Source of the DNA: Bacteroidales bacterium
GTDB taxonomy: Bacteria; Bacteroidota; Bacteroidia; Bacteroidales; F082
Direction: 5' to 3'
NCBI GenBank assembly: GCA_013141455.1
Contig: JABFQW010000021.1
Span: forward strand, 1-64,000
DNA length: 64,000 bases
Of the stretch, positions 1-64,000 are shown piece after piece; position 1 is the first letter of the stretch; every line of letters begins with the position of its first letter. The position numbers were made by a program, and so were the translations under genes. The notes under the pieces were generated by a model that was not told the DNA's origin, did not search any database, and saw nothing but the letters and a program-made list of their open reading frames with translations.

Positions 1-270
1 ATATCCATGCGAATAGATCAATTGCATACTTCGCGCATCAAACACTTTTACCGCGTATTCACCATACCCGAAACTCTCGATCAGATTAAGCTTTGATCCT
101 CCCCAAAAAGGCTCCTCAATGAGCTCGTCCAAAGCGTACCATTCTGTTTCTGCATTGCCGGCGTGTGTGTAATCGATTCGCAGCGACTTGCTGATAAAAA
201 TGCTGTCGAACTGTGCCTGTAGATTATTCAGGTTCAATAGAACCACAATAATCAATAAATATTTTTTCAT
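1..270 (-). CDS. M64-type (IgA peptidase-like) metallopeptidase, N-terminal part only
   Basis: Reading leftward from an ATG complementary to 268-270, the frame is open for 90 codons up to the window edge, so only the N-terminus is seen. Residues 1-20 are a signal peptide (hydrophobic core rich in Leu/Ile, ending in QAQ). Residues 30-90 show the pattern of the N-terminal beta domain that precedes Bacteroidota M64 peptidases: LRIDYTHAGN (30-39), a WYALDELIEEPFWGG stretch (44-58) and LIESFGYGEYAVKVFD (63-78). The zinc-binding catalytic domain lies outside the window, so the family call rests on this domain alone. The gene is divergent from the ECF sigma gene, with about 80 bp between the starts; no clear promoter is seen beyond a weak TAAATTTA. 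Confidence 0.7.
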   Translation of the reverse strand, partial: MKKYLLIIVVLLNLNNLQAQFDSIFISKSLRIDYTHAGNAETEWYALDELIEEPFWGGSKLNLIESFGYGEYAVKVFDARSMQLIYSHGY

Positions 271-349
271 AAACCACTGTTTTAATAATCAACAAGTAAA
301 TTTACACTTTTTTGTAACCGAAGCCTTTTTCGACCGTCTAAAATGCTGC

Positions 350-910
350 ATGCAACACGACAAAGATAGTGTATGGATTGATAAATGGCTTGCCGGGGAC
401 CAGCAGGCTTTCAGACAACTTGTTGTCAATCATAAAGATATGATTTATACGATTTCGTTCAACATTTTGAAAAACCAGGAAGAAGCCGAAGATGTAGCTC
501 AAATGGTTTTTGTTAAAGCGTTTCAGAAAATTGACACCTTTAAACGAACTGCTTTGTTTTCTACCTGGTTATACCGGATTGCTTATAATTTATCAATCAG
601 TGAATTACGTAAGCGGAAACAACGATTTACCGTAGTTGACGGATTGAATTTCGAGAAATTAGCACAAACTTTGCCGGATGGTGATACCGATGAAATTGAA
701 AAAAAAGAAGTAGAAGCCAATCTTCTTCTCAAAGCCATTGACGACCTCGAAGCCGATGAAAGAGGATTGATCAGTTTGTATTATATTCAGGACCAATCGG
801 TCGAACAGATCAGTACCATTACCGGATTGGGTCAATCCAATGTCAAAACAAAGATGTTTCGTATCAGAAAGAAACTTCATGCGATGCTTTTAACACAAAA
901 AATACATTAA
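350..910 (+). CDS. ECF-type RNA polymerase sigma factor
   Basis: This 186-residue protein directs RNA polymerase to a small regulon. Region 2 is seen at about residues 25-95 (DMIYTISFNILKN, EAEDVAQMVFVKAF, FSTWLYRIAYN) and region 4 at about 128-180 (LISLYYIQDQSVEQIS, then the recognition helix around GLGQSNVKTKMFRIRKKL). The frame is open upstream to 188, but that part would run antisense through the signal peptide of the divergent M64 gene, so the ATG at 350 is chosen. No Shine-Dalgarno is visible. Just upstream are GTAACC (314-319) and CGTCTAA (335-341), a spacing and shape typical of ECF-dependent promoters, which suggests self-activation (inference). The next gene, 10 bp on, is probably its anti-sigma or membrane partner. 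Confidence 0.88.
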   Translation: MQHDKDSVWIDKWLAGDQQAFRQLVVNHKDMIYTISFNILKNQEEAEDVAQMVFVKAFQKIDTFKRTALFSTWLYRIAYNLSISELRKRKQRFTVVDGLNFEKLAQTLPDGDTDEIEKKEVEANLLLKAIDDLEADERGLISLYYIQDQSVEQISTITGLGQSNVKTKMFRIRKKLHAMLLTQKIH

Positions 911-920
911 TTTTACGGCC

Positions 921-1340
921 ATGAATACCAGGGAAGAAAATCAGATTGATCAAATACTCAAGCAGTTAAAGCCTATTGCCGCGCCGGAAGGTTTTGAACT
1001 GAAAGTAATGAATCAAATTGCAGGTCTGGAGACTGAAACCGAAACCACACTTTTATCACGCCTGCATTATTACCTGCTTGCAGTAAGTATGGGCGCTGTG
1101 GCGGTCGCCGTTTTTTATCTTGTAGGCATCGATAAAATTCAACTGTTATTATCATCTTATACTTTCATGGGTTCGGCATGGCTACAATCAGAGTTTCATT
1201 CGCTAAGTCATATCGCCAACACATTATCGCATATCCCGGTATTGGTATTGCTGATTGGAGCTATCCTGGCTGTTTTGTTGATTCTTGAAAGAATTATCCT
1301 TCGAAAAAATAATCAGCCATCTTTCGTTTTTTTGTTTTAG
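921..1340 (+). CDS. small membrane protein, likely anti-sigma partner
   Basis: A 139-residue protein starting 10 bp after the ECF sigma gene, so almost surely co-transcribed. The N-terminal 40 residues are charged and helical (EENQIDQILKQLKPIAAPEGFELKVM), the usual size of a short cytoplasmic sigma-binding segment. Two transmembrane segments follow at about residues 46-68 and 104-126, ending in a basic tail. I recognise no named family and see no zinc-binding HxxxCxxC motif, so the anti-sigma role is inferred from position, size and topology only. In Bacteroidota, similar short two-TM proteins often follow ECF genes that are not linked to SusCD. Confidence 0.6.
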   Translation: MNTREENQIDQILKQLKPIAAPEGFELKVMNQIAGLETETETTLLSRLHYYLLAVSMGAVAVAVFYLVGIDKIQLLLSSYTFMGSAWLQSEFHSLSHIANTLSHIPVLVLLIGAILAVLLILERIILRKNNQPSFVFLF

Positions 1341-1382
1341 TAAAACACGAATTTCCCGCTTCGGTCTTCCAACTTCTTCACC

Positions 1383-2264
1383 ATGATCCCTTTAAGTCTT
1401 GTCAGGCATATCGAATCAGCACTCACCGAAATTTCGGGCAAAACCGATCGTATCCGTTCCTGCGTTCGTATTGGAGGTGGTTCGATCAATGAAGCCTGCA
1501 GGATTGAATGGGCCAATGCATATTATTTTCTGAAATGGAATACTGTTGCGCGCTTTCCTAAAATGTTCGAAGTTGAAGCAAATGGTCTCAGGCAACTCAG
1601 GGCTATGAATACTATTCGTATTCCTGATGTGCTGAAGATTGGCGAAAGCGAAACGGAGGCATTCATCCTGATGGAATATATTGCGCAATCTTCGCCCGAC
1701 AAATTATTTTGGGAAGTATTCGGCAGGCAATTGGCAGAATTACACCACAATACAAATGATCATTACGGAAACGACCACGATAATTATATTGGTTCATTGC
1801 CGCAATCAAACGTAATACATGAACGTTGGCCCGATTTTTTCGTGATGGAACGATTGGTTCCTTTGGTGAAAATGGCGCGTGATGGTGAACGTATTTCTCA
1901 AAATCAGGCGATGCGATTCGACAAACTTTACACAAAAATCGAATCCTTTTTCCCACCCGAAAAACCAGCTTTCTTACATGGTGATTTGTGGAGTGGGAAT
2001 TTTTTGTGTAACGCCAATAGTTTGCCGGTTTTGATTGATCCGGCCGTTTATTATGGCCACCGCGAGATGGATATCGCGATGACAAAATTATTCGGTGGTT
2101 TCGACACCATATTTTATGATGTATATAACCAGCATTTTCCGTTAGAAAAAGACTGGAAGAAACGCATTGACCTTTGTAATCTTTATCCGCTTCTGGTACA
2201 TCTGAATTTATTTGGGAGCATGTATCTGTCTGATATTGAAATAACATTGAGGCATTTTGTGTAA
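1383..2264 (+). CDS. fructosamine kinase family protein (putative ketoamine kinase)
   Basis: A 293-residue cytoplasmic protein with the aminoglycoside-phosphotransferase-like kinase fold of the fructosamine kinase family, which phosphorylates sugars bound to protein lysines and so helps remove glycation. Seen: GGGSINEACRI (nucleotide-binding loop, about 32-42), FLKWN (lysine strand, about 49-53), catalytic HGDLWSGN (199-206) and the metal-binding LIDPAVYYGHREMD (about 216-229). Length matches the family (about 290). It stands 42 bp after the anti-sigma-like gene in the same direction and may be read with it. Substrate cannot be told from sequence; bacterial members act on ribulosamines in the studied cases. 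Confidence 0.85.
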   Translation: MIPLSLVRHIESALTEISGKTDRIRSCVRIGGGSINEACRIEWANAYYFLKWNTVARFPKMFEVEANGLRQLRAMNTIRIPDVLKIGESETEAFILMEYIAQSSPDKLFWEVFGRQLAELHHNTNDHYGNDHDNYIGSLPQSNVIHERWPDFFVMERLVPLVKMARDGERISQNQAMRFDKLYTKIESFFPPEKPAFLHGDLWSGNFLCNANSLPVLIDPAVYYGHREMDIAMTKLFGGFDTIFYDVYNQHFPLEKDWKKRIDLCNLYPLLVHLNLFGSMYLSDIEITLRHFV

Positions 2265-2337
2265 AGGTGAATGTAAGCTAAAAGTTTCTCAATAATTTTC
2301 GCTTACTATTGTTTACTTCAAGAACTTCATATTTCCT

Positions 2338-2368
2338 TTTCAAACAAACCTAATTCTCCGTATTTTTG
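2338..2368 (+). promoter_or_regulatory. Bacteroidota-type promoter of glnS
   Basis: TTTC at 2338-2341 and TATTTTTG at 2361-2368, separated by 19 bp, fit the Bacteroidota -33/-7 form (TTTG, TAnnTTTG) with one mismatch. Start of transcription would be near 2373, leaving a leader of about 45 nt before glnS. Confidence 0.55.
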
Positions 2369-2417
2369 CGCCTTTCTTTAAAAGCTGCAAATCAGCCTGA
2401 TTTTAATCTGAGAAACT

Positions 2418-4121
2418 ATGTCGAACAATACTGAAGATGTTGCCGGAACCGAAAAGCGTTCGCTTCATTTTATCGAATCCATCATTGAAGAAGATATCCG
2501 GAACGGGAAAAATGATGCGCGTGTCCACACCCGTTTCCCTCCTGAACCGAATGGATATTTGCATATCGGACATGCCAAATCCATCTGTCTGAATTTCGGT
2601 CTGGCCGAAAAATACAACGGAAAATGTAATCTTCGTTTTGATGATACCAATCCCGAAAAGGAAGAAACAGAATATGTCGATTCCATCATGGAAGACGTGA
2701 AATGGCTTGGATTTCAATGGGATAAAGAGCCTTATTATGCCTCTGATTATTTCGACCGGTTGTACGATTGGGCCGTAAAACTGATTCGTGATGGCAAAGC
2801 CTATGTGGATGACCAGCCTCAGGAAGTGATCAGTCAGCAACGCGGAACACCTACCCGGCCAGGTATCGAAAGTCCATTCCGCAATCGAACGGCAGAAGAA
2901 AATCTCGATCTTTTTGAACGGATGAAAGCTGGCGAATTTGAAAATGGTTCAAGGGTTTTGCGTGCAAAAATCGGCATGACCTCACCCAATATGCATATGC
3001 GCGATCCGGTATTATACCGTATTTTGAATGCCGAACATCATCGAACAGGAAACAAATGGAAAATCTATCCGATGTATGACTACGCCCACGGACAAAGTGA
3101 TTATCTCGAAGGCATTACCCACTCATTGTGCACGCTGGAGTTTGAAGTACATCGGCCACTTTACGACTGGTGCCTCGACCAGTTGATTGAAACATCGTAT
3201 AGGCCCCGTCAGATCGAATTTGCAAGGCTAAACCTGAGTTATACCGTGATGAGCAAACGAAAGTTGCTCGAATTAGTTAAAGGCAATTATGTAAACGGAT
3301 GGGACGATCCGCGCATGCCCACCATCGCCGGACTTCGTCGTCGTGGTTACACTGCCGCTGCCATCCGGACTTTTGCCGACAGAATCGGCGTTGCAAAACG
3401 CGATAATGTGATTGATGTAGGATTGCTGGAGTTCACGGTTCGTGAAGATTTGAATAAAATTACGCCACGGGTAATGGCCGTGATTGATCCGATCCTTATG
3501 GTAATCACCAACTATCCCGAAAATCAGACCGAAGAAATTGAATTAGTGAATAATCCTGAAGATGCTGAGAGTGGCACACGTATGTTGCTCTTCAGCAAAG
3601 AGTTATTCATCGAAAGGGATGATTTTATGATCGACCCGCCAAAGAAATATTTCCGGCTGGGACCCGGACGCGAGGTTCGTCTCAAAGGGGCTTATGTGGT
3701 AAAATGCGAAAGTTATGATCAGGATGCTGATGGTAATGTAACAACGATTTATTGTACGTATGATGCCGAAACGAAAAGTGGTACCGGATCGAACCAGGCG
3801 AAGGTGAAAGGTACGTTGCACTGGGTGGAAGCCAACAGCGCCATCGATGCCGAAGTCAGACTTTACGACAGATTATTCGTGGATGAAGACCCGGCAGGAC
3901 ATGCCGACAAAGACCCCATTGAGTTTTTGAACCCCGATTCGCTGAAAGTTGTGACCAATTGTAAGGTAGAACCTTTGCTGGCAAATACAAAATCAGGCGA
4001 TAAGTTTCAGTTTCAGAGAATTGGTTACTTCTGTGTTGACAACGATTCTACTTTTTCAATGCCTGTGTTCAACCGTATTGTGTCATTAAAAGACAACTGG
4101 GCAAAAGAGATTCAGAAGTGA
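2418..4121 (+). CDS. glnS: glutamine--tRNA ligase
   Basis: Class I aminoacyl-tRNA synthetase (567 residues) charging tRNA-Gln with glutamine and ATP in the cytoplasm. The catalytic Rossmann domain begins with [15 protein letters not shown] (HIGH motif at 49-52); DDTNPEKE follows; the second ATP-binding signature appears as VMSKRKL near residue 277. The C-terminal third (about 345-560) is the two-part beta-barrel that reads the anticodon. Length is close to the E. coli enzyme (554). Having GlnRS implies direct charging of tRNA-Gln rather than only the GatCAB route. The gene is followed, on the same strand and 236 bp on, by a tRNA-Gln gene, its own substrate, but a separate strong promoter sits between them. 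Confidence 0.97.
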
Positions 4122-4317
4122 GATTGGGTGAACCAGATTTTTGGAGTGACCTACACGTTGCTGCACAGTTGCCGGCGGTGACGAATTCGGTGTGAAATGT
4201 GCGCCTATGTTTTGATTAAATGGAATGAGTCATACTTTACTCGCTGTAAATAAGTACTTTAACTAAGTATAAATAAAGGTCAGCAACAAACTTTTACGCA
4301 ATACTGACATCAAAAAA

Positions 4318-4348
4318 TTTGTGTATTAAAATCTATTGATTACCTTTG
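4318..4348 (+). promoter_or_regulatory. promoter of tRNA-Gln
   Basis: A full match to the Bacteroidota consensus: TTTG (4318-4321), 19-bp spacer, TACCTTTG (4341-4348). Predicted transcription start is about 4353, a few bases before the mature 5' end of the tRNA. Confidence 0.8.
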
Positions 4349-4357
4349 CACCCGAAT

Positions 4358-4430
4358 TGCCCGATAGTGTAATTGGCAACACGTCTGTCTCTGGATCAGA
4401 AGAGTTTAGGTTCGACCCCTAATCGGGCAA
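4358..4430 (+). tRNA. tRNA-Gln (anticodon CTG)
   Basis: Cloverleaf read by hand: acceptor TGCCCGA (4358-4364) pairs with TCGGGCA (4423-4429), discriminator A4430; D stem GTGT/ACAC (4367-4370, 4379-4382); anticodon stem TCTGT/TCAGA (4384-4388, 4396-4400) with a T-T mismatch next to the loop; loop CTCTGGA puts CTG at 4391-4393; T stem TTAGG/CCTAA with loop TTCGACC. No CCA is encoded. C at the wobble position would read CAG only, so a TTG isoacceptor should exist elsewhere in the genome. Confidence 0.95.
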
Positions 4431-4441
4431 CAGAAAATTGT

Positions 4442-4490
4442 AAAGTGGTTCAACATAGTTTTATATGTTTTGAACCACTTTTTTATTTTT
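4442..4490 (+). terminator. Rho-independent terminator of tRNA-Gln
   Basis: The arm at 4442-4452 (AAAGTGGTTCA) is the exact inverse of 4471-4481; the stem extends inward with a 2-nt bulge (AACATA/TATGTT), and a T-rich tract follows. It lies 12 bp after the tRNA. Confidence 0.88.
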
Positions 4491-4722
4491 AATCAGGGCA
4501 TTGAATGTTCCCGGTGCAGAAAAAATAATAGTTTGACAAAATTGGTTTTAATTGAAGATATAACAATCGCAAAGCCGGTCCAATAGTTCCTTTCTGATAA
4601 ATATTATTGCATTTATTTTTTTCAAATTGTTTCATGATTGAATTCTGACAAATTATTAATTGAAATAATTTAGCGTTATCAGGGCATTTCCGACCGTTTT
4701 AGTATTTTTTATGAATTAAATT

Positions 4723-4754
4723 ATTGCATTTTCTTTGAACTAAAATTACATTTG
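4723..4754 (+). promoter_or_regulatory. promoter for the 4771 gene
   Basis: ATTG (4723-4726), 20-bp spacer, TACATTTG (4747-4754). The predicted start near 4759 leaves a very short leader (about 12 nt). Confidence 0.6.
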
Positions 4755-4770
4755 TACCAAAATTGAGGCC

Positions 4771-5343
4771 ATGAAATATACACAAAACCTAAATGAATTT
4801 GATATTCTTGATTTATTAAACGAATATCATTCCGAACTACGCAAGCTTGAATATAAAGCTGAATTTGTTAAGAGAAAAATCGAAGAGCTGGAGAATCAGT
4901 ATTTTACCCTAAAAACGAGCAAACTTTCGTCCAATACTGAATCACCGAAAATTGTGCCGACAGCATCAGCTAAATCTGATATCTCGGTTCGGGAGAATCA
5001 GGACGATCAGCCTGTTACTAATGAAGCACAGAAGACCCGGAAACCTTATCCGCTTTCGCGCTATGATCAAATAATACTGCAATGTATTGAAGAAAACGGG
5101 CGCGCTACCTTGAGTAAGGATATCTTTGAAAAGACTAAGGAAAAGGCAATTGAAGAAGGTATCTATGAATCGGAAGAGAAGGCTAAATCAAAAATCAACC
5201 AATGTCTGGTTAAATTAACCAACCGCAGGGGCGACATAAAAAAGGTGAATCATAAAGGACGTGGTTTTGCCTATGCACTTCCTGAATGGTTCGATGAGAA
5301 GGGAAAAATTATCAAAGGCCATGGGATAAAGTTAGGCTTATAG
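4771..5343 (+). CDS. unknown protein: N-terminal coiled coil plus C-terminal winged-helix-like domain
   Basis: A 190-residue, highly charged, probably cytoplasmic protein. Residues 10-52 look like a coiled coil (LLNEYHSELRKLEYKAEFVKRKIEELENQY); residues 53-90 are a low-complexity linker rich in S/T/K/E; residues 93-190 look like a DNA-binding winged helix (SRYDQIILQCIEENGRATLSKDIFEKTKEKA, then CLVKLTNRRGDIKKVNHKGRGFAYALPEWF, where the GRGFAYALPEW end is wing-like). I do not recognise a named family. It has its own promoter and terminator, so it is a single-gene unit. A small transcriptional regulator or nucleoid-associated protein is a reasonable guess only. Confidence 0.75.
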   Translation: MKYTQNLNEFDILDLLNEYHSELRKLEYKAEFVKRKIEELENQYFTLKTSKLSSNTESPKIVPTASAKSDISVRENQDDQPVTNEAQKTRKPYPLSRYDQIILQCIEENGRATLSKDIFEKTKEKAIEEGIYESEEKAKSKINQCLVKLTNRRGDIKKVNHKGRGFAYALPEWFDEKGKIIKGHGIKLGL

Positions 5344-5374
5344 TTTTGGCCTTTTAACCTTTTACTTACTGATT

Positions 5375-5413
5375 GCCGGATGTTAGTGTTGAACTGCATC
5401 CGGCTTTTTGTTT
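5375..5413 (+). terminator. Rho-independent terminator
   Basis: GCCGGATG (5375-5382) and its exact inverse CATCCGGC (5397-5404) followed by TTTTTG; it ends the single-gene unit before it. Confidence 0.88.
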
Positions 5414-5449
5414 CCTGATTTTCATTACTTTAAAATGACTATCCGCTTG

Positions 5450-5600
5450 TGTACCTGGCATTTAGTTTTTCTGCATCGCTTTGCGTCTTCTTTACCTAAC
5501 TCTGCGGTAAAATAAGTTTAACCGCAGTGCGATGCGCTGAGTTTTTGTGCAGAACAATGCAGTGAACTCACCAAACGGAGCCACAAAGCTATAACTTGTT
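5450..5600. repeat. degenerate intergenic repeat stretch next to a GxxExxY remnant
   Basis: No gene is supported here. The stretch holds short inverted words, for example CTGCGGT (5502-5508) against ACCGCAG (5521-5527), and GCATCGC against GCGATGC. Similar low-grade stretches full of TGCGGT and CACAAAG words recur between genes in environmental Bacteroidota and here again at 45.9-46.0 kb. Confidence 0.4.
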
Positions 5601-5614
5601 GACCATTTTTTTTA

Positions 5615-5800
5615 TTACAACAACGATAGATATATATGGTAGCGAACATCCGGCCTGACTTCATTATAAACTAATGGCAAAGGTTTTTGCTTTTCGACTT
5701 GCAAACCGGCCTTTTGTAATTCGTAAAACAAACACTCCAGATAAGCACTTTCCATTAAATCTGGACCAAATGATAATACGAACCTATTTTCGAACTTCAT
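5615..5800 (-). pseudogene. remnant of a GxxExxY family (PD-(D/E)XK-like) protein
   Basis: A 61-codon open frame whose product matches the first half of GxxExxY proteins: FGPDLMESAYLECLFYEL (residues 11-28), then GLQVEKQKPLPLVYNEV (32-48). Whole members are about 125 residues and begin with about 20 more residues before the glycine; here the start is replaced by MKFENRFVLS, and the chain stops after DVRYHIYLSLL, right where the conserved Asp and the E-x-K nuclease-like core should follow. No continuation is seen in the other two frames. It is therefore a dead fragment, not a small working gene. The family's role is not established. Confidence 0.7.
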
Positions 5801-5810
5801 GAATGGTTTT

Positions 5811-5843
5811 TTTGTCTGGTTTAAAATCTTTACCTTATTTTTG
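5811..5843 (+). promoter_or_regulatory. promoter of the NlpC/P60 gene
   Basis: TTTG (5811-5814), 21-bp spacer, TATTTTTG (5836-5843); the leader before the ATG would be about 16 nt. Confidence 0.6.
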
Positions 5844-5863
5844 CCTTCCCAAATCTTAAGCCT

Positions 5864-6442
5864 ATGAAGTATATCTGGTTAATCGTCATCGTGTTCATTT
5901 CAACGGCAGGCCTTGCGCAACATGCCGCACCCTGTAACGATTCTACCACTGTACTTGCCTATTTAAACCAAATTGACACAACACAACTTCTTGATTACAC
6001 GACGGATACTGAATGTTTATATTTTGGTGGTCAATGTATCGAAATTGACAGTCTGATCGGGTTTTCCAAAAAATTTATCGGTACACCTTACCGCTCTGGT
6101 GGACGAAGCCCGAAAGGTTTTGATTGTTCAGGTTTTGTTGGTTATGTATTTATGCACTTCGGCATCGTTTTACCTCCTTCAAGCCGGTCTCAGGCACTGA
6201 TTGGACATAAAGTTGAGAAAGATTCGATTCAGAAAGGTGATTTGGTTTTTTTTAAAGGCCGCAGTTCAAAAAGCAACAGCATAGGTCATGTAGCCCTGGT
6301 AGTAGCTGTTTCCGACACAAACGATATACAGTTTATCCACAGTACACGTCACGGATTACGTTTGGATTGGCTTTCTACAGAACCTTATTACAAAAAACGC
6401 TTCATGGCTTCGCGCCGGCTGACCCCGGAAACGCCGAAATAG
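5864..6442 (+). CDS. secreted NlpC/P60 family cell-wall peptidase
   Basis: A 192-residue exported cysteine peptidase of the type that cuts peptide stems of peptidoglycan (usually D-gamma-glutamyl/diamino-acid bonds). Signal peptide residues 1-18 (ends GLAQ). The NlpC/P60 domain covers about 62-185: catalytic Cys88 in GFDCSGFVGYVF, His142 in IGHVALVV and the third polar residue His159 in FIHS. The order Cys-His-His and the GTPYRSGG entry strand are canonical. No LysM or SH3 anchor is present, only a short N-terminal extension with two Cys residues (24 and 51). The last 41 bp overlap the 3' end of the oppositely directed MobA-like gene. Confidence 0.9.
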   Translation: MKYIWLIVIVFISTAGLAQHAAPCNDSTTVLAYLNQIDTTQLLDYTTDTECLYFGGQCIEIDSLIGFSKKFIGTPYRSGGRSPKGFDCSGFVGYVFMHFGIVLPPSSRSQALIGHKVEKDSIQKGDLVFFKGRSSKSNSIGHVALVVAVSDTNDIQFIHSTRHGLRLDWLSTEPYYKKRFMASRRLTPETPK

Positions 6443-7037
6443 AACCGAACCAACGCTCATAATCTTCTCTTGTATTGATATTTGCCAACACTCCGGGATC
6501 ATTTACTTCCATTTTTTGAATTTCAAATCCGGTCAGAAACTGCTTAAAATCGACATGATAATTTTCTGATTTCAGTGCAATCACCAACTTTTCAGAGAGC
6601 AAAAGCGGATGACCACCCTTCCCATGAAAAGTCGGGCAGATACCAGCATATTCCGTTAAATTATCAGCCAATTGATGCAACATATTTAAATTAACAAACG
6701 GATTATCAACATTTTGAATGAATGTCGCGTTAGATTCTTTTAAGGCAGCCATCCCAATTTTGATGGATGAAAAACGCCCGGACTCTGGATTTGGGTTGAT
6801 AACAGATTTCGCTTCGCTCTTATGAAAAAACTGACTGTCTTGCAAAAGGTCTAAACTTTCGGTATTGACCACTACCACTATATTTTCACACCCGAAGGCA
6901 ATATATTCGGCCACAATCTTTTCAAGAAATGTTATTTCAGCATCAAACTTCAATGAAAATTTGGCTTGCCCATATCTGGCCGAACGACCGGCAGCCAGGA
7001 TTATCGCATCATTTTTCGGTAAGCTCATTTTACTCAT
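6402..7037 (-). CDS. MobA-like NTP transferase (MocA/YgfJ-type molybdenum-cofactor nucleotidyltransferase)
   Basis: A 211-residue Rossmann-like nucleotidyltransferase. The nucleotide-binding signature IILAAGRSARYGQAKF lies at about residues 12-27 and the metal-binding Asp in VDNPF at about 110-114, followed by GKGGHPLLL, the pattern of MocA-type enzymes that add CMP to molybdopterin for xanthine-dehydrogenase-like hydroxylases. It is divergent from the YgfK-type gene; in E. coli ygfK and ygfJ (a MocA homologue) also sit in one cluster with molybdenum hydroxylase genes, which supports the reading, although no hydroxylase subunits are in this window. A -7-like TACCTTTG lies far upstream (complement of 7205-7212). 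Other sugar-1-phosphate-type transferases are a weaker alternative. Confidence 0.75.
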   Translation of the reverse strand: MSKMSLPKNDAIILAAGRSARYGQAKFSLKFDAEITFLEKIVAEYIAFGCENIVVVVNTESLDLLQDSQFFHKSEAKSVINPNPESGRFSSIKIGMAALKESNATFIQNVDNPFVNLNMLHQLADNLTEYAGICPTFHGKGGHPLLLSEKLVIALKSENYHVDFKQFLTGFEIQKMEVNDPGVLANINTREDYERWFGSISAFPGSAGAKP

Positions 7038-7259
7038 TCTTTGTTTGATAACCAGGTATTCATCGAAGTCAGGCTAAAGGGATTCGTCCGGGAAATTAGA
7101 AAAAGTCTCGTTTCGATAGCTTTTCGACAGTACCACACGATAACAGGAAAAGCAAAGAACAAAAAAATAGCCCATTATGCCGCATTTACAGAATAATTTT
7201 CCATCAAAGGTATCAAATCGATGTTGATAAATACGGAATTTGGTGAATAACTGTTTTGG
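7038..7259. other. intergenic region between divergent genes, no gene seen
   Basis: A short leftward open frame (7074-7280) has no recognisable domain, no promoter fit and unusual composition, so it is not called. The stretch only holds leader sequence for the two divergent genes. Confidence 0.5.
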
Positions 7260-7292
7260 TTTGGCCGACTTCAAAATCATTTTCTACATTTG
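7260..7292 (+). promoter_or_regulatory. promoter of the YgfK-type gene
   Basis: TTTG (7260-7263), 21-bp spacer, TACATTTG (7285-7292). Transcription would start near 7297, compatible with translation from the ATG at 7347. Confidence 0.65.
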
Positions 7293-7346
7293 GAATGAAT
7301 TGCGTCAGACGTATTGACGTTTTCGTGTGAATTAAACCTGATTGAA

Positions 7347-10300
7347 ATGACAGACCACTTTTCATCTATATCCATCCGGCAGCTTTACCAACTGATAATT
7401 AAAGAGTTGAAGATAATGGATTCGATTTTCGGAATCCCATCAACGCTTTTCTATCAACCGTTTTCATCCATTGACCTGCGAACTGAAATCTTTGGTAAAC
7501 CACTTTATAATCCGATCGGTGTCGCTGCCGGACCTCATTCGCAGATGGCTCAAAATATTATTGGTGCCTGGCTTTGTGGTGCACGTTATATTGAATTAAA
7601 AACCGTTCAAACCCTTGACGAGCTTGATATTTCGAAACCCTGCATCGATATGCAGGACGAAGGTTATAACTGTGAATGGTCACAGGAACTTAAAATAAAC
7701 GAAAGCTTTGATGAATACCTGAATGCCTGGATTATTATTCATATACTGCATCGCGAACTCGGTTATCCGGGTAATCCGGAAACAATTTTCAATATGAGTG
7801 TCGGTTATAACCTCAACGGTATCATGCAGGAAAATGTGCAGGGATATCTCTGCAAAATGAAAGATTGTTCAGCTGAACTTACCGAAAAAAAAGATCAGCT
7901 TCGCGAATTTTATCCAGCAATTGATAAAATCGACATTCCCATCCAAATCTCAAACAGCATCACACTTTCGACAATGCATGGTTGTCCGGCCAATGAAATT
8001 GAATCCATTGCAACGTATCTCCTGAAAGAGAAGGGTCTGCACACCTATGTAAAACTGAATCCAACATTGTTGGGTCCGGTGAAATTGCGTCAGATTTTGA
8101 ACGATAAGTTGCAATTCAAAACAATTGTACCGGACGAAGCTTTTGCCCATGACCTGAAATATGACGATGCACTCAACATCATTCGTTCGTTGCAAAAAGT
8201 TGCCGGAGAATGTAATCTGCATTTTGGTCTGAAACTCAGCAACACCCTCGAATCGGTGAATAATAAACCCACTTTCAGCCAGGACATTCATATGATGTAT
8301 ATGAGTGGACGGGCATTGCATCCGCTCACGGTAAACCTTGCCTCAATACTGCAAAAAGAGTTTGATGGAGAACTCGAACTTTCGTTTTCGGGTGGCGCCG
8401 ATGCTTTCAATGTCGCCGGTTTGCTCGGCTGCGGTTTCAAAACAATTACTGTTTGTACTGATCTGCTGAAGCCGGGCGGCTATATGCGCTTACCACAATA
8501 TTTTGAAGAAATTGAAAAATGTTTTACTGATTGTAATGCACACACTATCAATGATTTTATTGCTTTAACAGCAAATGTGCCATCCAATGGAAAAGCCGCT
8601 TTGCTAAACCTCGAAAAATATGCAGTCGAAACAGTATCGAATACGTATTATAAACGCGAACAACTTGTTGACCGGAGCATTAAAACCAAGCGGAAATTGG
8701 GTGAATTTGATTGCATCGCGGCGCCCTGTGTGGAAAGCTGTGCTACCAACCAGGCTATTCCTGATTATCTTTTTCATACAGCTAAGGGTGATTTTGACAA
8801 AGCATTTGAGGTGATTTTGCAAACCAATCCATTCCCTTCCATCACCGGCATGGTTTGCGACCACCTCTGTCAAAATAAATGCACCCGTATTAATTATGAT
8901 GAAGCTTTGCTAATTCGTGAAGTAAAAAGGTTTATTTCGGAACAGGATGAAGTAGAACTCACTAAAACGACAGACAATAACATCAAAATTGCTGTTGTCG
9001 GAGCTGGTCCTTCGGGATTGGCCTGCGCTTTTTACCTTGCACTGGCTGGTAGTAAGGTTGAAGTTTTCGAGGCGAAATCAAAAGCAGGTGGCATGGTGCA
9101 ATTTGCCATTCCAGGTTTTCGCCTGACCGATGAAGCCATTGAAAAAGACTTCAAAAGGGTTACCGATTTGGGTGTAAACATTCACTATAACCATAAAATT
9201 GACAAATCCGGTTTCGAAAAACTGAAATCTGATTACAACTTTGTGTATATAGCTGCCGGTGCGCAACTTTCAACACAATTATTTCCGGAAGAAAGCGCAT
9301 TGCATGGACTTCTCGATCCATTGGATTTTCTTTTCGGTGTAAAAGCCGGAGAAAAAACAGGAATCGGGAAAAATGTAGTGATCATCGGTGGCGGCAACAC
9401 CGCCATGGATGCGGCACGAACCGCCATTCGATTGGTTGGGACGGATGGCAAAGTCACCATCGTTTACCGGAGAACCATCAACGAAATGCCTGCCGATCAG
9501 GGCGAAATAAAGGCAGTGATGGAAGAGGGTGTACAAATTGTTGAGCTTGTATCACCAGAGAAAATTATCCGGAATGATGGCATTATTACCGGCTTGCTTT
9601 GCTCAAGAATGATCCTGAAAACAGCCGAAGCAAACCAACGTGCCATTCCTGAAAAAGTTGTGGATTCTGAGTTTACCATCACTTGCGACACCATCATTCC
9701 GGCTATCGGCCAACAACGTGATTTTGATTTTATTAATCCCAACATCGCTTCAGGCGACAAAATAAATTACCGCACTCAAATCAACAATGTTTTTGTGGGC
9801 GGTGATGCGCTGCGTGGCGCGGCAACTGCCATCAAAGCCATTGGCGATGGCCGAAAGGTGACTGAACAAATGTTGAAACAAGCTGGCCTTGCCAAACCTG
9901 TTCATGACTTTACCAAAAAAACAGTTTCACGAGAGGAATTACTACTGAAAAGAACGCGAAGAGCCTTCCCTCCTGCCCTTGACGAACTGAAACCGGCTGA
10001 ACGTATAAACTTTTCATTGGTCAGTCGCACTTTACCTAAAGAACTGATTATAAAAGAATCGGATCGCTGTTTGCATTGCGATGTGTTATGCAGCATCTGC
10101 ACAACGGTTTGTCCGAATTTTGCCAATATGGCCTATCAGATTGAACCATTTTCATATCAGATTGAAAAAGCAACCTTCATCAAAGGAGAAATTCTGATTG
10201 AGCAGGCCGGCACCTTTGCTATTAATCAAACGGAACAAATTCTGAATATCGCGAATTTCTGCAACGAATGCGGTAACTGCAGCACTTTTTGCCCGACAAG

Positions 10301-10619
10301 CGGTGCGCCATACAAACATAAACCAAAGGTTTACCTCACAATATCATCGTTTGATGCTGCGCAGGAAGGTTATTATTTTGATGAATTCGACCGTTTGATT
10401 TTCAAGAACAAAGATGGAAAATGCAGTCTTTCGGAAAACGAAAATGCCTTTTTGTTCGACAGCGATGAGGTTTTTGCATCATTACAAAAAAACAGGTTTA
10501 CTATTGAGAACATCGTATTTAAAACCCGGAATCCGGCAGTATTCACAACACAATTGGCGGCTACCATGCGGGTGGTGTTCGAAGGGGTTAAGTTATTGGC
10601 ACAGGGAATAGAAAATTAA
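7347..10619 (+). CDS. ygfK: YgfK-type putative selenate reductase / flavin and Fe-S oxidoreductase
   Basis: A 1090-residue cytoplasmic protein similar in layout to E. coli YgfK (1032). Order: an FMN-binding barrel like dihydroorotate/dihydropyrimidine dehydrogenase (about 20-420; FGKPLYNPIGVAAGPHSQMAQNI, then FSGGADAFNVAGLLGCG); a Cys-rich linker like the glutamate synthase small subunit (APCVESCATNQAIPDY, CDHLCQNKC); an NAD(P)H/FAD unit with GAGPSGLACAFYLALAG and VVIIGGGNTAMDAA; and a C-terminal ferredoxin-like part with CLHCDVLCSICTTVCPN and CNECGNCSTFCPT, enough cysteines for two 4Fe-4S clusters. The ATG at 7347 is preferred over the in-frame one at 7314 because the product then begins like YgfK. 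The true substrate is uncertain; purine/selenium-linked redox work has been proposed for E. coli. Confidence 0.88.
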   Translation: MTDHFSSISIRQLYQLIIKELKIMDSIFGIPSTLFYQPFSSIDLRTEIFGKPLYNPIGVAAGPHSQMAQNIIGAWLCGARYIELKTVQTLDELDISKPCIDMQDEGYNCEWSQELKINESFDEYLNAWIIIHILHRELGYPGNPETIFNMSVGYNLNGIMQENVQGYLCKMKDCSAELTEKKDQLREFYPAIDKIDIPIQISNSITLSTMHGCPANEIESIATYLLKEKGLHTYVKLNPTLLGPVKLRQILNDKLQFKTIVPDEAFAHDLKYDDALNIIRSLQKVAGECNLHFGLKLSNTLESVNNKPTFSQDIHMMYMSGRALHPLTVNLASILQKEFDGELELSFSGGADAFNVAGLLGCGFKTITVCTDLLKPGGYMRLPQYFEEIEKCFTDCNAHTINDFIALTANVPSNGKAALLNLEKYAVETVSNTYYKREQLVDRSIKTKRKLGEFDCIAAPCVESCATNQAIPDYLFHTAKGDFDKAFEVILQTNPFPSITGMVCDHLCQNKCTRINYDEALLIREVKRFISEQDEVELTKTTDNNIKIAVVGAGPSGLACAFYLALAGSKVEVFEAKSKAGGMVQFAIPGFRLTDEAIEKDFKRVTDLGVNIHYNHKIDKSGFEKLKSDYNFVYIAAGAQLSTQLFPEESALHGLLDPLDFLFGVKAGEKTGIGKNVVIIGGGNTAMDAARTAIRLVGTDGKVTIVYRRTINEMPADQGEIKAVMEEGVQIVELVSPEKIIRNDGIITGLLCSRMILKTAEANQRAIPEKVVDSEFTITCDTIIPAIGQQRDFDFINPNIASGDKINYRTQINNVFVGGDALRGAATAIKAIGDGRKVTEQMLKQAGLAKPVHDFTKKTVSREELLLKRTRRAFPPALDELKPAERINFSLVSRTLPKELIIKESDRCLHCDVLCSICTTVCPNFANMAYQIEPFSYQIEKATFIKGEILIEQAGTFAINQTEQILNIANFCNECGNCSTFCPTSGAPYKHKPKVYLTISSFDAAQEGYYFDEFDRLIFKNKDGKCSLSENENAFLFDSDEVFASLQKNRFTIENIVFKTRNPAVFTTQLAATMRVVFEGVKLLAQGIEN

Positions 10620-10649
10620 TGAGCACATATTCATCAAAACTAAACCAAT

Positions 10650-11063
10650 ATGAAGATTCATACAACGAACTACTCCGATACTTTTATCCTAATTGCAGAT
10701 GATTGTCCCGCAAAAACAGGCGAAATTCCACCCATAAAAACAGATGGCAAATCGGTTGCAACCCGACAATTTGAGATTTTGAGCAAGCATCCTTATACAT
10801 TTACCTCTGACGATGTACTGTTTCAGATTTATGCCGAACGCAACCACCTTACCCAGGCTGAACTCGTTACTGCCAGAGAACAATTTTTCTCAAAAGGACA
10901 AGCCTGCTTCCGCTGTTCACCTCTCACAAAAAGATACGGGTGGGGGATTCACAGCGATAAAAACGGTAAAATTGCTCTTTTCGGCTGTGAAACCGAAATG
11001 TATGAAAAACTTCTCAAGGATGAATCACTTCTCATTGTAAAAGCAATGAAATCAGGTAAATAG
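10650..11063 (+). CDS. DUF6157 family protein
   Basis: A 137-residue small soluble protein of unknown function. The family pattern is plain: MKIHTTNYSDTFILIADDCP at the start, EIPPIKTDGKSVATRQFE, YTFTSDDVLFQIYAER (about 50-65), FFSKGQACFRCSPLTKRYGWGIH (about 83-105), and a C-terminal KAMKS tail. Length is typical. It begins 30 bp after the YgfK-type gene and is probably on the same transcript, but nothing known of the family links it to that enzyme. No signal peptide or membrane segment. Confidence 0.85.
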   Translation: MKIHTTNYSDTFILIADDCPAKTGEIPPIKTDGKSVATRQFEILSKHPYTFTSDDVLFQIYAERNHLTQAELVTAREQFFSKGQACFRCSPLTKRYGWGIHSDKNGKIALFGCETEMYEKLLKDESLLIVKAMKSGK

Positions 11064-11121
11064 CCTCAACTGAAACCATCTTTACGGCCTGAAAACATTT
11101 CTGGCTTTAGAATCCGTTGCA

Positions 11122-11153
11122 TTGTGATAACAAATCTATATTTTATATCTTTG
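11122..11153 (+). promoter_or_regulatory. putative promoter for the SGNH-like gene
   Basis: TTGT (11122-11125), 20-bp spacer, TATCTTTG (11146-11153). The leader would be about 175 nt and holds a 26-codon open frame (11162-11242) with no recognisable motif. Confidence 0.45.
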
Positions 11154-11335
11154 ATCACCCAATGGCTCTTGATGCAAGTTTTGTAGTTTCAAAAAACCGA
11201 TTGAATGTTATTCCATTTATTTCTTACTTCGGCAATTTTTAATCAGGCACTTTTGAACACCAATAAAAAGATTTCGCGTTTGTTCATCCTGAAGCAAACA
11301 TGCTGCAATTCATTCATATACAGTATAAATATACT

Positions 11336-12334
11336 ATGAGGCAATTCCTTTCAAAAACAGTTTTATTTGCTATACCTATTGTTTTATTGCCACTTCTCTT
11401 TTATATAATCATCGATCCATTCAAGGTCATTTTCGACTATCCCGAACAAATAAACACAGATAAAGCATACCAGATCACATGGAACCGTGACTACCAGTCA
11501 ACGCAATTGTTTTTAAATAACTACAAAAAATACAATTACGATTCATTTATCCTCGGAAATTCAATGTCATTTTTTTATCAGGCTACAACCTGGGAGAAAT
11601 ATATCGATGGAAACTGCTTTCATTTCAATGCCTCAAATGAGAGTTTATATGGTATCTGGCGCAAAATTAATTTGCTCGATTCGCTGAAGGTGGATATCAA
11701 AAACGCACTCATTGTTATTAATTCAAATTCGCTGATTGGTACCCAAAACAGTCCGGGGCATTTGTTTATAAAACATCCCGCGCTTTCTAACGAATCCTGG
11801 TTTACTTTTCATGCCACCATGTTTAAAGGTTTTTTTCCAAAGCCAATATTTGCCTTCATCGATGTGTTTTTTACTGGTAAGCTAAAGCCATACATGTATG
11901 CCTATGGCATAAGAAATAAGGTTTGGAAACACGATATGGTTACGAACCAGATCAGCTATTATATTTTTGATCAGCAAATTAAAGAGAATCCTGAGCAATT
12001 TTACGCTGATAAAATGAAACTGTTCGTCAAGCGGGATACTGTTCAAACGTATAATAAAGCCGTTATTAATGGAATAAGGAAAATACTGTTGAACAACATT
12101 AAAAACGTATTGAAATCGCATAAGACCAATTATAAAATCATTATAAGCCCGTTATACGACCAGATCAAATTCAACCGGATTGAATTGGAATATTTGAAAA
12201 ACTTATTCGGAGCCGAAAATATTTTCGATTTTTCGGGAATCAACAACTTTACCGAAGATTATCATAGCTTTTACGAGGGTTCACATTACCGCCCGGTTGT
12301 TTGTGACAGCATTCTTAGTATTATTTACAAATGA
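11336..12334 (+). CDS. exported SGNH/GDSL-like (DltD/AlgX-like) protein
   Basis: A 332-residue protein with one N-terminal membrane anchor (residues 5-27, VLFAIPIVLLPLLFYIII) and a periplasmic domain. SFILGNSMSFFYQ (about 70-82) has the placement of SGNH block I with Ser as possible nucleophile; ALIVINSNSL fits the next strand; the C-terminal YHSFYEGSHYRPVVCDSIL (about 308-326) fits the D-x-x-H-like catalytic block, here with His in SHYR. Proteins of this layout O-acetylate or transfer groups onto envelope glycans or are their inactive helpers. The ATG at 11336 is chosen over 11300 because it begins directly with the anchor. The family call is based on motif placement, not on strong identity. 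Confidence 0.6.
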   Translation: MRQFLSKTVLFAIPIVLLPLLFYIIIDPFKVIFDYPEQINTDKAYQITWNRDYQSTQLFLNNYKKYNYDSFILGNSMSFFYQATTWEKYIDGNCFHFNASNESLYGIWRKINLLDSLKVDIKNALIVINSNSLIGTQNSPGHLFIKHPALSNESWFTFHATMFKGFFPKPIFAFIDVFFTGKLKPYMYAYGIRNKVWKHDMVTNQISYYIFDQQIKENPEQFYADKMKLFVKRDTVQTYNKAVINGIRKILLNNIKNVLKSHKTNYKIIISPLYDQIKFNRIELEYLKNLFGAENIFDFSGINNFTEDYHSFYEGSHYRPVVCDSILSIIYK

Positions 12335-12350
12335 ATACGCTTTTATCAAA

Positions 12351-12713
12351 TCACATGATTGGATAAAAGGCATCGTCGATGTGAAATATCCGTCTTTCAT
12401 TTGGGGTAATAATGACAGATACAATATCGAACCGTGTCTCAATATTCAGGTCATGCTGTTGGATATAAGCATCGGCGGCTTTCACTATGGAACGCTGTTT
12501 TTGTTTGTTCACGGCCATTTCGGGTTCACCAAAAACATCAGTGGCGCGTGTTTTAACCTCAACAACCACAAGCATTTCGCCGTCACGGGCAATGATATCA
12601 ATTTCGTGGTGGCCAAAATACCAGTTTACTTCCAGAATCTGATAGCCTTTCGCACGCAAATGTTTGATAGCCAATTGCTCGCCAAGTTTACCAAGTTCGT
12701 TGTGCTTAGCCAT
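12351..12713 (-). CDS. YraN family (UPF0102) endonuclease-like protein
   Basis: A 120-residue protein of the YraN family, with a small PD-(D/E)XK-type fold: KHNELGKLGEQLAIKHLRAKGYQILEVNW at the N-terminus, then HHEIDIIARDG (Asp about 39) and LVVVEVKTRA (E-V-K, about 48-57), the three places used for metal and catalysis in this fold. Length is standard. The function in cells is not settled; archaeal and bacterial members have been tied to recombination or repair. It is convergent with the SGNH-like gene (16 bp between stops). Confidence 0.92.
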   Translation of the reverse strand: MAKHNELGKLGEQLAIKHLRAKGYQILEVNWYFGHHEIDIIARDGEMLVVVEVKTRATDVFGEPEMAVNKQKQRSIVKAADAYIQQHDLNIETRFDIVSVIITPNERRIFHIDDAFYPIM

Positions 12714-12977
12714 ATTTATGTTTTGAAGTTACGATGTTTCAAGGATTAAAGTTAAAACATTCCGGATAAAGGTAGTCAGAATAGTTAACCTTAGCTTGCA
12801 TCATGTGCGTTTCCCGGCTGAAATCAGATCAATTCTTCAACGCAAAATCAAACCCATAAACCTGCCTGCCCGGCTTCCAGACGGGAAACTCCTGAAACCC
12901 TTCAAACCTGAAACTATTTATTTTCCGCATGGATCAAGTCCGTTGAGACGAAAGCGAAAAACACAATTCCATAAACA
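12714..12977. other. intergenic region upstream of the tnaA promoter, no gene seen
   Basis: Open frames in this stretch have no recognisable product. It contains one 24-bp block (12891-12914) that recurs exactly in the repeat array at 39.4 kb, and a short CCCG/CGGG hairpin near 12870-12886. Confidence 0.5.
12891..12914. repeat. dispersed repeat shared with 39442-39465
   Basis: The 24 bp here (beginning CCTGAAACCCTTCAAA) occur without change at 39442-39465. Both copies lie between genes. Confidence 0.8.
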
Positions 12978-13009
12978 TTTGCGTACTAAAAAACTTTATT
13001 TTACTTTTG
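12978..13009 (+). promoter_or_regulatory. promoter of tnaA
   Basis: TTTG (12978-12981), 20-bp spacer, TACTTTTG (13002-13009): a full consensus match. Transcription should begin near 13014, giving a leader of about 145 nt before tnaA, much longer than for most other genes in the window. Confidence 0.72.
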
Positions 13010-13021
13010 GTTTTCAAAGAA

Positions 13022-13096
13022 ATGATAAATATGATTTATCAATGCACTGAAAAGCTTAATTATTTGAACATCAAGGAGCGTGACCGATTTTCCTGA
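13022..13096 (+). CDS. possible 24-residue leader peptide ahead of tnaA
   Basis: ATG to TGA frame of 24 codons lying wholly inside the predicted tnaA leader (product begins MINMIYQCTEK). E. coli tnaC also encodes 24 residues, but its essential Trp and final Pro are absent here, so this is not TnaC by sequence. No ribosome binding site is obvious. It may be chance. Confidence 0.2.
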   Translation: MINMIYQCTEKLNYLNIKERDRFS

Positions 13097-13158
13097 TTTT
13101 ACGCCTGCATCATTTTTTTACTCCAAATATCTTATTTAATTTACTAACAATCAGGAAC

Positions 13159-14538
13159 ATGATGAATATCCCATTCGCCGAATCTTTTAAAATAAAAATG
13201 GTTGAATCCATCCGTCGCAGCACACGAAGCGAACGCGAAAAATGGATTATTGATGCGAAATATAATCTTTTCAATTTACGAAGCGAGCAGGTTTTTGTCG
13301 ATTTGCTCACCGATTCCGGAACAGGTGCCATGAGCGACCGCCAGTGGTCGGAGATGATGCTTGGCGATGAATCCTATGCAGGCGCTTCTTCATATTACAA
13401 ACTAAAAGATGCCATTGCCGAGATAACTGGCTTTACTTACTTTTTACCAACCCACCAGGGAAGAGCTGCCGAAAATGTATTGTTCTCAACCCTTATCAAA
13501 GCGGGTGATCTTGTCCCCGGAAATTCACACTTCGACACCACAAAAGGACATATCGAATTTCGTAAGGCAAAGGCGATTGATTGCACCATTGACGAGGCTT
13601 TCGACACCACACTCGATCATCCTTTCAAAGGAAATATCGATATTCAGAAACTCGAAAAAGTGCTTTCATCGAACCCCAAAGCACAAATCCCGATGATCAT
13701 CATTACTGTGACATGTAACAGTTCAGGCGGTCAACCGGTTTCCATCGAAAACATACGTGAGGTTAGCCGGGTAGCCAAAAAATATGGTGTGAAGCTCTTT
13801 TTTGATGCGGCCCGCTTTGCCGAAAACGCCTACTTTATCAAAATCCGTGAAAAAGAATTTGCCCGACATAGCATCCGCGAAATTGCAAGGGAAATGTTCT
13901 CTTATGCTGATGGCATGACGATGAGCAGTAAAAAAGATGCCATCGTGAATATGGGCGGATTCATTGGGTTGCGCGATAAGGAAATTCATCAGCAGGCATC
14001 TGTTTTCAATATCATGTTTGAAGGCTACATCACCTATGGAGGTATGTCGGGTCGTGATATGAACGCGCTGGCGCAAGGACTTTACGAAGGAACCGAATTC
14101 GATTATCTCGAATCGCGCATCAATCAGGTCGCCTATTTGGGAAATATGTTGAAAGATGCCGGTGTCCCGGTTCAGTTTCCTTTTGGAGGTCATGCTATCT
14201 TTATCGATGCCAAACGATTTCTGCCCCAGGTTCCAAAAGAACAATATGTCGCACAAACATTGGCCGTTGAATTGTATATTGAAGGTGGAATACGTGCGGT
14301 TGAAATCGGTACAATCCTTGCTGACCGCGACCCCATGACACGTGAAAACCGCTATCCCGATCTTGAATTTGTTCGTCTGGCTATTCCCCGCCGTACTTAT
14401 ACCAACAATCACATACAATATGTGGCAGCACATATCATCAACGTTTGGGAACGTCGAAACGAAATAAAAACCGGATATTCAATACATTACGAAGCACCCA
14501 TCATGCGACATTTTACGGTGGAACTCGGGAAAATATGA
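13159..14538 (+). CDS. tnaA: tryptophanase
   Basis: PLP-dependent lyase (459 residues) that splits L-tryptophan into indole, pyruvate and ammonia. The start PFAESFKIKMVESIRRSTRSERE is the typical Bacteroidota tryptophanase opening; then IDLLTDSGTGAMSDRQW-type motif (here VDLLTDSGTG, about 48-57), GDESYAGASSYYKL, PTHQGRAAENVLFS (phosphate loop), DAARFAENAYFIK (Asp/Arg pocket, about 215-227) and MSSKKDAIVNMGG carrying the PLP lysine at 258/259. The end RRTYTNNH and RHFTVEL are canonical. Tyrosine phenol-lyase is the close alternative, but GTILADRDP and SHFDTTKGHIE favour tryptophanase. Either of two adjacent ATG codons could serve as start. It is preceded by a strong promoter and a long leader. 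Confidence 0.93.
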   Translation: MMNIPFAESFKIKMVESIRRSTRSEREKWIIDAKYNLFNLRSEQVFVDLLTDSGTGAMSDRQWSEMMLGDESYAGASSYYKLKDAIAEITGFTYFLPTHQGRAAENVLFSTLIKAGDLVPGNSHFDTTKGHIEFRKAKAIDCTIDEAFDTTLDHPFKGNIDIQKLEKVLSSNPKAQIPMIIITVTCNSSGGQPVSIENIREVSRVAKKYGVKLFFDAARFAENAYFIKIREKEFARHSIREIAREMFSYADGMTMSSKKDAIVNMGGFIGLRDKEIHQQASVFNIMFEGYITYGGMSGRDMNALAQGLYEGTEFDYLESRINQVAYLGNMLKDAGVPVQFPFGGHAIFIDAKRFLPQVPKEQYVAQTLAVELYIEGGIRAVEIGTILADRDPMTRENRYPDLEFVRLAIPRRTYTNNHIQYVAAHIINVWERRNEIKTGYSIHYEAPIMRHFTVELGKI

Positions 14539-14567
14539 TGACTATTATTGTTTGATCGGAATTTATA

Positions 14568-15221
14568 ATGAATGACTTCAAACTCAGATTATTAATTTTA
14601 CTATTCCTTCTTCCTGTTTTTTTGAAATCGCAGGAGGCCACCCATCGCATTGGTATAGGTCTGAATTTGCCACCTCTGATCGGGAACACGATTGCACTTG
14701 ATGTCGAATGTACGAATAATAAACATTTTTCTTTGACATTTGGTATTGGTGGAATGCTGAAAAACCAACTTCAGGGAACCTTATATAAGATTGGTGAATC
14801 AACGAACGATCATGAGAGTTCAGGGGTCTATTCCTCCTTTGGAATTAGATATTTACCAGGCAAAACAACGCAAAGAATCCGGTTTTTTGCCGGGACAAAA
14901 TTAATAGGTGGTTACTTTAAACAATCTGCAACCTTTGAAAAACCTTTCGAAGCCTGGTTTCGGAACGGTCAGATACCGAAAGATTATTATTTCGTTGATG
15001 ACCGGGTCTATTCAGAAGGTTTTTTTGCTGCCATTGCAATAGAATCAGGTATAAATTTAAGATTAACCGATCGTTTACATTCCGAGTTTGGCATACAGGG
15101 CGGGTATAATTTTTACAAATCAAAAAGAATGGTCAGTAAAATATCCTCGATTCTGCCTGGACTTGGAGCATTAAATATTGTGGGAATACTCAAAATCAAA
15201 TACCTGATTTTGAAAAATTAA
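14568..15221 (+). CDS. exported protein of unknown function, outer-membrane barrel-like
   Basis: A 217-residue protein with a signal peptide (residues 1-21, ending in FLKSQ). The rest alternates short hydrophobic and polar strands with many aromatic ends (HFSLTFGIGGML, YSSFGIRYLPG, IRFFAGTKLIGGYF, HSEFGIQGGYNFY), the look of an 8- to 10-strand outer-membrane beta barrel. No named family is recognised. It starts 29 bp after tnaA and could be read through from it, although nothing known connects the two. Confidence 0.65.
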   Translation: MNDFKLRLLILLFLLPVFLKSQEATHRIGIGLNLPPLIGNTIALDVECTNNKHFSLTFGIGGMLKNQLQGTLYKIGESTNDHESSGVYSSFGIRYLPGKTTQRIRFFAGTKLIGGYFKQSATFEKPFEAWFRNGQIPKDYYFVDDRVYSEGFFAAIAIESGINLRLTDRLHSEFGIQGGYNFYKSKRMVSKISSILPGLGALNIVGILKIKYLILKN

Positions 15222-15346
15222 TATCATTGACGCATATATTCTTTGTTTATTAATTTAAAATATAATCAATACTCAAGAATAATCTGTAATTCTCTTTCAT
15301 GGAGAATATTATCGGTTATATTTACCAAATAAACCAATTTCACCAA

Positions 15347-15868
15347 ATGAAAAAAATGATCATTTTGCTCTTATTAACAATCAGTTATCTGATTTGTGAT
15401 GCTCAGGAAAAGGTTAAATTCGAGAGTACGGCAAGTGTTGGAACATTTTCTTACTTTTTGGCATTGGTCATGGTCGATCCCGGACCAAACTGGAGAGGCT
15501 ATTACCTTCCAAGGGAACCGGGTACCGGTTTATTGCTTACTTCAACAAATGGAATACGTGTTTTCGAAAATTTCCATTTCGGAGTTGGAATTAGTTATGC
15601 AAATTTCAGAGCAATAAGCGGTCTGATGATTTTTGGAGATATCCGGGCCGATTTTTCAAAAAAGCCGTTCTCGATGTTTCTCTACGTAAATCCGGGATAT
15701 TCACATTTCTGGAATCAATATGAAGGTGGCACAGATACCGGAATGTTTGATTTTGGCATAGGGGTCCGACATAAAATTTTCGTGAAAAGTAAAGTATTGT
15801 TTTCAATAGGATTGCTTTCTACACAAATGAATTCCTACCTCTCGTCTAAACTCGGATACACTTTCTGA
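15347..15868 (+). CDS. exported protein of unknown function, barrel-like
   Basis: 173 residues from the ATG at 15347, which directly precedes a signal peptide (MKKMIILLLLTISYLICDAQ); the in-frame ATG at 15299 would add 16 residues before it and is less likely. The mature part has repeated amphipathic strands (FHFGVGISYANF, LMIFGDIRADF, FSMFLYVNPGYSHFW, MFDFGIGVRHKIF), again fitting a small outer-membrane barrel. Two such genes in a row suggest a pair, but their sequences are not clearly duplicates. A terminator follows. Confidence 0.6.
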   Translation: MKKMIILLLLTISYLICDAQEKVKFESTASVGTFSYFLALVMVDPGPNWRGYYLPREPGTGLLLTSTNGIRVFENFHFGVGISYANFRAISGLMIFGDIRADFSKKPFSMFLYVNPGYSHFWNQYEGGTDTGMFDFGIGVRHKIFVKSKVLFSIGLLSTQMNSYLSSKLGYTF

Positions 15869-15890
15869 ATGGCAAAATGCTTTAAATCAT

Positions 15891-15926
15891 AAAGTTGCAA
15901 CAGAAAATCCTGCTGCAACTTTTTAT
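15891..15926 (+). terminator. Rho-independent terminator
   Basis: AAAGTTGCAACAG (15891-15903) pairs with CTGCTGCAACTTT with one mismatch and a 6-nt loop, followed by TTTT. It lies between the two convergent genes and could also serve the leftward CBM48 gene because of its flanking A/T runs. Confidence 0.8.
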
Positions 15927-15948
15927 ATGCTACTCAAAATCAACAGGT

Positions 15949-16257
15949 CTAAAGAACGACCACCGAGTTAAATGCGCCACCAATGGATGAAGCAAGCTGT
16001 TTGTCGGCTTCATCATCGTTGAACCAATTTGTTTGGTCAGCAACATACCGAAATTGATATTCAGCTCCGTTTTCAAGTTCGATGGCATGACTGAATGAAC
16101 CGTCTTTCAAAGGCTTCATCACATCCGACGAAGGATTCCATCGGTTGAAATCACCAACAAGTGCTACTTCCGAGGCATTGACTGCCTGTTCCTTCGAAAT
16201 TTTAAAACTAACTTTTGTTACTGATTTACTTTTAAGACTTTGTTTTTTGATACTCAT
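15949..16257 (-). CDS. stand-alone CBM48 / isoamylase N-terminal-like domain protein
   Basis: A 102-residue protein that is almost only one carbohydrate-binding module of the kind found in AMPK-beta and glycogen branching enzymes: KVSFKISKEQA, VALVGDFNRWNPSSDVMKPLKDGSFSHAIELENG (about 31-65) and YQFRYVADQTNWFNDDEAD (about 67-85). The WN and GDFN signatures of glycogen contact are kept. There is no catalytic domain and no signal peptide, so it would bind glycogen-like glucans in the cytoplasm or act as an adapter. No glycogen genes lie nearby. Confidence 0.85.
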   Translation of the reverse strand: MSIKKQSLKSKSVTKVSFKISKEQAVNASEVALVGDFNRWNPSSDVMKPLKDGSFSHAIELENGAEYQFRYVADQTNWFNDDEADKQLASSIGGAFNSVVVL

Positions 16258-16539
16258 TTTTCTGTTTTCTTTATTAATAGGGTTTAACTGAATATAAAAC
16301 CTCCATGGATTTTCTATTTCCAGCCAAAAATAACTAAAACGATAGAGTTAAAATATTCAAAATCATTATAAATCAACGCAATATGTTGTATTCCTGATGT
16401 TTAACTCTTTTTTCAACTTAACCATCTTTTGTTGCAAACGGTTTCGGAACGTATTGAAAATGATTGTTTTGAACCAAATATTGTTGCTTCATGCTAATTT
16501 GCCTAATTTCGTTGCCTCTAAAAGTAACCTTCAGATATC

Positions 16540-16998
16540 ATGACACAGGAACAAAAAGCAGGACGATACGAACGAATTTTTGAACAGTTACACGTTCTTT
16601 TAGTCAAAAGTAACAATCCAATTTCGGGCATGGCAACCCTTTCAGCTTTGCTTCACCACAAAATGAAGTTTTTCTGGACTGGTTTTTATCTGTTGCACGA
16701 AGGTAAGCTTCAGGTTGGACCTTATCAGGGAGCACTTGCCTGTATCGATCTGAAAAAGGATACCGGTGTTTGCTGGGCAGCTATTAATCAAAAACAAACG
16801 GTTGTAGTTCCTGATGTGCATGACTTTGCAGGTCATATCGCCTGCGACAGTCGTTCGCAATCAGAAATAGTCGTTCCTGTTTTTATGCACGACGGTTCGA
16901 TAATCGGAGTGTTGGATATCGACAGTGATGAAAGGAATTCCTTCGACGAAACAGATGCGCGCTGGCTCGAAAAACTTGTTAAACTCATCCGGGCCTGA
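16540..16998 (+). CDS. msrC: free methionine-(R)-sulfoxide reductase (GAF type)
   Basis: A 152-residue cytoplasmic GAF-domain enzyme that reduces free methionine-R-sulfoxide, using cysteine chemistry and thioredoxin as reductant. All three conserved cysteines are present: Cys68 (GALACIDL), Cys78 (TGVCWAA) and Cys102 (HIACDSRS), set in the family text PDVHDFAGHIACDSRSQSEIVVPV and GVLDIDSDE. Length is slightly short of E. coli YebR (165) but complete. Thioredoxin reductase is encoded 2.4 kb downstream, though not in the same operon. Confidence 0.93.
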   Translation: MTQEQKAGRYERIFEQLHVLLVKSNNPISGMATLSALLHHKMKFFWTGFYLLHEGKLQVGPYQGALACIDLKKDTGVCWAAINQKQTVVVPDVHDFAGHIACDSRSQSEIVVPVFMHDGSIIGVLDIDSDERNSFDETDARWLEKLVKLIRA

Positions 16999-17113
16999 AC
17001 TCATAGGAAGAATTATCGTAATTTTGCAACTTATTCATTCGTTTGGTTTGATTGCTTAACGTAAAATTCATTTTCTTTTCAGTACCGTTGTACTGATTTT
17101 CAAATAAACAAAC

Positions 17114-18232
17114 ATGATACATCTCCACAAAGTAAGGGTCAGTTTTCTTCTGATTTTTTGCTTCTTCACCCTGTTGACCGGCACACTGTTTGCCCAGCCA
17201 CCGGCAGGTTATTACAACAACGCCGAAGGACTTAAAGGCCAGGAATTACAACTTGCTTTATACAATATCATCAAAGGCCATACCTCCCGTACCTATGGCG
17301 ATCTGTGGACCGATTTTCAATCGACTGATAAAACCCAGAACGGTAAAGTCTGGGATATGTATTCGGATGTGCCTGGCGGAACACCCGCCTATGAATACAC
17401 TTTCGGGAGTGATCAGTGCGGTAATTATAATGGCGAAGGTGACTGCTATAACCGCGAACATTCGTGGCCCAAAAGCTGGTTTAACGATGCAACACCTATG
17501 TACACCGAGTTGTTCCATTTAGTTCCGACCGATGGTTACGTAAACGGTAAACGCAGCAACTACCCTTTTGGTGAGGTAGGAAACGCTTCCTGGACATCTA
17601 CTAACGGTAGTAAGGTAGGAAGTTGCGATTTTCCAGGATATTCAGGAACAGTATTTGAACCCATCGACGAATATAAGGGTGATTTCGCCCGCGGGTATTT
17701 TTATATGGCCACCCGTTACCAGAATGTAATTGCAGGCTGGGAAAACTATGATTCAAACGGCGATGCTGTGATGAATGGCACGTCCTATCCGGCCTTCGAA
17801 GTTTGGACAGTTAATTTGCTGCTTGCCTGGCACACATCTGATCCGGTGAGTGCAAAAGAAATTGCTCGTAACAATGCCGTTTATGGCATTCAGCATAACC
17901 GCAATCCATATATCGATCATCCTGAATATGCTGCTTATGTCTGGGATCCGAATGTGGGAACCGATGAACTCAGTATTATGCAGGCTAAACTTACGGTATG
18001 GCCTGTTCCGGCTAAAACAAAGGTGAATTTTATGCTCGAAAACTATAAGACTGACGGCATTTACAAGGTAACGATCACTGATATCTCGGGAAGGGAACTT
18101 TCAGAACAACAAATTGAAACTGATGCGTCAAATGTCATTGAAAATTTCGAAAATCTGCATTCGGGATTTTATCTGCTTATTGTTACCGATAAAGGAAAAA
18201 CCATTGCATCGGCTAAACTGATGAAAAACTAA
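17114..18232 (+). CDS. secreted endonuclease I with type IX secretion tail
   Basis: A 372-residue extracellular DNase. Signal peptide 1-28 (ends LFAQ). The endonuclease I domain covers about 35-270, with the catalytic His in CYNREHSWPKSWF (about 112-124) followed by LFHLVPTDGYVNGKRSNYPFG and, later, NPYIDHPEYAAYVW. The last 80 residues (about 290-372: LTVWPVPAKTKVNFML, GIYKVTITDISGREL, GFYLLIVTDKGKTIASAKL) are a Por-type C-terminal sorting domain, so the enzyme leaves by the type IX pathway and may stay on the cell surface. A TAATTTTG -7-like word lies at 17019-17026. Likely role: breaking down external DNA for nutrients. Confidence 0.93.
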   Translation: MIHLHKVRVSFLLIFCFFTLLTGTLFAQPPAGYYNNAEGLKGQELQLALYNIIKGHTSRTYGDLWTDFQSTDKTQNGKVWDMYSDVPGGTPAYEYTFGSDQCGNYNGEGDCYNREHSWPKSWFNDATPMYTELFHLVPTDGYVNGKRSNYPFGEVGNASWTSTNGSKVGSCDFPGYSGTVFEPIDEYKGDFARGYFYMATRYQNVIAGWENYDSNGDAVMNGTSYPAFEVWTVNLLLAWHTSDPVSAKEIARNNAVYGIQHNRNPYIDHPEYAAYVWDPNVGTDELSIMQAKLTVWPVPAKTKVNFMLENYKTDGIYKVTITDISGRELSEQQIETDASNVIENFENLHSGFYLLIVTDKGKTIASAKLMKN

Positions 18233-18242
18233 AATATAAATC

Positions 18243-18689
18243 ATGAGTACGATCCGTATCACCAAACAGTTCAGGTTTGAGATGGCCCATGTGTTGCTTG
18301 GCTATGACGGTCCATGTAAAAACGTTCATGGACATTCGTATGAGCTCAGTGTTACCGTGAAAGGAGAGCCGGTTACCGAACACGGTCATCCGAAACTGGG
18401 CATGGTTATGGATTTCGGCGATTTGAAAAAGATCGTGCGCGGGCAGATTATTGAAGTCTTTGACCACGCGCTGGTTCTCAATAAAATGATGCCGGAAACA
18501 ATCTCCATGCATCTTCAGCAACATTTCGAGAAAGTGATTTTACTCGATTATCAACCAACCAGTGAGATGATGGTGGCCGATTTTGCCGGACGAATTGCCT
18601 CCTTGTTACCTGAAAAACTGAAATTAGTGCATGTTTTACTTCGCGAAACCGCTACTTCGTATGCTGAGTGGTTTGCCGAAGATAATTAA
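18243..18689 (+). CDS. queD: 6-carboxytetrahydropterin synthase / 6-pyruvoyl-tetrahydropterin synthase family
   Basis: A 148-residue zinc enzyme of the tunnelling fold, likely making 6-carboxy-5,6,7,8-tetrahydropterin for queuosine (7-deazaguanine) synthesis. Zinc ligands His16 (FEMAHVLL), His29 and His31 (NVHGHSYE) are present, with catalytic Cys25 (GPCKN), His75 (VFDHALVLN) and Glu near 134 (LRETATSYAEW). The gene starts 10 bp after the endonuclease gene, so the two may share a transcript, though their jobs differ. No other queuosine genes are in the window. Confidence 0.88.
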   Translation: MSTIRITKQFRFEMAHVLLGYDGPCKNVHGHSYELSVTVKGEPVTEHGHPKLGMVMDFGDLKKIVRGQIIEVFDHALVLNKMMPETISMHLQQHFEKVILLDYQPTSEMMVADFAGRIASLLPEKLKLVHVLLRETATSYAEWFAEDN

Positions 18690-18727
18690 CATTCCTGAAT
18701 AATTCCCTGCCAATTGGGTGAAAGACA

Positions 18728-18823
18728 AAAGGCTAAAGTATAAAGGCTAAAGTGGTTTTTACGAATGAGAATGTGTTTCCTTGGTAAAATAGATTAGCGG
18801 GCATACTTTAAACTTTAGCCTTT
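18728..18823. repeat. direct and inverted copies of AAAGGCTAAAGT between genes
   Basis: AAAGGCTAAAGT occurs at 18728-18739 and 18742-18753, and its inverse ACTTTAGCCTTT at 18812-18823. The arms could fold after queD but the loop is long, so a terminator role is unsure. No gene is seen in this spacer. Confidence 0.5.
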
Positions 18824-18957
18824 TAACTTAAGAAGGGCACCCGTAGGAAGGAGTTTTTGTATCCTTTTTAACGTCAATCTGTCATGAATCAGTATTTTTA
18901 CAGACAAATAATGAAATGGCATCGTTTTCGATGTTCAATAAACAAAATAATAATACA

Positions 18958-19914
18958 ATGAGTAATACAACAGAACATATTGAATGTTTAATCATCGGAT
19001 CGGGACCGGCCGGTTACACCGCAGCAATATATGCAGCCCGTGCCGATCTGAAACCCGTGATGTATCAAGGCATGCAGCCCGGCGGACAATTGACTACCAC
19101 TACCGAAGTTGAGAATTTTCCAGGTAACAAACACGGCGTTACCGGACCCGAAATGATGGACGGATTGAAAGAACAGGCCGAACGTTTTGGCACCGACACC
19201 CGTTGGGGAATCGTTACGGAAGTTGATACAACATCGAGGCCATTTAAGGTGAAAGCCGATGATGGCAAAGAGATGTTAGCCGAAACCATCATCATTGCTA
19301 CCGGTGCAACGGCCAAATACCTCGGTCTCGAATCGGAAGAGAAATTTAAAGGTGGCGGCGTATCGGCCTGCGCCACCTGTGATGGTTTCTTCTATAAAGG
19401 AAAAGATGTAGCTGTTGTAGGTGGCGGCGATACCGCAGCCGAAGAAGCAACCTATCTGGCAAAACTTTGTAAGAAAGTATATCTGATCGTCCGTCGCGAC
19501 GAACTGCGTGCCTCCAAAGCGATGCAGAACCGAGTAAATACCACGCCCAATATCGAAGTACTCTGGAACCACCAGACAAAAGAACTTTTTGGCGAAGAAA
19601 GCGGTTTCATGAAAACCCTCAAAGGCGCCGTACTCATCAATACCAAAACACAACAGGAACGAACAATCGATATCGACGGTTTTTTTGTAGCCATCGGTCA
19701 CCAGCCAAACAGCGACCTGTTCAAAGGAGTACTTGATATGGACGAAACCGGCTATATCGTTACAAAACCCGATTCAACGGCAACTAACATACCGGGTATT
19801 TTTGCTGCCGGTGATGTGCAGGACAAAATTTTTCGCCAGGCAGTAACAGCCGCCGGAACTGGCTGCATGGCTGCGCTTGAAGCTGAAAAGTTTCTGGCAT
19901 CGGTAAACGATTAA
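18958..19914 (+). CDS. trxB: thioredoxin-disulfide reductase
   Basis: FAD-dependent NADPH:thioredoxin reductase, 318 residues from the ATG at 18958. The FAD-binding GSGPAGYTAAIYAARA lies near the start, GGQLTTTTEVENFPG follows, the redox pair is Cys138-Ala-Thr-Cys141 (SACATCDGFFY), the NADPH fold shows VVGGGDTAAEEA, and GIFAAGDVQDKIFRQAVTAAGTGCMAA is the FAD-binding end. The frame is open 14 codons further up (18916), but the later ATG gives the usual start and is preferred. It keeps thioredoxin reduced for ribonucleotide reductase, peroxide defence and methionine sulfoxide reductases such as the one encoded at 16.5 kb. Confidence 0.96.
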   Translation: MSNTTEHIECLIIGSGPAGYTAAIYAARADLKPVMYQGMQPGGQLTTTTEVENFPGNKHGVTGPEMMDGLKEQAERFGTDTRWGIVTEVDTTSRPFKVKADDGKEMLAETIIIATGATAKYLGLESEEKFKGGGVSACATCDGFFYKGKDVAVVGGGDTAAEEATYLAKLCKKVYLIVRRDELRASKAMQNRVNTTPNIEVLWNHQTKELFGEESGFMKTLKGAVLINTKTQQERTIDIDGFFVAIGHQPNSDLFKGVLDMDETGYIVTKPDSTATNIPGIFAAGDVQDKIFRQAVTAAGTGCMAALEAEKFLASVND

Positions 19915-19917
19915 GTT

Positions 19918-19950
19918 AGTCAGGGCTTCACTTTGAGTGAAGCCCTGACT
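19918..19950 (+). terminator. strong hairpin after trxB
   Basis: A perfect 15-bp stem (AGTCAGGGCTTCACT at 19918-19932 against 19936-19950) with a 3-nt loop, beginning 3 bp after the trxB stop. No T-run follows, so it may act as an RNA-stabilising end or a Rho-assisted terminator. More imperfect palindromes (GCTAAGCGTA..., AGGCCTCCGGCCT) follow up to about 20005. Confidence 0.6.
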
Positions 19951-20110
19951 ATAACGCTAAGCGTATCGGGACGCTACGCTTGCCTTAGCAGGCCTCCGGC
20001 CTGAATTCAGGAAAACATGCCACAGCTTCTCATTTTGTGAAATTTATCTGAGAATCTGTGGCCTATTAATTTCTATATCACCTATTTTTGTTTTCTTATC
20101 AATTGCTTGT

Positions 20111-20530
20111 ATGACCACCGCTGAACTTATTTCAAGGGATTTCTCCACCGAATTCAATTTCACGGCATCGCGAAGCAGCGGGGCGGGCGGACAGAATGTG
20201 AACAAGGTGAACACACGCATGGAACTGCGTTTCAATATTCCGGCATCCGTAAAACTCACCGAAGACGAAAAAATATTGTTGCTCGATAAACTTTCCGGCA
20301 GGATCAATGCCGAACTCGAATTTATTGTCGTCTCGCAAACCGAACGAACGCAATTGGGCAATAAAAACAAAGCCACCGAGCGATTTTACATTTTGATGGC
20401 CCGTGCGTTAACACCACGGAAATTGCGTAAAGCGACCCGGCCATCCAGGGCTTCAAAAGAAAGAAGACTTGATGAAAAAAAGATCCTTGCCGAAAAAAAG
20501 CAACGAAGAAAAGCTGCTGGAAACGATTGA
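20111..20530 (+). CDS. arfB: alternative ribosome-rescue factor / peptidyl-tRNA hydrolase ArfB
   Basis: A 139-residue release-factor-like protein that frees stalled ribosomes by cutting peptidyl-tRNA. The GGQ loop is seen in SRSSGAGGQNVNKVNTRMELRF (GGQ at about 26-28), and the chain ends in the basic tail needed to enter the empty mRNA channel (RPSRASKERRLDEKKILAEKKQRRK). There is no codon-recognition domain. Length matches E. coli ArfB (140). A -7-like TATTTTTG lies at 20083-20090, but no good -33 is seen at the right distance. Confidence 0.94.
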   Translation: MTTAELISRDFSTEFNFTASRSSGAGGQNVNKVNTRMELRFNIPASVKLTEDEKILLLDKLSGRINAELEFIVVSQTERTQLGNKNKATERFYILMARALTPRKLRKATRPSRASKERRLDEKKILAEKKQRRKAAGND

Positions 20531-20571
20531 CCGTACTTGAATAGTCCGCTTATTCCGAAAAATAATAATCT

Positions 20572-20602
20572 TTTGCTTTTAGGTTTGTATTATTTATCTT
20601 TG
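20572..20602 (+). promoter_or_regulatory. promoter of the two-gene T9SS cargo unit
   Basis: Full consensus: TTTG (20572-20575), 19-bp spacer, TATCTTTG (20595-20602). Start of transcription near 20607 and a leader of about 16 nt. Confidence 0.8.
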
Positions 20603-20622
20603 GAATGACAAACTAACAAGTT

Positions 20623-22119
20623 ATGAGGACTTTCATTACAATTTACCTGCTATCAGTGGCTTTGGCTGGTTATTCTCAAAACATACCGTATCCCAACTAT
20701 GACCCGCTATTTTATGACCATGAACATCATGCCAATGAATTAATATTTCAGGTGGATTCGGCATATCAAATGCACCACTTTGGTGATAACTGGGCTATTG
20801 ACGGCATCTATAAGGTTACCGAACGTGATGGTTCAGATAGAATGACTAAGGCGGATCAGTTCGATTTGAATGAGGCCGGTGAATTTGAATTGACAAGGAA
20901 ATTGTCAACCGTATACAATGTGGACGGTTCGATCCTTCTGTTTTTAAAAGAGATTTGGAATCCCGATTCAAGTGCCTGGGTTACGAATGAAAAACAGGTT
21001 TGGGATAGTTCCGGAAATTTACTCGAAAACACAAGTAAAAATTGGAATTTTGATTTACCAGAGGCATGTTTGGGATTTAGTGATCTATACAATTACAATA
21101 GTAACAATCAGTTGACTGAAAAGCTCAGTAAGCAATGGCAGTTGGCACCGGGCTGGTACAATGTGGAACGGAAACTTTATACCTTCGATTCAGCCAATAT
21201 GCTCAGCCAATATATTTATCAACAATCGGGCTATGGTATTGATTGGTACAATGTAACAAAAATGGATTATTTATATGAAGCCGGCCAAAACACCTATACG
21301 ATGATTTACGCCTGGAAACCGGACCTGGAAATCTGGAGAAAAACATGGAAACGTACCCAGTTGTTTGACACAAATAATTATTTGGTTCAAGTCATGCATT
21401 TCGAACCAATCACCGATACAACCTATCAATTCAATAACAGATTTACCTATACCAATAATCAGGCAGGTATGGTAACAGCGGAATTGGTTGAACGGTATGA
21501 TACAATAAATGAAATTTGGAATCCTTACGGCCTACTACAAATTGATTATCTGAACGATACAAATATGACTATGTATACAAATCTTAGTTGGGATGAGGAT
21601 AGTAGTATATGGAGGAGTTCCTGGAGGAGAAACTATGAATATACCGAAGATTTTCAATTGTCTAATTTTTTAATGCAATACAATAACATTAATCAATGGA
21701 CAAATAGTGAACAACGTTATAGTGAATACGATGAATTCGGTAAACAAATCAGTTATCAGTATGACTTATGGAAATATGGATCTGAACATATTGGATATTG
21801 GTCGCCTTATTACAAGGAAGAGTATTTCTGGCCAACTTATGTCGGAGTTTCAGATCAAAAAATGAAGGGTGCCGTTGTAAATGTTTACCCCAATCCGGGT
21901 AATGGAATCCTTCATTTCAATTACAGGCTTCCCGATGGAATTGAGCATACAGAACTCAGTCTGTTTTCAGTAAACGGAGCGTTAATGGATAAATTTGAAC
22001 TCAATAAGCAGGAAGGTGATTTACAATTCGACTGCTCATCCATGAAACCCGGATTTTATTACTATTCTATCTCCAGCCTGAGTGGTAATACAACCGGTAA
22101 GTTAATCATAGTGAATTAA
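20623..22119 (+). CDS. secreted T9SS cargo protein of unknown function
   Basis: A 498-residue protein with a signal peptide (1-18, ends GYSQ) and a Por-type sorting tail (about 415-498: VVNVYPNPGNGILHFNYRL, LSLFSVNGALMDKF, MKPGFYYYSISSLSGNTTGKLIIVN). The middle (about 80-400) is made of repeated beta-strand units around W-rich words such as EIWNPDSSAWVTNEKQVWD, NWNFDLPEACLG, RTWKRTQLFDTNNYL and EIWNPYGLLQIDYL; each unit of about 40-45 residues resembles the YD/RHS-like or "W..Y.YD..G" repeats seen in other Bacteroidota secreted proteins. Surface adhesion or binding is possible but not shown. It shares a promoter with the next gene. Confidence 0.8.
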   Translation: MRTFITIYLLSVALAGYSQNIPYPNYDPLFYDHEHHANELIFQVDSAYQMHHFGDNWAIDGIYKVTERDGSDRMTKADQFDLNEAGEFELTRKLSTVYNVDGSILLFLKEIWNPDSSAWVTNEKQVWDSSGNLLENTSKNWNFDLPEACLGFSDLYNYNSNNQLTEKLSKQWQLAPGWYNVERKLYTFDSANMLSQYIYQQSGYGIDWYNVTKMDYLYEAGQNTYTMIYAWKPDLEIWRKTWKRTQLFDTNNYLVQVMHFEPITDTTYQFNNRFTYTNNQAGMVTAELVERYDTINEIWNPYGLLQIDYLNDTNMTMYTNLSWDEDSSIWRSSWRRNYEYTEDFQLSNFLMQYNNINQWTNSEQRYSEYDEFGKQISYQYDLWKYGSEHIGYWSPYYKEEYFWPTYVGVSDQKMKGAVVNVYPNPGNGILHFNYRLPDGIEHTELSLFSVNGALMDKFELNKQEGDLQFDCSSMKPGFYYYSISSLSGNTTGKLIIVN

Positions 22120-22147
22120 ACTTTTATTCTACCAAAACAATCACACA

Positions 22148-23068
22148 ATGAAAACAACCTTAAGCTTTATCACTTTATTACTACTTACCTTTTTAACTAA
22201 AGCACAAACACCGGATTATCTGGCAAATAACCCACAATGGAGAATGAGTTCTACTTATGGTGGAGGAGGTTATTGTATACAATTTAATGAGTATTTCTAT
22301 CATCTGGATAGTGATTCAATTATCGGAGAAATTACCTATAAAAAATTAAGAAAAAGAGGATATTGCCATTCCTCTTGGATCGGTCCCCCACCAGTTGAAA
22401 ACTGTGGTACAACGGTTTATTACAATTATAGCTATGGACTGATCAGACAAGAAAACAAGAAAATGTTTTATAAGAATGGCACCTTGCCGGAGGAATTACT
22501 CTATGATTTTGACCTTCATGTAGGAGACACCTTACCTGATACCTATGGACATATTGGATATTATAGTACCGTGTATGTAATCGGAATAGACAGTATGATG
22601 ATAGGAGACGGTTACCGAAAAGTATTTATACTTGACGGAGAACAGGTGGATTGGCAAAATAAATTAATTGAAGGCGTTGGCTTCGAGAGCGGATTACTTG
22701 AAATGTTCCCGGGTTTTGAATTAGGTTCTTATTTGGATTGTTTTGCGTTAAACGATACTGTTTATTATCCGTCTTATGGCTATCCGTGTGAAATAACCGT
22801 TAACATTAGTTCAATTACTGCAGCCGATGCAATACATTGTTATCCGAATCCGGTTATTGACCGAATGACAATCGACCTTACTTTTGATGATCATATCAAT
22901 CGGATCATTGTATCTGATTTGCTTGGAAATAGCGTAGAATTGCCTTTCCGATACACAAGCGAACGGGAGATTGTGGTTGATTTTACAACCATGAAATCCG
23001 GATTGTATATTGTGCAATTACAAAACCCGAATGCTATTTCGAGTAAATTCAAGGTACTGAAACAATAA
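22148..23068 (+). CDS. secreted T9SS cargo protein of unknown function
   Basis: A 306-residue protein 28 bp after the previous cargo gene. Signal peptide 1-19 (ends TKAQ). The middle part (about 22-215) has a Cys-containing beta-rich region (YGGGGYCIQFNEYFYHLDSDSIIGEITYKKL, LYDFDLHVGDTLPD, VIGIDSMMIGDGYRKVFILDG), a pattern I have seen in many uncharacterised Bacteroidota proteins but cannot name. The last 75 residues (AIHCYPNPVIDRMTIDL, GLYIVQLQNPNAISSKFKVLKQ) are the type IX sorting tail. The two neighbours probably leave the cell together. Confidence 0.82.
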   Translation: MKTTLSFITLLLLTFLTKAQTPDYLANNPQWRMSSTYGGGGYCIQFNEYFYHLDSDSIIGEITYKKLRKRGYCHSSWIGPPPVENCGTTVYYNYSYGLIRQENKKMFYKNGTLPEELLYDFDLHVGDTLPDTYGHIGYYSTVYVIGIDSMMIGDGYRKVFILDGEQVDWQNKLIEGVGFESGLLEMFPGFELGSYLDCFALNDTVYYPSYGYPCEITVNISSITAADAIHCYPNPVIDRMTIDLTFDDHINRIIVSDLLGNSVELPFRYTSEREIVVDFTTMKSGLYIVQLQNPNAISSKFKVLKQ

Positions 23069-23094
23069 TCCACATTATTGCATAAGCTCCTTGC

Positions 23095-23135
23095 AAAAAA
23101 AAAGGCAACCATCTGTTATTGAGGTCGCCTTTTTT
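23095..23135. terminator. bidirectional terminator between convergent units
   Basis: A-run, GGCAACC (23104-23110), 13-nt loop, GGTCGCC (23123-23129), T-run: a stem with one mismatch flanked by A and T tracts, able to stop both the rightward cargo unit and the leftward phosphonate unit. Confidence 0.85.
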
Positions 23136-23155
23136 GTAATTTAAATTGTTTAACA

Positions 23156-23986
23156 TCAGGGCTTTTCGCCACGGGCAAGCCGTTCGTTTATCTGGTTTAT
23201 CAGTTCACCAATCTCGGCCAGCGTATCAATTACATAGTCGGCACCAGCGCTCAGAAATATTTCCCTGACAATTTGTTTACGATTCTCAAGCTCATGACTA
23301 TCAAGCATATTGATCTCCTTCAGGGTGAGCCCCATCTCATTGCTCGTCATCACTACACCCACACTCCACATACCGGCATTGATGCCCTCTTCTATATCCG
23401 AAATCGTATCGCCGATCTTCACGATGGCGTGCAAAGGGTAAATACCAAGGTTTTCAGCATTTTTATATGCCATCCACGGCGCCGGTCTTCCGGCGGGGAC
23501 ATCTGTCGAACACACTACCGAATCGGCAACATAACCTTGTCTGGCAGCTGCATGAGTCAGAATCTCCATCATCGCATGGTTGTATCCGGTGGTTGAACCA
23601 ATTTTCATATCCAATGACCTGATCACCTTCAGGGCTTCCGGAAGTTCAGGTACGATGGTTGCATGTTCTTCGATGATAGCCAATTGCAGCGGAATAAAAT
23701 TCGTGAACATCTCTTCCACATCTTTTTCGTTGCAATCGCGCTGATAAACCAACCGCCATTCGGCCGCAACACGCGGATACTTTGATATCACCCGGATATG
23801 GTCGCGTTTGTGCATGCCCATCGGGCCACGCGCTTCCTCCATGGTGATTTCGATGCCTTTTTGCCTGAAAACTTCGATGAATACCCCTGTTGGCGCAAAG
23901 CATCCATAATCGACCGTCGTTCCGGCCCAGTCGAAAATGACAGCTTTCAACGTACCTGTGTAAATTTTTTCAAATTGGTCTTTCAT
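23156..23986 (-). CDS. phnX: phosphonoacetaldehyde hydrolase (phosphonatase)
   Basis: A 276-residue HAD-fold enzyme that splits the C-P bond of phosphonoacetaldehyde to acetaldehyde and phosphate. The nucleophile is Asp19 in VIFDWAGTTVDYG, and the special Schiff-base lysine of phosphonatases is Lys60 in GPMGMHKRDHI, which separates it from other HAD phosphatases. Later HAD motifs are GSTTGYNHAMM, GRPAPWMAYKNAE and KIGDTISDIEEGINAGMWSVGV. Length is typical. It is last in the leftward run, 2 bp after phnW, so the two steps of AEP breakdown are tightly coupled. Confidence 0.96.
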   Translation of the reverse strand: MKDQFEKIYTGTLKAVIFDWAGTTVDYGCFAPTGVFIEVFRQKGIEITMEEARGPMGMHKRDHIRVISKYPRVAAEWRLVYQRDCNEKDVEEMFTNFIPLQLAIIEEHATIVPELPEALKVIRSLDMKIGSTTGYNHAMMEILTHAAARQGYVADSVVCSTDVPAGRPAPWMAYKNAENLGIYPLHAIVKIGDTISDIEEGINAGMWSVGVVMTSNEMGLTLKEINMLDSHELENRKQIVREIFLSAGADYVIDTLAEIGELINQINERLARGEKP

Positions 23987-23988
23987 TA

Positions 23989-25134
23989 TTATTGTTTTTT
24001 TTGTTCGGTGAATACTATGTTCATTTCGTGAATTACTTTTTCGACAGCATCAATCAGGTTCTGAATATCAACCGGATAGAGCTGGCCAATATTCCCGATT
24101 CTGAAACAATCGACCTTGCTCAGTTTACCAGGATAAATGACAAATCCCATATCGTTAAGTTTTGAATAAAAGACCTCAAACGAAAAATCAGGATGGCCTG
24201 GATATAAAAAGGAGGTGATGATATAACTTCTTACATCGGGCGAAAGATATAAGGTGAAGCCCAATTTCTCCATACCACCGATGAGCAAGGCATTATTATC
24301 GGCATACCGTTGTGCCCTTGCCTCGATCCCGCCTTCATTTTCGAGTTCGATTAGCGCTTCATTGAAGGCTAACAAGGCATGAACCGGCGGGGTGAAACGA
24401 AACTGCCCGTTGGTGTTCAACCCCGACCATTGATCGTAGAGATCGAGGCTTAACGACCGTACATTTTTTTTACATTTTTCGAGTTCGATCCGTTTTGCCA
24501 GCACATAGCTGAAGCCGGGAATGCCTTCGATACATTTGTTCGAGGAGGAAATCAAATAGCTGATTTTCAATGCTCTCATATCAATATCATAAGCGCCGAA
24601 GGTACTCATAGCGTCCACGATAAAGGTCTTTTTAAGCCGGTGTGCAATTTCACCGATTTCTTCAATCGGATTCAATAAGCCGGTGGTTGTTTCGCCATGA
24701 ACTACGGCAATATGCGTGATTTCAGGATTTTCAGTGATAAGGGTTTCAATCACTGTTAAATCAGGCAACTGATTCTCGTCATACATAAGCTCAATCAGCG
24801 GAATATGGTGAATACGGGCAATCTGACTCATACGGCGACCATACGCCCCGTTTACAATATTCAGCAACATACCACTGGCAGGTATGGCAGACGTGATGGT
24901 CGATTCGATACCAAAAGTTCCGCTACCCTGTATGATAACCGCTTCGTAGTTTGGCGATTCAACATGCGCCAACGCAAGAAGTTTTTGCCTGATTTGCTGT
25001 ACGATTGCTATGAAAGCCGAATCACGCGAACCCAAATCAATCAGGGCTGCTTCTTTCACAGTTGTGCTTGTCGTTAGCGGCCCCGGTGTAAAGAGTAGTT
25101 TATCTTTTGTTCTCTTGAAATCTGATATTATCAT
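23989..25134 (-). CDS. phnW: 2-aminoethylphosphonate--pyruvate transaminase
   Basis: A 381-residue PLP enzyme that moves the amino group of 2-aminoethylphosphonate (AEP) to pyruvate, giving phosphonoacetaldehyde and alanine. Seen: LLFTPGPLTTSTTVKEAAL at the start (PnP-type opening), QGSGTFGIESTI, AVVHGETTTGLLNP, IVDAMSTFGAYDID (PLP-ring Asp at 174) and SSSNKCIEGIPGFSYVLA with PLP-binding Lys200. It is somewhat longer at the start than the Salmonella enzyme (367). It lies 12 bp after the DUF5690 transporter gene and 2 bp before phnX, a clear operon. Confidence 0.95.
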   Translation of the reverse strand: MIISDFKRTKDKLLFTPGPLTTSTTVKEAALIDLGSRDSAFIAIVQQIRQKLLALAHVESPNYEAVIIQGSGTFGIESTITSAIPASGMLLNIVNGAYGRRMSQIARIHHIPLIELMYDENQLPDLTVIETLITENPEITHIAVVHGETTTGLLNPIEEIGEIAHRLKKTFIVDAMSTFGAYDIDMRALKISYLISSSNKCIEGIPGFSYVLAKRIELEKCKKNVRSLSLDLYDQWSGLNTNGQFRFTPPVHALLAFNEALIELENEGGIEARAQRYADNNALLIGGMEKLGFTLYLSPDVRSYIITSFLYPGHPDFSFEVFYSKLNDMGFVIYPGKLSKVDCFRIGNIGQLYPVDIQNLIDAVEKVIHEMNIVFTEQKKQ

Positions 25135-25146
25135 CGATTCTAATTA

Positions 25147-26475
25147 TTAAGTAGTTACTATTTTTATTTCTGGTTTGGTTATGTCATGTGTTTTTTCGGA
25201 TACTGACTGAAACTTATGTTTAAAATACCACAACGAAAGGGCGATAAGCAAACTACCTGCTAAAGCCAATCCATAGGAAGTCGTCATCAGGAAACGAAAC
25301 CAACTCAGTTCTTTGTTATTGAAATTTTTAAAAAGTAATGCGCCAACGCTACCGAGATAACCAAATGAATCGGCCACATAAATGAAAAAACCGGCATTGG
25401 CAGCTGAGCCAAAAGCCGCGATCAGGCGGTCGAACAACAGACAATTAAAAGGGAGATACCCAAGATAGGTTCCCAATCCTAACAGAATCATCCAAACCAA
25501 CGGATTGATCATCCCTATTTTCAGTGCGAGTGTGCTTAATCCGATCAAAATAAAACCTGACAATATGATATAGTTATTCATGAGTAAGGCCTTACGGTTG
25601 TCCTTAATCAGCATCAGCAAACCCATAACGATGAAAACAATGAGGGCGATCGGCAGTTCGGACCAGGTGAAAATCATGGAGTTGCCCTTAACACCGATTG
25701 AAGCCCAGATTTCGGCGGCAAAATTGTCGCGCAGATCACGGTAAATAGTCAACAGCATATAGGCAACGGTAAGCAGTACCAAACCGGGAATAAATTCTTT
25801 GAACATTTTGTTGCGCTGACTTTTATTCATGGGGATGCGTTTTGTACGCAGCAGCTCATCTTCGGCTGTCGGTTCGGGCGTTTTGTCGAGCAACCATACC
25901 AACACGATCATGGGGACAAAAAATACAAGTCCGGTTACCCAGGGCATCTGAAAATCAGAAAGATGAAAATGAACCATCAGCATTTTGCCGATACTCTTAA
26001 CAAAACCCGATGAAACAATAAAACTGATACTCAACACAGTACCAAGTATTTCAGTCGTTTTCCGGCCTTCGAGGTAAGCAAATACCAGTCCCCAGATCAT
26101 CCCAAGCGGAAGTCCGTTCAAAAACAGAAGGACAACGTTATAAGGGGCAGGTACAATACTGAACAGCACCAGGGCAAGTTCGGCTATTCCTGTGAGGATG
26201 ATGATCGAAACAGCGCGTGAGGACCGTCCCATCTCAGAAATCACTTTGATACCGATAAATTTCGAAAGCGCGTACCCGATGACCTGCGAAATAATCAGGA
26301 GCGCTTTATAATCCATGCCACCCAGAGTCAACCCATCAAATGACGCTACCGTGAATGGTTTCCTGATGCCATACATACAGGCATAAGTCAGGAAAGCGAT
26401 CGTACTCAGATAAACCGTGAGTACGACAGGCTTACTGTTCCGTAACCAGAGCGTAACCGGGTGATTTTCAGGCAT
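25147..26475 (-). CDS. DUF5690 family membrane protein, MFS-like; candidate AEP transporter
   Basis: A 442-residue inner-membrane protein with about 12 membrane segments in two halves separated by a charged cytoplasmic loop (about 205-235, LLDKTPEPTAEDELLRTKRIPMNKSQRNK). The opening LTVYLSTIAFLTYACMYGIRKPFTVASF is like the organophosphate:phosphate antiporter branch of MFS (GlpT/UhpT/PgtP), where the YxxRKxF motif sits at the same place. The family has no proven substrate. Its place directly ahead of phnW-phnX (12 bp) suggests that it brings AEP or another aminophosphonate across the inner membrane; no ABC phosphonate transporter is present in the window. Confidence 0.82.
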   Translation of the reverse strand: MPENHPVTLWLRNSKPVVLTVYLSTIAFLTYACMYGIRKPFTVASFDGLTLGGMDYKALLIISQVIGYALSKFIGIKVISEMGRSSRAVSIIILTGIAELALVLFSIVPAPYNVVLLFLNGLPLGMIWGLVFAYLEGRKTTEILGTVLSISFIVSSGFVKSIGKMLMVHFHLSDFQMPWVTGLVFFVPMIVLVWLLDKTPEPTAEDELLRTKRIPMNKSQRNKMFKEFIPGLVLLTVAYMLLTIYRDLRDNFAAEIWASIGVKGNSMIFTWSELPIALIVFIVMGLLMLIKDNRKALLMNNYIILSGFILIGLSTLALKIGMINPLVWMILLGLGTYLGYLPFNCLLFDRLIAAFGSAANAGFFIYVADSFGYLGSVGALLFKNFNNKELSWFRFLMTTSYGLALAGSLLIALSLWYFKHKFQSVSEKTHDITKPEIKIVTT

Positions 26476-26581
26476 TGAAGTTTTATTGAGATTAGTTTTT
26501 ATGAAATCGATCGGGCATAACTATCGTACTAACTTAGCTCGAAATGCAGCTAAATCAGGCAGTTACAATAATAGTATCCGG

Positions 26582-29380
26582 CTATTTCTGGTGTCCTTCG
26601 AGCCTCCACTGATCCTGCTCTTTACTTTCGCGGATCATATCATTCGGATTGTCGATATCAGGGCCTTTGTTAAGTTGTTTCCAGTCAAATTTTTCGTCAA
26701 AAGGATCCAATGCTTTTTGCGGATCAAAAACACGAACATCAACCGGAAGCGCTGAATACGGAGTGAAATCAGGCTGATCGGTAAACATATCGGCAAAGTC
26801 AGAGGCTGTGGCATCGTATTGGTTGAGGTACGGAATACCAAAGATATTCCAGAAAGTTTTGAAAATGCTTCCGAAACTTGTGTGAACATGACCCACATAA
26901 TTTCGTTTTGTATAAGGCGAAATTACCATCAACACACTACGGTGCGCGTCCACATGGTCAACTCCACCCTGGGCATCGTCTTCGGTGATGATGATCATCA
27001 TGTTTTTCCAATAAGGGGTGTGCGACAGATACTCAACTATCCGGCCAACAGCAAGGTCGTTATCGGCTTCGTAACTTTCACGAAATGGATAACTGGCATC
27101 GGGTCTTTCGTCGGCGCCGTGGTCGTTTGGCAGGATCACGGTCAGCATTTTCGGCATGATGTCTTTTCCTTCGCCCCATTTCTCTTCAAACTCCTTTTTA
27201 AAAACATCCACCCTATACTGATCAGGGATAGCAGTGTTGTAGGTAGGATAAGCATGCGATGAATTGTTAAGCAGCGATGCCGGCAAGGGGAAATTTGCCA
27301 CTTGTTTGATACCGCCATATTTGTACGTATCCTGATAATCGGCCGGTTCGAACATTACACCAAAGCCGAAATTGAAAAACGAAACTTTATTCCGTGCCAT
27401 ATGATCCCACATCGAACCTGATTCGTTATAATCTTCCGGATAAATAGCGCCAGCAGCGCCGTTGAATCCAAGATTGCCGGGTGCATTCGATTTTTCACGG
27501 TATTCGCGGTTGCCACCATAATTTGCCGGTGTTGTTGCCTCTACCCATTCATTCGGATAGGTATTCGACAACCAGCGGTGTCCGTCAGCCGAAACATCGG
27601 AATCGACATAAAAATTGTCGCTTATCGCGAACTCCTTAGCCAACCTCAGGTGGTTGGGCATGATGGTGGAATTCGTTACCGTTGTTGATTTATCGCGGTT
27701 TGAGAAAGTAACATGGGAGCCATAACGCGCAATCGTTGAATCGCCATTGGCGCGTTGAACCTGTCCGAAAATTTCGTCGTATGTCCGGTTTTCTTTCGAA
27801 ATAAAAACAATATGTTTGATGGGAGATTCTTTCTGACCCGGGTAAAGCGGGACAGGATTGTCTTTACGCCAATCGAATTTGGCTGATTGTACGAGATTTA
27901 TTTCGAAGTTATTTTCGATTACCTCGGCGCTGAACTTCTGAAGCCTTTCCATACCCATACCGGGTATTTCAATTACTTCAACTGTTCCTTTCATAAGGCT
28001 GCCGATATAGCTGCCTTCATTACCAATTTTAAAAGTTCTGCCTCCGTTTGGCCCGCACCCAAAACCTTTGGCATTTGCTACAACCAAGTATTTTCCATCG
28101 GGTGTTACTTTCAACTTTGCCGGAAACCAGCCTGTTGGTATATGACCCGTCACGCTGAGCGAAGCAACATCAATAACGCCCACCGCATTGATTCCCGATT
28201 CGGCCACATACACCGTTTTTTCGTCGGGCGAAACAGCCAATCCAAAAGGAATGATCCCCCGCAGATGGGCGATCTTCGGTTCGGGATTCAGCTTAATATG
28301 TGTTACGATTTTTTGTTCACGGCTGTCGAGAACAGTGACATTGTCGTTGGTGCCATTGCTGATGAAAATATATTTGCCTGCTGCAACAATCGAATTCGGG
28401 CTTGAACCGCCAACAGCCGGAATACCTTCAACCATTTGCCCAACTAAGGTGCCGGTTTTTATTTTTGAAATGATCTCTGGTTTTGAAGATGTTTTTACGT
28501 CAATAGCCCACACCGAAAACGATTCATCGGCATTGATCGGTCCCAGACCCGGAACCTGCATGGTGTCGTTCAAAATTCCTTTCTCCGAAACCTCCGATCC
28601 ATAGGCATAAACCGGGAAATCGACTGTACCGCGTTTCCATTCATCCTTATTTTTACGGCTGATGTAACCATATTCATACATGCCCACATTGGCCACATAA
28701 ACGGTCTTCCCGTCTGTTGAAAGCGCGACACCAAAAGGGTACCTGCCAATGGCTATATTTGAGACAAGCTGTTGTTTCTCAAGATCAATAATGATCATTC
28801 TGAAACCAATCTGATCAACGGCATACAACAGTTTTCCATCATGGCTTATTGTCATATCACCGATATAACCATGCGTATAATCGGTTTTTTCATCCTTGAA
28901 ACTGCAATCAATCGTTCCTTTCGGTTCGCCGCTTGCAATATCGAAAATATAAACTTTGTTTGCCTGTCCACCGGCAACATAAACCACCTTGTTATCGGGC
29001 GAAATGGCCAAACCCATAAACACCGATTCGAGCACACCCTTATCACCGGCCGGTGATGGAGGAATCTGTTGTATTTCGGGATTTCCGGAATGAATATTCC
29101 GTAAAATAGTGATCGAAAGGGGATTTGTACCTGAGTTTGCTGTAACAGCTATATTTCCATCGTTACTCAATGCCAGACCGTACGGATGCGGTGCAACAAC
29201 AAAACTATTTCCGGCAGGCGTCACTATGCGGCCGTTCGGAATAACTGTTTTTCCATCTTCTATAATTTGTGTATAACGGTAGGCTGCCGGCGCACTAATT
29301 GTGTAATCAGTCTGTTGCGCGTTTACGACACAGCCAAAACAGAAAAATATCAGAAAGCTTACAAGGTTTTTCATGTTCAT
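26582..29380 (-). CDS. exported YncE-type beta-propeller fused to a phosphoesterase domain
   Basis: A 932-residue protein with a signal peptide (1-21, ends NAQQ). Residues about 30-490 form a YVTN-type propeller: repeated blades such as ALSNDGNIAVTANSGTNPLSITIL, ISPDNKVVYVAGGQANKVYIFD, LSTDGKTVYVANVG and VSPDEKTVYVAESGINAVGVID. Residues about 520-900 are a phosphoesterase domain of the PF04185 phospholipase-C/acid-phosphatase type: KHIVFISKENRTYDEIFGQ, SDNFYVDSDVSADGHRWL, VILPNDHGADERPDASY, IITEDDAQGGVDHVDAHRSVLMVISPYTKRNYVGHVHTSFGSIFKTFW. It should act in the periplasm or outside. Next to phnWX it may release AEP from ester-linked phosphonolipids or phosphonoglycans (inference). A second ATG two codons later is equally possible. 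Confidence 0.9.
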   Translation of the reverse strand: MNMKNLVSFLIFFCFGCVVNAQQTDYTISAPAAYRYTQIIEDGKTVIPNGRIVTPAGNSFVVAPHPYGLALSNDGNIAVTANSGTNPLSITILRNIHSGNPEIQQIPPSPAGDKGVLESVFMGLAISPDNKVVYVAGGQANKVYIFDIASGEPKGTIDCSFKDEKTDYTHGYIGDMTISHDGKLLYAVDQIGFRMIIIDLEKQQLVSNIAIGRYPFGVALSTDGKTVYVANVGMYEYGYISRKNKDEWKRGTVDFPVYAYGSEVSEKGILNDTMQVPGLGPINADESFSVWAIDVKTSSKPEIISKIKTGTLVGQMVEGIPAVGGSSPNSIVAAGKYIFISNGTNDNVTVLDSREQKIVTHIKLNPEPKIAHLRGIIPFGLAVSPDEKTVYVAESGINAVGVIDVASLSVTGHIPTGWFPAKLKVTPDGKYLVVANAKGFGCGPNGGRTFKIGNEGSYIGSLMKGTVEVIEIPGMGMERLQKFSAEVIENNFEINLVQSAKFDWRKDNPVPLYPGQKESPIKHIVFISKENRTYDEIFGQVQRANGDSTIARYGSHVTFSNRDKSTTVTNSTIMPNHLRLAKEFAISDNFYVDSDVSADGHRWLSNTYPNEWVEATTPANYGGNREYREKSNAPGNLGFNGAAGAIYPEDYNESGSMWDHMARNKVSFFNFGFGVMFEPADYQDTYKYGGIKQVANFPLPASLLNNSSHAYPTYNTAIPDQYRVDVFKKEFEEKWGEGKDIMPKMLTVILPNDHGADERPDASYPFRESYEADNDLAVGRIVEYLSHTPYWKNMMIIITEDDAQGGVDHVDAHRSVLMVISPYTKRNYVGHVHTSFGSIFKTFWNIFGIPYLNQYDATASDFADMFTDQPDFTPYSALPVDVRVFDPQKALDPFDEKFDWKQLNKGPDIDNPNDMIRESKEQDQWRLEGHQK

Positions 29381-29500
29381 TAATTTCAGGAATGAAAAAT
29401 ACGATTTTTAATCTGCCAATGATTTAGAAATTTTTAAAAAAAGTCAGAAGTTGGAAGACCCGGGTGGAACGTACAATCAACTTAAACTGTGACCTCCTAA

Positions 29501-29537
29501 TTGTTGGTTCGTTGATTCGTTGAATTGTTGAATCGTT
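29501..29537. repeat. short degenerate tandem repeat (GTTGAATCG-like)
   Basis: About four imperfect 8- to 11-bp units (GTTGGTTCG, TTGATTCG, TTGAATTG, TTGAATCG). Purpose unknown; it lies between genes of the phosphonate block. Confidence 0.5.
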
Positions 29538-29667
29538 TTATTCGCCCCGGCCTTCCGACTTCCGACTTTACGTTTTTTAGCTCAGCTGATCCAACAGGAT
29601 AGTGATCTTGTCTGTAATGCTTTTATGCAACCGGTTATAGATGTGAAAGAACGATTATTTTAAGAAT

Positions 29668-29696
29668 GGTTGTCGGAAGCTACGCTTCCGACAACC
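29668..29696 (-). terminator. hairpin after susCD
   Basis: A perfect 13-bp stem (GGTTGTCGGAAGC at 29668-29680 against 29684-29696) with a 3-nt loop, 40 bp beyond the susD stop. On the coding strand it is followed by ATTCTTAAAATAATCGTTC, moderately T-rich, so it likely ends or attenuates the susCD transcript. Confidence 0.65.
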
Positions 29697-29736
29697 CACT
29701 CTTTTCACTAAACCAACACAACGTTTTAACCAAAAA

Positions 29737-31224
29737 CTATTTTATTAACCACATTTCTGCATTGATATCATCGGTTTCCGAACCAAACTGATTCATCAAA
29801 GCATCATTATTATTATCTGTATTGTAATCGGGTTCAGATTGAGGATACATCCAGCGTTTTGCGATCCGACCGCTATTACCGGTTCCGACACCTGTCAGGA
29901 ACTCGGGAACACCCGTGCGACGATTGTTGTAGTATGCTTCCCAACCTGAATTCTGGAAGAATCCAAGGTATTTCTGTGTCAGAATCTGATTCAATCCTTC
30001 GGCGTTGTCACCTTTGTAGGCGACTACGCTTTGTGCATAGTAATCTTCCCAGTTTGCCAACACGTTAACGCCATGAAAAGTCCATGAAGCCTGAATACCA
30101 TTTTTATAAAATTCTTCGGCATTTCCACTGATCCAGCCACGGCTGATGGCTTCGGCAATATTGAAACATAGTTCAATATACCCGATCTGGATGGCTGGTT
30201 CGCCGGTATAGGTTCCATAATATTTTGCCTTGTTGATGGCCGAATATTCGCCTGCCAACATTTTTGCCGACATATCATCCAGACTTTCGCCTGAACTTGC
30301 GCCAACATAGGCTTCATAATCAGCGGCAGTATAACCTTCCTCAAGTTTTTTGAGTGCAGGTTCGGCCACAATGAAAGTTCTGGGATCGCGAAGTAAAACC
30401 AGCGTGTTCAGATAGGTAGCCGACATATTGTTACGGGTAGCCGTAAAACCATAGTTATCGGGATTTAAAGGATATTTATCGGTGCTGTTGTTAAATACAA
30501 ATGAAAGGTTGTCATCCAACGACAACATAACCGGGTATTTGCCAGGATTGCCAACAACATCAGCAAAAAGTTGCTTAATATTGAGATCAGCATCACTTTC
30601 CTTTTTACTTAAGGCAATTAAGGTACGTAGTTTAAAGGTGTTCACCACTTTCTGCCACCTTACTAAATCGTTTCCAAGCATAAAGTCACCAGCCAATATT
30701 TTATCATTATTATCGATTAATAATTGTAAATCGCTGTTAGCTTCTTCGAGCCAGGTAAGTGATTGCAAAAAAACTTCCTTTTGTGTATTGTATTTGGGAG
30801 CAATATTATCAAGTCCCTGTAAGGCTTCCGTCAGAGGTAAATCGCCCAGACGCATCGACATATCAATAAAATAATACGCTTTGAAAAATTTAGCCAGGGC
30901 TGAATAAGCGTTTACTTCGGGCAATCCGATACGTTCGGCTTCGGCCACCATCTGTTTCACATCGTTCAGTTTCAAATAATTGAAGTATGTCCTCATCCAA
31001 TCATACTCCTGATCATCGTAATAGGCATAGTTGCTGCACCAAAACTGATTCCATCTTTGTTCGGCGCTCCATGGATCATACACCGTTCCTCTTAATACAC
31101 TGGTGAAAATAAGTGATGGAGGCACTTCGCCCGGTCGGTTCGGGTCTTTTTCAAGGTCTTCAAATTTTTTACAGGCCGTAAAAGTGATGGCGAGTAAAAT
31201 GAAGAAAGTCAATATTTTTTTCAT
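29737..31224 (-). CDS. SusD/RagB-like outer-membrane nutrient-binding lipoprotein
   Basis: A 495-residue surface lipoprotein that caps a SusC channel and captures substrate. The signal peptide ends in the lipobox TFTAC, with Cys18 as lipid anchor. The mature start FEDLEKDPNRPGEVPPSLIFTSVLRG is the opening of the SusD-like_2 subgroup; tetratricopeptide-like helices follow (NYLKLNDVKQMVAEAERIG, ALAKFFKAYYFIDMSMRLGDLPLTEAL), and the end PEFLTGVGTGNSGRIAKRWMYPQSEPDYN is typical. It starts 28 bp after susC. Sugar is not the only possible ligand for this family; here the neighbours point to an aminophosphonate compound (inference). Confidence 0.94.
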   Translation of the reverse strand: MKKILTFFILLAITFTACKKFEDLEKDPNRPGEVPPSLIFTSVLRGTVYDPWSAEQRWNQFWCSNYAYYDDQEYDWMRTYFNYLKLNDVKQMVAEAERIGLPEVNAYSALAKFFKAYYFIDMSMRLGDLPLTEALQGLDNIAPKYNTQKEVFLQSLTWLEEANSDLQLLIDNNDKILAGDFMLGNDLVRWQKVVNTFKLRTLIALSKKESDADLNIKQLFADVVGNPGKYPVMLSLDDNLSFVFNNSTDKYPLNPDNYGFTATRNNMSATYLNTLVLLRDPRTFIVAEPALKKLEEGYTAADYEAYVGASSGESLDDMSAKMLAGEYSAINKAKYYGTYTGEPAIQIGYIELCFNIAEAISRGWISGNAEEFYKNGIQASWTFHGVNVLANWEDYYAQSVVAYKGDNAEGLNQILTQKYLGFFQNSGWEAYYNNRRTGVPEFLTGVGTGNSGRIAKRWMYPQSEPDYNTDNNNDALMNQFGSETDDINAEMWLIK

Positions 31225-31252
31225 ATTTATTCGATTTTAATTTTATTCAGTT

Positions 31253-34200
31253 TTAGAAAGTTAAGTTGATGTTTACACCATAGCGACGTGTGGATGGAGT
31301 TTGAAGTCCTGAATAGGCATTACCTCCGGTATATTGTTCAACATCGATATCCTTTTTCTCTGCAAAATAAAGCAGGTTACGTCCGATGAAAGAGATGTTA
31401 GCCTGATCGATAAATGTATTTTTCAGGAAACGTTTTGGCAGGGTGTAGGTTAACACGACTTCACGCAGCTTGATGAAAGTACGGCTCATATTGACAGCGT
31501 TATCAGTACCGTAATAACGGCTTACGTAATCCTGAGCATAAGTGGCGGTTGCATTGGGTGCAAATTGCAACTGATCGTAATTGGAGATATTGCCGTTAGC
31601 ATCGTATTCAATAGCCACATCATTGCTAACATATACACCATCTCCGATATAGGATTTGATACCCTGAATGTCGTTCAGACGTGCTTCGCCTAATTTGCCC
31701 TGGATGGTTTCGATATGACGGCCACCCTGGAAGGTTTTCTTTTCGACATAATCGAGGATGGTGCCACCAAAGCGTCCATCAATCTGGAATGAAAAGCTTA
31801 AAGCTTTATAACTGAAAGTATTGCGTATAGCGCCTACCCAGTCAGGGTTCGAATAGCCGAGTATTTGCGCTTTTGGGTTACGTATCGGGCGGCCACTTCC
31901 ATCGTTGATCAATTGTCCGTCCGGGGTTCTGATAAAATCACTGCCTGTTATAATATCTGAACGATCTCCCACTTTCAGGAACTCGCCCAATTTGTCAACA
32001 CCCTGATAAATCTCTTTCAGGTATTCACGAAAAGAGGTGTAATTGGCTGAAACTTCCCATTTGAATCCCCCACTATATACCGGTACGGCCGTAGCTTCCA
32101 TTTCAACACCCTTACGTTGGTATTTTTTACCATTGACGAGTTTATACCCATAACCAGATGCTTCTGAAATACCAAGAGAGAAAATACTCGGGCCTTCAAT
32201 ACTCGAGAAATAGGTAAATCCAAAAGTCAAACGATTGTCAAACAAACCGATATCCGTTCCCGCATCCCAGGCCGAATTAAAACTTGGTTTGAGCTCAGGA
32301 TTGGTAATGGTACCTGTGTAAGAAGCGCCGGGAAGGCCTTGAATCAGGCTGATAGAATAAGCAGGGGTGTTTTCAAAAGTCGGACCATCATAAGGAGAAT
32401 AATAATTTCCACCATAACCCGTAACACTGGAACCTTGTTCAACGTCAGTTGATGTGATGGAAGATCTTGTCAGGGCACCACCTACATTTGACCATGATCC
32501 GCGCACCTTAAACGAATTTACCTTAGGTATGGTAAATAGCTTTGACAACTCAATACTGGAGGAAACACTTGGGTAGAAATAGACACTGTTTGCAACGGGT
32601 AAGGTGGAATTTTTATCCCAGCGACCTGTAAAAGAAAGCGTTGCAAAATCATCATAGGTAAAGTCGGCCATGGCATAACCGCTCAACACCATCATGGGTG
32701 CATAGAGGCTGTACGATTTAACCGGATCTTTTGAGTTGCGGAGGTTATACCAGCCCGGAACATTCATATAATTGGTTGAGGCATAACTACTGCGGAATGA
32801 ATACGTACGTAGGTTTCCACCGGCGTAGGCATGTACGTTTAATTTTGGAATTACATATTTGTCGAATGTTAACAGTACATCGGTATTGTTATCGAATAAG
32901 GAGCGTTTGTCTTCGCGGTAATCGCCCAAACCGGCTTCCCGGCCATAAGGATGTGCTGAAAATGGTAATTTCTCATTACGGAATAAATCATAGGATGTTA
33001 TCGCTGTACGGGCCATCAGGTTCAGATAATTGTTGATTTTGTAATTTGCCATCAGATATCCGTAAACATCGGTTTTGTAATGACCACGCAACCATTCGTA
33101 CGACATGAAATATGGGTTGTGATAGCGTTGGTATTCGGCATATTTCGACTGAACACCTTCCTTACCGGGCTGCCAGTAATCGCGCATATCGTCAATATCC
33201 CAATCGGCTCCACCCCAGGTGGTAATATTGTAGATGATACTGTTCGGACCATAACTTACGTCCGGTGTATTGGGAGTATATTGGCGGCTATAAGCCATAT
33301 TTGCTTCGAGGCGAAGTTTTTTCGAAATATTGTAACCGGCTGAGAGGTTAAATCCTGTCATATTCAGTGAAGTGTTCGGAACAATCCCTTTCTGGTAAGT
33401 GTGTGAAGCCGAGAAACGCAAATCATATTTTTCATTTGCCGTTGAAACAGCCAGGTTGTTGGTTGATAACAACCCTGTTTCGATGAAACGCTCAAGGTTG
33501 TCTTTACCACGGGCAATCCATGGTGTAGGAATACGTTCACCAGTTTCCGGATCGATCGGGCTGTCGTATTGGGCAATCAACTGACCATCAAATTTCGGAC
33601 CCCAGATATCATAGTCACCATCGTTGAGTCCACCCCCTCTTCCGTCGCCAAAAGAATACTTACCATGATCACCAGGACCATATTCGTCCTGAACTTTGGG
33701 AATAGCAAGGAAACCTTTTTCGAACATGGTGCTCGAGTTAAAGTCAACCGTGAAATCTTTCTTTCCTGTTTTTTTTCCACGTTTCGTAGTGATCTGGATC
33801 ACACCATTCATACCCCTTGAGCCATACAAAGCGCCGGCGCTGGGTCCTTTCAGAACTGTATAACTTTCAATATCATCAGGACTGAGGTTCCATGAATCGG
33901 TTAAAACTGGCACGCCATCGATAACATACAAAGGTGCAAGTCCGCGTAATGATACGCTGGGCGCTCCGAGTAGTTCAGGGGAACCTCCTACTACAAGACC
34001 GGCGACCTTTCCAACGAGTGAATTGATGGCATTGGGTTCGCGGGCTTTCACAAGATCATCGCCTTCCACTTCGCTAACGGCATATCCGATGGTACTCTTC
34101 TTTTTCTCAATACCAAGCGCCGTAACGATCACATCATCGAGCTGCTGAGCCGACTCGGAAAGCGATACATTGATAAGCGTTTGACCGGCCATTGTTACTT

Positions 34201-34444
34201 CTTTTGTTTCATATCCAACAAATGAAAAAACAAGCACATCATTTTGTTGTGCTGAAATTGAATAATGACCATCAAAATCGGTAAGAACCCCGGTTGTAGT
34301 CCCTTTGACCACCACGCTTGCACCGGGGAGACTCTCTCCCTGTGTTGTACTTACAGTGCCTTCGACACCCAACTTTTGAGCGAAGGCCGATATTCCAAGG
34401 ACCAAGAATATCATAATTAAAGTGTAAACTTTTCTTTTGTACAT
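31253..34444 (-). CDS. SusC/RagA-like TonB-dependent outer-membrane transporter
   Basis: A 1063-residue TonB-dependent channel that imports bulky nutrients with the SusD partner. Signal peptide 1-22; CarboxypepD_reg-like beta sandwich at about 25-105 (VEGTVSTTQGESLPGASVVVKGTTTGVLTDFDGHYSI); plug domain at about 115-225 (DDVIVTALGIEKKKSTIGYAVSEV, NSLVGKVAGLVVGG, IESYTVLKGPSAGALYGSRGMNGVIQITTKRG); the rest is the 22-strand barrel, ending in RRYGVNINLTF with the usual aromatic last residue. There is no N-terminal STN signalling domain, so it should not work through an ECF/anti-sigma pair. It is followed by susD, 28 bp on. Confidence 0.96.
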   Translation of the reverse strand: MYKRKVYTLIMIFLVLGISAFAQKLGVEGTVSTTQGESLPGASVVVKGTTTGVLTDFDGHYSISAQQNDVLVFSFVGYETKEVTMAGQTLINVSLSESAQQLDDVIVTALGIEKKKSTIGYAVSEVEGDDLVKAREPNAINSLVGKVAGLVVGGSPELLGAPSVSLRGLAPLYVIDGVPVLTDSWNLSPDDIESYTVLKGPSAGALYGSRGMNGVIQITTKRGKKTGKKDFTVDFNSSTMFEKGFLAIPKVQDEYGPGDHGKYSFGDGRGGGLNDGDYDIWGPKFDGQLIAQYDSPIDPETGERIPTPWIARGKDNLERFIETGLLSTNNLAVSTANEKYDLRFSASHTYQKGIVPNTSLNMTGFNLSAGYNISKKLRLEANMAYSRQYTPNTPDVSYGPNSIIYNITTWGGADWDIDDMRDYWQPGKEGVQSKYAEYQRYHNPYFMSYEWLRGHYKTDVYGYLMANYKINNYLNLMARTAITSYDLFRNEKLPFSAHPYGREAGLGDYREDKRSLFDNNTDVLLTFDKYVIPKLNVHAYAGGNLRTYSFRSSYASTNYMNVPGWYNLRNSKDPVKSYSLYAPMMVLSGYAMADFTYDDFATLSFTGRWDKNSTLPVANSVYFYPSVSSSIELSKLFTIPKVNSFKVRGSWSNVGGALTRSSITSTDVEQGSSVTGYGGNYYSPYDGPTFENTPAYSISLIQGLPGASYTGTITNPELKPSFNSAWDAGTDIGLFDNRLTFGFTYFSSIEGPSIFSLGISEASGYGYKLVNGKKYQRKGVEMEATAVPVYSGGFKWEVSANYTSFREYLKEIYQGVDKLGEFLKVGDRSDIITGSDFIRTPDGQLINDGSGRPIRNPKAQILGYSNPDWVGAIRNTFSYKALSFSFQIDGRFGGTILDYVEKKTFQGGRHIETIQGKLGEARLNDIQGIKSYIGDGVYVSNDVAIEYDANGNISNYDQLQFAPNATATYAQDYVSRYYGTDNAVNMSRTFIKLREVVLTYTLPKRFLKNTFIDQANISFIGRNLLYFAEKKDIDVEQYTGGNAYSGLQTPSTRRYGVNINLTF

Positions 34445-34525
34445 AATGTTTAGGATAGGTTAATTAATTTGGTTTTACCTGCTTTGGTTCTTCTGCTATT
34501 GAAAAACCTGATAAAAGGTTTCTGC

Positions 34526-35098
34526 TTAATAATTCAGCTGAACCCTGTTGATGAATAAATCAACGCGTGATTCGTTGTCATTTAACGAACTAAGCTCTGA
34601 TTCAAACTTCTCAGTATCAGTTACCCTGATATTGAGCGCGATATCCAATACTTTATTCATGATTGTAAATGCTGAATCAACTGTCATTTCACCTTTTTTA
34701 ACTTTACGTTTCAGGTGTTTTTCAATACGTTTTACTGCATCATAAATCACCGGTTTCGAGATAAGGGTTTTGGTGAGTGGATTTCCTGGTACAACGGCTT
34801 CCTGCGAAGTGTATTTTCCATCGAGCAGATAGAGCTTTTTGGCGATTGATTCGCCCAGGATGTGTTCTCCGGCTATATCAGTGGTAATCTGATCGAGTTC
34901 ATACTCACGGGGAAAACCCTGAAATTCGAACTTTGGTAATGCCTTTCCCGGAATTTCGGTCGGCGTATTGTTTGATGTTGATGCAAAGGCAAAAGTATCC
35001 TGCGCATACGGTTTATTCGAAATGAGGGTACACAATAAAAATATTGGGAAGATGATGCTTCTGATATTTCCTTTTTGTGGTAGTTTCATTGTATTCAT
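34526..35098 (-). CDS. exported protein of unknown function ahead of susC
   Basis: 190 residues from the ATG complementary to 35096-35098, just before a signal peptide (MKLPQKGNIRSIIFPIFLLCTLISNKPYAQ); nine more codons upstream are open. The mature part is small and helical after residue 100 (YDAVKRIEKHLKRKVKKGEMTVDSAFTIMNKVLDIALNIR) and contains a TTDIAGEHILGESIAKKLYLLDG stretch. No family is recognised. It lies 81 bp before susC on the same strand, after a 774-bp spacer, so it is probably the first gene of the susCD transcript and may be a periplasmic helper or sensor for that system. The susC start might also have its own promoter in the 81-bp gap. Confidence 0.7.
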   Translation of the reverse strand: MNTMKLPQKGNIRSIIFPIFLLCTLISNKPYAQDTFAFASTSNNTPTEIPGKALPKFEFQGFPREYELDQITTDIAGEHILGESIAKKLYLLDGKYTSQEAVVPGNPLTKTLISKPVIYDAVKRIEKHLKRKVKKGEMTVDSAFTIMNKVLDIALNIRVTDTEKFESELSSLNDNESRVDLFINRVQLNY

Positions 35099-35430
35099 GT
35101 TAGTTTTAGATTTAGGTTGTGACAACGTTGATGGAAATAATTAAATCGTAAATTTTGGTTCAACTTTTAATGAATATTGTATTTGTAGATTTCTGTGCAA
35201 AGGAACCCCGATAGTATTATTGGCATGTTAGCGAATTATTACAGAATTGTTAATTATGTAGAGTGATTCTGGATAAGCGCCTATTATATAACTTACAATA
35301 TGTCAATGGAATACTTGGGCTGACTATTTAGCGAGATCAAGCATTGGATCAAAATATATACTACCAAATCGCTATGTTTCAGAGGATAAATCTTAAAAAT
35401 CATTAAAATAAATCCGGCCCGGTCTTCATG

Positions 35431-35445
35431 TTAACATAATGTTAA
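35431..35445. promoter_or_regulatory. 15-bp palindrome, possible operator
   Basis: TTAACATAATGTTAA reads the same on both strands apart from the central base, in the spacer ahead of the exported-unknown/susCD unit. It could bind a dimeric regulator; no regulator gene is close by. Confidence 0.3.
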
Positions 35446-35493
35446 ATTATGCCTGTTTTGATTTAACAGCCATGGAAGTGAAACAAAGATTTA

Positions 35494-35628
35494 GTGAATG
35501 GGAAACGGAAAAAGCCATAACGAATCAATTTCATTTGGTTAGTAATTTTAGTTTTAACGCTTTCAGGACTATCGACGTTGAAAGGTCAGGTTAACCTCAT
35601 AGCATCCGAAGGTTCTGTCAGTGTATGA
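35494..35628 (+). pseudogene. remnant of an exported protein N-terminus
   Basis: In one frame the translation is VNGKRKKP, a TAA stop at 35518-35520, then RINFIWLVILVLTLSGLSTL KGQVNLIASEG and a second stop at 35626-35628. The hydrophobic core after a basic start, ending before GQ, is a good signal peptide, but there is no intact start-to-body frame. It is best read as the decayed beginning of a secreted protein; chance is possible. Confidence 0.35.
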
Positions 35629-35902
35629 TTTCTTATCTTTCGATATTGATTCACAAATAATTATTGCTCTCATTCATAAAAAAACATCGTCATTATCATT
35701 GCATAAAAGATAAAATAGTCTTAAATTTATAGCCTGTTTCTATCTTGAAAATTAATCTGGGAAAACCGTTTTTTTGAATGTCTGTGATAAAATTACTTTA
35801 CTGATCAGTCAACCTGAAACCCCGTTGGTTTAATATAACTACCCAAAATGGTGATATTAAATTGTTGAACAATATTGTCCTAATCATTTAAATATCAAGG
35901 TG

Positions 35903-36946
35903 ATGAAAAAGTTTTTACTTGTCATGCTATTATCAATCCCAGGACTGGGATTAATGGCGAATCCTATTGCGACCCCAATAGTTGAAATTTCGGAATTGTT
36001 GTTCCACCCTACAACAGGATGGCAGTTAGAACTGGAGTACCTGTATGCTGAACAGGAGTTATACCCAATCGATAGCATCTGGATTTGTTCGTCTTCCGGA
36101 CAATCAAAAATTATGCATTTTGATATTATTGGTGAGCAGGGTTTTCTCTTAATTTCGGCCGAAAGCTTGTTCGAAAATATAAGCATCCTGCCCGATGGCG
36201 ACTCCATTACGGTTGTTTCATTTATCAGGTATGAAGGGAAATGGACCGAACCTTATTGGAGTATGCTTGTTTTTGGTAATTATCAGAATGCCATCATCAG
36301 CAAACCAAAAGATGGACATTCCATAGCACGTAACCTAAATTATTATCAATTCAGCAAAGATAAAAGCCCGACTCCTGGCTCTGTGAATGATTCCTCAGGA
36401 ATGTGCGGAACCCTACATGGTGTCGTTTTCGATAACCAGAATCAACCGGTTTCGGAAAGAGATTTCCATTTCATCTATGATTTTGCTACCGATCAGGATG
36501 GTAATTATTCAACCCGACTGTTCTCGAATAACTTTAGCCAGAATTACATTCAGTATAAAGTAGATGCGTCTTATTTCAGTGCCGAAATGACTATGATCGA
36601 TGCTATGCTGGAACCAGATACCGTCATTAATTTCAATATCAATCTGACAGACAGTTTGTTGGCAGGATTGGATGAACAAAAGTACGTACAGCAATTTCCG
36701 GTAAAGATTTATCCAAATCCCATTAACTGCTCAGCAATATTGAAATTTGAAATTGATTTACCTGTTAAAACTTCCGGTATTCGGGTTACCCTGGTGAATG
36801 CAGAAGGTAAAATCATCGAAACAATGAAGCTATCAGAAACTTCCGGTGAAATGAAAATGCCTGCTGCTGCCGGTTGGTATGCGCTCAATATTTTGATGGA
36901 TAACATCTTGTTGTCATCAAATCCAATCATCGTCAGGAATGATTAG
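35903..36946 (+). CDS. secreted T9SS cargo protein of unknown function
   Basis: 347 residues from the ATG at 35903 (the codon before it is GTG). Signal peptide about 1-20 (ends LGLMA). Residues 25-140 form a beta-rich domain (ISELLFHPTTGWQLELEYL, FVRYEG-like segments) similar in feel to lamin-tail-type or adhesive beta sandwiches; about 160-255 resembles a carboxypeptidase-regulatory beta sandwich (GTLHGVVFDNQNQPVSERDFHF, DQDGNYSTRLFSNNF); the end (VKIYPNPINCSAILKFEID, GWYALNILMDNILLSSNPIIV) is a type IX sorting tail. The last 8 bp overlap the next gene, so the two are translationally coupled. Confidence 0.8.
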   Translation: MKKFLLVMLLSIPGLGLMANPIATPIVEISELLFHPTTGWQLELEYLYAEQELYPIDSIWICSSSGQSKIMHFDIIGEQGFLLISAESLFENISILPDGDSITVVSFIRYEGKWTEPYWSMLVFGNYQNAIISKPKDGHSIARNLNYYQFSKDKSPTPGSVNDSSGMCGTLHGVVFDNQNQPVSERDFHFIYDFATDQDGNYSTRLFSNNFSQNYIQYKVDASYFSAEMTMIDAMLEPDTVINFNINLTDSLLAGLDEQKYVQQFPVKIYPNPINCSAILKFEIDLPVKTSGIRVTLVNAEGKIIETMKLSETSGEMKMPAAAGWYALNILMDNILLSSNPIIVRND

Positions 36947-37481
36947 GGCGTTGTTGTTGGTTTTCGTGCAATTGCCGCTCCTGCTGACGGCACAAAACAG
37001 ATTTCAGTTTATCGCTGAAAAAATTGATTTTACCCTGAATGCTTCCAGGTTTTCGACGAATGGTATATATGAGTTTGTAAACAACAGCGACCACGAACTG
37101 GAGCAAGCCATCGTTTTTCCCTTTTCAATCCATGCCGATTCGGTTTTGGTGAAACGGGTTTATAATCTCACCTATAATAAGTTTATAAACTTTCAGCAAA
37201 ATAACCATAGTATCGTATTCAGAATGACCATTTTACCAACAGATACAGTAAAACTTAATCTGGCTTATTCCCAAAAAACCGGGATTGAAAATGTTTACAT
37301 TCTTCGTTCGACCCAAACCTGGAATAAGCCGTTGCAGAAGGCCGTCTATTCGCTATCGTATGACGATTCTATTGATATCGACAGTGTTTCATTACAGCCC
37401 GATTCCATCGTTGGTCATGTTTATTACTGGGCGAAAACTAATTTCTTCCCAAAAGACGATTTTACAGTCAGGATAAAATAA
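36939..37481 (+). CDS. exported protein of unknown function, coupled to the T9SS cargo gene
   Basis: A 180-residue protein whose ATG lies inside the end of the preceding gene (8-bp overlap). Signal peptide 1-18 (ends LLTAQ). The rest is one beta-rich domain (FQFIAEKIDFTLNASRFSTNGIYEFVNNSDHELEQAIVFPFSIHADSVLVKRVYNLTY), with alternating strands that look like an immunoglobulin-like or vault-inter-alpha-type fold. No sorting tail is present, so unlike its neighbour it should stay in the periplasm. It may be a partner or chaperone of the cargo protein (inference). Confidence 0.65.
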   Translation: MIRALLLVFVQLPLLLTAQNRFQFIAEKIDFTLNASRFSTNGIYEFVNNSDHELEQAIVFPFSIHADSVLVKRVYNLTYNKFINFQQNNHSIVFRMTILPTDTVKLNLAYSQKTGIENVYILRSTQTWNKPLQKAVYSLSYDDSIDIDSVSLQPDSIVGHVYYWAKTNFFPKDDFTVRIK

Positions 37482-37566
37482 TAGCAGGATGGGATCTGAG
37501 TTTTTGGTTGTAAGACACTGCTGAAGGCTCGCCAATTGGCTGAAATATAAACTCGAAACACACACT

Positions 37567-37598
37567 TTTGCCGGTAAAGCAGCAAAAGCGTACTTTTA
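37567..37598 (+). promoter_or_regulatory. promoter of pdxJ
   Basis: TTTG (37567-37570), 20-bp spacer, TACTTTTA (37591-37598; last base differs from consensus). The leader would be about 12 nt. Confidence 0.55.
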
Positions 37599-37614
37599 CA
37601 GCAAATCACAAACT

Positions 37615-38331
37615 ATGATTCATTTAAGTGTAAATATCAATAAAATTGCCACGTTGCGGAATGCGCGGGGCGGTAATGTTCCTGATGTTCAAAAGTTTGC
37701 CATCGATTGCGAACGCTATGGTGCATTGGGTATAACAGTACACCCCCGACCCGACCAACGGCATATCACCTTTCGGGATGTGGAACTGCTGCGTCCGATC
37801 GTGAAAACCGAATTCAATATCGAAGGTTATCCAACCCAACAATTTATCGAACTGGTGATAACAAACAAGGCCGATCAGGTTACCCTGGTTCCCGACAAGC
37901 CAGGTCAACTCACCTCCGACCATGGCTGGGATATCAAGAATAATATGGATGAATTGAAGAGGATCATTGCTCTGTTTAAAAAAAATGGTGTTCGTACTTC
38001 TATCTTCGTTGATCCCGATCCGGAAATAATTAAACTTGCCCCTGAAACCGGAACCGATCGTATTGAACTTTACACGGAAAGCTATGCACGATTATATCCC
38101 GAAAACAAAGAATTAGCCATCAAACCATATATTAATGCTGCTGAAACGGCTGTTGCACTTGGAATTGGCATCAATGCGGGTCACGATCTGAGTCTGGAAA
38201 ACCTTCAGTATTTTGCCAAAAACATTCCCGGTTTGTTAGAAGTTTCCATCGGTCACGCCCTCATCAGCGAGGCTTTGTATTATGGCATCGAGAATACCAT
38301 TCAGTTGTATAACAGACAGTTGAAAGGATAA
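37615..38331 (+). CDS. pdxJ: pyridoxine 5'-phosphate synthase
   Basis: A 238-residue TIM-barrel enzyme joining 1-deoxyxylulose 5-phosphate and 3-amino-2-oxopropyl phosphate to make pyridoxine phosphate, the source of PLP. Family text is clear: LSVNINKIATLRNARGGNVPDV (2-23), GITVHPRPDQRHITFRDV (36-53), FNIEGYPTQQF, VTLVPDKPGQLTSDHGWD (85-102), SIFVDPDPEIIKLAPETGTDRIELYTESYA, and GINAGHDLSLENLQYFAKNIPGLLEVSIGHALISEALYYG at the end. Length matches the family. The stop lies 1 bp from the stop of the convergent M28 gene. Confidence 0.97.
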   Translation: MIHLSVNINKIATLRNARGGNVPDVQKFAIDCERYGALGITVHPRPDQRHITFRDVELLRPIVKTEFNIEGYPTQQFIELVITNKADQVTLVPDKPGQLTSDHGWDIKNNMDELKRIIALFKKNGVRTSIFVDPDPEIIKLAPETGTDRIELYTESYARLYPENKELAIKPYINAAETAVALGIGINAGHDLSLENLQYFAKNIPGLLEVSIGHALISEALYYGIENTIQLYNRQLKG

Positions 38332-38332
38332 T

Positions 38333-39334
38333 TTACTCCTGGTAAATCACATGCACCAACACATCGCCAACCATCCCCAGAGTAACCGGATCGATTTGTT
38401 CAAGATTATCGTTTGTGGTGTGCCAGTGTTCATAAAAGGTTTCGTTTGAACTATTCCTGTCAAGATGGATAATATCGATGGTCGGGATTTTTGCAATCTC
38501 GTTGATTGGCAAATGATCGTCGTCGGTTGCTGACCCCGGATTGTTCACAAATGATTCGTCATAGCCCAGATCGTATGCAACGCTCCAAACCTTGTCAACC
38601 ACCCAGGATGCATATTGCATTGAGAAATATTCACGGGGGAAAATGGCATTTTTCGCGCCAACCATATCAAGCAGAATCCCAAAACGGGCATCGTAACCCG
38701 GGACATGCGGGTTTGCTGCCCAATGCTGCGATCCTAATGCCCAGAAGTTATCGTCGCCACCCGTACGTTCTTCGGTGGGCGGACCATAATCTTCCAGATC
38801 GAACAAAACGATATCAATTCCGATTGAAACATCAATAGGATGAAGCTTAAGCTGACGCGCCAATTCAATCAGCACACCCACACCACTCGCCCCGTCGTTT
38901 GCGCCGTCAATGGGTTTGCGGTGATTGGCCGGATCAGGATCATGATCGCCAAATGGCCTTGAGTCCCAGTGCGAGGAAAGTAAAATTCTTTTTTTTGCCA
39001 GCGGGTTGAACGATGCAATGATGTTTTTTCCGTCAAAGGAAGTCTTGTTATAAACGCGTGCCCTGAAATCCTGAACAATTATCTTATCGGCATAGGAACC
39101 TAATTTAGAGCCAAGCCATGCACTGCATTGCCGGTGTGCCTCAGTACCCGGAACCCTTGGTCCGAAAGCCGTTTGATGCGCCACAAACTGATAGGCTGAA
39201 TCGGCATTGAAAACAGGCATCTGAACAATCTTTTCGGGTTTTTTTGTTTGTTTTACACTCGTTTTCCGGCTTGTGCCATTGCAGGCAGATAATAGAACTA
39301 TTATTACAGAAGCAACTATTACGTGGTATTTCAT
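38333..39334 (-). CDS. M28-family lipoprotein: aminopeptidase or glutaminyl-peptide cyclotransferase
   Basis: 333 residues from the ATG complementary to 39332-39334. Lipoprotein signal with lipobox LLSAC (Cys about 18). The zinc-peptidase-like domain shows ILLSSHWDSRPFGDHDPDPANHRKPIDGANDGASGVGVLIELA (metal Asp in DGANDGASG), VLFDLEDYGPP (Glu), FGILLDMVGAKNAIFPREYFS, ATDDDHLPINEIAKIPTIDIIHLD and the last ligand in EHWHTTNDNLEQI. The FGDHDPDPANHRKPI and single-zinc style of the D/E/H set resemble bacterial glutaminyl cyclases of the M28 fold, which close N-terminal Gln into pyroglutamate on exported proteins, a common event in Bacteroidota; aminopeptidase activity cannot be ruled out. Confidence 0.85.
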   Translation of the reverse strand: MKYHVIVASVIIVLLSACNGTSRKTSVKQTKKPEKIVQMPVFNADSAYQFVAHQTAFGPRVPGTEAHRQCSAWLGSKLGSYADKIIVQDFRARVYNKTSFDGKNIIASFNPLAKKRILLSSHWDSRPFGDHDPDPANHRKPIDGANDGASGVGVLIELARQLKLHPIDVSIGIDIVLFDLEDYGPPTEERTGGDDNFWALGSQHWAANPHVPGYDARFGILLDMVGAKNAIFPREYFSMQYASWVVDKVWSVAYDLGYDESFVNNPGSATDDDHLPINEIAKIPTIDIIHLDRNSSNETFYEHWHTTNDNLEQIDPVTLGMVGDVLVHVIYQE

Positions 39335-39358
39335 AATCAATGGTGATGTTATTTCGGG

Positions 39359-39389
39359 CAAAAGTAAACAAGATTATTGTGAAAGCAGA
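39359..39389 (-). promoter_or_regulatory. promoter of the M28 gene
   Basis: On the minus strand: TCTG (39389-39386), 19-bp spacer, TACTTTTG (39366-39359). One mismatch in the -33 word; leader about 20 nt. Confidence 0.55.
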
Positions 39390-39395
39390 AGTAAT

Positions 39396-39500
39396 TTGAA
39401 ACCCTGAAACCTGAAACTCTTGAAACCTGGAACTCTTCGTACCTGAAACCCTTCAAACCTGAAACTTGAAACTCTTCAAACCTGAAACCCTTCAACCCTC
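39396..39500. repeat. degenerate tandem array of CCTGAAAC / CTTCAAAC words
   Basis: About ten imperfect units built from CCTGAAAC, CTTGAAAC and CTTCAAAC across some 105 bp. A 24-bp block (39442-39465) is exactly repeated at 12891-12914. Not a CRISPR: units are short, uneven and without spacers. Confidence 0.75.
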
Positions 39501-39541
39501 CTCCATTCACCGACAATATTCGCCATCTTACCTATTTTATG

Positions 39542-39572
39542 TTTACGTCAATAGTTGGTTATTATACATTTG
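39542..39572 (+). promoter_or_regulatory. promoter of the LiaF-like/LytS/LytTR operon
   Basis: TTTA (39542-39545), 19-bp spacer, TACATTTG (39565-39572): one mismatch. Transcription would start near 39577, leaving a 50-nt leader. Confidence 0.65.
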
Positions 39573-39627
39573 CCTCAGATTCATTGTTGAATCGATTGAA
39601 ATTAGAAAATTTTAAAACGTAATTAAA

Positions 39628-40371
39628 ATGGAAACCAAAAACACTTCAATTGACAGACGTCTGGTGGCAGGTTTACTGCTCATAGCGGCAGGCGGCATGC
39701 TGTTACTCGATAAAGCCGGACTATTACCTTTCGATTTGGCCTATTACATTTTCTCATGGAAAACATTACTGATAGGTATTGGCCTTATAACACTCACCAA
39801 CCGTGAAAACCGTGTAACAGGGTATATACTTATCGGACTTGGACTCCTGTTCTGGCTACCCGAACTGATGGATCACAGTATCCGTCTGAGCGCCGTTTTC
39901 TGGCCCGCTGTATTGATCGGCATTGGTATTTTGATCATATCACGTAAAAACGAAAGAAAGTTCCAATTACCCGAAGATATCAAATTTGCTGAAAGATCAG
40001 ATTCGAACCCAAAAGGTGAACCTTCGAGCCGGACATCAGATTATATCGATGAACTGGCCGTGTTTGGCGGAGGAAACGTACGTGTTTCAAGTGAGAATTT
40101 CAGGGGGGGTCGTATAACCGCCATTTTCGGAGGATCTGACATTGATCTTAAACATGCAAAACCTGCCGATCCTTGTTCGATTGATTTATTCATCTTGTTT
40201 GGCGGCTCCAAACTCATATTGCCCGAAGACTGGGAAGTAAAATCGGAAGTGGTTTCAATTTTTGGCGGATCGAGTGATAAAAGGGTTTTCCCGGCAGTAA
40301 GAAACATCGATAAACTGTTGGTTGTTAAAGGAGTTGTATTATTCGGCGGGGTCGAAATCAAAAGTTATTAA
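39628..40371 (+). CDS. LiaF/LiaI-like membrane protein (cell-wall stress type)
   Basis: A 247-residue protein. The N-terminal third holds four closely packed membrane segments (about 12-30, 36-54, 60-78, 85-105: LVAGLLLIAAGGMLLLDKAGLLPF and on), as in the DUF5668/LiaI-LiaF-TM region; the C-terminal part (about 145-247) is a beta-helical LiaF-like domain with repeats AVFGGGNVRVSSENFRGGRITAIFGGSDIDLKHA, DLFILFGGSKLILPEDWEVKSEVVSIFGGSSD and VVLFGGVEIKSY. In Firmicutes LiaF restrains a kinase that senses envelope damage; here it comes 44 bp before a LytS-type kinase gene, which suggests a like role. Confidence 0.85.
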   Translation: METKNTSIDRRLVAGLLLIAAGGMLLLDKAGLLPFDLAYYIFSWKTLLIGIGLITLTNRENRVTGYILIGLGLLFWLPELMDHSIRLSAVFWPAVLIGIGILIISRKNERKFQLPEDIKFAERSDSNPKGEPSSRTSDYIDELAVFGGGNVRVSSENFRGGRITAIFGGSDIDLKHAKPADPCSIDLFILFGGSKLILPEDWEVKSEVVSIFGGSSDKRVFPAVRNIDKLLVVKGVVLFGGVEIKSY

Positions 40372-40415
40372 TCGCTTTTAACCGGCCTCCTTAAACAACA
40401 AAACAGCAATAAACT

Positions 40416-41474
40416 ATGCCCAATCCATTTTCGAAAAACCGTAATTATATGATGATTTATATGGTCGTTTGGGCAGCGCTTATGCTCATCCAAACGGCCA
40501 TTTTAAATTATTATCAGGATATTGACCTGTTCGCGAGCCTAACCGATGCTGTTGTTTTCAATGCCTTGTTTGCACTCATCGGATTCAATCTCTGGTACGT
40601 TTTGCGCTACAATCTTAAAGACAAACAGAGTCTGTTCGATATCATCACCAACCATTTAATTGCTTCAATCATCACGATTGCCTTGTGGTTAAGCTCAGGA
40701 TATTTCATTGTATCGAGCCTCGAAGCCACGAATACCGCATATCTTGAGTTTTTAAACAATTCGTTGCCCTGGCGCGTAATCATCGGATCATTTTTCTATC
40801 TGATTTATGTTTTGCTTTATTATATGATTTTGTATTATGAAGACCTCCAGCAAAAACTTAAATCAGAAGCCACCCTGAATAACCTCGTGAAAGAAGCCGA
40901 GCTAAATGCCCTGAAATCGCAGATTAACCCGCACTTTTTGTTCAACAGCCTCAATTCGATCAGTTCACTTACCATGACAAGCCCCGAGAAAGCGCAGGAA
41001 ATGGTGATCAAACTCTCCGATTTTTTACGTTATTCGCTGAGTCACGACAAGAATGAAACCACCACGCTGCGCAAGGAACTTGAGAATACCGAGCGTTATC
41101 TCGATATCGAAAAAGTGAGGTTCGGTCGCCGGTTGCGTTACGAGTCGCATGTGCCCGAAAGCTGTCTCGATGTCAGGTTACCAAATATGATTCTGCAACC
41201 TTTGTTCGAAAACGCCATCAAACACGGTGTTTACAACAGTACCGAGGAGGTGTTGGTCGAACTCAGATGCATACCCAACGATGACTATCTCGAACTGCAT
41301 ATCACCAATGATTTCGATCCGGAAGCCGTCCGACCGAAAGGTGAAGGGATAGGATTGAAAAACATTAAAAACAGGCTCGAGATATTGTACAAATGTTCCG
41401 ACTTACTCGAAATTAACTTTGGGAAAATTGAATTTGAAGTAATTTTACGCATTCCGAAAATCTCAACACGATGA
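40416..41474 (+). CDS. LytS/YehU-type sensor histidine kinase
   Basis: A 352-residue kinase with four membrane segments in the first 140 residues (LIQTAILNYY, VFNALFALIGFNLWYVL, IITIALWLSSGYFIV, VIIGSFFYLIYVLLYYMILYY) and no periplasmic domain. The His_kinase core has the phospho-acceptor in LKSQINPHFLFNSLNSISSL (about 167-186), and the ATP-binding part shows MILQPLFENAIKHGV and GEGIGLKNIKNRLEILY. With no extracellular sensor of its own it probably listens through its membrane part or through the LiaF-like protein encoded just upstream. Its end overlaps the regulator gene by 4 bp (ATGA). Confidence 0.93.
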   Translation: MPNPFSKNRNYMMIYMVVWAALMLIQTAILNYYQDIDLFASLTDAVVFNALFALIGFNLWYVLRYNLKDKQSLFDIITNHLIASIITIALWLSSGYFIVSSLEATNTAYLEFLNNSLPWRVIIGSFFYLIYVLLYYMILYYEDLQQKLKSEATLNNLVKEAELNALKSQINPHFLFNSLNSISSLTMTSPEKAQEMVIKLSDFLRYSLSHDKNETTTLRKELENTERYLDIEKVRFGRRLRYESHVPESCLDVRLPNMILQPLFENAIKHGVYNSTEEVLVELRCIPNDDYLELHITNDFDPEAVRPKGEGIGLKNIKNRLEILYKCSDLLEINFGKIEFEVILRIPKISTR

Positions 41475-42226
41475 ATACGAAAATACGCACCCTGCTGATC
41501 GAAGACGAGGAACCGGCACGCAATCTGTTACGGGCTTTTCTCGAGAGCTTCGAAGAGATTGATATAATCGGCGAATGTTCCGATGGTTTCAGTGGGTTGA
41601 AAGCCATCAACGAGAACCATCCCGACCTGATTTTCCTCGATATTCAGATGCCAAAACTCACCGGTTTCGAGATGCTCGAACTTCTCGACACCTTGCCCGA
41701 AGTGGTTTTCACGACAGCTTACGATCAGTTTGCCTTGCAGGCCTTTGAACTGAATGCCGTCGATTACCTGATGAAACCTTTTGCCAAACAACGACTTCGT
41801 CAGGCTGTGGATAAGGTAGTCGAACGGTTCAAGTCGAAAATAAGCGGCATCCCTGAAGTGCGTAAATTGGTTGAAACCGTGCACGATAAAACCCAATCTA
41901 TCGACAGGATCGTGGTCAAATCAGGGTCAAAAATTCACATCATCCCCATCGACAGCATCGAACACCTCGAAGCACAGGACGATTATGTGATGATCTATTG
42001 TACCGAAGGCCGTTTCATGAAAAAAGAAACGCTGACCTACCTCGAACGTAACCTGCCCGATGACCGATTCATCCGAATTCATCGTTCCCACATCGTGAAT
42101 ATCAACCAGATACAACGCATGGAACAATACGGAAAAGAAAGCTATCTGCTCATTCTGAAGAACGGTAACCAGGTGAATGTGAGTAAAAGCAGGATAAAAG
42201 AGCTGAAGCTGGAGCTTGGATTTTAG
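41471..42226 (+). CDS. LytTR response regulator
   Basis: A 251-residue regulator translated from an ATGA overlap with its kinase. The receiver (about 1-120) has the acidic pair in LLIEDEEPARN, phospho-Asp in PDLIFLDIQMPKLTGFE (about 58) and MKPF with the conserved Lys (about 108). The LytTR DNA-binding domain (about 145-250) shows DRIVVKSGSKIHIIPIDSIEHLEAQDDYVMIY, FIRIHRSHIVNINQI and VNVSKSRIKELK. Targets are unknown; self-control of the operon is likely but no operator was recognised. Confidence 0.95.
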   Translation: MNTKIRTLLIEDEEPARNLLRAFLESFEEIDIIGECSDGFSGLKAINENHPDLIFLDIQMPKLTGFEMLELLDTLPEVVFTTAYDQFALQAFELNAVDYLMKPFAKQRLRQAVDKVVERFKSKISGIPEVRKLVETVHDKTQSIDRIVVKSGSKIHIIPIDSIEHLEAQDDYVMIYCTEGRFMKKETLTYLERNLPDDRFIRIHRSHIVNINQIQRMEQYGKESYLLILKNGNQVNVSKSRIKELKLELGF

Positions 42227-42308
42227 GAAGAGAAGAGAACGGAGTCGGAAGACGGAAGACCGGAGACAGAAGTAACAATATTAACCTATAACAAATCCTA
42301 TTGCAGTT

Positions 42309-42890
42309 TTATTCGTTAAAAAGTCTAAACTCAACTTCTATTGGTATTTGTCCAGCAAATTTCTCCCTCACAAGGCATTGATATTTTAAATATTTACCAT
42401 AGTTATTAATACGACTCCATGGAATATCAATTTTTGGAATTCCGCGTTTGACAAGCTTTTCCTGAATAATATTATCAATGGGGAAATGGAAATATTCATA
42501 GTTCCGTGAAATGCCTTTTATACGATTTTCTCCCAGCGCGAACAAATACTTTAAAGTCATATTGATCCATTTTTGTGCTTGTCCTATATACAACGGATGA
42601 TTCGAAATATCTTGAAATGCCTTGACTAATTCTGCACACTTGGTTTCATGCCATCTATCAAAATCATCTTGATTTTTGAAAGTCATGGTTAGTAATTCAA
42701 GTACAATTTTTTTCATAACACTTTTCAAATCATTTAGCTTGTCATCCGATTGCTCTTTCCCAATTCCATGAAGTGTTCTGTTAAAGTCAAGATAAGCCCT
42801 GTCGATTGCGGCGTTTTCCAAATCTGTACTCGGGCTTAGGTAACAACGAATCCAAAAATTCTCAAGATCTTTTTGAGTCAGTGTTGTCAT
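42309..42890 (-). CDS. unknown protein in an accessory spot
   Basis: A 193-residue soluble, mostly helical protein with no signal peptide. Noted words: TQKDLENFWIRCYLSPSTDLENAAIDRAYLDFNRTLHG, DRWHETKCAELVKAF, IGQAQKWINMTLKYLFALGE (about 112-131) and NYEYFHFPIDNIIQEKLVKRGIPKIDIPWSRI. I do not recognise a named family; the QAQKWINMTLKYL helix appears in small uncharacterised proteins of mobile or defence spots as far as I recall. It is followed (in its own reading direction, upstream side) by the REP/RAYT element and a broken rhuM-like gene, so its presence is likely strain-specific. Confidence 0.6.
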   Translation of the reverse strand: MTTLTQKDLENFWIRCYLSPSTDLENAAIDRAYLDFNRTLHGIGKEQSDDKLNDLKSVMKKIVLELLTMTFKNQDDFDRWHETKCAELVKAFQDISNHPLYIGQAQKWINMTLKYLFALGENRIKGISRNYEYFHFPIDNIIQEKLVKRGIPKIDIPWSRINNYGKYLKYQCLVREKFAGQIPIEVEFRLFNE

Positions 42891-42931
42891 GTGTATTTAT
42901 GTTTAAATTACTATTCAACCATTGTCTGATC

Positions 42932-43137
42932 CTCGCTGCCGCGCGAATCCTTTCGTAACACTATAAATCCCCTCGCTGCCGCGCGAACAGTTTCACCGCA
43001 GGTAATCCTTTCGCGTGGCTCTATAAATTCACAACAATTACATCATTAAGCAATCCCTTTTCACTCGCTGCCGCGCGAATCCTTTCGCGTGGCTCTATAA
43101 ATCCACCACAATTACATCATTAAGCAATCCTTTTTCT
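42932..43137. repeat. REP-like hairpin cluster with a duplicated 75-bp unit
   Basis: CTCGCTGCCGCGCGAA occurs at 42933-42948, 42973-42988 and 43064-43079. The full hairpin (GCCGCGCGAA / TTCGCGTGGC, 4-nt loop TCCT, one G-T pair) is complete at 43070-43093. The word TCGCGTGGCTCTATAAAT is at 43011-43028 and 43086-43103, and the last codons of the transposase gene (CATCATTAAGCAATCC on the plus strand) recur at 43041 and 43116, a period of 75 bp. Confidence 0.88.
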
Positions 43138-43652
43138 CCGCTATAGTCTCTGGCACTACTATAAACATAATCTTCAGCCCGATAGACCAAGCCTTCTGCT
43201 ACCGGATTGTTGTGGATATAATTGATTTTTTCGGCAATTACTTTGTTGCTCCACAATTCTATTGGTTTGTTGTCATGCCTCCAAAATTGATACTTATTTA
43301 CATTTGAGGTTTGGTCAGCAGCTTTTTTAAATTGTTCAAGCAACCAATCCTTTCTGCTTTCCTTTGGATTATCGATGATTGCCTTTATGATTTCCCTGCT
43401 TGTAAACCTTTTTAAATCGCCCAATAAATCCTCAGGCTTATGCTCACCAACACTCCTGAAAACCAAATGGACGTGGTTTGTCATTATGCACCAGGCAAAT
43501 ATTTCCATCCCTTTGTTTTGCTGGCTAAAGCTAAGGCTCTTCAAAACAATGTCTTTGTACTCATTTCTTGTAAAAACATCAATCCATTCCACTACAGCAA
43601 AACTTACAAAGTATGCTGATTCTGAATTATGGAATTTATAATTACGGCTCAT
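43095..43652 (-). CDS. REP-associated tyrosine transposase (RAYT, Y1/HUH type)
   Basis: A 185-residue single-strand DNA transposase of the IS200-related HUH class. The metal-binding pair is His60 and His62 in MTNHVHLVFR, and the catalytic Tyr145 lies in EKINYIHNNPVAEGLV, both typical of RAYTs. The start SRNYKFHNSESAYFVSFAVVEWIDVFTR and WRHDNKPIELWSNKVIAEKI are family text. Length is complete. RAYTs are thought to spread REP hairpins; matching hairpins flank this gene on both sides. Its ATG overlaps the TGA of the broken rhuM-like frame (ATGA), so it may now be translated by coupling from that gene. Confidence 0.95.
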   Translation of the reverse strand: MSRNYKFHNSESAYFVSFAVVEWIDVFTRNEYKDIVLKSLSFSQQNKGMEIFAWCIMTNHVHLVFRSVGEHKPEDLLGDLKRFTSREIIKAIIDNPKESRKDWLLEQFKKAADQTSNVNKYQFWRHDNKPIELWSNKVIAEKINYIHNNPVAEGLVYRAEDYVYSSARDYSGEKGLLNDVIVVDL

Positions 43653-44230
43653 CCAGCAAATGTATTAAATATCACTCCACCACGCGAAAGGATTCGCGCG
43701 GTAGCGGTAGCGGGGGCATATGCATAATCTGATATAATTCTCAATAACCCGGCACTTTCATCGCCTGTAAGTTCTTTTTGATTAAGTACATTACCAAGTA
43801 TCTGAACTGATTTTCTGAGTTCTTGTAACAGTTCATTTTGCTTCGTTAATCGTTTCTCATTGATTGAGTACCCCTGTATCAGGTATTCTTTTAAAATTTT
43901 GTTCGCCCAAATTCTAAATTGAATGCCCTTTTTCGAATTAACTCTATATCCTACAGAGATGATTGCGTCAAGATTATACAATTTAATTCTTCTATTTATC
44001 TTTCTCTTGCCTTCATTTTGAACTACCGAGGAATCCTCGGTAGTTGAAGCTTCATCCAACTCACCTGATTCAAAAATATTTCGCAAATGGAGACCAATCG
44101 TATCAGTGTCTTTAGCAAATAACTGAGCAATCTGCTTTTGTGACAGCCAAACAGTTTCATTGTTAAATTGAACAGTTACTTCAGACTTCCCATCCTCTGA
44201 CTTGTATATTTCGATATTGGAGCTATTCAT
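43649..44230 (-). pseudogene. rhuM-like gene cut by the RAYT/REP element
   Basis: From the ATG complementary to 44228-44230 the product has 193 residues (an upstream TTG is in frame). The first 168 match the virulence RhuM family: YKSEDGKSEVTVQFNNETVWLSQKQIAQLFAKDTDTIGLHLRNIFESGELDE, then RRIKLYNLDAIISVGYRVNSKKGIQFRIWANKILKEYLIQGYSINEKRL, then GLLRIISDYAYA. Full members continue with a LDxLDxYDHQ-type segment and about 100-150 more residues. Here the match ends at DYAYA and the REP sequence supplies a foreign tail (PATATARILSRGGV...) before TGA. The lost 3' part is not found on the far side of the element, so a deletion came with or after insertion. A naturally short RhuM variant is less likely. 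Confidence 0.75.
43680..43706. repeat. right inverted REP-like copy
   Basis: Inverse of 43066-43092 with one mismatch; begins CCACGCGAAAGGATTCGCGC. A direct GGTAGC/GGTAGC pair follows at 43700-43712. Confidence 0.88.
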
Positions 44231-44327
44231 CTTTTGCAATTTGTCTTAAAATCGTAAATCTTAAAGTAGATAAAAGAGTAATTTCTCATCGCTTTTTACT
44301 TCAAACCCCTCATCCTTTCCCATCATT

Positions 44328-45773
44328 CTAATAAACCAGCGTCTGAATCGATCGTGCAGGGCTCACCACTTCCACGGCATTACCTTCAACCCAAAGGAAA
44401 TACGAAACTTTTTCGTCACCGGCATTCATCACAACCACGGCTGTTTTGCCATCGGTATTTACAAATGCCGTTGCCAGCAGCGAACTGCGGCTTGGCGAAC
44501 AGGCTAATCTTTTTGCTCCCGGACGGATAAATTTCGAAAAGTGTCCGATATAATAGTATTCGTTGGTATAAATCAGTTCTCCGATTTTGGTATTGCCATG
44601 GATAGGAGCAAAACAAAGGTTCATCACATGGTTCGGGCCGCCGGTTTCATCGAGCAGGATGTTCCAGTCGGTGAAACCAACACAACCGTTGTTAAAATCA
44701 TTGATGATGGCACGTCCATATAATTCGCCTAAGTTCCAGTCGTTCACCTTGTTGATGTCGAAACTCTCTTTGCAGCCTTCGGTAAATAGCAGATTGGTAT
44801 TCGGAAAAGCCTGGTTCACCACTTTCACATTGTCGAACATGGGTGCGCCACCGCTCCAGGGTTCGTACCAGTGAAATCCGATTCCCCACACATATTTGGC
44901 TGCTTCAGGATCGTTCAACATGACTGAAGTACGTTGTAACAACAAATCACGGTTGTGATCCCAGGCGATAATCTTTTTTTCGCCATACCCTTCGCGCTGC
45001 ATGGTTGGCCCTAAATAATTCTTTAAGAAATCCCTTTCTTCTTCGGCTGTGTAGATGCACGATTCCCATTTCTGGGTAGCCATGGGTTCGTTTTGTATCG
45101 AGATGCCCCAGATCGGGATGCCTTCCTTTTCGTAAGCTTTAATAAATTGGGTATAATAATTTGCCCATGACTGATAGTAATCGGGAAGCAATGAACCTCC
45201 ACGCAACATAGTATTATTGCTTTTCATGAAAGCCGGCGGGCTCCATGGACTCGCATACAAGGTGATTGGTTTTCCGGCTGTTTCGAGCGCCCTTTTAATC
45301 ATAGGAACCCTGAACATCCTATCATGTGCGATGGTGAATGTTTTCAGTTCTTTGTCGCCTTCTTCAATATACGTATAGCTGCCGCTCGAAAAATCACAAC
45401 TGTGAATCGTTGTACGAAGCAACGAATACCCGATTCCTTTTTCGGCATCAAAATATGCTGTCATGAACTCCTGCTGTTTGTCGGCAGGCAGTTTGGCAAA
45501 AGTTTCAGCCGAAGCATCGGTGATTGCTCCGCCGATTCCAAGCAGTGTCTGGAAAGTAACGGATGGCTCAACAAACACACAGGTTTGTGTTTCGAGTGGT
45601 TGATTCATGGGTCTGAATTCAAACTCACCCGTTACCGACAGGCGTGAATCCGTGTTTTCGGCAGTGGTATAAACGACTACTTTTTTTGTTTCCGAAACGC
45701 CCGAAACAGTCTGAATCTGAGCAAATAAACTAACAGCGAACAAGGCCGGTACAAGGAGAATAAGTTTTTTCAT
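44328..45773 (-). CDS. secreted GH30 glycoside hydrolase (glucosylceramidase-like)
   Basis: A 481-residue exported enzyme. Signal peptide 1-19 (ends SLFAQ). The (beta/alpha)8 domain shows FQTLLGIGGAITDASAETFAKL (75-96), YSLLRTTIHSCDFSSGSYTY, ASPWSPPAFMKSNNTMLRGG, the acid/base Glu229 in GISIQNEPMA and the nucleophile Glu332 in LLFTEGCKES; the short beta-sandwich typical of GH30 closes the chain. Bacteroidota members split beta-1,6-glucans or beta-glucosides; which one here cannot be read from sequence. It stands alone, without SusCD, between the accessory spot and the U32 gene. Confidence 0.94.
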   Translation of the reverse strand: MKKLILLVPALFAVSLFAQIQTVSGVSETKKVVVYTTAENTDSRLSVTGEFEFRPMNQPLETQTCVFVEPSVTFQTLLGIGGAITDASAETFAKLPADKQQEFMTAYFDAEKGIGYSLLRTTIHSCDFSSGSYTYIEEGDKELKTFTIAHDRMFRVPMIKRALETAGKPITLYASPWSPPAFMKSNNTMLRGGSLLPDYYQSWANYYTQFIKAYEKEGIPIWGISIQNEPMATQKWESCIYTAEEERDFLKNYLGPTMQREGYGEKKIIAWDHNRDLLLQRTSVMLNDPEAAKYVWGIGFHWYEPWSGGAPMFDNVKVVNQAFPNTNLLFTEGCKESFDINKVNDWNLGELYGRAIINDFNNGCVGFTDWNILLDETGGPNHVMNLCFAPIHGNTKIGELIYTNEYYYIGHFSKFIRPGAKRLACSPSRSSLLATAFVNTDGKTAVVVMNAGDEKVSYFLWVEGNAVEVVSPARSIQTLVY

Positions 45774-46111
45774 GATTTTAAATTATGAGCGATAAAATTA
45801 GTACTTATCAGGCACACTCGGGTTAAGTCGGCAAAGATTTCGGCGATTTAGGAACAGCATTGAGCGCCTCAGGGCTTTGCCGTTACACAAAGTTGCACAA
45901 GGAAGGCTCAAAGTTTCACAAAGAAATATTCTCATCCGCATCAATTTTTTCCTCTGTGTCTTTCGTGACTCCTTTGTGTCTTTTGTGGTGCAGCTCCGGG
46001 CCTTAGTTATTACACAAAGTTGCGCAATGAAAAAAACACAAACGGTCGCTCATCTTGCCGTTGCAAAACACAGAATTAACGACAATTGGTTATTTTCAGT
46101 AATTTTGCAGC
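45774..46111. repeat. intergenic stretch with CACAAAG-type repeats
   Basis: No gene is seen. TTACACAAAGTTGC occurs at 45883-45896 and again at 46010-46023, and CTTTGTGTC / GACACAAAG-type words lie between them in both directions. The stretch resembles the degenerate repeats near the GxxExxY remnant at 5.5 kb. It ends in the -7-like box of the U32 gene. Confidence 0.6.
46100..46107 (+). promoter_or_regulatory. -7 box directly before the U32 gene
   Basis: TAATTTTG ends 4 bp before the ATG at 46112, so the transcript would start at or next to the start codon (leaderless). No clear -33 word was found at the right distance. Confidence 0.35.
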
Positions 46112-47365
46112 ATGAAACACATCGAAATCATGTCGCCCGCTGGCTCTTACGAAGCCCTGATGGCGGCTGTTCAGGCCGGTGCCGGATCGGTTTATTTCGG
46201 CGTTGGCAAATTGAATATGCGATCAAAATCATCGCAAAATTTTACCCTTGATGACCTGGCACAGATTTCAACTATCTGCCGGCAAAACAATATCAAAAGC
46301 TACGTAACGATTAATACGGTTGTCTTCGATTCCGAACTCGACGAAATGCGTCAATTGATCGATGCCGTAAAACAAAATTCGATAACCGCCATCATCGCAT
46401 CCGATCAGGCAGTGATACAATATGCACGCAAACAAAGTGTTGAAGTGCATCTTTCAACCCAAACCAATGTCACCAATATCGAAGCCGTCAGGTTTTATGC
46501 CCGGTTTGCCGATGTAATGGTCACGGCCCGCGAACTCACTATCGATCAGGTGAGCGCGATCACTAAAGCCATTCACGACGAAAAGATCACCGGCCCGAAA
46601 GGTGAATTAATCCGGATAGAAGTTTTTGTTCATGGCGCACTCTGCATGGCCGTTTCAGGTAAATGTTATATGAGTCTGGACATGCTTAATTCATCGGCCA
46701 ACCGTGGCGCCTGTCTGCAACCCTGTCGTCGCACCTACAATGTAAAAGACAGCGATCAGGAAGTGGAGATGGAAATCGACAACGAATATATCATGTCGCC
46801 AAAAGACCTGAACACCTTGGCTTTTCTTGATAAGATAATTGATGCCGGTGTCGAAGTATTGAAAATTGAAGGCCGTGGCCGCTCGCCTGAATATGTGAAA
46901 ACTGTTACAACCGTTTACCACGAAGCTGTTGAATCAGTGCTGGCCGGAAATTTCACCACCGGAAAGGTGGAGCAATGGAATACCCGGTTACAATCGGTTT
47001 ACAACCGTGGCTTCTGGGACGGCTATTATCTTGGAAAGAAAATCGGCGAATGGACCGAAAACTATGGTTCACAGGCAACCGATCGGAAGGTGTTTGTCGG
47101 GACAATCAATAATTTCTTTGGCAAACTGAACGTGGCCGAAGTAAAAATGGAAACACAATCGCTATCGGTAAACGATAAAATACTGATCATCGGGCCGACA
47201 ACAGGCGTATATGAAGGAACAGTTTCGGAAATAAGGGTGGAACTTCAATCCGTCGCCTCGACAAAAAAAGGCGAACATTGTTCTATCCCGCTAACTGATA
47301 TCGTAAGACGCGGTGATAAGGTTTATAAATTAGTTGCAGCTTCCATACTCGAAAAAGCATTATGA
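46112..47365 (+). CDS. U32 family protein (RNA-hydroxylation/peptidase U32 family)
   Basis: A 417-residue cytoplasmic protein. Opening IEIMSPAGSYEALMAAVQAGAGSVYFGVGKLNMR and the family signature EVFVHGALCMAVSGKCYMSLDMLNSSANRGACLQPCRRTY (about 170-210, four conserved Cys) are plain, with STQTNVTN and ELTIDQVSAI between. The family is named for collagenase activity, but E. coli members RlhA and TrhP act in hydroxylating rRNA and tRNA (known), and the cysteines probably hold a metal cluster. This 417-residue form has a short C-terminal beta-barrel. It overlaps the PHP gene by 4 bp, and mnmA lies nearby. Confidence 0.93.
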   Translation: MKHIEIMSPAGSYEALMAAVQAGAGSVYFGVGKLNMRSKSSQNFTLDDLAQISTICRQNNIKSYVTINTVVFDSELDEMRQLIDAVKQNSITAIIASDQAVIQYARKQSVEVHLSTQTNVTNIEAVRFYARFADVMVTARELTIDQVSAITKAIHDEKITGPKGELIRIEVFVHGALCMAVSGKCYMSLDMLNSSANRGACLQPCRRTYNVKDSDQEVEMEIDNEYIMSPKDLNTLAFLDKIIDAGVEVLKIEGRGRSPEYVKTVTTVYHEAVESVLAGNFTTGKVEQWNTRLQSVYNRGFWDGYYLGKKIGEWTENYGSQATDRKVFVGTINNFFGKLNVAEVKMETQSLSVNDKILIIGPTTGVYEGTVSEIRVELQSVASTKKGEHCSIPLTDIVRRGDKVYKLVAASILEKAL

Positions 47366-48210
47366 CAGGCTTTAACTTTCACATGCATACCAACTTCAGC
47401 GATGGAGGCAAACCGGCCGAAAATTATGTGCTTGAAGCTATCCGACAGGGAATGACCGACCTTGGTTTCACGGATCATGCACCTATGCCATTCAAAAATA
47501 CCTTTTCGATTCAACAAGGCCAATATACGTCCTATTGTTTGGAAATCAATCGATTGAAAAAACTGTATGCCGGCAGTTTGAATATATTTCTTGGACTCGA
47601 AATTGATTTCATCCCCGGCATGATGGAAAATTTCTCAGCATTGATCTGTGAAGGACAGCTCGATTACAGTATCGGTTCGGTTCACCTTGTCGGGACGGGG
47701 AATGAAGAAAACCTTTGGTTTACGGATGGTCCCAAAAGGGAAACCTATGACGAGGGTCTGAACGATTTTTTTGATGGCAACATCCGAAAAGCGGTGAAAG
47801 CATTCTATCATCAGACTAATCAAATGATTATGAGTCAGCCGTTTGATGTAATCGGACATTTCGATAAGGTGAAAATGCACAACCAAAACCGGTATTTCAC
47901 CGAAGATGAAAAATGGTATGTTGATCTGGTATTCGAAACCATCGACCTTATCAGGCAAAAAAACCTTATCGTTGAAGTGAATACACGTGGCATCTATAAA
48001 AAGCGTTCCGATAGTTTTTTCCCTTCAGCATTTATACTAAAAAGACTGAACGAACTTAAAATTCCTCTCATCATCAGTTCCGATGCACATAAGCCGGAAG
48101 AAATACAACTCCTGTTTGATGAAGCAGTTGAATCAGTAAGTGAAGCCGGGTATCATGAAATTATGCGATTCACAAAAAACGGCTGGGTCGGTGTTAATCT
48201 AATAATGTGA
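47362..48210 (+). CDS. PHP-domain phosphatase, histidinol-phosphatase-like
   Basis: A 282-residue TIM-like metallo-phosphatase of the PHP class. Metal ligands: FNFHMHTNFSDGG (His8, His10, Asp15), TDHAPMPF (His about 39), LGLEIDF (Glu about 79), SIGSVHLVG (His about 112), IGHFDKVKM (His about 172) and SSDAHKPEE (Asp/His about 240-242), the full set. Overall layout matches histidinol-phosphatase of the HisJ/HisK type (about 270). No other histidine genes are nearby, so another phosphate ester may be the real substrate. It begins in an ATGA overlap with the U32 gene, pointing to coupled translation. Confidence 0.87.
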   Translation: MTGFNFHMHTNFSDGGKPAENYVLEAIRQGMTDLGFTDHAPMPFKNTFSIQQGQYTSYCLEINRLKKLYAGSLNIFLGLEIDFIPGMMENFSALICEGQLDYSIGSVHLVGTGNEENLWFTDGPKRETYDEGLNDFFDGNIRKAVKAFYHQTNQMIMSQPFDVIGHFDKVKMHNQNRYFTEDEKWYVDLVFETIDLIRQKNLIVEVNTRGIYKKRSDSFFPSAFILKRLNELKIPLIISSDAHKPEEIQLLFDEAVESVSEAGYHEIMRFTKNGWVGVNLIM

Positions 48211-48260
48211 CAATCCGGTATTGGCACAATGAAAGTAGTCTGCAATAAAATTGAAATTAA

Positions 48261-48869
48261 ATGATTAATAAACAAGCTGTTACTAACGAAGAAATTCATC
48301 CTGTTCTGAAAAACAGATGGAGCCCGAGGGCATTTTCGGATATTGCGGTTGAAAACAGCAAAATTGTACGCATGTTTGAAGCAGCCCAATGGTCACCTTC
48401 GGCTTCAAACGAACAACCCTGGAGTTTTATCATCGGCCTGAAAGGTGATGAAACATACAATAAAATATACGATACATTGGTCGAATTCAATCAGTTGTGG
48501 GCCATCACCGCTCCTATCCTCATCTTAAATTGCGGCCGGACCATGAGCCTGAAAAATGCTGGTAAACCAAACACACATTTTATGTATGATGCCGGACAGG
48601 CAGCAGCACACTTAACTTTTCAGGCAAGTTCCGATGGACTTTTTGTTCACCAGATGGCAGGATTCGATGCCGAAAAAGCAGCAGAAGCTTTTATGTTACC
48701 AACCGATTTCGTTGCTCTTACTGTGATAGCAGTTGGCTACATTGGTGATCCCGAAGAATTACATCCCAACCTGAAAAAAATGGAATACAACAAACGCGAA
48801 AGACGCGATTTGTTGCAAACAGTTTTTTCAGGGAATTTTGGTGAACCATCCGGGTTGATCGCGCGTTAA
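48261..48869 (+). CDS. nitroreductase family protein
   Basis: A 202-residue FMN enzyme that reduces nitro groups or quinones with NAD(P)H. Seen: HPVLKNRWSPRAFSDIAVE (FMN-phosphate Arg/Ser-Arg region, about 13-31), AAQWSPSASNEQPWSFIIG (about 46-64), MYDAGQAAAHLTFQASSDGLFVHQMAGFD (about 114-142) and AVGYIGDPEELHPNLKKME, RRDLLQTVF at the end. Length is typical for the single-domain type. It lies 50 bp after the PHP gene on the same strand. The physiological substrate is unknown. Confidence 0.93.
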   Translation: MINKQAVTNEEIHPVLKNRWSPRAFSDIAVENSKIVRMFEAAQWSPSASNEQPWSFIIGLKGDETYNKIYDTLVEFNQLWAITAPILILNCGRTMSLKNAGKPNTHFMYDAGQAAAHLTFQASSDGLFVHQMAGFDAEKAAEAFMLPTDFVALTVIAVGYIGDPEELHPNLKKMEYNKRERRDLLQTVFSGNFGEPSGLIAR

Positions 48870-48904
48870 CTTACATACTTTTAAAAAATCAAATATATCT
48901 CACG

Positions 48905-49963
48905 ATGCAAATAGCTTCCTTAGTTTCAGGTGGTGTCGATAGCTCAGTAACCATTCCGCTGTTGAAGGAAAAAGGATACGATCCGGTAATCTTTTACATC
49001 AAAATAGGGATGGAAGATGAGCCGGGTTATGTGGATTGTCCGTCGGAGGAAGATATCGAAATCACCACGTATATTGCAAAAAAATACGGTTGTCGTTTCG
49101 AAATCGTCGATTTACAGAAAGAATATTGGCAAAATGTGGTCAGTTACACAATCGATAGTGTGAAAAAAGGATTTACGCCCAATCCGGATGTGATGTGCAA
49201 CCGGCTCATTAAATTCGGGAGTTTCGAAGATCGTTTTGGCAATCAGTTCGATAAAATAAGTACGGGTCATTACGCACGTGTCATTGAAAACGAAAAAGGT
49301 TTTTTCCTTGGTACGGCTGCCGATCCGGTGAAGGATCAGACCTATTTTCTTGGTCGGATTACCTATAACCAACTGAGTAAATTGGTGTTTCCGGTTGGTG
49401 ATTTATTAAAGCCCGAAGTGCGTAAAATCGCTGCCGAAATGCGATTACCAAGTGCACACCGACCCGATAGTCAGGGTATTTGTTTTTTGGGAAAAATCAA
49501 TTATAACGATTTCATTCGTCGTTATGCCGGCGAAAAAGAAGGAAAAATCATTGAACTCGAAACAGGGAAAATACTTGGAAAACACAAAGGATTCTGGTTT
49601 CATACCATCGGGCAACGTAAAGGACTCGGTTTGAGCGGCGGTCCATGGTTTGTTGTGAAAAAAGACATCAACGAAAACATCGTGTATGTTTCGAATGGAT
49701 ACGACCCTGTGAATCAGTATTCATCGACCATTAAACTTGCCGATTTTCAGTTGCTTCATCCTGATTTTCAATTGAATAATGGCGATAAAGTCCGGTTTAA
49801 AATCAGGCACCAGCCTGAGTTTAACCATGGAACCATAATTGTGGAACAGGATATTGTCACAATCAAGTCGGATGCACCAGTTTCGGGCGTTGCACCCGGG
49901 CAGTTTGGTGTGATGTATCATGAAACTGAATCAATTTGCCTTGGCAGTGGCGTAATTGATTGA
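48905..49963 (+). CDS. mnmA: tRNA-specific 2-thiouridylase
   Basis: A 352-residue enzyme that puts sulfur on U34 of tRNA-Gln, -Lys and -Glu. The ATP-binding PP-loop SGGVDSS lies at 8-14; catalytic Cys98 is in NPDVMCNRLIKFG and the partner Cys193 in DSQGICFLGKI; ISTGHYAR and KDQTYFLGRI are family text; the C-terminal beta-barrel ends VAPGQFGVMYHE. The E. coli enzyme is 368 residues. One of its targets, tRNA-Gln with a U34, is not the CTG isoacceptor found at 4.4 kb. Confidence 0.96.
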   Translation: MQIASLVSGGVDSSVTIPLLKEKGYDPVIFYIKIGMEDEPGYVDCPSEEDIEITTYIAKKYGCRFEIVDLQKEYWQNVVSYTIDSVKKGFTPNPDVMCNRLIKFGSFEDRFGNQFDKISTGHYARVIENEKGFFLGTAADPVKDQTYFLGRITYNQLSKLVFPVGDLLKPEVRKIAAEMRLPSAHRPDSQGICFLGKINYNDFIRRYAGEKEGKIIELETGKILGKHKGFWFHTIGQRKGLGLSGGPWFVVKKDINENIVYVSNGYDPVNQYSSTIKLADFQLLHPDFQLNNGDKVRFKIRHQPEFNHGTIIVEQDIVTIKSDAPVSGVAPGQFGVMYHETESICLGSGVID

Positions 49964-50065
49964 TATAAGTGTAAGCCTGGCAAAGCAATCTGTCTTGAAA
50001 ACTTCATAAAATTCTTCCACTACTGCCCGAACTTACCCATTACTGAATAAATTGGGTCAATTGAT

Positions 50066-50096
50066 TTTTATTTTGCTTGTCAATACATTACTTTTG
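50066..50096 (+). promoter_or_regulatory. promoter of the reg_prop kinase gene
   Basis: TTTT (50066-50069), 19-bp spacer, TACTTTTG (50089-50096). One mismatch in the -33 word; leader about 14 nt. Confidence 0.5.
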
Positions 50097-50114
50097 TTTG
50101 ACTAACCTGTTTCT

Positions 50115-53093
50115 ATGCAGTTCTATCGTCAGCATCTTACGTTAATTCTTCTGCTGATTTTTAATTTTGTTTCAGCACAGGAACCCGTATACAGGCACTT
50201 TACCAATCAAAATGGATTGCCTTCTTCCGAGGTATATGACGTAATTCAGAGTGAGGAAGGGTATTTGTGGTTTGCAACAAATTTTGGGGTGGTACGGTTC
50301 GATGGGTTAAACTTCCGGGTTTTTGACAAACAGGATGGGTTGCCCGAAAATACCATATTCAATGTTCAGAAAGATCCTTCGGGCAGGATTTGGTTCAACG
50401 CTTTTAATGGTAAGCTGGCCTATTGGGACGGAAAACAAATACATCCGTACAAAAACAACAGACAGTTGTCGGAGTATATAAATTCTACGGGGCTAACAAC
50501 CACTATTTTTATAAGTTATGATATTCAGCGCGATGGCAGTATCTTGTTCGACCTTTATGGAAAAGGTCTGCACCGTGTGAAAGAAGATGGTTCAATTAGC
50601 CCGGAAAAAAAGGAAAACGATGCCTGTTTTTTTGATTTAAAGCTGATCGAAAACGGGAGGGTACTCTTTAACTCACCCACAAACAATACGTTGTTGCCCC
50701 GGCTTCGTATATTAAACGGTGATTCAACTACAATCGTTCAACATCAGTTGTGTGAATCAAGTTTAATAAATTCCATGTTAATCAGATCGATACACTACCA
50801 AAACACGGTTTATTTCAGTTATAATCATCAATTGATTCAGATTAGCAGTACAGCTGGCGAAAAGGTTTATCCGTTCGATTATCGCATTTCGGCACTAAAA
50901 ATTGACAACCAGGGCAGGCTGTGGGTTGGGACAATCAATGGTGGTGTTTTTATGTTTGATGACTTAACTCTCAAATCAAAGCCGGTTAACTATTTGAAAG
51001 GCAACTCAATAAGTAATATTTATTTTGACCATGAAGATGGAATCTGGATAAGCTCGACAAACAATGGCGTTTTTTACTATCCAACGCTCAACATTACCAA
51101 ATTCAACATGGATAGCAAGTTGAATGCGAACCGTATTATCGATATTGAATCCGATTCAGAAGGCCATATTTGGTTAGGTTTGGAACATGGTTACCTTCTA
51201 TCGGTCGATCCCGATCAATCGACCCAATTATATCAGATCGACCAACAGAAGGAGGCTGTCATTTCATTCATTAAATGGGATGATATTCAAAAACGACTTC
51301 TGATAGGAACAAATATTGACCTTTATTATTTAAAAAATGGGACAATAAAGTCGCATCCTAACACATACAAAACACATGATAAAAATCAAATGTCAGGATT
51401 TTCGGCGATTATGGATATCGCGCTCAATAAAATAACCGGTGATTTTTGGTTGGGAAAATATACAGGAATTTCGAACCTTACGCGTAACGGCGACGTGACT
51501 TTTATGAGCAGGTATGAGACTGGTTTTGATGAAAGGGTTGAAACAATTGAAATTGACGATCGTGGTACAATTTGGCTGGGTTCATTACATGGATTATGGC
51601 AGTACAAAAACAATTCATTTTACCATCTCGATTCGCTGAATCAATTGCTTGGTGAACGAATCACGGCAATAAAAGCAATGAATGACACGATTTTATTGGG
51701 TACCAGGGGAAATGGATTACTTGTGCTGACCAAGGATAGTTTATACCAATATACTACTGCAAATGGCTTGTCAGGCAATTCGGTCAATTCATTGGCAATA
51801 AGCCCGGGTTTGATTTTTGCCGGAACAAACCAGGGAGTTTCTACAATCGAAAGAAAAGCACTCGTTTCGAAACCCATGATACAAGTCATTACCGTTACCA
51901 ACGGCTTAACGAGTAACGAAGTAACCTCAATGTATTTAAAAAACAACAAGGTTTATGTTGGAACCTCCGAGGGCCTGAATATTTTTAATCTTGCTTCGCT
52001 TGTTCCACCGAAAATCCACTTTCCACTTGTTATTACCAATATGAGCGTGAAGGGGACATCTGTAGAGATTCAGGATAGTTTAGAAATTGAATTTGAAGAT
52101 AACGCCATCGAAATTGATTATTTTGCTATTTCGTTCCGCAATAAAGGCAAAATCACTTACCGGCACCGTTTAATCGGATTGAATGATGCGTGGATCGAAA
52201 ATAAACTGACAAGCGCTCAGTTTCCTTACCTGCCACCGGGCAAATATGTGTTCGAAGTATCAGCTTTAAACCTCAGCGGCGATTGGAATCCCAAACCAAC
52301 ACGCCTGAGTTTTGTTGTGTTGAAACCTTATTGGCAAACATGGTGGTTTATTAGTTTCATGATTATCTTAATAGGTTCCATCCTCTGGGCAAGCTATATT
52401 CTCAGGTTAAGAGCCATACGGCGAAAAAACAAAATGTTGCAGGATATCTATAAATACCAGCAGGAAGCGCTTATTGGCCAGATGAATCCGCATTTTCTTT
52501 TCAATGCTTTGAATACTGTACAACGATATATTCTTGAAAATGACATGATTGCATCAAGCAGATACCTTTCAAAATTTGCCGGTCTGATGCGTAAAACCCT
52601 CGAAAACTCACAAAATAAAGTCATAAGTATTCATAATGAGATGGAAGCGCTCAACCTTTACCTCGAAGTTGAAGCTGCCCGCTTTAAAAATAAATTCGGT
52701 TATGAAGTGATTGCCGAACCCGGATTCAACCCATTCACAACGGTGATACCGGTTTTCATCATCCAGCCATTGGTCGAAAACGCGATATGGCATGGTTTTA
52801 TGACAAGCAAACGTTATGGAAAGTTAAAGATTCTGTTTGTACGGGAAAATGATGGTCTGTTATGCAGAGTTATTGATAATGGGATCGGACGTGAGGAAGC
52901 GGCTAAGCTTGGTAATAATGACGATAATCAGTCGCTTGGTATCTCAATCATACAAAAAAGGTTGAACCTACTGAACCTGAACGAAAAGAAGAAAGCATAT
53001 ATTCATTACATAGATTTGAAAGACGAAAACGGAAAAGCCGCTGGAACAAAGGTAGTTGTCAGCTTTCCACAGTTTTTTATACCTGCAAAATGA
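50115..53093 (+). CDS. reg_prop/Y_Y_Y sensor histidine kinase, LytS type
   Basis: A 992-residue inner-membrane kinase. Signal-like start (1-22, ends FVSAQ); about 25-640 are two seven-bladed reg_prop propellers in the periplasm (FTNQNGLPSSEVYDVIQSEEGYLWFATNFGVVRFDG, then FDKQDGLPENTIFNVQKDPSGRIWFNAFNGKLAYWDG and repeated IWLGS-type units); Y_Y_Y domain about 660-735 (NAIEIDYFAISFRNKGKITYRHRLIGLNDAW); one membrane segment (about 748-770, WWFISFMIILIGSILWASYIL); kinase with phospho-His in LIGQMNPHFLFNALNTVQRYI and FIIQPLVENAIWHGF, GLGISIIQ-like SLGISIIQKRL. It lacks fused receiver or AraC parts, so it is not a one-protein hybrid HTCS. The next gene overlaps by 4 bp. Confidence 0.93.
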   Translation: MQFYRQHLTLILLLIFNFVSAQEPVYRHFTNQNGLPSSEVYDVIQSEEGYLWFATNFGVVRFDGLNFRVFDKQDGLPENTIFNVQKDPSGRIWFNAFNGKLAYWDGKQIHPYKNNRQLSEYINSTGLTTTIFISYDIQRDGSILFDLYGKGLHRVKEDGSISPEKKENDACFFDLKLIENGRVLFNSPTNNTLLPRLRILNGDSTTIVQHQLCESSLINSMLIRSIHYQNTVYFSYNHQLIQISSTAGEKVYPFDYRISALKIDNQGRLWVGTINGGVFMFDDLTLKSKPVNYLKGNSISNIYFDHEDGIWISSTNNGVFYYPTLNITKFNMDSKLNANRIIDIESDSEGHIWLGLEHGYLLSVDPDQSTQLYQIDQQKEAVISFIKWDDIQKRLLIGTNIDLYYLKNGTIKSHPNTYKTHDKNQMSGFSAIMDIALNKITGDFWLGKYTGISNLTRNGDVTFMSRYETGFDERVETIEIDDRGTIWLGSLHGLWQYKNNSFYHLDSLNQLLGERITAIKAMNDTILLGTRGNGLLVLTKDSLYQYTTANGLSGNSVNSLAISPGLIFAGTNQGVSTIERKALVSKPMIQVITVTNGLTSNEVTSMYLKNNKVYVGTSEGLNIFNLASLVPPKIHFPLVITNMSVKGTSVEIQDSLEIEFEDNAIEIDYFAISFRNKGKITYRHRLIGLNDAWIENKLTSAQFPYLPPGKYVFEVSALNLSGDWNPKPTRLSFVVLKPYWQTWWFISFMIILIGSILWASYILRLRAIRRKNKMLQDIYKYQQEALIGQMNPHFLFNALNTVQRYILENDMIASSRYLSKFAGLMRKTLENSQNKVISIHNEMEALNLYLEVEAARFKNKFGYEVIAEPGFNPFTTVIPVFIIQPLVENAIWHGFMTSKRYGKLKILFVRENDGLLCRVIDNGIGREEAAKLGNNDDNQSLGISIIQKRLNLLNLNEKKKAYIHYIDLKDENGKAAGTKVVVSFPQFFIPAK

Positions 53094-53497
53094 ACAGGCC
53101 CAAAATGATGATCATCGATGATGAACAGGATGCCATCACTTCGATTGAATTGATAACCAAGATGTTTTGTCCTGAAATTGAAATTGTTGGTAATGCCAGC
53201 CTGATAGATGCTGCCTTTGAACTGATAAAAAAGACATCACCCGATTTTATAATTCTCGATGTGATTATGACACGTGGTTCGGGTTACGACCTGCTCGAAC
53301 GATTCCCGATTCGTAAATTTGACGTTATCTTTATGTCGGCTTATACGATTAATGAAGTGAAAGCTAAAGCCTATGGAGCCTTCTACAACCTTCAAAAACC
53401 AATTGATATTAATTTGTTTATCACCATAGTAAACAAGCTTACCGAACACCGGAGATTGAATCCGGGCGCGGTTTTCCGGTTCGATTTAAAAGATTAA
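53090..53497 (+). CDS. receiver-only response regulator
   Basis: A 135-residue protein that is just one REC domain: acidic pair in MMIIDDEQDAITS, phospho-Asp about 56 in PDFIILDVIMTRGSGYDLL, Thr/Ser switch in FMSAYT and Lys in LQKPID. Partners of LytS-type kinases normally carry a LytTR DNA-binding half of about 110 residues, but the frame stops 20 residues after the REC fold, at a TAA that also forms the stop of the facing kup gene (shared TTAA). So it either works through protein contact or has lost its output half. It starts in an ATGA overlap with the kinase gene. Confidence 0.93.
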   Translation: MNRPKMMIIDDEQDAITSIELITKMFCPEIEIVGNASLIDAAFELIKKTSPDFIILDVIMTRGSGYDLLERFPIRKFDVIFMSAYTINEVKAKAYGAFYNLQKPIDINLFITIVNKLTEHRRLNPGAVFRFDLKD

Positions 53498-55449
53498 CCT
53501 TTTCTGATTCTCACCAATTCGGTTTGCTGAATGGGATGATAAACCAATGGCGCCCATTCAACTTCCACATCCGACTTATCGAGTCCGAAAGCCTTCTTCT
53601 CATTCAAACCCATCTTCTTTAACATAAAGTAAGAATGTAACAAAAGTCCTTCGCGTGGTGTAAGCTCATTTTCGACCGAGAGATATTTTTCAATCAACAC
53701 AAATTTAAAATCAGGTTCTGCATTGTATTTTGTCGATCCATCGGGTCGGATATGCAAATTTAATTCCTTGTTGGCAACAAGTTCCTGCACAATTTTTTTG
53801 AAATATAACTCTGACCTGGGTTGAATACGGAAACCGAGATGGATATTGATTTTAAACACCCTGTCTTCGATTAATTCAGAAACATCGTAATTCATTGTAA
53901 ATGGCTGTTCAACACGGTCGATATGCAGAAACCAATATACATCGGCTCGTTTTGGCTTCTTCGAAAATATTGATTTAATGATTTTCTCTTCTATCTCATG
54001 GCGGTTGTTGGCTTTTGTCAGATAAATCAAATGGGTCGAAAACTTTGGAATAGAATCATCTTCACTCAACTCCGTTAATAAACTGCTGTATTTACCCAAC
54101 TCTACAAACCTGATGAATCGGTTATTTGTTTTGCGGGCATAAAACCAAACATACATGACGAGAAAAATAAACAGCTCGAAAAACAAAAACATCCAGCGTT
54201 CTTTAATTTTAGCCACATTGGCGATAAAAAAAGAGAACTCAACCGCACTGAACAACAACATGATCATTATAACAAAAACAGGTTTCCATTTTAGTTTGTA
54301 GACCAAGAAATAGGCCAGCAATACGGTTGTCATCATCATGGCAACTGTAATTGAAAATCCATAAGCAGCCTCCATGTGGGCCGACGATTTGAAATAAACG
54401 ATCATCAAAATACAGCCAATCCAAAGAATAGTGTTCACACTTGGAATATAAATCTGTCCTTTCCGGTTGGTAGGTTGCTTAACGGTGACCCTGGGCCAGA
54501 AGTTTAAACTCATCCCCTCGCTGATAAGGGTGAAACTACCGCTGATCAATGCCTGTGACGCGATAATGGTTGCAATTGTTGCAATAATGATACCTGATAA
54601 CAGAAACCAATGCGGCATCATCTCAAAAAACGGATTACGGCCTTTCAGCAAAGGGCCGGCATTGTGTAATGACCAGGCAGCCTGTCCCATATAATTCAAT
54701 ATCAGGCTAAACTTAACAAAAACCCAGGTAATCCTGATATTTTTCCTCCCGCAATGACCTAAATCAGAATACAGGGCTTCGGCTCCTGTTGTTGCGAGAA
54801 AAACGGCGCCAAGCAACCAAAATCCCTGTGGATATTTGGTAAGTAAATTATACGCATATTGTGGATTGATCGATTTTAAAACAGCCGGATAATGCATAAG
54901 GCTGCTGAATCCGATAACGGAAAGCATGATGAACCATAAGGCCATTACCGGGCCAAATACACCACCTATTCGTTGTGTACCAAATCGTTGCATAAAAAAA
55001 AGTACCGAAAGTATGACGATTACAATACTAACAGTTGGAATACGTTCAAGGCCTTTTATCATGGTCAACCCTTCGATTGCCGAAGCAACAGAAATGGGCG
55101 GAGTAATTATTCCATCGCCCAACAGCGCGGTTGCTCCGAGAATTGTCGGAATAACGAGTCTTTTGCCATAGCGTCTTACAAGGGCGTATAACGAAAATAT
55201 ACCACCAACACCATCATTGTCAGCACGTAAGGTGAGCCAGATATATTTAATGGTCGTTTGAAGCACTAAGGTCCAAACAACGCAGGAAATACCGCCAAGA
55301 ACAAGCTCTTCGGTGATTGGCCTTTCTCCAATGATTGCCTTTAATACATATAAGGGACTGGTGCCGATATCCCCATATATTATTCCCAATGCTACTAAGA
55401 GTGAACCGGCAGTAATTTTTGAGATATTGCCCGATTTATGAGGATCCAT
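53494..55449 (-). CDS. kup: KUP/HAK/KT family potassium uptake protein
   Basis: A 651-residue inner-membrane K+/H+ symporter. The N-terminal 450 residues hold about 12 membrane helices, beginning LLVALGIIYGDIGTSPLYVLKAI (family signature GVVYGDIGTSPLY-like), then IKYIWLTLRADNDGVGGIFSLYAL, GDGIITPPISVASAIEGL and FLATTGAEALYSDLGHCGRKNI; the C-terminal 200 residues are the cytoplasmic domain. Length fits E. coli Kup (622). Upstream, in the 118-bp gap to the KdpE-like gene, are an 11-bp tandem array and a -7-like GACCTTTG (complement of 55466-55473), which suggests control of kup by that regulator. Confidence 0.96.
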   Translation of the reverse strand: MDPHKSGNISKITAGSLLVALGIIYGDIGTSPLYVLKAIIGERPITEELVLGGISCVVWTLVLQTTIKYIWLTLRADNDGVGGIFSLYALVRRYGKRLVIPTILGATALLGDGIITPPISVASAIEGLTMIKGLERIPTVSIVIVILSVLFFMQRFGTQRIGGVFGPVMALWFIMLSVIGFSSLMHYPAVLKSINPQYAYNLLTKYPQGFWLLGAVFLATTGAEALYSDLGHCGRKNIRITWVFVKFSLILNYMGQAAWSLHNAGPLLKGRNPFFEMMPHWFLLSGIIIATIATIIASQALISGSFTLISEGMSLNFWPRVTVKQPTNRKGQIYIPSVNTILWIGCILMIVYFKSSAHMEAAYGFSITVAMMMTTVLLAYFLVYKLKWKPVFVIMIMLLFSAVEFSFFIANVAKIKERWMFLFFELFIFLVMYVWFYARKTNNRFIRFVELGKYSSLLTELSEDDSIPKFSTHLIYLTKANNRHEIEEKIIKSIFSKKPKRADVYWFLHIDRVEQPFTMNYDVSELIEDRVFKINIHLGFRIQPRSELYFKKIVQELVANKELNLHIRPDGSTKYNAEPDFKFVLIEKYLSVENELTPREGLLLHSYFMLKKMGLNEKKAFGLDKSDVEVEWAPLVYHPIQQTELVRIRKG

Positions 55450-55510
55450 AATGAAAATTAGTCGGCAAAGGTCAACTTTATACTATATGGAAAATGTAAA
55501 AGATAGCACG

Positions 55511-55551
55511 GATTATATAAAGATTATATAAAGATTATATAAAGATTATTA
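55511..55551 (-). promoter_or_regulatory. 11-bp tandem array upstream of kup, candidate KdpE-type operator
   Basis: GATTATATAAA repeated three times plus a partial fourth on the plus strand; on the kup strand this is TTTATA-TAATC repeated, that is TTTATA hexamers every 11 bp. The E. coli KdpE site, as I recall it, is two TTTAxA hexamers with a 5-bp gap, the same period. The array would lie about 50-90 bp before the predicted kup start site, a usual place for an activator. Confidence 0.6.
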
Positions 55552-55567
55552 CTATTTTCCACTCCCG

Positions 55568-56245
55568 TTAAACGAAACGGTAGCCCACGCCGCTCTCGGT
55601 AGTGATATGCACCGGTTGGTTTGGGTTGACTTCAATTTTTTTTCGAAGTTGTGCGACAAACACCCTAAGATACTGAGTTTCTGTTTGATGACCCAATCCC
55701 CAGATTTCTTTTAATATATATTGATGTGTCAAAACCTTACCTTCTTCACGTGCAAAAAGCGCCAGAAGATTAAATTCGGTAAGTGTGAGTTTTACCGGTT
55801 TATCGAGAACCAATACATTTCGTGTAACGAAATCAATCTGAAGGTCACCGCTCGAAAAACTGCTCGATTCGCTGCTTGTTTGATTTCTTCGGATCGATGA
55901 CCGGATGCGGGCAAGCAATTCACCGGTACGGAATGGTTTTGTAAGATAATCAGTGGCTCCGTTATCGAGGGCGGCGATAATGTCGGATTCGCTTTTCTGA
56001 ACCGACAAGATAATTATTGACTTTGTGTACCACAACCGGAGTTCCTTCAGCACTTCATGTCCACTTTTATCAGGCAGACCAATATCGAGCAGGATAAGAT
56101 CAGGAGAATGATTGGCAGCCATCACAATACCCTCTTTCGCTGTCGCGGCATGTAACACCTTGTATTCGTTGCTTACCAACAAAATATCGAGCAACTTTCG
56201 TATCTGAGGCTCATCATCGATGATTAAAATCTCGGTTTTATTCAT
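55568..56245 (-). CDS. kdpE: KdpE-like OmpR-family response regulator
   Basis: A 225-residue regulator. Receiver (1-120): ILIIDDEPQIRKLLDILL, phospho-Asp about 55 in PDLILLDIGLPDKSGHE, TDYLTKPF with Lys about 104. The winged-helix OmpR/PhoB domain (about 128-225) has DLQIDFVTRNVLVLDKPVKLTLTEFNLLALFAREEGKVLTHQYILKEIWG, TQYLRVFVAQLRKKIE and THITTESGVGYRFV-like end, nearly the KdpE pattern (QYLRVFVAQLRxKIE). It starts 8 bp inside the end of the kinase gene, so the pair is coupled, but no kdpFABC pump genes are in the window; the nearest target is kup, which reads on in the same direction. Confidence 0.9.
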   Translation of the reverse strand: MNKTEILIIDDEPQIRKLLDILLVSNEYKVLHAATAKEGIVMAANHSPDLILLDIGLPDKSGHEVLKELRLWYTKSIIILSVQKSESDIIAALDNGATDYLTKPFRTGELLARIRSSIRRNQTSSESSSFSSGDLQIDFVTRNVLVLDKPVKLTLTEFNLLALFAREEGKVLTHQYILKEIWGLGHQTETQYLRVFVAQLRKKIEVNPNQPVHITTESGVGYRFV

Positions 56246-57314
56246 TCATCAAATTATTAACATAAGAAGTTTCGACCGGAATGCTGATCGTAAAACACGC
56301 ACCATGCGGAACCTGATTTTGAACTGAAATGGTACCAGTGTGTGCTTCTACAAAGCCTTTCGCAATCGAGAGACCTAAGCCGGTACCACCGGTTTTTGTG
56401 TTTGGCACACGGTAAAACTTATCAAAAACCAGGGGAATATCTTCAGCAGGGAAACCAGGTCCATCATCACATACAACGATCAAAAAAAATTGATCTTCCA
56501 TTGAAATCGTAATTTTCACGAACGATTTTTCGGGTGTGTATTGGATGGCATTATACAAAAGATTATGCAACACATTTTCAATCAATCCAACATCAATTTT
56601 TACCAATGGGAAATTATCTACCGGTTCAAAAACGAGTTGGTGGGTTTTATAGGATGCAAACTTATTGACGACCGAAAAAATGAATTCATTGGCATCGCAC
56701 CAATCACTGTGAAGTTTTAACATTGCATTTTCGAGCCGACTCATATTAAGTAAATGTTCGACCTGACGGTTCAATCTTAGTCCGGCCAGTTCAATTTCCG
56801 ACAGCAATTCGTTGGTCAGTTGCTTTGAATAATTGCCTTCTTTCAGCGTGTCAACTGCCACCATGATAGAGGATATTGGCGTTTTTAATTCGTGCGACAA
56901 CGAATTGAAAAGGGTATTATACAGTTTTATGGTATTATCCTTCTGCTCCCTTTCCCTGGCTTTTTTTTCGGCCTCCCTGATTTTGATTGTTAAAACTGCG
57001 TTTACCATCGCGATGACGAAATACAATAAAAACATCAGCGTGTCTTCAGCCTGTGTGATATGAAAAGTATATAAAGGCGGGATAAAAAAGAAATTCCAGA
57101 TGAGTGCACTCAAAAGTGCAGCGATGATAACAGGTTTCGTATCGAAAAACATTGCCAATAGTGAAACTGCCATCAACAACAGTAAGGCAACAATTTTGTA
57201 GCCAATATAATCAATACCAAGGAAACATGATAAGGAGACCAATACAACAAGAATGATACTTGTCAGGTATTTGGCTTTTCTGATTTTTAATAAAACCCCT
57301 TTGAATCTCAGCAT
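56238..57314 (-). CDS. shortened KdpD-like sensor histidine kinase (DUF4118)
   Basis: A 358-residue kinase equal to the C-terminal half of KdpD (E. coli 894). Four membrane helices of the DUF4118 type fill about 15-110 (LGIDYIGYKIVALLLLMAVSLLAMFFDTKPVIIAALLSALIWNFFFIPPLYTFHI), then a helical linker, the phospho-His in NSLSHELKTPISSIMVAV (about 140-157) and the ATP-binding NLLYNAIQYTPE, DDGPGFPAEDIPLVFDKFYR and GTGLGLSIAKGFVEAHTG. The KdpD and Usp domains that bind K+ or c-di-AMP signals are missing, so sensing must rest on the membrane part. A -7 box TACCTTTG (complement of 57334-57341) lies 20 bp before the start. Confidence 0.9.
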   Translation of the reverse strand: MLRFKGVLLKIRKAKYLTSIILVVLVSLSCFLGIDYIGYKIVALLLLMAVSLLAMFFDTKPVIIAALLSALIWNFFFIPPLYTFHITQAEDTLMFLLYFVIAMVNAVLTIKIREAEKKAREREQKDNTIKLYNTLFNSLSHELKTPISSIMVAVDTLKEGNYSKQLTNELLSEIELAGLRLNRQVEHLLNMSRLENAMLKLHSDWCDANEFIFSVVNKFASYKTHQLVFEPVDNFPLVKIDVGLIENVLHNLLYNAIQYTPEKSFVKITISMEDQFFLIVVCDDGPGFPAEDIPLVFDKFYRVPNTKTGGTGLGLSIAKGFVEAHTGTISVQNQVPHGACFTISIPVETSYVNNLMNE

Positions 57315-57516
57315 GAAAATGGTTTAAGCCTAACAAAGGTATATATTAGGCCAACTGAATTTTCAGACAATTGAAAATATGTAGTGAATAATGATAATTG
57401 TTCTGCTAATTACCGTGCTGTCGCAAGGTAAAACGGCATTTTTCTCAGCTATTTATCGACTAAATAGTAAGCATTTACGCGGCATAACCGATATTAATCT
57501 GGTTAACATCAGCACC

Positions 57517-58077
57517 TTACTTCACAAATTTCTCCAATGTCGCCTCAACATTTACATCAACCTTTTCTGCAATTTTTCCCATCACAGCCGATGGTACCTT
57601 AATATTGTAATCAGCAATAGCGATGATAAACTTTGCACTTGCTTTTACTTTACCATCAATTACTTCGATGGTACCTTTTTCGCTTATGGATTTGCTAACC
57701 CCATGCAAGGTAAGATTGCCATTCACAACGACTTCATATTTACCATTTTTGGTAAAATCAATGGAAGCAATACCATCAACTTTTCCCATAAATGTGGCGT
57801 TCGGAAATTTTGGCGATTCAACATAGTTTTCGTTAAAATGTTCCTGCATAAGGGCTTTCTCAAACTGAAACGACTGCATGAGCACTTTGAAGATGAAATC
57901 GCCTGAAGTTGCGTCCAATGCACAGTTAACCTGCTTGTTTATACCTTCTATCTTCTCGGTTGGTGCATCAGAGTAAAATCTGATCTGGGCATTTTTTGTA
58001 ATATATTTCTGGGCTTGCAGGTTTGATCCAACAATACTTAAAACCATTAACAAGGCAATGTAGATTCGCGTATTCAT
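57517..58077 (-). CDS. exported YceI-like lipocalin-fold protein
   Basis: 186 residues from the ATG complementary to 58075-58077, directly before a signal peptide (MNTRIYIALLMVLSIVGSNLQAQ). The YceI fold is seen in AQIRFYSDAPTEKIEGINKQVNCALDATSGDFIFKVLMQSFQFEKALMQEHFNENYVESPKFPNATFMGKV and GNLTLHGVSKSISEKGTIEV. YceI proteins hold long isoprenoid or lipid chains in the periplasm (known for some). It is close in pattern to the other YceI-like protein at 62.5-63.0 kb (shared SDAP, QEHFxENYxES, LHGV words), so the two are paralogues on either side of a kinase/regulator pair. Confidence 0.88.
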   Translation of the reverse strand: MNTRIYIALLMVLSIVGSNLQAQKYITKNAQIRFYSDAPTEKIEGINKQVNCALDATSGDFIFKVLMQSFQFEKALMQEHFNENYVESPKFPNATFMGKVDGIASIDFTKNGKYEVVVNGNLTLHGVSKSISEKGTIEVIDGKVKASAKFIIAIADYNIKVPSAVMGKIAEKVDVNVEATLEKFVK

Positions 58078-58177
58078 TTTGATTTTTATTTGAAAATTAG
58101 TATCATTCATAACAATAAAAGTGCTGGTTTCGTTTCGCTAAAATAATGAAAGTAACGCATAACTCATCTGCGAATAC

Positions 58178-58624
58178 TTATTTTTCGCTGCCATTCACCA
58201 TAGAGCCGTGCTCCAGAATAACATCCGTATCATTAAATCCGGCGCATAATCCTTTGATTATCACCTGGTCACCTTTGTTTTTTTTGGTCAATCCGGCAGC
58301 ATATTCAGGCATCATACTTATGCGTATCCCCTGATTTCCAAACATACCTTCTTCCAGCACATAATAGGCAATTGATGTGCTGTCACTTATTTCGGTTTCC
58401 GACAAAATGCCTTCGATAGCAAGCATTTTCCCGTTATATTTAGCCGAAGCAGTCTTAGCATCTGTCACAAACTCATTGTATAAAGTATTAGCCTGGATGG
58501 TGTAATCAGCTTTCAGCTTGTCATAGTTAGGATGAGGTTTATTATACACAAATACATAACCTGCTACAGCGGCGGAAACTCCTACCACGAAAAGTATTCC
58601 CAATATTTTAATCCACTTTTTCAT
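58178..58624 (-). CDS. exported or membrane-anchored OB-fold (tRNA_anti-like) protein
   Basis: A 148-residue protein with an N-terminal membrane segment (about 5-26, IKILGILFVVGVSAAVAGYVFVY) and one OB-like beta domain: NEFVTDAKTASAKYNGKMLAIEGILSETEISDSTSIAYYVLEEG (about 48-92) and KKNKGDQVIIKGLCAGFNDTDVILEHGSMV (about 112-141), the pattern of PF12869-type tRNA_anti-like proteins. In Bacteroidota such proteins often sit beside YceI genes, as here (100 bp before one). Despite the name no nucleic-acid role is implied. It follows the LytTR gene by 121 bp on the same strand. Confidence 0.85.
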   Translation of the reverse strand: MKKWIKILGILFVVGVSAAVAGYVFVYNKPHPNYDKLKADYTIQANTLYNEFVTDAKTASAKYNGKMLAIEGILSETEISDSTSIAYYVLEEGMFGNQGIRISMMPEYAAGLTKKNKGDQVIIKGLCAGFNDTDVILEHGSMVNGSEK

Positions 58625-58745
58625 ATCAGTTCATTTATTACGCTGCAAAAAAACTGCAAGCATGAACCGAAACAAAACTTTCGTTCCCGGTTGGGCGAAA
58701 TTGGCGGGTGAACCGGTATTTTGACCGATAAACAATTTAGTACAC

Positions 58746-59501
58746 TCAACTTAGCCAGTCTCTGAACAAAGGAGATCGGTCGGTACTCGAGATCGACTCA
58801 ATTTCACAAACCGGTTTCAGCACGACCTTGATACGCGATTTACTGAAGGTATAAAGCTTATCAATCGAATCGAAACCGATGATAAATCCTCTGTTGATGC
58901 GAAAGAATTTCTTACTGTCGAGTTGGTGTTCGAGCTGATCGAGCGTAAAATCGATGGCGTACCGGTCACCGCTTTTCAATTTAACAAATACAATTTTCTC
59001 ATCAATATAAAAGTAAGCCACCTCTTCGATACCAAATGATTTAATTTGTTGCCCCACCTTCACCATCATCCTGTTAAGACTTGATGTTTCTTTTGGACTT
59101 TGAAGCAGGGATGCAATTTGATTATAGTCGAATGTAGGGCGCGAATCGGCTAACTTTTTGTATTTGGCAAGCGCATCTTCGAGTTCGTTGCGTTTCATCG
59201 GTTTCAACAGGTAATCGATGCTATTTACTTTGAAAGCCTTTATGGCATACTGGTCATAGGCAGTTGTGAATATAACAGGGCAATTGACATCAATCTTTTT
59301 AAAGATATCAAAACTCGATCCATCCGATAAATGTATATCCATCATGATTAAATCGGGTAAACCATTCTGTTTTAAATGGTTAACAGTCGATTCAACACTC
59401 TCTGTAATCCCTGTTACGCGTAGATTTTCGTCGATGTTTTGCAGCATTTTCGACAATCTGTTTGCTGTAACCTCTTCGTCTTCAACAATATGTACTCTCA
59501 T
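58746..59501 (-). CDS. LytTR response regulator
   Basis: 251 residues from the ATG complementary to 59499-59501 (another ATG lies two codons up, and a TTG three codons up). Receiver: VHIVEDEEVTANRL, phospho-Asp about 55 in PDLIMMDIHLSDGSSF, FTTAYDQYAIKAF and LLKPMKR. LytTR half (about 145-250): NRMMVKVGQQIKSFGIEEVAYFYIDEKIVFVKL, KFFRINRGFIIGFDSIDKLYTFSKSRIKVVL. The end CEIESISSTDRSPLFRDWLS is somewhat longer than usual. The gene follows its kinase by 38 bp. Confidence 0.93.
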   Translation of the reverse strand: MRVHIVEDEEVTANRLSKMLQNIDENLRVTGITESVESTVNHLKQNGLPDLIMMDIHLSDGSSFDIFKKIDVNCPVIFTTAYDQYAIKAFKVNSIDYLLKPMKRNELEDALAKYKKLADSRPTFDYNQIASLLQSPKETSSLNRMMVKVGQQIKSFGIEEVAYFYIDEKIVFVKLKSGDRYAIDFTLDQLEHQLDSKKFFRINRGFIIGFDSIDKLYTFSKSRIKVVLKPVCEIESISSTDRSPLFRDWLS

Positions 59502-59539
59502 AAGCATCAATTATAAAATGAATTATCATTCAACAATTC

Positions 59540-62476
59540 TCATTTATCTGTATTCCGGATAACAGGCAATTTTACAACAAATTTTTCAGGATTTTTATCA
59601 ACCACGATCTGTTTCCCTGCAAAAAGCCGGTATCGTTCCGAAATATTTTTTAGTCCCAAGGCTGTCGAAACCTCCGGATTATTTTTGGGTTGAAGGTTAT
59701 TTGCAACCACCAGATAATCACCCTCCATAAACACCTCTAATATCAGCGGTTTGTTTTTTGTGGCAATATTATGCTTCAATGCATTTTCGGCTAACATTTG
59801 TAAAGTCATTGGAGGAATGCGGCTATTTTGAATCTCAACCGGGATATTTACCAACAAACAAAGGCTGCTTGCGTATCGTTTCTGTTGTAAAAAAATATAG
59901 TTTTCGAGCAATTGCTGCTCTTCAATAATCGGGATTAACTCGGTATCGCGGTATTGAAGGATACTCCTGAAATAGTCTGAGAGTTTTTCGACATAACTTA
60001 CTGCCTTTATACTATCCGACTCAATTAAAGCAATCAGTGTACTGAAACTGTTAAACAGGAAATGTGGATTTACCTGATTGCGTAGGTTTCTGTATTCGAA
60101 TTCTATTTTTTCATGAAGTATCTGCTGATCGCGTTTTAGTTTTTTCAGCCTGAGATGAAAATACCATCTTAAAAGTAACAGAATGAAAATGACGGAGGCA
60201 GAGATAAACCACCAACGTTTCCAAAACGGACTGAGTATGGTGAAACTTAATGAAATCTTGCTGTCAGAAACGCTGCCTGAGTTTCCGGCATCGAGCAGGT
60301 GAAGTGTATAGTTTCCAGGTGACAGATTGCTATAACTGATGAAATGGTCGCGTGTGTTGTACCAATCGAAATCTTCTCCTTCAAGTTTGACTTTGAAACG
60401 CATATCACCTGGTCGCGGATACCAGATGCCTGTGAAATCGAAACTAAGATAGTTTTGATCGTGTTCGAGCACGATCGGCTTGTCAAATTGTATGGGGCGA
60501 AGATTCACCAACACGTTTTTCAGGTTCAGTATCGGTTTGAGTTGCGCGATCTTTTCCGGATATTTCAAACTGATATAACCCCGCTGCATACCAATCCAGA
60601 ACTGCCCTTTTTTGTTGGTGGTTAAGGCATTTAAACCGGCCTTAATATCATGAAGATCAATGTTTTCGCCTGTCTGTATCACCTCTCCCGTTCGGGTATC
60701 GATCAAATCGATGCGGTGATTGTTAACAACAAGAATATAATTTTCGGTAGCGGCAATCGAAGTTACTGATAATGAACCCAAACCATCAACCAATCCAAAT
60801 TGACGTAAACTATCACCCTGTAAACGATAAACCCCTTCGTCGGCAACGGCAAACCATAGTACACCGGCCTTTTCCTGCGCTAACGAATAAACAGCTTTAT
60901 TGATAAGCCTTTTGTCTTTCAATTGCTCAAACTTTCCGTTTTCGTAGTAACTAATCCCACTTCCATCGGTGGCAAACCAAACCCTTTTATCGGGGGCAAC
61001 ATATATCTGATAGATATAATTATTTCCTAATCCGGACTTTTTTTCTAGCCTTTCGAAGTTGATTTTTTCATTTGCGTTTTTGGTAGCAAGGGTAACGCCA
61101 CCAAAAGTAGAAAGCCAGATTTCGTTACCCTGCCCGGCTATTGATAAAATATTATTGTTCGACAATCCGTCGGATTCGTTATAAAAATGGTACTGATCCG
61201 TTTGTGGATCCAACACGATCACTCCATTATCGAAGGTTCCTATCCAGATCAAACCTTTTGCATCCTCATACAAACAAGTGAAAAAAACATTGTCAAATTC
61301 CTTTGGTGTAAAAACCCGTTCTGAAGCAATGTTATTATTGTCTCTCAACGATTTACGGAATAATCCGTTTTCATTGCAAAACCATAGATTGTTTTCCGAA
61401 TCGGCTAATAAGGTATGAATCTCTCCCACCTTAACCCCATTCTCGGAAGTAAAAAATTCGATATCCCTGCCAATTGTCCAGGTTAATTTGTCATCACCGG
61501 TAATCCAAAAACCACCCAAACGGCTCTCGCATAATTTCAATATTCGTGCCGGCAAGGGATTTAAATCGGTTCCGGTATATTCATTCAGTAATTCATTGGC
61601 CGGCTCATAACAGTAAAGCGAACCATTGTATGTGGCGATCCACAAATCATCCTTCATTACGAGTAATGACGATACGACGCAGTTTTTAATGTCGCAGGCA
61701 GGTACTTTACTACTGATTTGTTCATTTTCGATATCATAACAAATCACTCCCCCTTCATTAAAACCTATCCAAAGACAGTTATTCGCATCCAGCGCAAGTG
61801 CATGGATGATCAGATCAGGAAACAAATCCTTATGCTTACAACTCTGAAATTCAACACTTTTACCATTCATCCGGCAACGCACCAAACCGGCATCGGTGCC
61901 GGCCCAAATCCATCCCGAACTATCAGGTTGCAAGGCATATAAAACATTATCGGGCAATCCATCTTTTACGACATAATTATTCGTTGTCCCCGATACATCA
62001 TATACAAATATGCCATTACCATAGGTGGAAACCCACAGGTTATTTTTGTTATCCGTTTGAATATCAGTAACCGATGACTTACAGTCGATTAATAGTCCGG
62101 GTACGGATGTTTGTTGTTCATAATATAACAGGTATCCATTCGACAATCCCAGCCACATTTCCTTTGCCCGACAGAAAATAGTTGTTATTTCAATATGTTT
62201 CAGGCTATCAGGGAATAACAAAGTGGTATATTGTAAACCATCAAATTTGTAAATACCGCCCTGCGTACCCAAAAGCAGGAATCCATGAGGATCTTCGGCG
62301 ATGCTGGTTATTTTTCCACCTTCGATATGGTAATCTGGCTCATACGTCCTGAATACCAAGTCGTTGCTGGCCGATGCAACAGGATAAAATCCGGGCCACA
62401 GAAAAAAAATAATCAAGCTTAATTTCAGGTTCACCAATTTCAGTTTATGCTTACACTTCGATCTGGATTTACTCAT
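59540..62476 (-). CDS. reg_prop/Y_Y_Y sensor histidine kinase, LytS type
   Basis: A 978-residue kinase built like the one at 50.1 kb but distinct in sequence. Signal-like N-terminus (16-36, LKLSLIIFFLWPGFYPVASAS); propellers about 40-640 with blades such as GKITSIAEDPHGFLLLGTQGGIYKFDG, GLPDNVLYALQPDSSGWIWAGTDAGLVRC and DLWIATYNGSLYCYEP; Y_Y_Y about 665-745 (NYLSFDFTGIWYPRPGDMRFKVKLEGEDFDWYNTRDHFISYSNLSPGNYTLHL); membrane segment (WWFISASVIFILLLLRWYFHL); phospho-His in LRNQVNPHFLFNSFSTLIALI and MTLQMLAENALKHNI for ATP binding. Its ATG overlaps the stop of the YceI-like gene (ATGA), so sensor and YceI protein are made together. Confidence 0.93.
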   Translation of the reverse strand: MSKSRSKCKHKLKLVNLKLSLIIFFLWPGFYPVASASNDLVFRTYEPDYHIEGGKITSIAEDPHGFLLLGTQGGIYKFDGLQYTTLLFPDSLKHIEITTIFCRAKEMWLGLSNGYLLYYEQQTSVPGLLIDCKSSVTDIQTDNKNNLWVSTYGNGIFVYDVSGTTNNYVVKDGLPDNVLYALQPDSSGWIWAGTDAGLVRCRMNGKSVEFQSCKHKDLFPDLIIHALALDANNCLWIGFNEGGVICYDIENEQISSKVPACDIKNCVVSSLLVMKDDLWIATYNGSLYCYEPANELLNEYTGTDLNPLPARILKLCESRLGGFWITGDDKLTWTIGRDIEFFTSENGVKVGEIHTLLADSENNLWFCNENGLFRKSLRDNNNIASERVFTPKEFDNVFFTCLYEDAKGLIWIGTFDNGVIVLDPQTDQYHFYNESDGLSNNNILSIAGQGNEIWLSTFGGVTLATKNANEKINFERLEKKSGLGNNYIYQIYVAPDKRVWFATDGSGISYYENGKFEQLKDKRLINKAVYSLAQEKAGVLWFAVADEGVYRLQGDSLRQFGLVDGLGSLSVTSIAATENYILVVNNHRIDLIDTRTGEVIQTGENIDLHDIKAGLNALTTNKKGQFWIGMQRGYISLKYPEKIAQLKPILNLKNVLVNLRPIQFDKPIVLEHDQNYLSFDFTGIWYPRPGDMRFKVKLEGEDFDWYNTRDHFISYSNLSPGNYTLHLLDAGNSGSVSDSKISLSFTILSPFWKRWWFISASVIFILLLLRWYFHLRLKKLKRDQQILHEKIEFEYRNLRNQVNPHFLFNSFSTLIALIESDSIKAVSYVEKLSDYFRSILQYRDTELIPIIEEQQLLENYIFLQQKRYASSLCLLVNIPVEIQNSRIPPMTLQMLAENALKHNIATKNKPLILEVFMEGDYLVVANNLQPKNNPEVSTALGLKNISERYRLFAGKQIVVDKNPEKFVVKLPVIRNTDK

Positions 62477-63045
62477 TTAACAGCTTCATTTACCAATATC
62501 GCCTCAATAACAACATTGATTTCAGGTGCAATCTTTTTCGAAACAACTTTTGGGATCCGCATATGATGATCGTCCAACAACACCGGAAATATACTATTAA
62601 CAATGAGGGAATTGTCTTTATACAATATCTTAACCTTGACGATTCGTTCTTTTTTTACACCATGTAAATCGAGTATGCCTTTTGCCCTGACCATTTGCTC
62701 GGTACCATGCTGCTGATTTAAGGGTTCGATGATTTTACCGCTAAATGTAGTTCGCGGGTATTTGTCCGACTCCATATAATTTTCATGAAAATGTTCCTGC
62801 TGCAAAGGGCTGTTAAAGCCTTCGAAAGTTGCGTTATTCAGGATAAAAATGAATGTTTGTTTTTCAATATCGACAGCGCCCTGTAACTTATCTGACCCGG
62901 CTTTTATCAATTCGAGCGGAGCATCAGATGTAAACGAAACGTTGGCCGTTTCGGTTAGATAGATATGCTGTTGCGCTATGACAATATTAGCTGCCAATAC
63001 AAATAAAACGGAAGAATAAAAACGAATGCGACGATAAACTTTCAT
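62473..63045 (-). CDS. exported YceI-like protein coupled to the sensor kinase
   Basis: 190 residues from the ATG complementary to 63043-63045 (six more codons are open upstream). Signal peptide about 1-24 (VLFVLAANIVIAQQ). YceI pattern: TANVSFTSDAPLELIKAGSDKLQGAVDIEKQTFIFILNNATFEGFNSPLQQEHFHENYMESDKYPRTTFSGKI, then AKGILDLHGVKKERIVKVKI. It ends in an ATGA overlap with the kinase gene, an unusual tie that suggests the protein feeds ligand or status to the sensor (inference). It is a paralogue of the 57.5-kb YceI-like protein. Confidence 0.87.
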   Translation of the reverse strand: MKVYRRIRFYSSVLFVLAANIVIAQQHIYLTETANVSFTSDAPLELIKAGSDKLQGAVDIEKQTFIFILNNATFEGFNSPLQQEHFHENYMESDKYPRTTFSGKIIEPLNQQHGTEQMVRAKGILDLHGVKKERIVKVKILYKDNSLIVNSIFPVLLDDHHMRIPKVVSKKIAPEINVVIEAILVNEAVK

Positions 63046-63072
63046 GCAAGATGGATTAACCAACCAGAAATG

Positions 63073-63357
63073 TTACAACAATGAAAATAATAATATCAAT
63101 CCCAAAATTACACCTAATAATGATGAAAAGAGCAATTGAAACCGTCCAAAATACAATTGTTTTATTAACATTGAGGTAATCCATTGAAACAACACCATGA
63201 CAGTCACATATAAAGCAAAAGCAATCCAGTTTCCGGGACTATTCATCCATTTCAGATTATAGTAACCCTCATCGATATAGAAAAGAATATTTGTCAGAAG
63301 TATTGCAATAATCAACTTTACTCCTAAGGCCTTCACACTGTGCAAATCATCGGTCAT
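63073..63357 (-). CDS. small membrane protein of unknown function
   Basis: A 94-residue protein with three membrane segments (about 11-28 VKLIIAILLTNILFYID, 43-63 NWIAFALYVTVMVLFQWITSM, 73-93 LLFSSLLGVILGLILLFSLL). No family recognised. It lies 27 bp before the YceI-like gene on the same strand and is likely the first gene of the YceI/kinase/LytTR unit. No clear promoter was read in the 160-bp gap upstream. Confidence 0.6.
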   Translation of the reverse strand: MTDDLHSVKALGVKLIIAILLTNILFYIDEGYYNLKWMNSPGNWIAFALYVTVMVLFQWITSMLIKQLYFGRFQLLFSSLLGVILGLILLFSLL

Positions 63358-63517
63358 AACGGGCTTATTTGGGATACAAACGTCAATTTTTGTATTAAAT
63401 TTTACGGACAGACGAACCCCAAAATACTCATCCCGCCATATCTGCCTGATGGCAAACAGGTTTATGGGATATATTTGGAATCTTACAGCCCATTGTTATT
63501 CATAAACATAAAGTAAC

Positions 63518-64000
63518 TTAATTCATTCCTGACAACTCAATATCAATAAACACCGGATTATGGTCGCTGAATTCGAAACCAAGATCAACGGTAATCACCT
63601 TGTTCAATTTGATATTGGGCGAAAGCACAAAAAAATCGATGGTGGTGGCTCCGGTTTTTCCTTTCACGTAAGCCTCATCAAGATGACGGTTACTCGGGGC
63701 ATCATTATCTGATACGATTTGCCAGTCGCCCGGCATAAAGCCTTTTTTTATTTTTACATCGGCTGCGATGAATTTATGACCGTTGTAATCCGCCGCAGGC
63801 TCGAAATCATACGGGTTCATATTCCAGTCGCCACCTGCGATTACGTAATTACCCGAAAGATATTCGGTCATCATCAGGTTGCGGATCACTGCCAGCTCTT
63901 TTTCCATCAGGGCCTGATCTTTCACAAATGCCGAATTGTGCGTGTTGATCACAATCAGTTCTTTGCCATTAATAGTTGGTACACGCGTTTCGATGAAACA
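63518..64000 (-). CDS. endonuclease/exonuclease/phosphatase family protein, C-terminal part
   Basis: The frame runs from the window edge (first visible residues CFIETRVPTINGKELIVINTHNSAF after the join) to a stop at 63518, so the N-terminal half is outside. Typical family blocks are visible: the His in VINTHNSA, GGDWNMNP (Asp/Asn active-site pair), TTIDFFVLSP and the last FSDHNPVFIDI with the catalytic Asp-His. Such proteins split phosphodiesters in DNA, lipids or small molecules; which one cannot be said. No link to the neighbouring signalling operon is evident; a 160-bp gap separates them. Confidence 0.9.
   Translation of the reverse strand, partial: CFIETRVPTINGKELIVINTHNSAFVKDQALMEKELAVIRNLMMTEYLSGNYVIAGGDWNMNPYDFEPAADYNGHKFIAADVKIKKGFMPGDWQIVSDNDAPSNRHLDEAYVKGKTGATTIDFFVLSPNIKLNKVITVDLGFEFSDHNPVFIDIELSGMN

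Follow-up and report, generated by a model that had tools for sequence, protein, structure and literature searches.

A candidate outside-to-inside aminophosphonate utilization locus in Bacteroidales, with a SusCD pair from a phosphonate-linked clade

SusCD systems usually import glycans. Why, then, is a SusC/SusD pair encoded in the same run as enzymes that degrade 2-aminoethylphosphonate (AEP)? The pair in question belongs to seven minus-strand genes at positions 23,156-35,098 of the window, by which we mean the whole 64,000-nucleotide stretch of Bacteroidales DNA that was analyzed. In order, the products of these genes are a short exported protein, SusC, SusD, an exported propeller-phosphoesterase, DUF5690, PhnW, and PhnX. 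The locus appears to capture phosphonates outside the cell, import them via SusCD, and degrade them for phosphorus and nitrogen. We assign a probability of roughly three in four to the reading that SusCD, the esterase, DUF5690, and PhnWX together form an outside-to-inside aminophosphonate utilization locus. A preliminary description of this DNA had proposed such a SusCD phosphonate foraging locus, with DUF5690 as the predicted inner-membrane importer, and the idea gains support from conserved gene linkage and from a SusD tree.

Genes of the locus and a proposed pathway

All seven leftward open reading frames of the preliminary description were recovered on the minus strand, and the only coordinate that changed is one start. 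The exported protein at the head of the run is better begun at an ATG at 35,098 than at the TTG at 35,125 chosen before (Table 1). This 190-aa protein was searched against Pfam and NCBIfam and matched no model. Its homologues are encoded immediately ahead of SusC in the same-genus genome L041 and at seven named loci from lake MAGs (L198, L199, L200, L204-L207). The next two genes, a TIGR04056 SusC and a SusD lipoprotein whose lipoprotein cysteine (C18) is invariant, qualify as a SusCD pair. At the other end of the run, PhnW and PhnX both pass their equivalog cut-offs. The PLP lysine of PhnW aligns with that of the solved PhnW 9kk8, and the nucleophile Asp and Schiff-base Lys of PhnX align with those of the solved 1rql, which bears out the earlier identification of both enzymes by their active-site lysines. 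The two equivalogs, with their catalytic residues, make up the AEP phosphonatase pathway. Searches with Pfam and NCBIfam turned up no carbohydrate-active enzyme in the run, as had been noted previously for glycoside hydrolases, and the run thus does not qualify as a polysaccharide utilization locus.

Table 1. Features of the locus, in the direction of transcription
Feature	Position (strand)	Basis and remarks
Short exported protein	34526..35098 (-)	190 aa; function unknown; precedes susC directly in closest relatives
SusC-type TonB-dependent outer-membrane transporter	31253..34444 (-)	TIGR04056 493.6 bits; signature TIGR04057; Plug and CarbopepD_reg_2 domains
SusD-type surface lipoprotein (SusD-like_2)	29737..31224 (-)	PF12771 200 bits; member of phosphonate-linked clade
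Hairpin between susD and esterase gene	29669..29695 (-)	May mark a step-down in expression or a processing site
Exported YncE-like propeller fused to PF04185-type phosphoesterase	26582..29380 (-)	932 aa; candidate phosphonate/phosphate ester hydrolase
DUF5690, MFS-fold, organophosphate-exchanger-like	25147..26475 (-)	PF18943 547 bits; predicted inner-membrane aminophosphonate importer
PhnW, 2-aminoethylphosphonate:pyruvate transaminase	23989..25134 (-)	NCBIfam equivalog TIGR02326 481 bits (cut-off 400.8)
PhnX, phosphonoacetaldehyde hydrolase	23156..23986 (-)	NCBIfam equivalog TIGR01422 343 bits (cut-off 220)

Intergenic gaps in the run are short, except for one of 356 bp (29,381-29,736) between susD and the esterase gene. 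A perfect direct repeat, TTAACAT-N4-TTAACAT (TTAACATTATGTTAACAT; 35428-35445, minus strand), lies roughly 330-350 bp ahead of the first gene and is the sole exact copy in the genome. It was considered as a PhoB-type 11-bp Pho box and rejected: near-matches in the genome are no commoner than those of a reversed control, and the repeat is absent in relatives. No Pho box was established at the locus.

Elsewhere in the window, a GH30 glycoside hydrolase (44328-45773, minus strand) is encoded some 9 kb away from the locus. The genes at 50115-53093 (+) and 59540-62476 (-) specify large sensors that combine two-component propeller, Y_Y_Y, and histidine-kinase domains. Those at 17114-18232 (+) and 22148-23068 (+) specify secreted proteins that carry Por-secretion sorting tails, and one of these proteins is an endonuclease I.

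In the proposed pathway, SusD and SusC would bind and take up a molecule that carries a phosphonate group, most likely an AEP ester. Being small, AEP itself could enter by diffusion through porins; the presence of SusCD therefore implies a larger substrate. The exported propeller-phosphoesterase would, we infer, cleave the ester in the periplasm and thereby free AEP. Passage of AEP over the inner membrane would fall to DUF5690, probably by antiport with phosphate or symport with protons. PhnW would then convert AEP and pyruvate to phosphonoacetaldehyde and alanine, and PhnX would convert phosphonoacetaldehyde to acetaldehyde and phosphate.

A SusD clade linked to phosphonate genes

The full seven-gene block recurs in the same order in L041, with 72-90% protein identity; thus, the gene run is not due to chance. 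Beyond the genus, a lake Bacteroidales MAG (L198) encodes on a single strand the unknown protein, SusC, SusD, an FAD oxidoreductase, PbfA, the propeller-phosphoesterase, DUF5690, PhnW, and PhnX. The distant locus L081 reads SusC, SusD, one other gene, propeller-phosphoesterase, DUF5690, PhnX-like, and HpnW.

A search with SusD that was blind to phn genes covered 395 Bacteroidota genomes. It produced 16 loci outside the genus with a SusD of at least about 41% identity. SusD lies within about 10 kb of DUF5690 in 10 of these, and in three more (L158, L159, L161) it stands beside other phosphonate enzymes. The next-nearest SusDs, at 32-38% identity, had a phosphonate enzyme in none of the 16 loci read.

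A second sample consisted of the best 80 named loci ranked by SusD similarity only, in which the core families DUF5690, PhnW, PhnX or PhnX-like, HpnW, PhnHD, and PbfA were counted. At least one of these families is present within the retrieved stretch in 65 of the best 80 loci, a count that is depressed by short contigs, and in 49/55 of the loci of at least 15 kb; at least three families are present in 46/80. The possibility raised in the preliminary description, that this type of SusCD occurs mostly without phn genes, is therefore not borne out. Comparison of 65/80 with the 0/16 of the next-nearest SusDs gives a Fisher p of 4.5e-10, which is a guide only because related loci are not independent. 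The six long loci (at least 15 kb) that lack phosphonate genes are all from Dyadobacter (L255, L260, L262, L263, L271, L274), and their SusCD belongs to the phosphonate clade. In L260, the sole annotated locus of the six, SusCD is found beside the housekeeping genes for DNA polymerase I and an oligopeptidase. An esterase or phosphodiesterase is present in 48 of the best 80 loci, as would be predicted for import of an ester.

The clade to which the SusCD pair belongs is associated with phosphonate genes across many families of Bacteroidota. A maximum-likelihood tree (quick method) of 121 SusDs places the window SusD in a 97-member clade (SH-aLRT 100), of which 80 members have phosphonate genes, nine do not, and eight are on contigs too short to judge; the part of this clade sampled via DUF5690 is biased, and the 80 named loci were sampled by SusD only. 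The adjoining branches hold exclusively SusDs without phosphonate genes.

A second, distantly related SusD group was seen beside DUF5690 (L055, L057, L065, L084, L088), in the DUF5690-based sample only. It is possibly another phosphonate or organophosphate SusCD.

The esterase is distributed more widely. Its motifs ENRTYD (530-535), D593/S597/GH (600-601), EDD (800-802), and DHxDAHR (808-814) are invariant in 18 relatives, and its propeller is of the YncE/lactonase type. Matches in a fold search were dominated by this propeller, and the catalytic domain was not placed. The nearest relatives from other families (L171-L175; 61-64% identity) are in loci without phosphonate genes, and the family, being common outside phosphonate loci too, is not phosphonate-specific. 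Thus, the enzyme is probably a general phospho- or phosphono-esterase that was recruited to the locus. In L172-L175, from another family, the propeller-phosphoesterase has a different conserved context, with genes for an EamA transporter, a PfkB kinase, and an M1 peptidase as neighbors in L173.

Two neighbors in related loci were also considered. L199 has no propeller esterase, and a CehA/McbA-like metallohydrolase encoded there between susD and pbfA (L199:11807-12895; 62.8 bits, below the cut-off of 80) may replace it. A saccharopine-dehydrogenase-like neighbor in L200 was dropped as a candidate for PbfF; the paper on PbfF makes no mention of this protein family.

DUF5690 as a predicted organophosphate-exchanger-like carrier

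No mention of DUF5690 was found in the open-licence papers searched. Its confident AlphaFold (AF2) model (pLDDT 92.5) has the major-facilitator fold that characterizes the OPA family, and the protein is predicted to be an MFS transporter resembling organophosphate exchangers of the GlpT/G6PT type. Among its best structural matches are human G6PT/SLC37A4 (Z 32.4, rmsd 3.1, 362 aligned, 17% identity) and GlpT (Z 27.4, rmsd 4.0, 403 aligned, 15% identity), with many other MFS carriers nearly equal in score. The N-terminal half aligns with GlpT and G6PT at z 6.1 and 7.1, respectively, beating all 500 shuffles. In this alignment, the invariant DUF5690 residues Y31, R38, and K72 correspond to Y38, R45, and K80 of GlpT; R38 thus pairs with the TM1 arginine, R45 (z 6.1). 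R246 of DUF5690 is also invariant and was compared with the TM7 arginine R269 of GlpT, within a C-half alignment that is not significant. DUF5690 matched no model at all in NCBIfam and no MFS model in Pfam, its sequence searches of the PDB gave no match, and hhalign against the replacement carriers described below gave a TM1 match only (probability 3.8). Since it matches no OPA model, we do not count DUF5690 as a member of that family.

The best evidence for a role in inner-membrane import comes from gene substitution. A true GlpT-family transporter is found in place of DUF5690 in four related loci (L201, L203, L206, L246), and the two are mutually exclusive: DUF5690 occurs in 47 loci, the GlpT-like protein in 4, and both in 0.

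A total of 48 DUF5690 loci were drawn blind to phn genes. A phosphonate enzyme lies within 10 kb of DUF5690 in 36 of them, and at least two such enzymes in 31, versus 0/30 control loci. The other 12 loci have no phosphonate enzyme nearby, and no common alternative gene context was found among them. Recurrent neighbors of DUF5690 are TIGR03351 (PhnX-like), TIGR03364 (HpnW FAD oxidoreductase), TIGR03276 (PhnHD oxygenase), PbfA, and PF01663-type phosphodiesterases, some representatives of which fall just below the curated cut-off.

A broader proposal, which we consider a little better than an even bet, is that DUF5690 proteins constitute a new family of OPA-like exchangers that carry phosphonates across the inner membrane. 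Together with the phosphonate-dedicated SusCD clade, they would form a widespread and unrecognized "selfish" route by which Bacteroidota obtain phosphonate esters from lipids or glycans.

Alternative readings and known systems

The usual role of SusCD as a glycan importer would fit a classical polysaccharide utilization locus that carries phn genes by chance. However, the seven genes lack a carbohydrate-active enzyme, and the recurrent neighbors of the SusD clade are phosphonate enzymes and phosphodiesterases, so that we give this reading almost no credence. Alternatively, two independent units might be adjacent by accident, with SusCD (35,098-29,737) serving an unknown ligand and the remaining genes (29,380-23,156) degrading AEP. 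Our analysis confirms the hairpin to which the preliminary description drew attention in the 356-bp gap: it has no second copy in the genome (folding z -7.7) and is kept in the sister species (L041, z -5.5), where one U-A to C-G double change retains pairing. Such a stable, conserved element could separate two transcripts. However, its U-tract is weak and not of the proper kind on the minus strand, the direction of the genes, and other phosphonate genes occupy the gap in L198. Moreover, the linkage of SusCD to phosphonate genes persists across many families despite reshuffled gene order. We interpret the hairpin as a site of stepped expression or of processing rather than as a functional boundary, and regard accidental adjacency as very unlikely.

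It is also conceivable that the locus scavenges organophosphates along with phosphonates. SusCD, the esterase, and DUF5690 would then import general phosphodiesters (lipid head groups, teichoic-acid-like molecules, or nucleic-acid fragments), and PhnWX would handle the phosphonate fraction only. OPA-type carriers do handle organophosphates, and esterases of this family and of PF01663 are found without phn genes. In addition, the Pus loci of Flavobacterium are thought to target phosphodiesters (PMC8115612). However, the placement of the SusD clade beside phosphonate-specific genes (65 of the best 80 loci, 46 of them with three or more core families) is more specific than general phosphate scavenging predicts, and we consider general scavenging unlikely. 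Our preferred reading remains a locus for aminophosphonate utilization.

If aminophosphonate utilization is indeed the function, one SusCD clade together with DUF5690 would fill a gap in Bacteroidota, whose plant-associated members have been reported to be without common organophosphorus transporters (PMC8115612). A substrate class would also be named for many SusCDs that lack glycoside hydrolases, the unstudied DUF5690 family would gain a testable role, and bound phosphonates (phosphonolipids and phosphonoglycans) would be a nutrient for these bacteria.

The preliminary description stated that no SusCD system for phosphonates had been described. This is not quite right: for Flavobacterium, Lidbury et al. 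2020 described SusCDs that are induced by phosphate starvation and lie next to enzymes degrading phosphonates, as phosphate utilization systems (PUS) with six PusCDs (PMC8115612). In gene content (SusCD, phosphorus enzymes, and no CAZymes), the locus described here matches this PUS/PusCD type and would be a variant of it. However, the Flavobacterium PUS is defined by Pi-starvation induction, whereas the present locus is known by gene content and linkage. PUS was described from Flavobacterium, whereas the SusD clade spans many families, and neither PhnX nor DUF5690 nor a SusD clade specific to phosphonates appears in the main text of that report (PMC8115612). The present analysis extends this precedent in three ways: a SusD clade that is linked to phosphonate genes and found across many families, a PhnWX version of the locus, and a role proposed for DUF5690.

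The PhnW-PhnX (phosphonatase) clusters of Proteobacteria have the same two core enzymes, and PbfA and FAD oxidoreductases, which are accessory proteins there, are also found repeatedly in relatives of the window locus. The AEP importers described in the open-licence papers searched are inner-membrane systems, and known uptake in those clusters is by AepXVW, AepP, and AepSTU (PMC8316502), whereas SusCD and DUF5690 are found here instead. With the OPA family (GlpT, UhpT, G6PT/SLC37A4), DUF5690 shares the MFS fold, the Tyr-Arg-Lys pattern of the N-terminal half, and the locus slot that GlpT-family proteins can occupy, but it differs in matching no OPA or MFS model and in a C-terminal half without significant sequence similarity. 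The SusC/SusD uptake architecture is that of the starch utilization system and of polysaccharide utilization loci. In contrast to those systems, the locus has no glycoside hydrolase or other CAZyme, and its enzymes act on C-P and P-O bonds.
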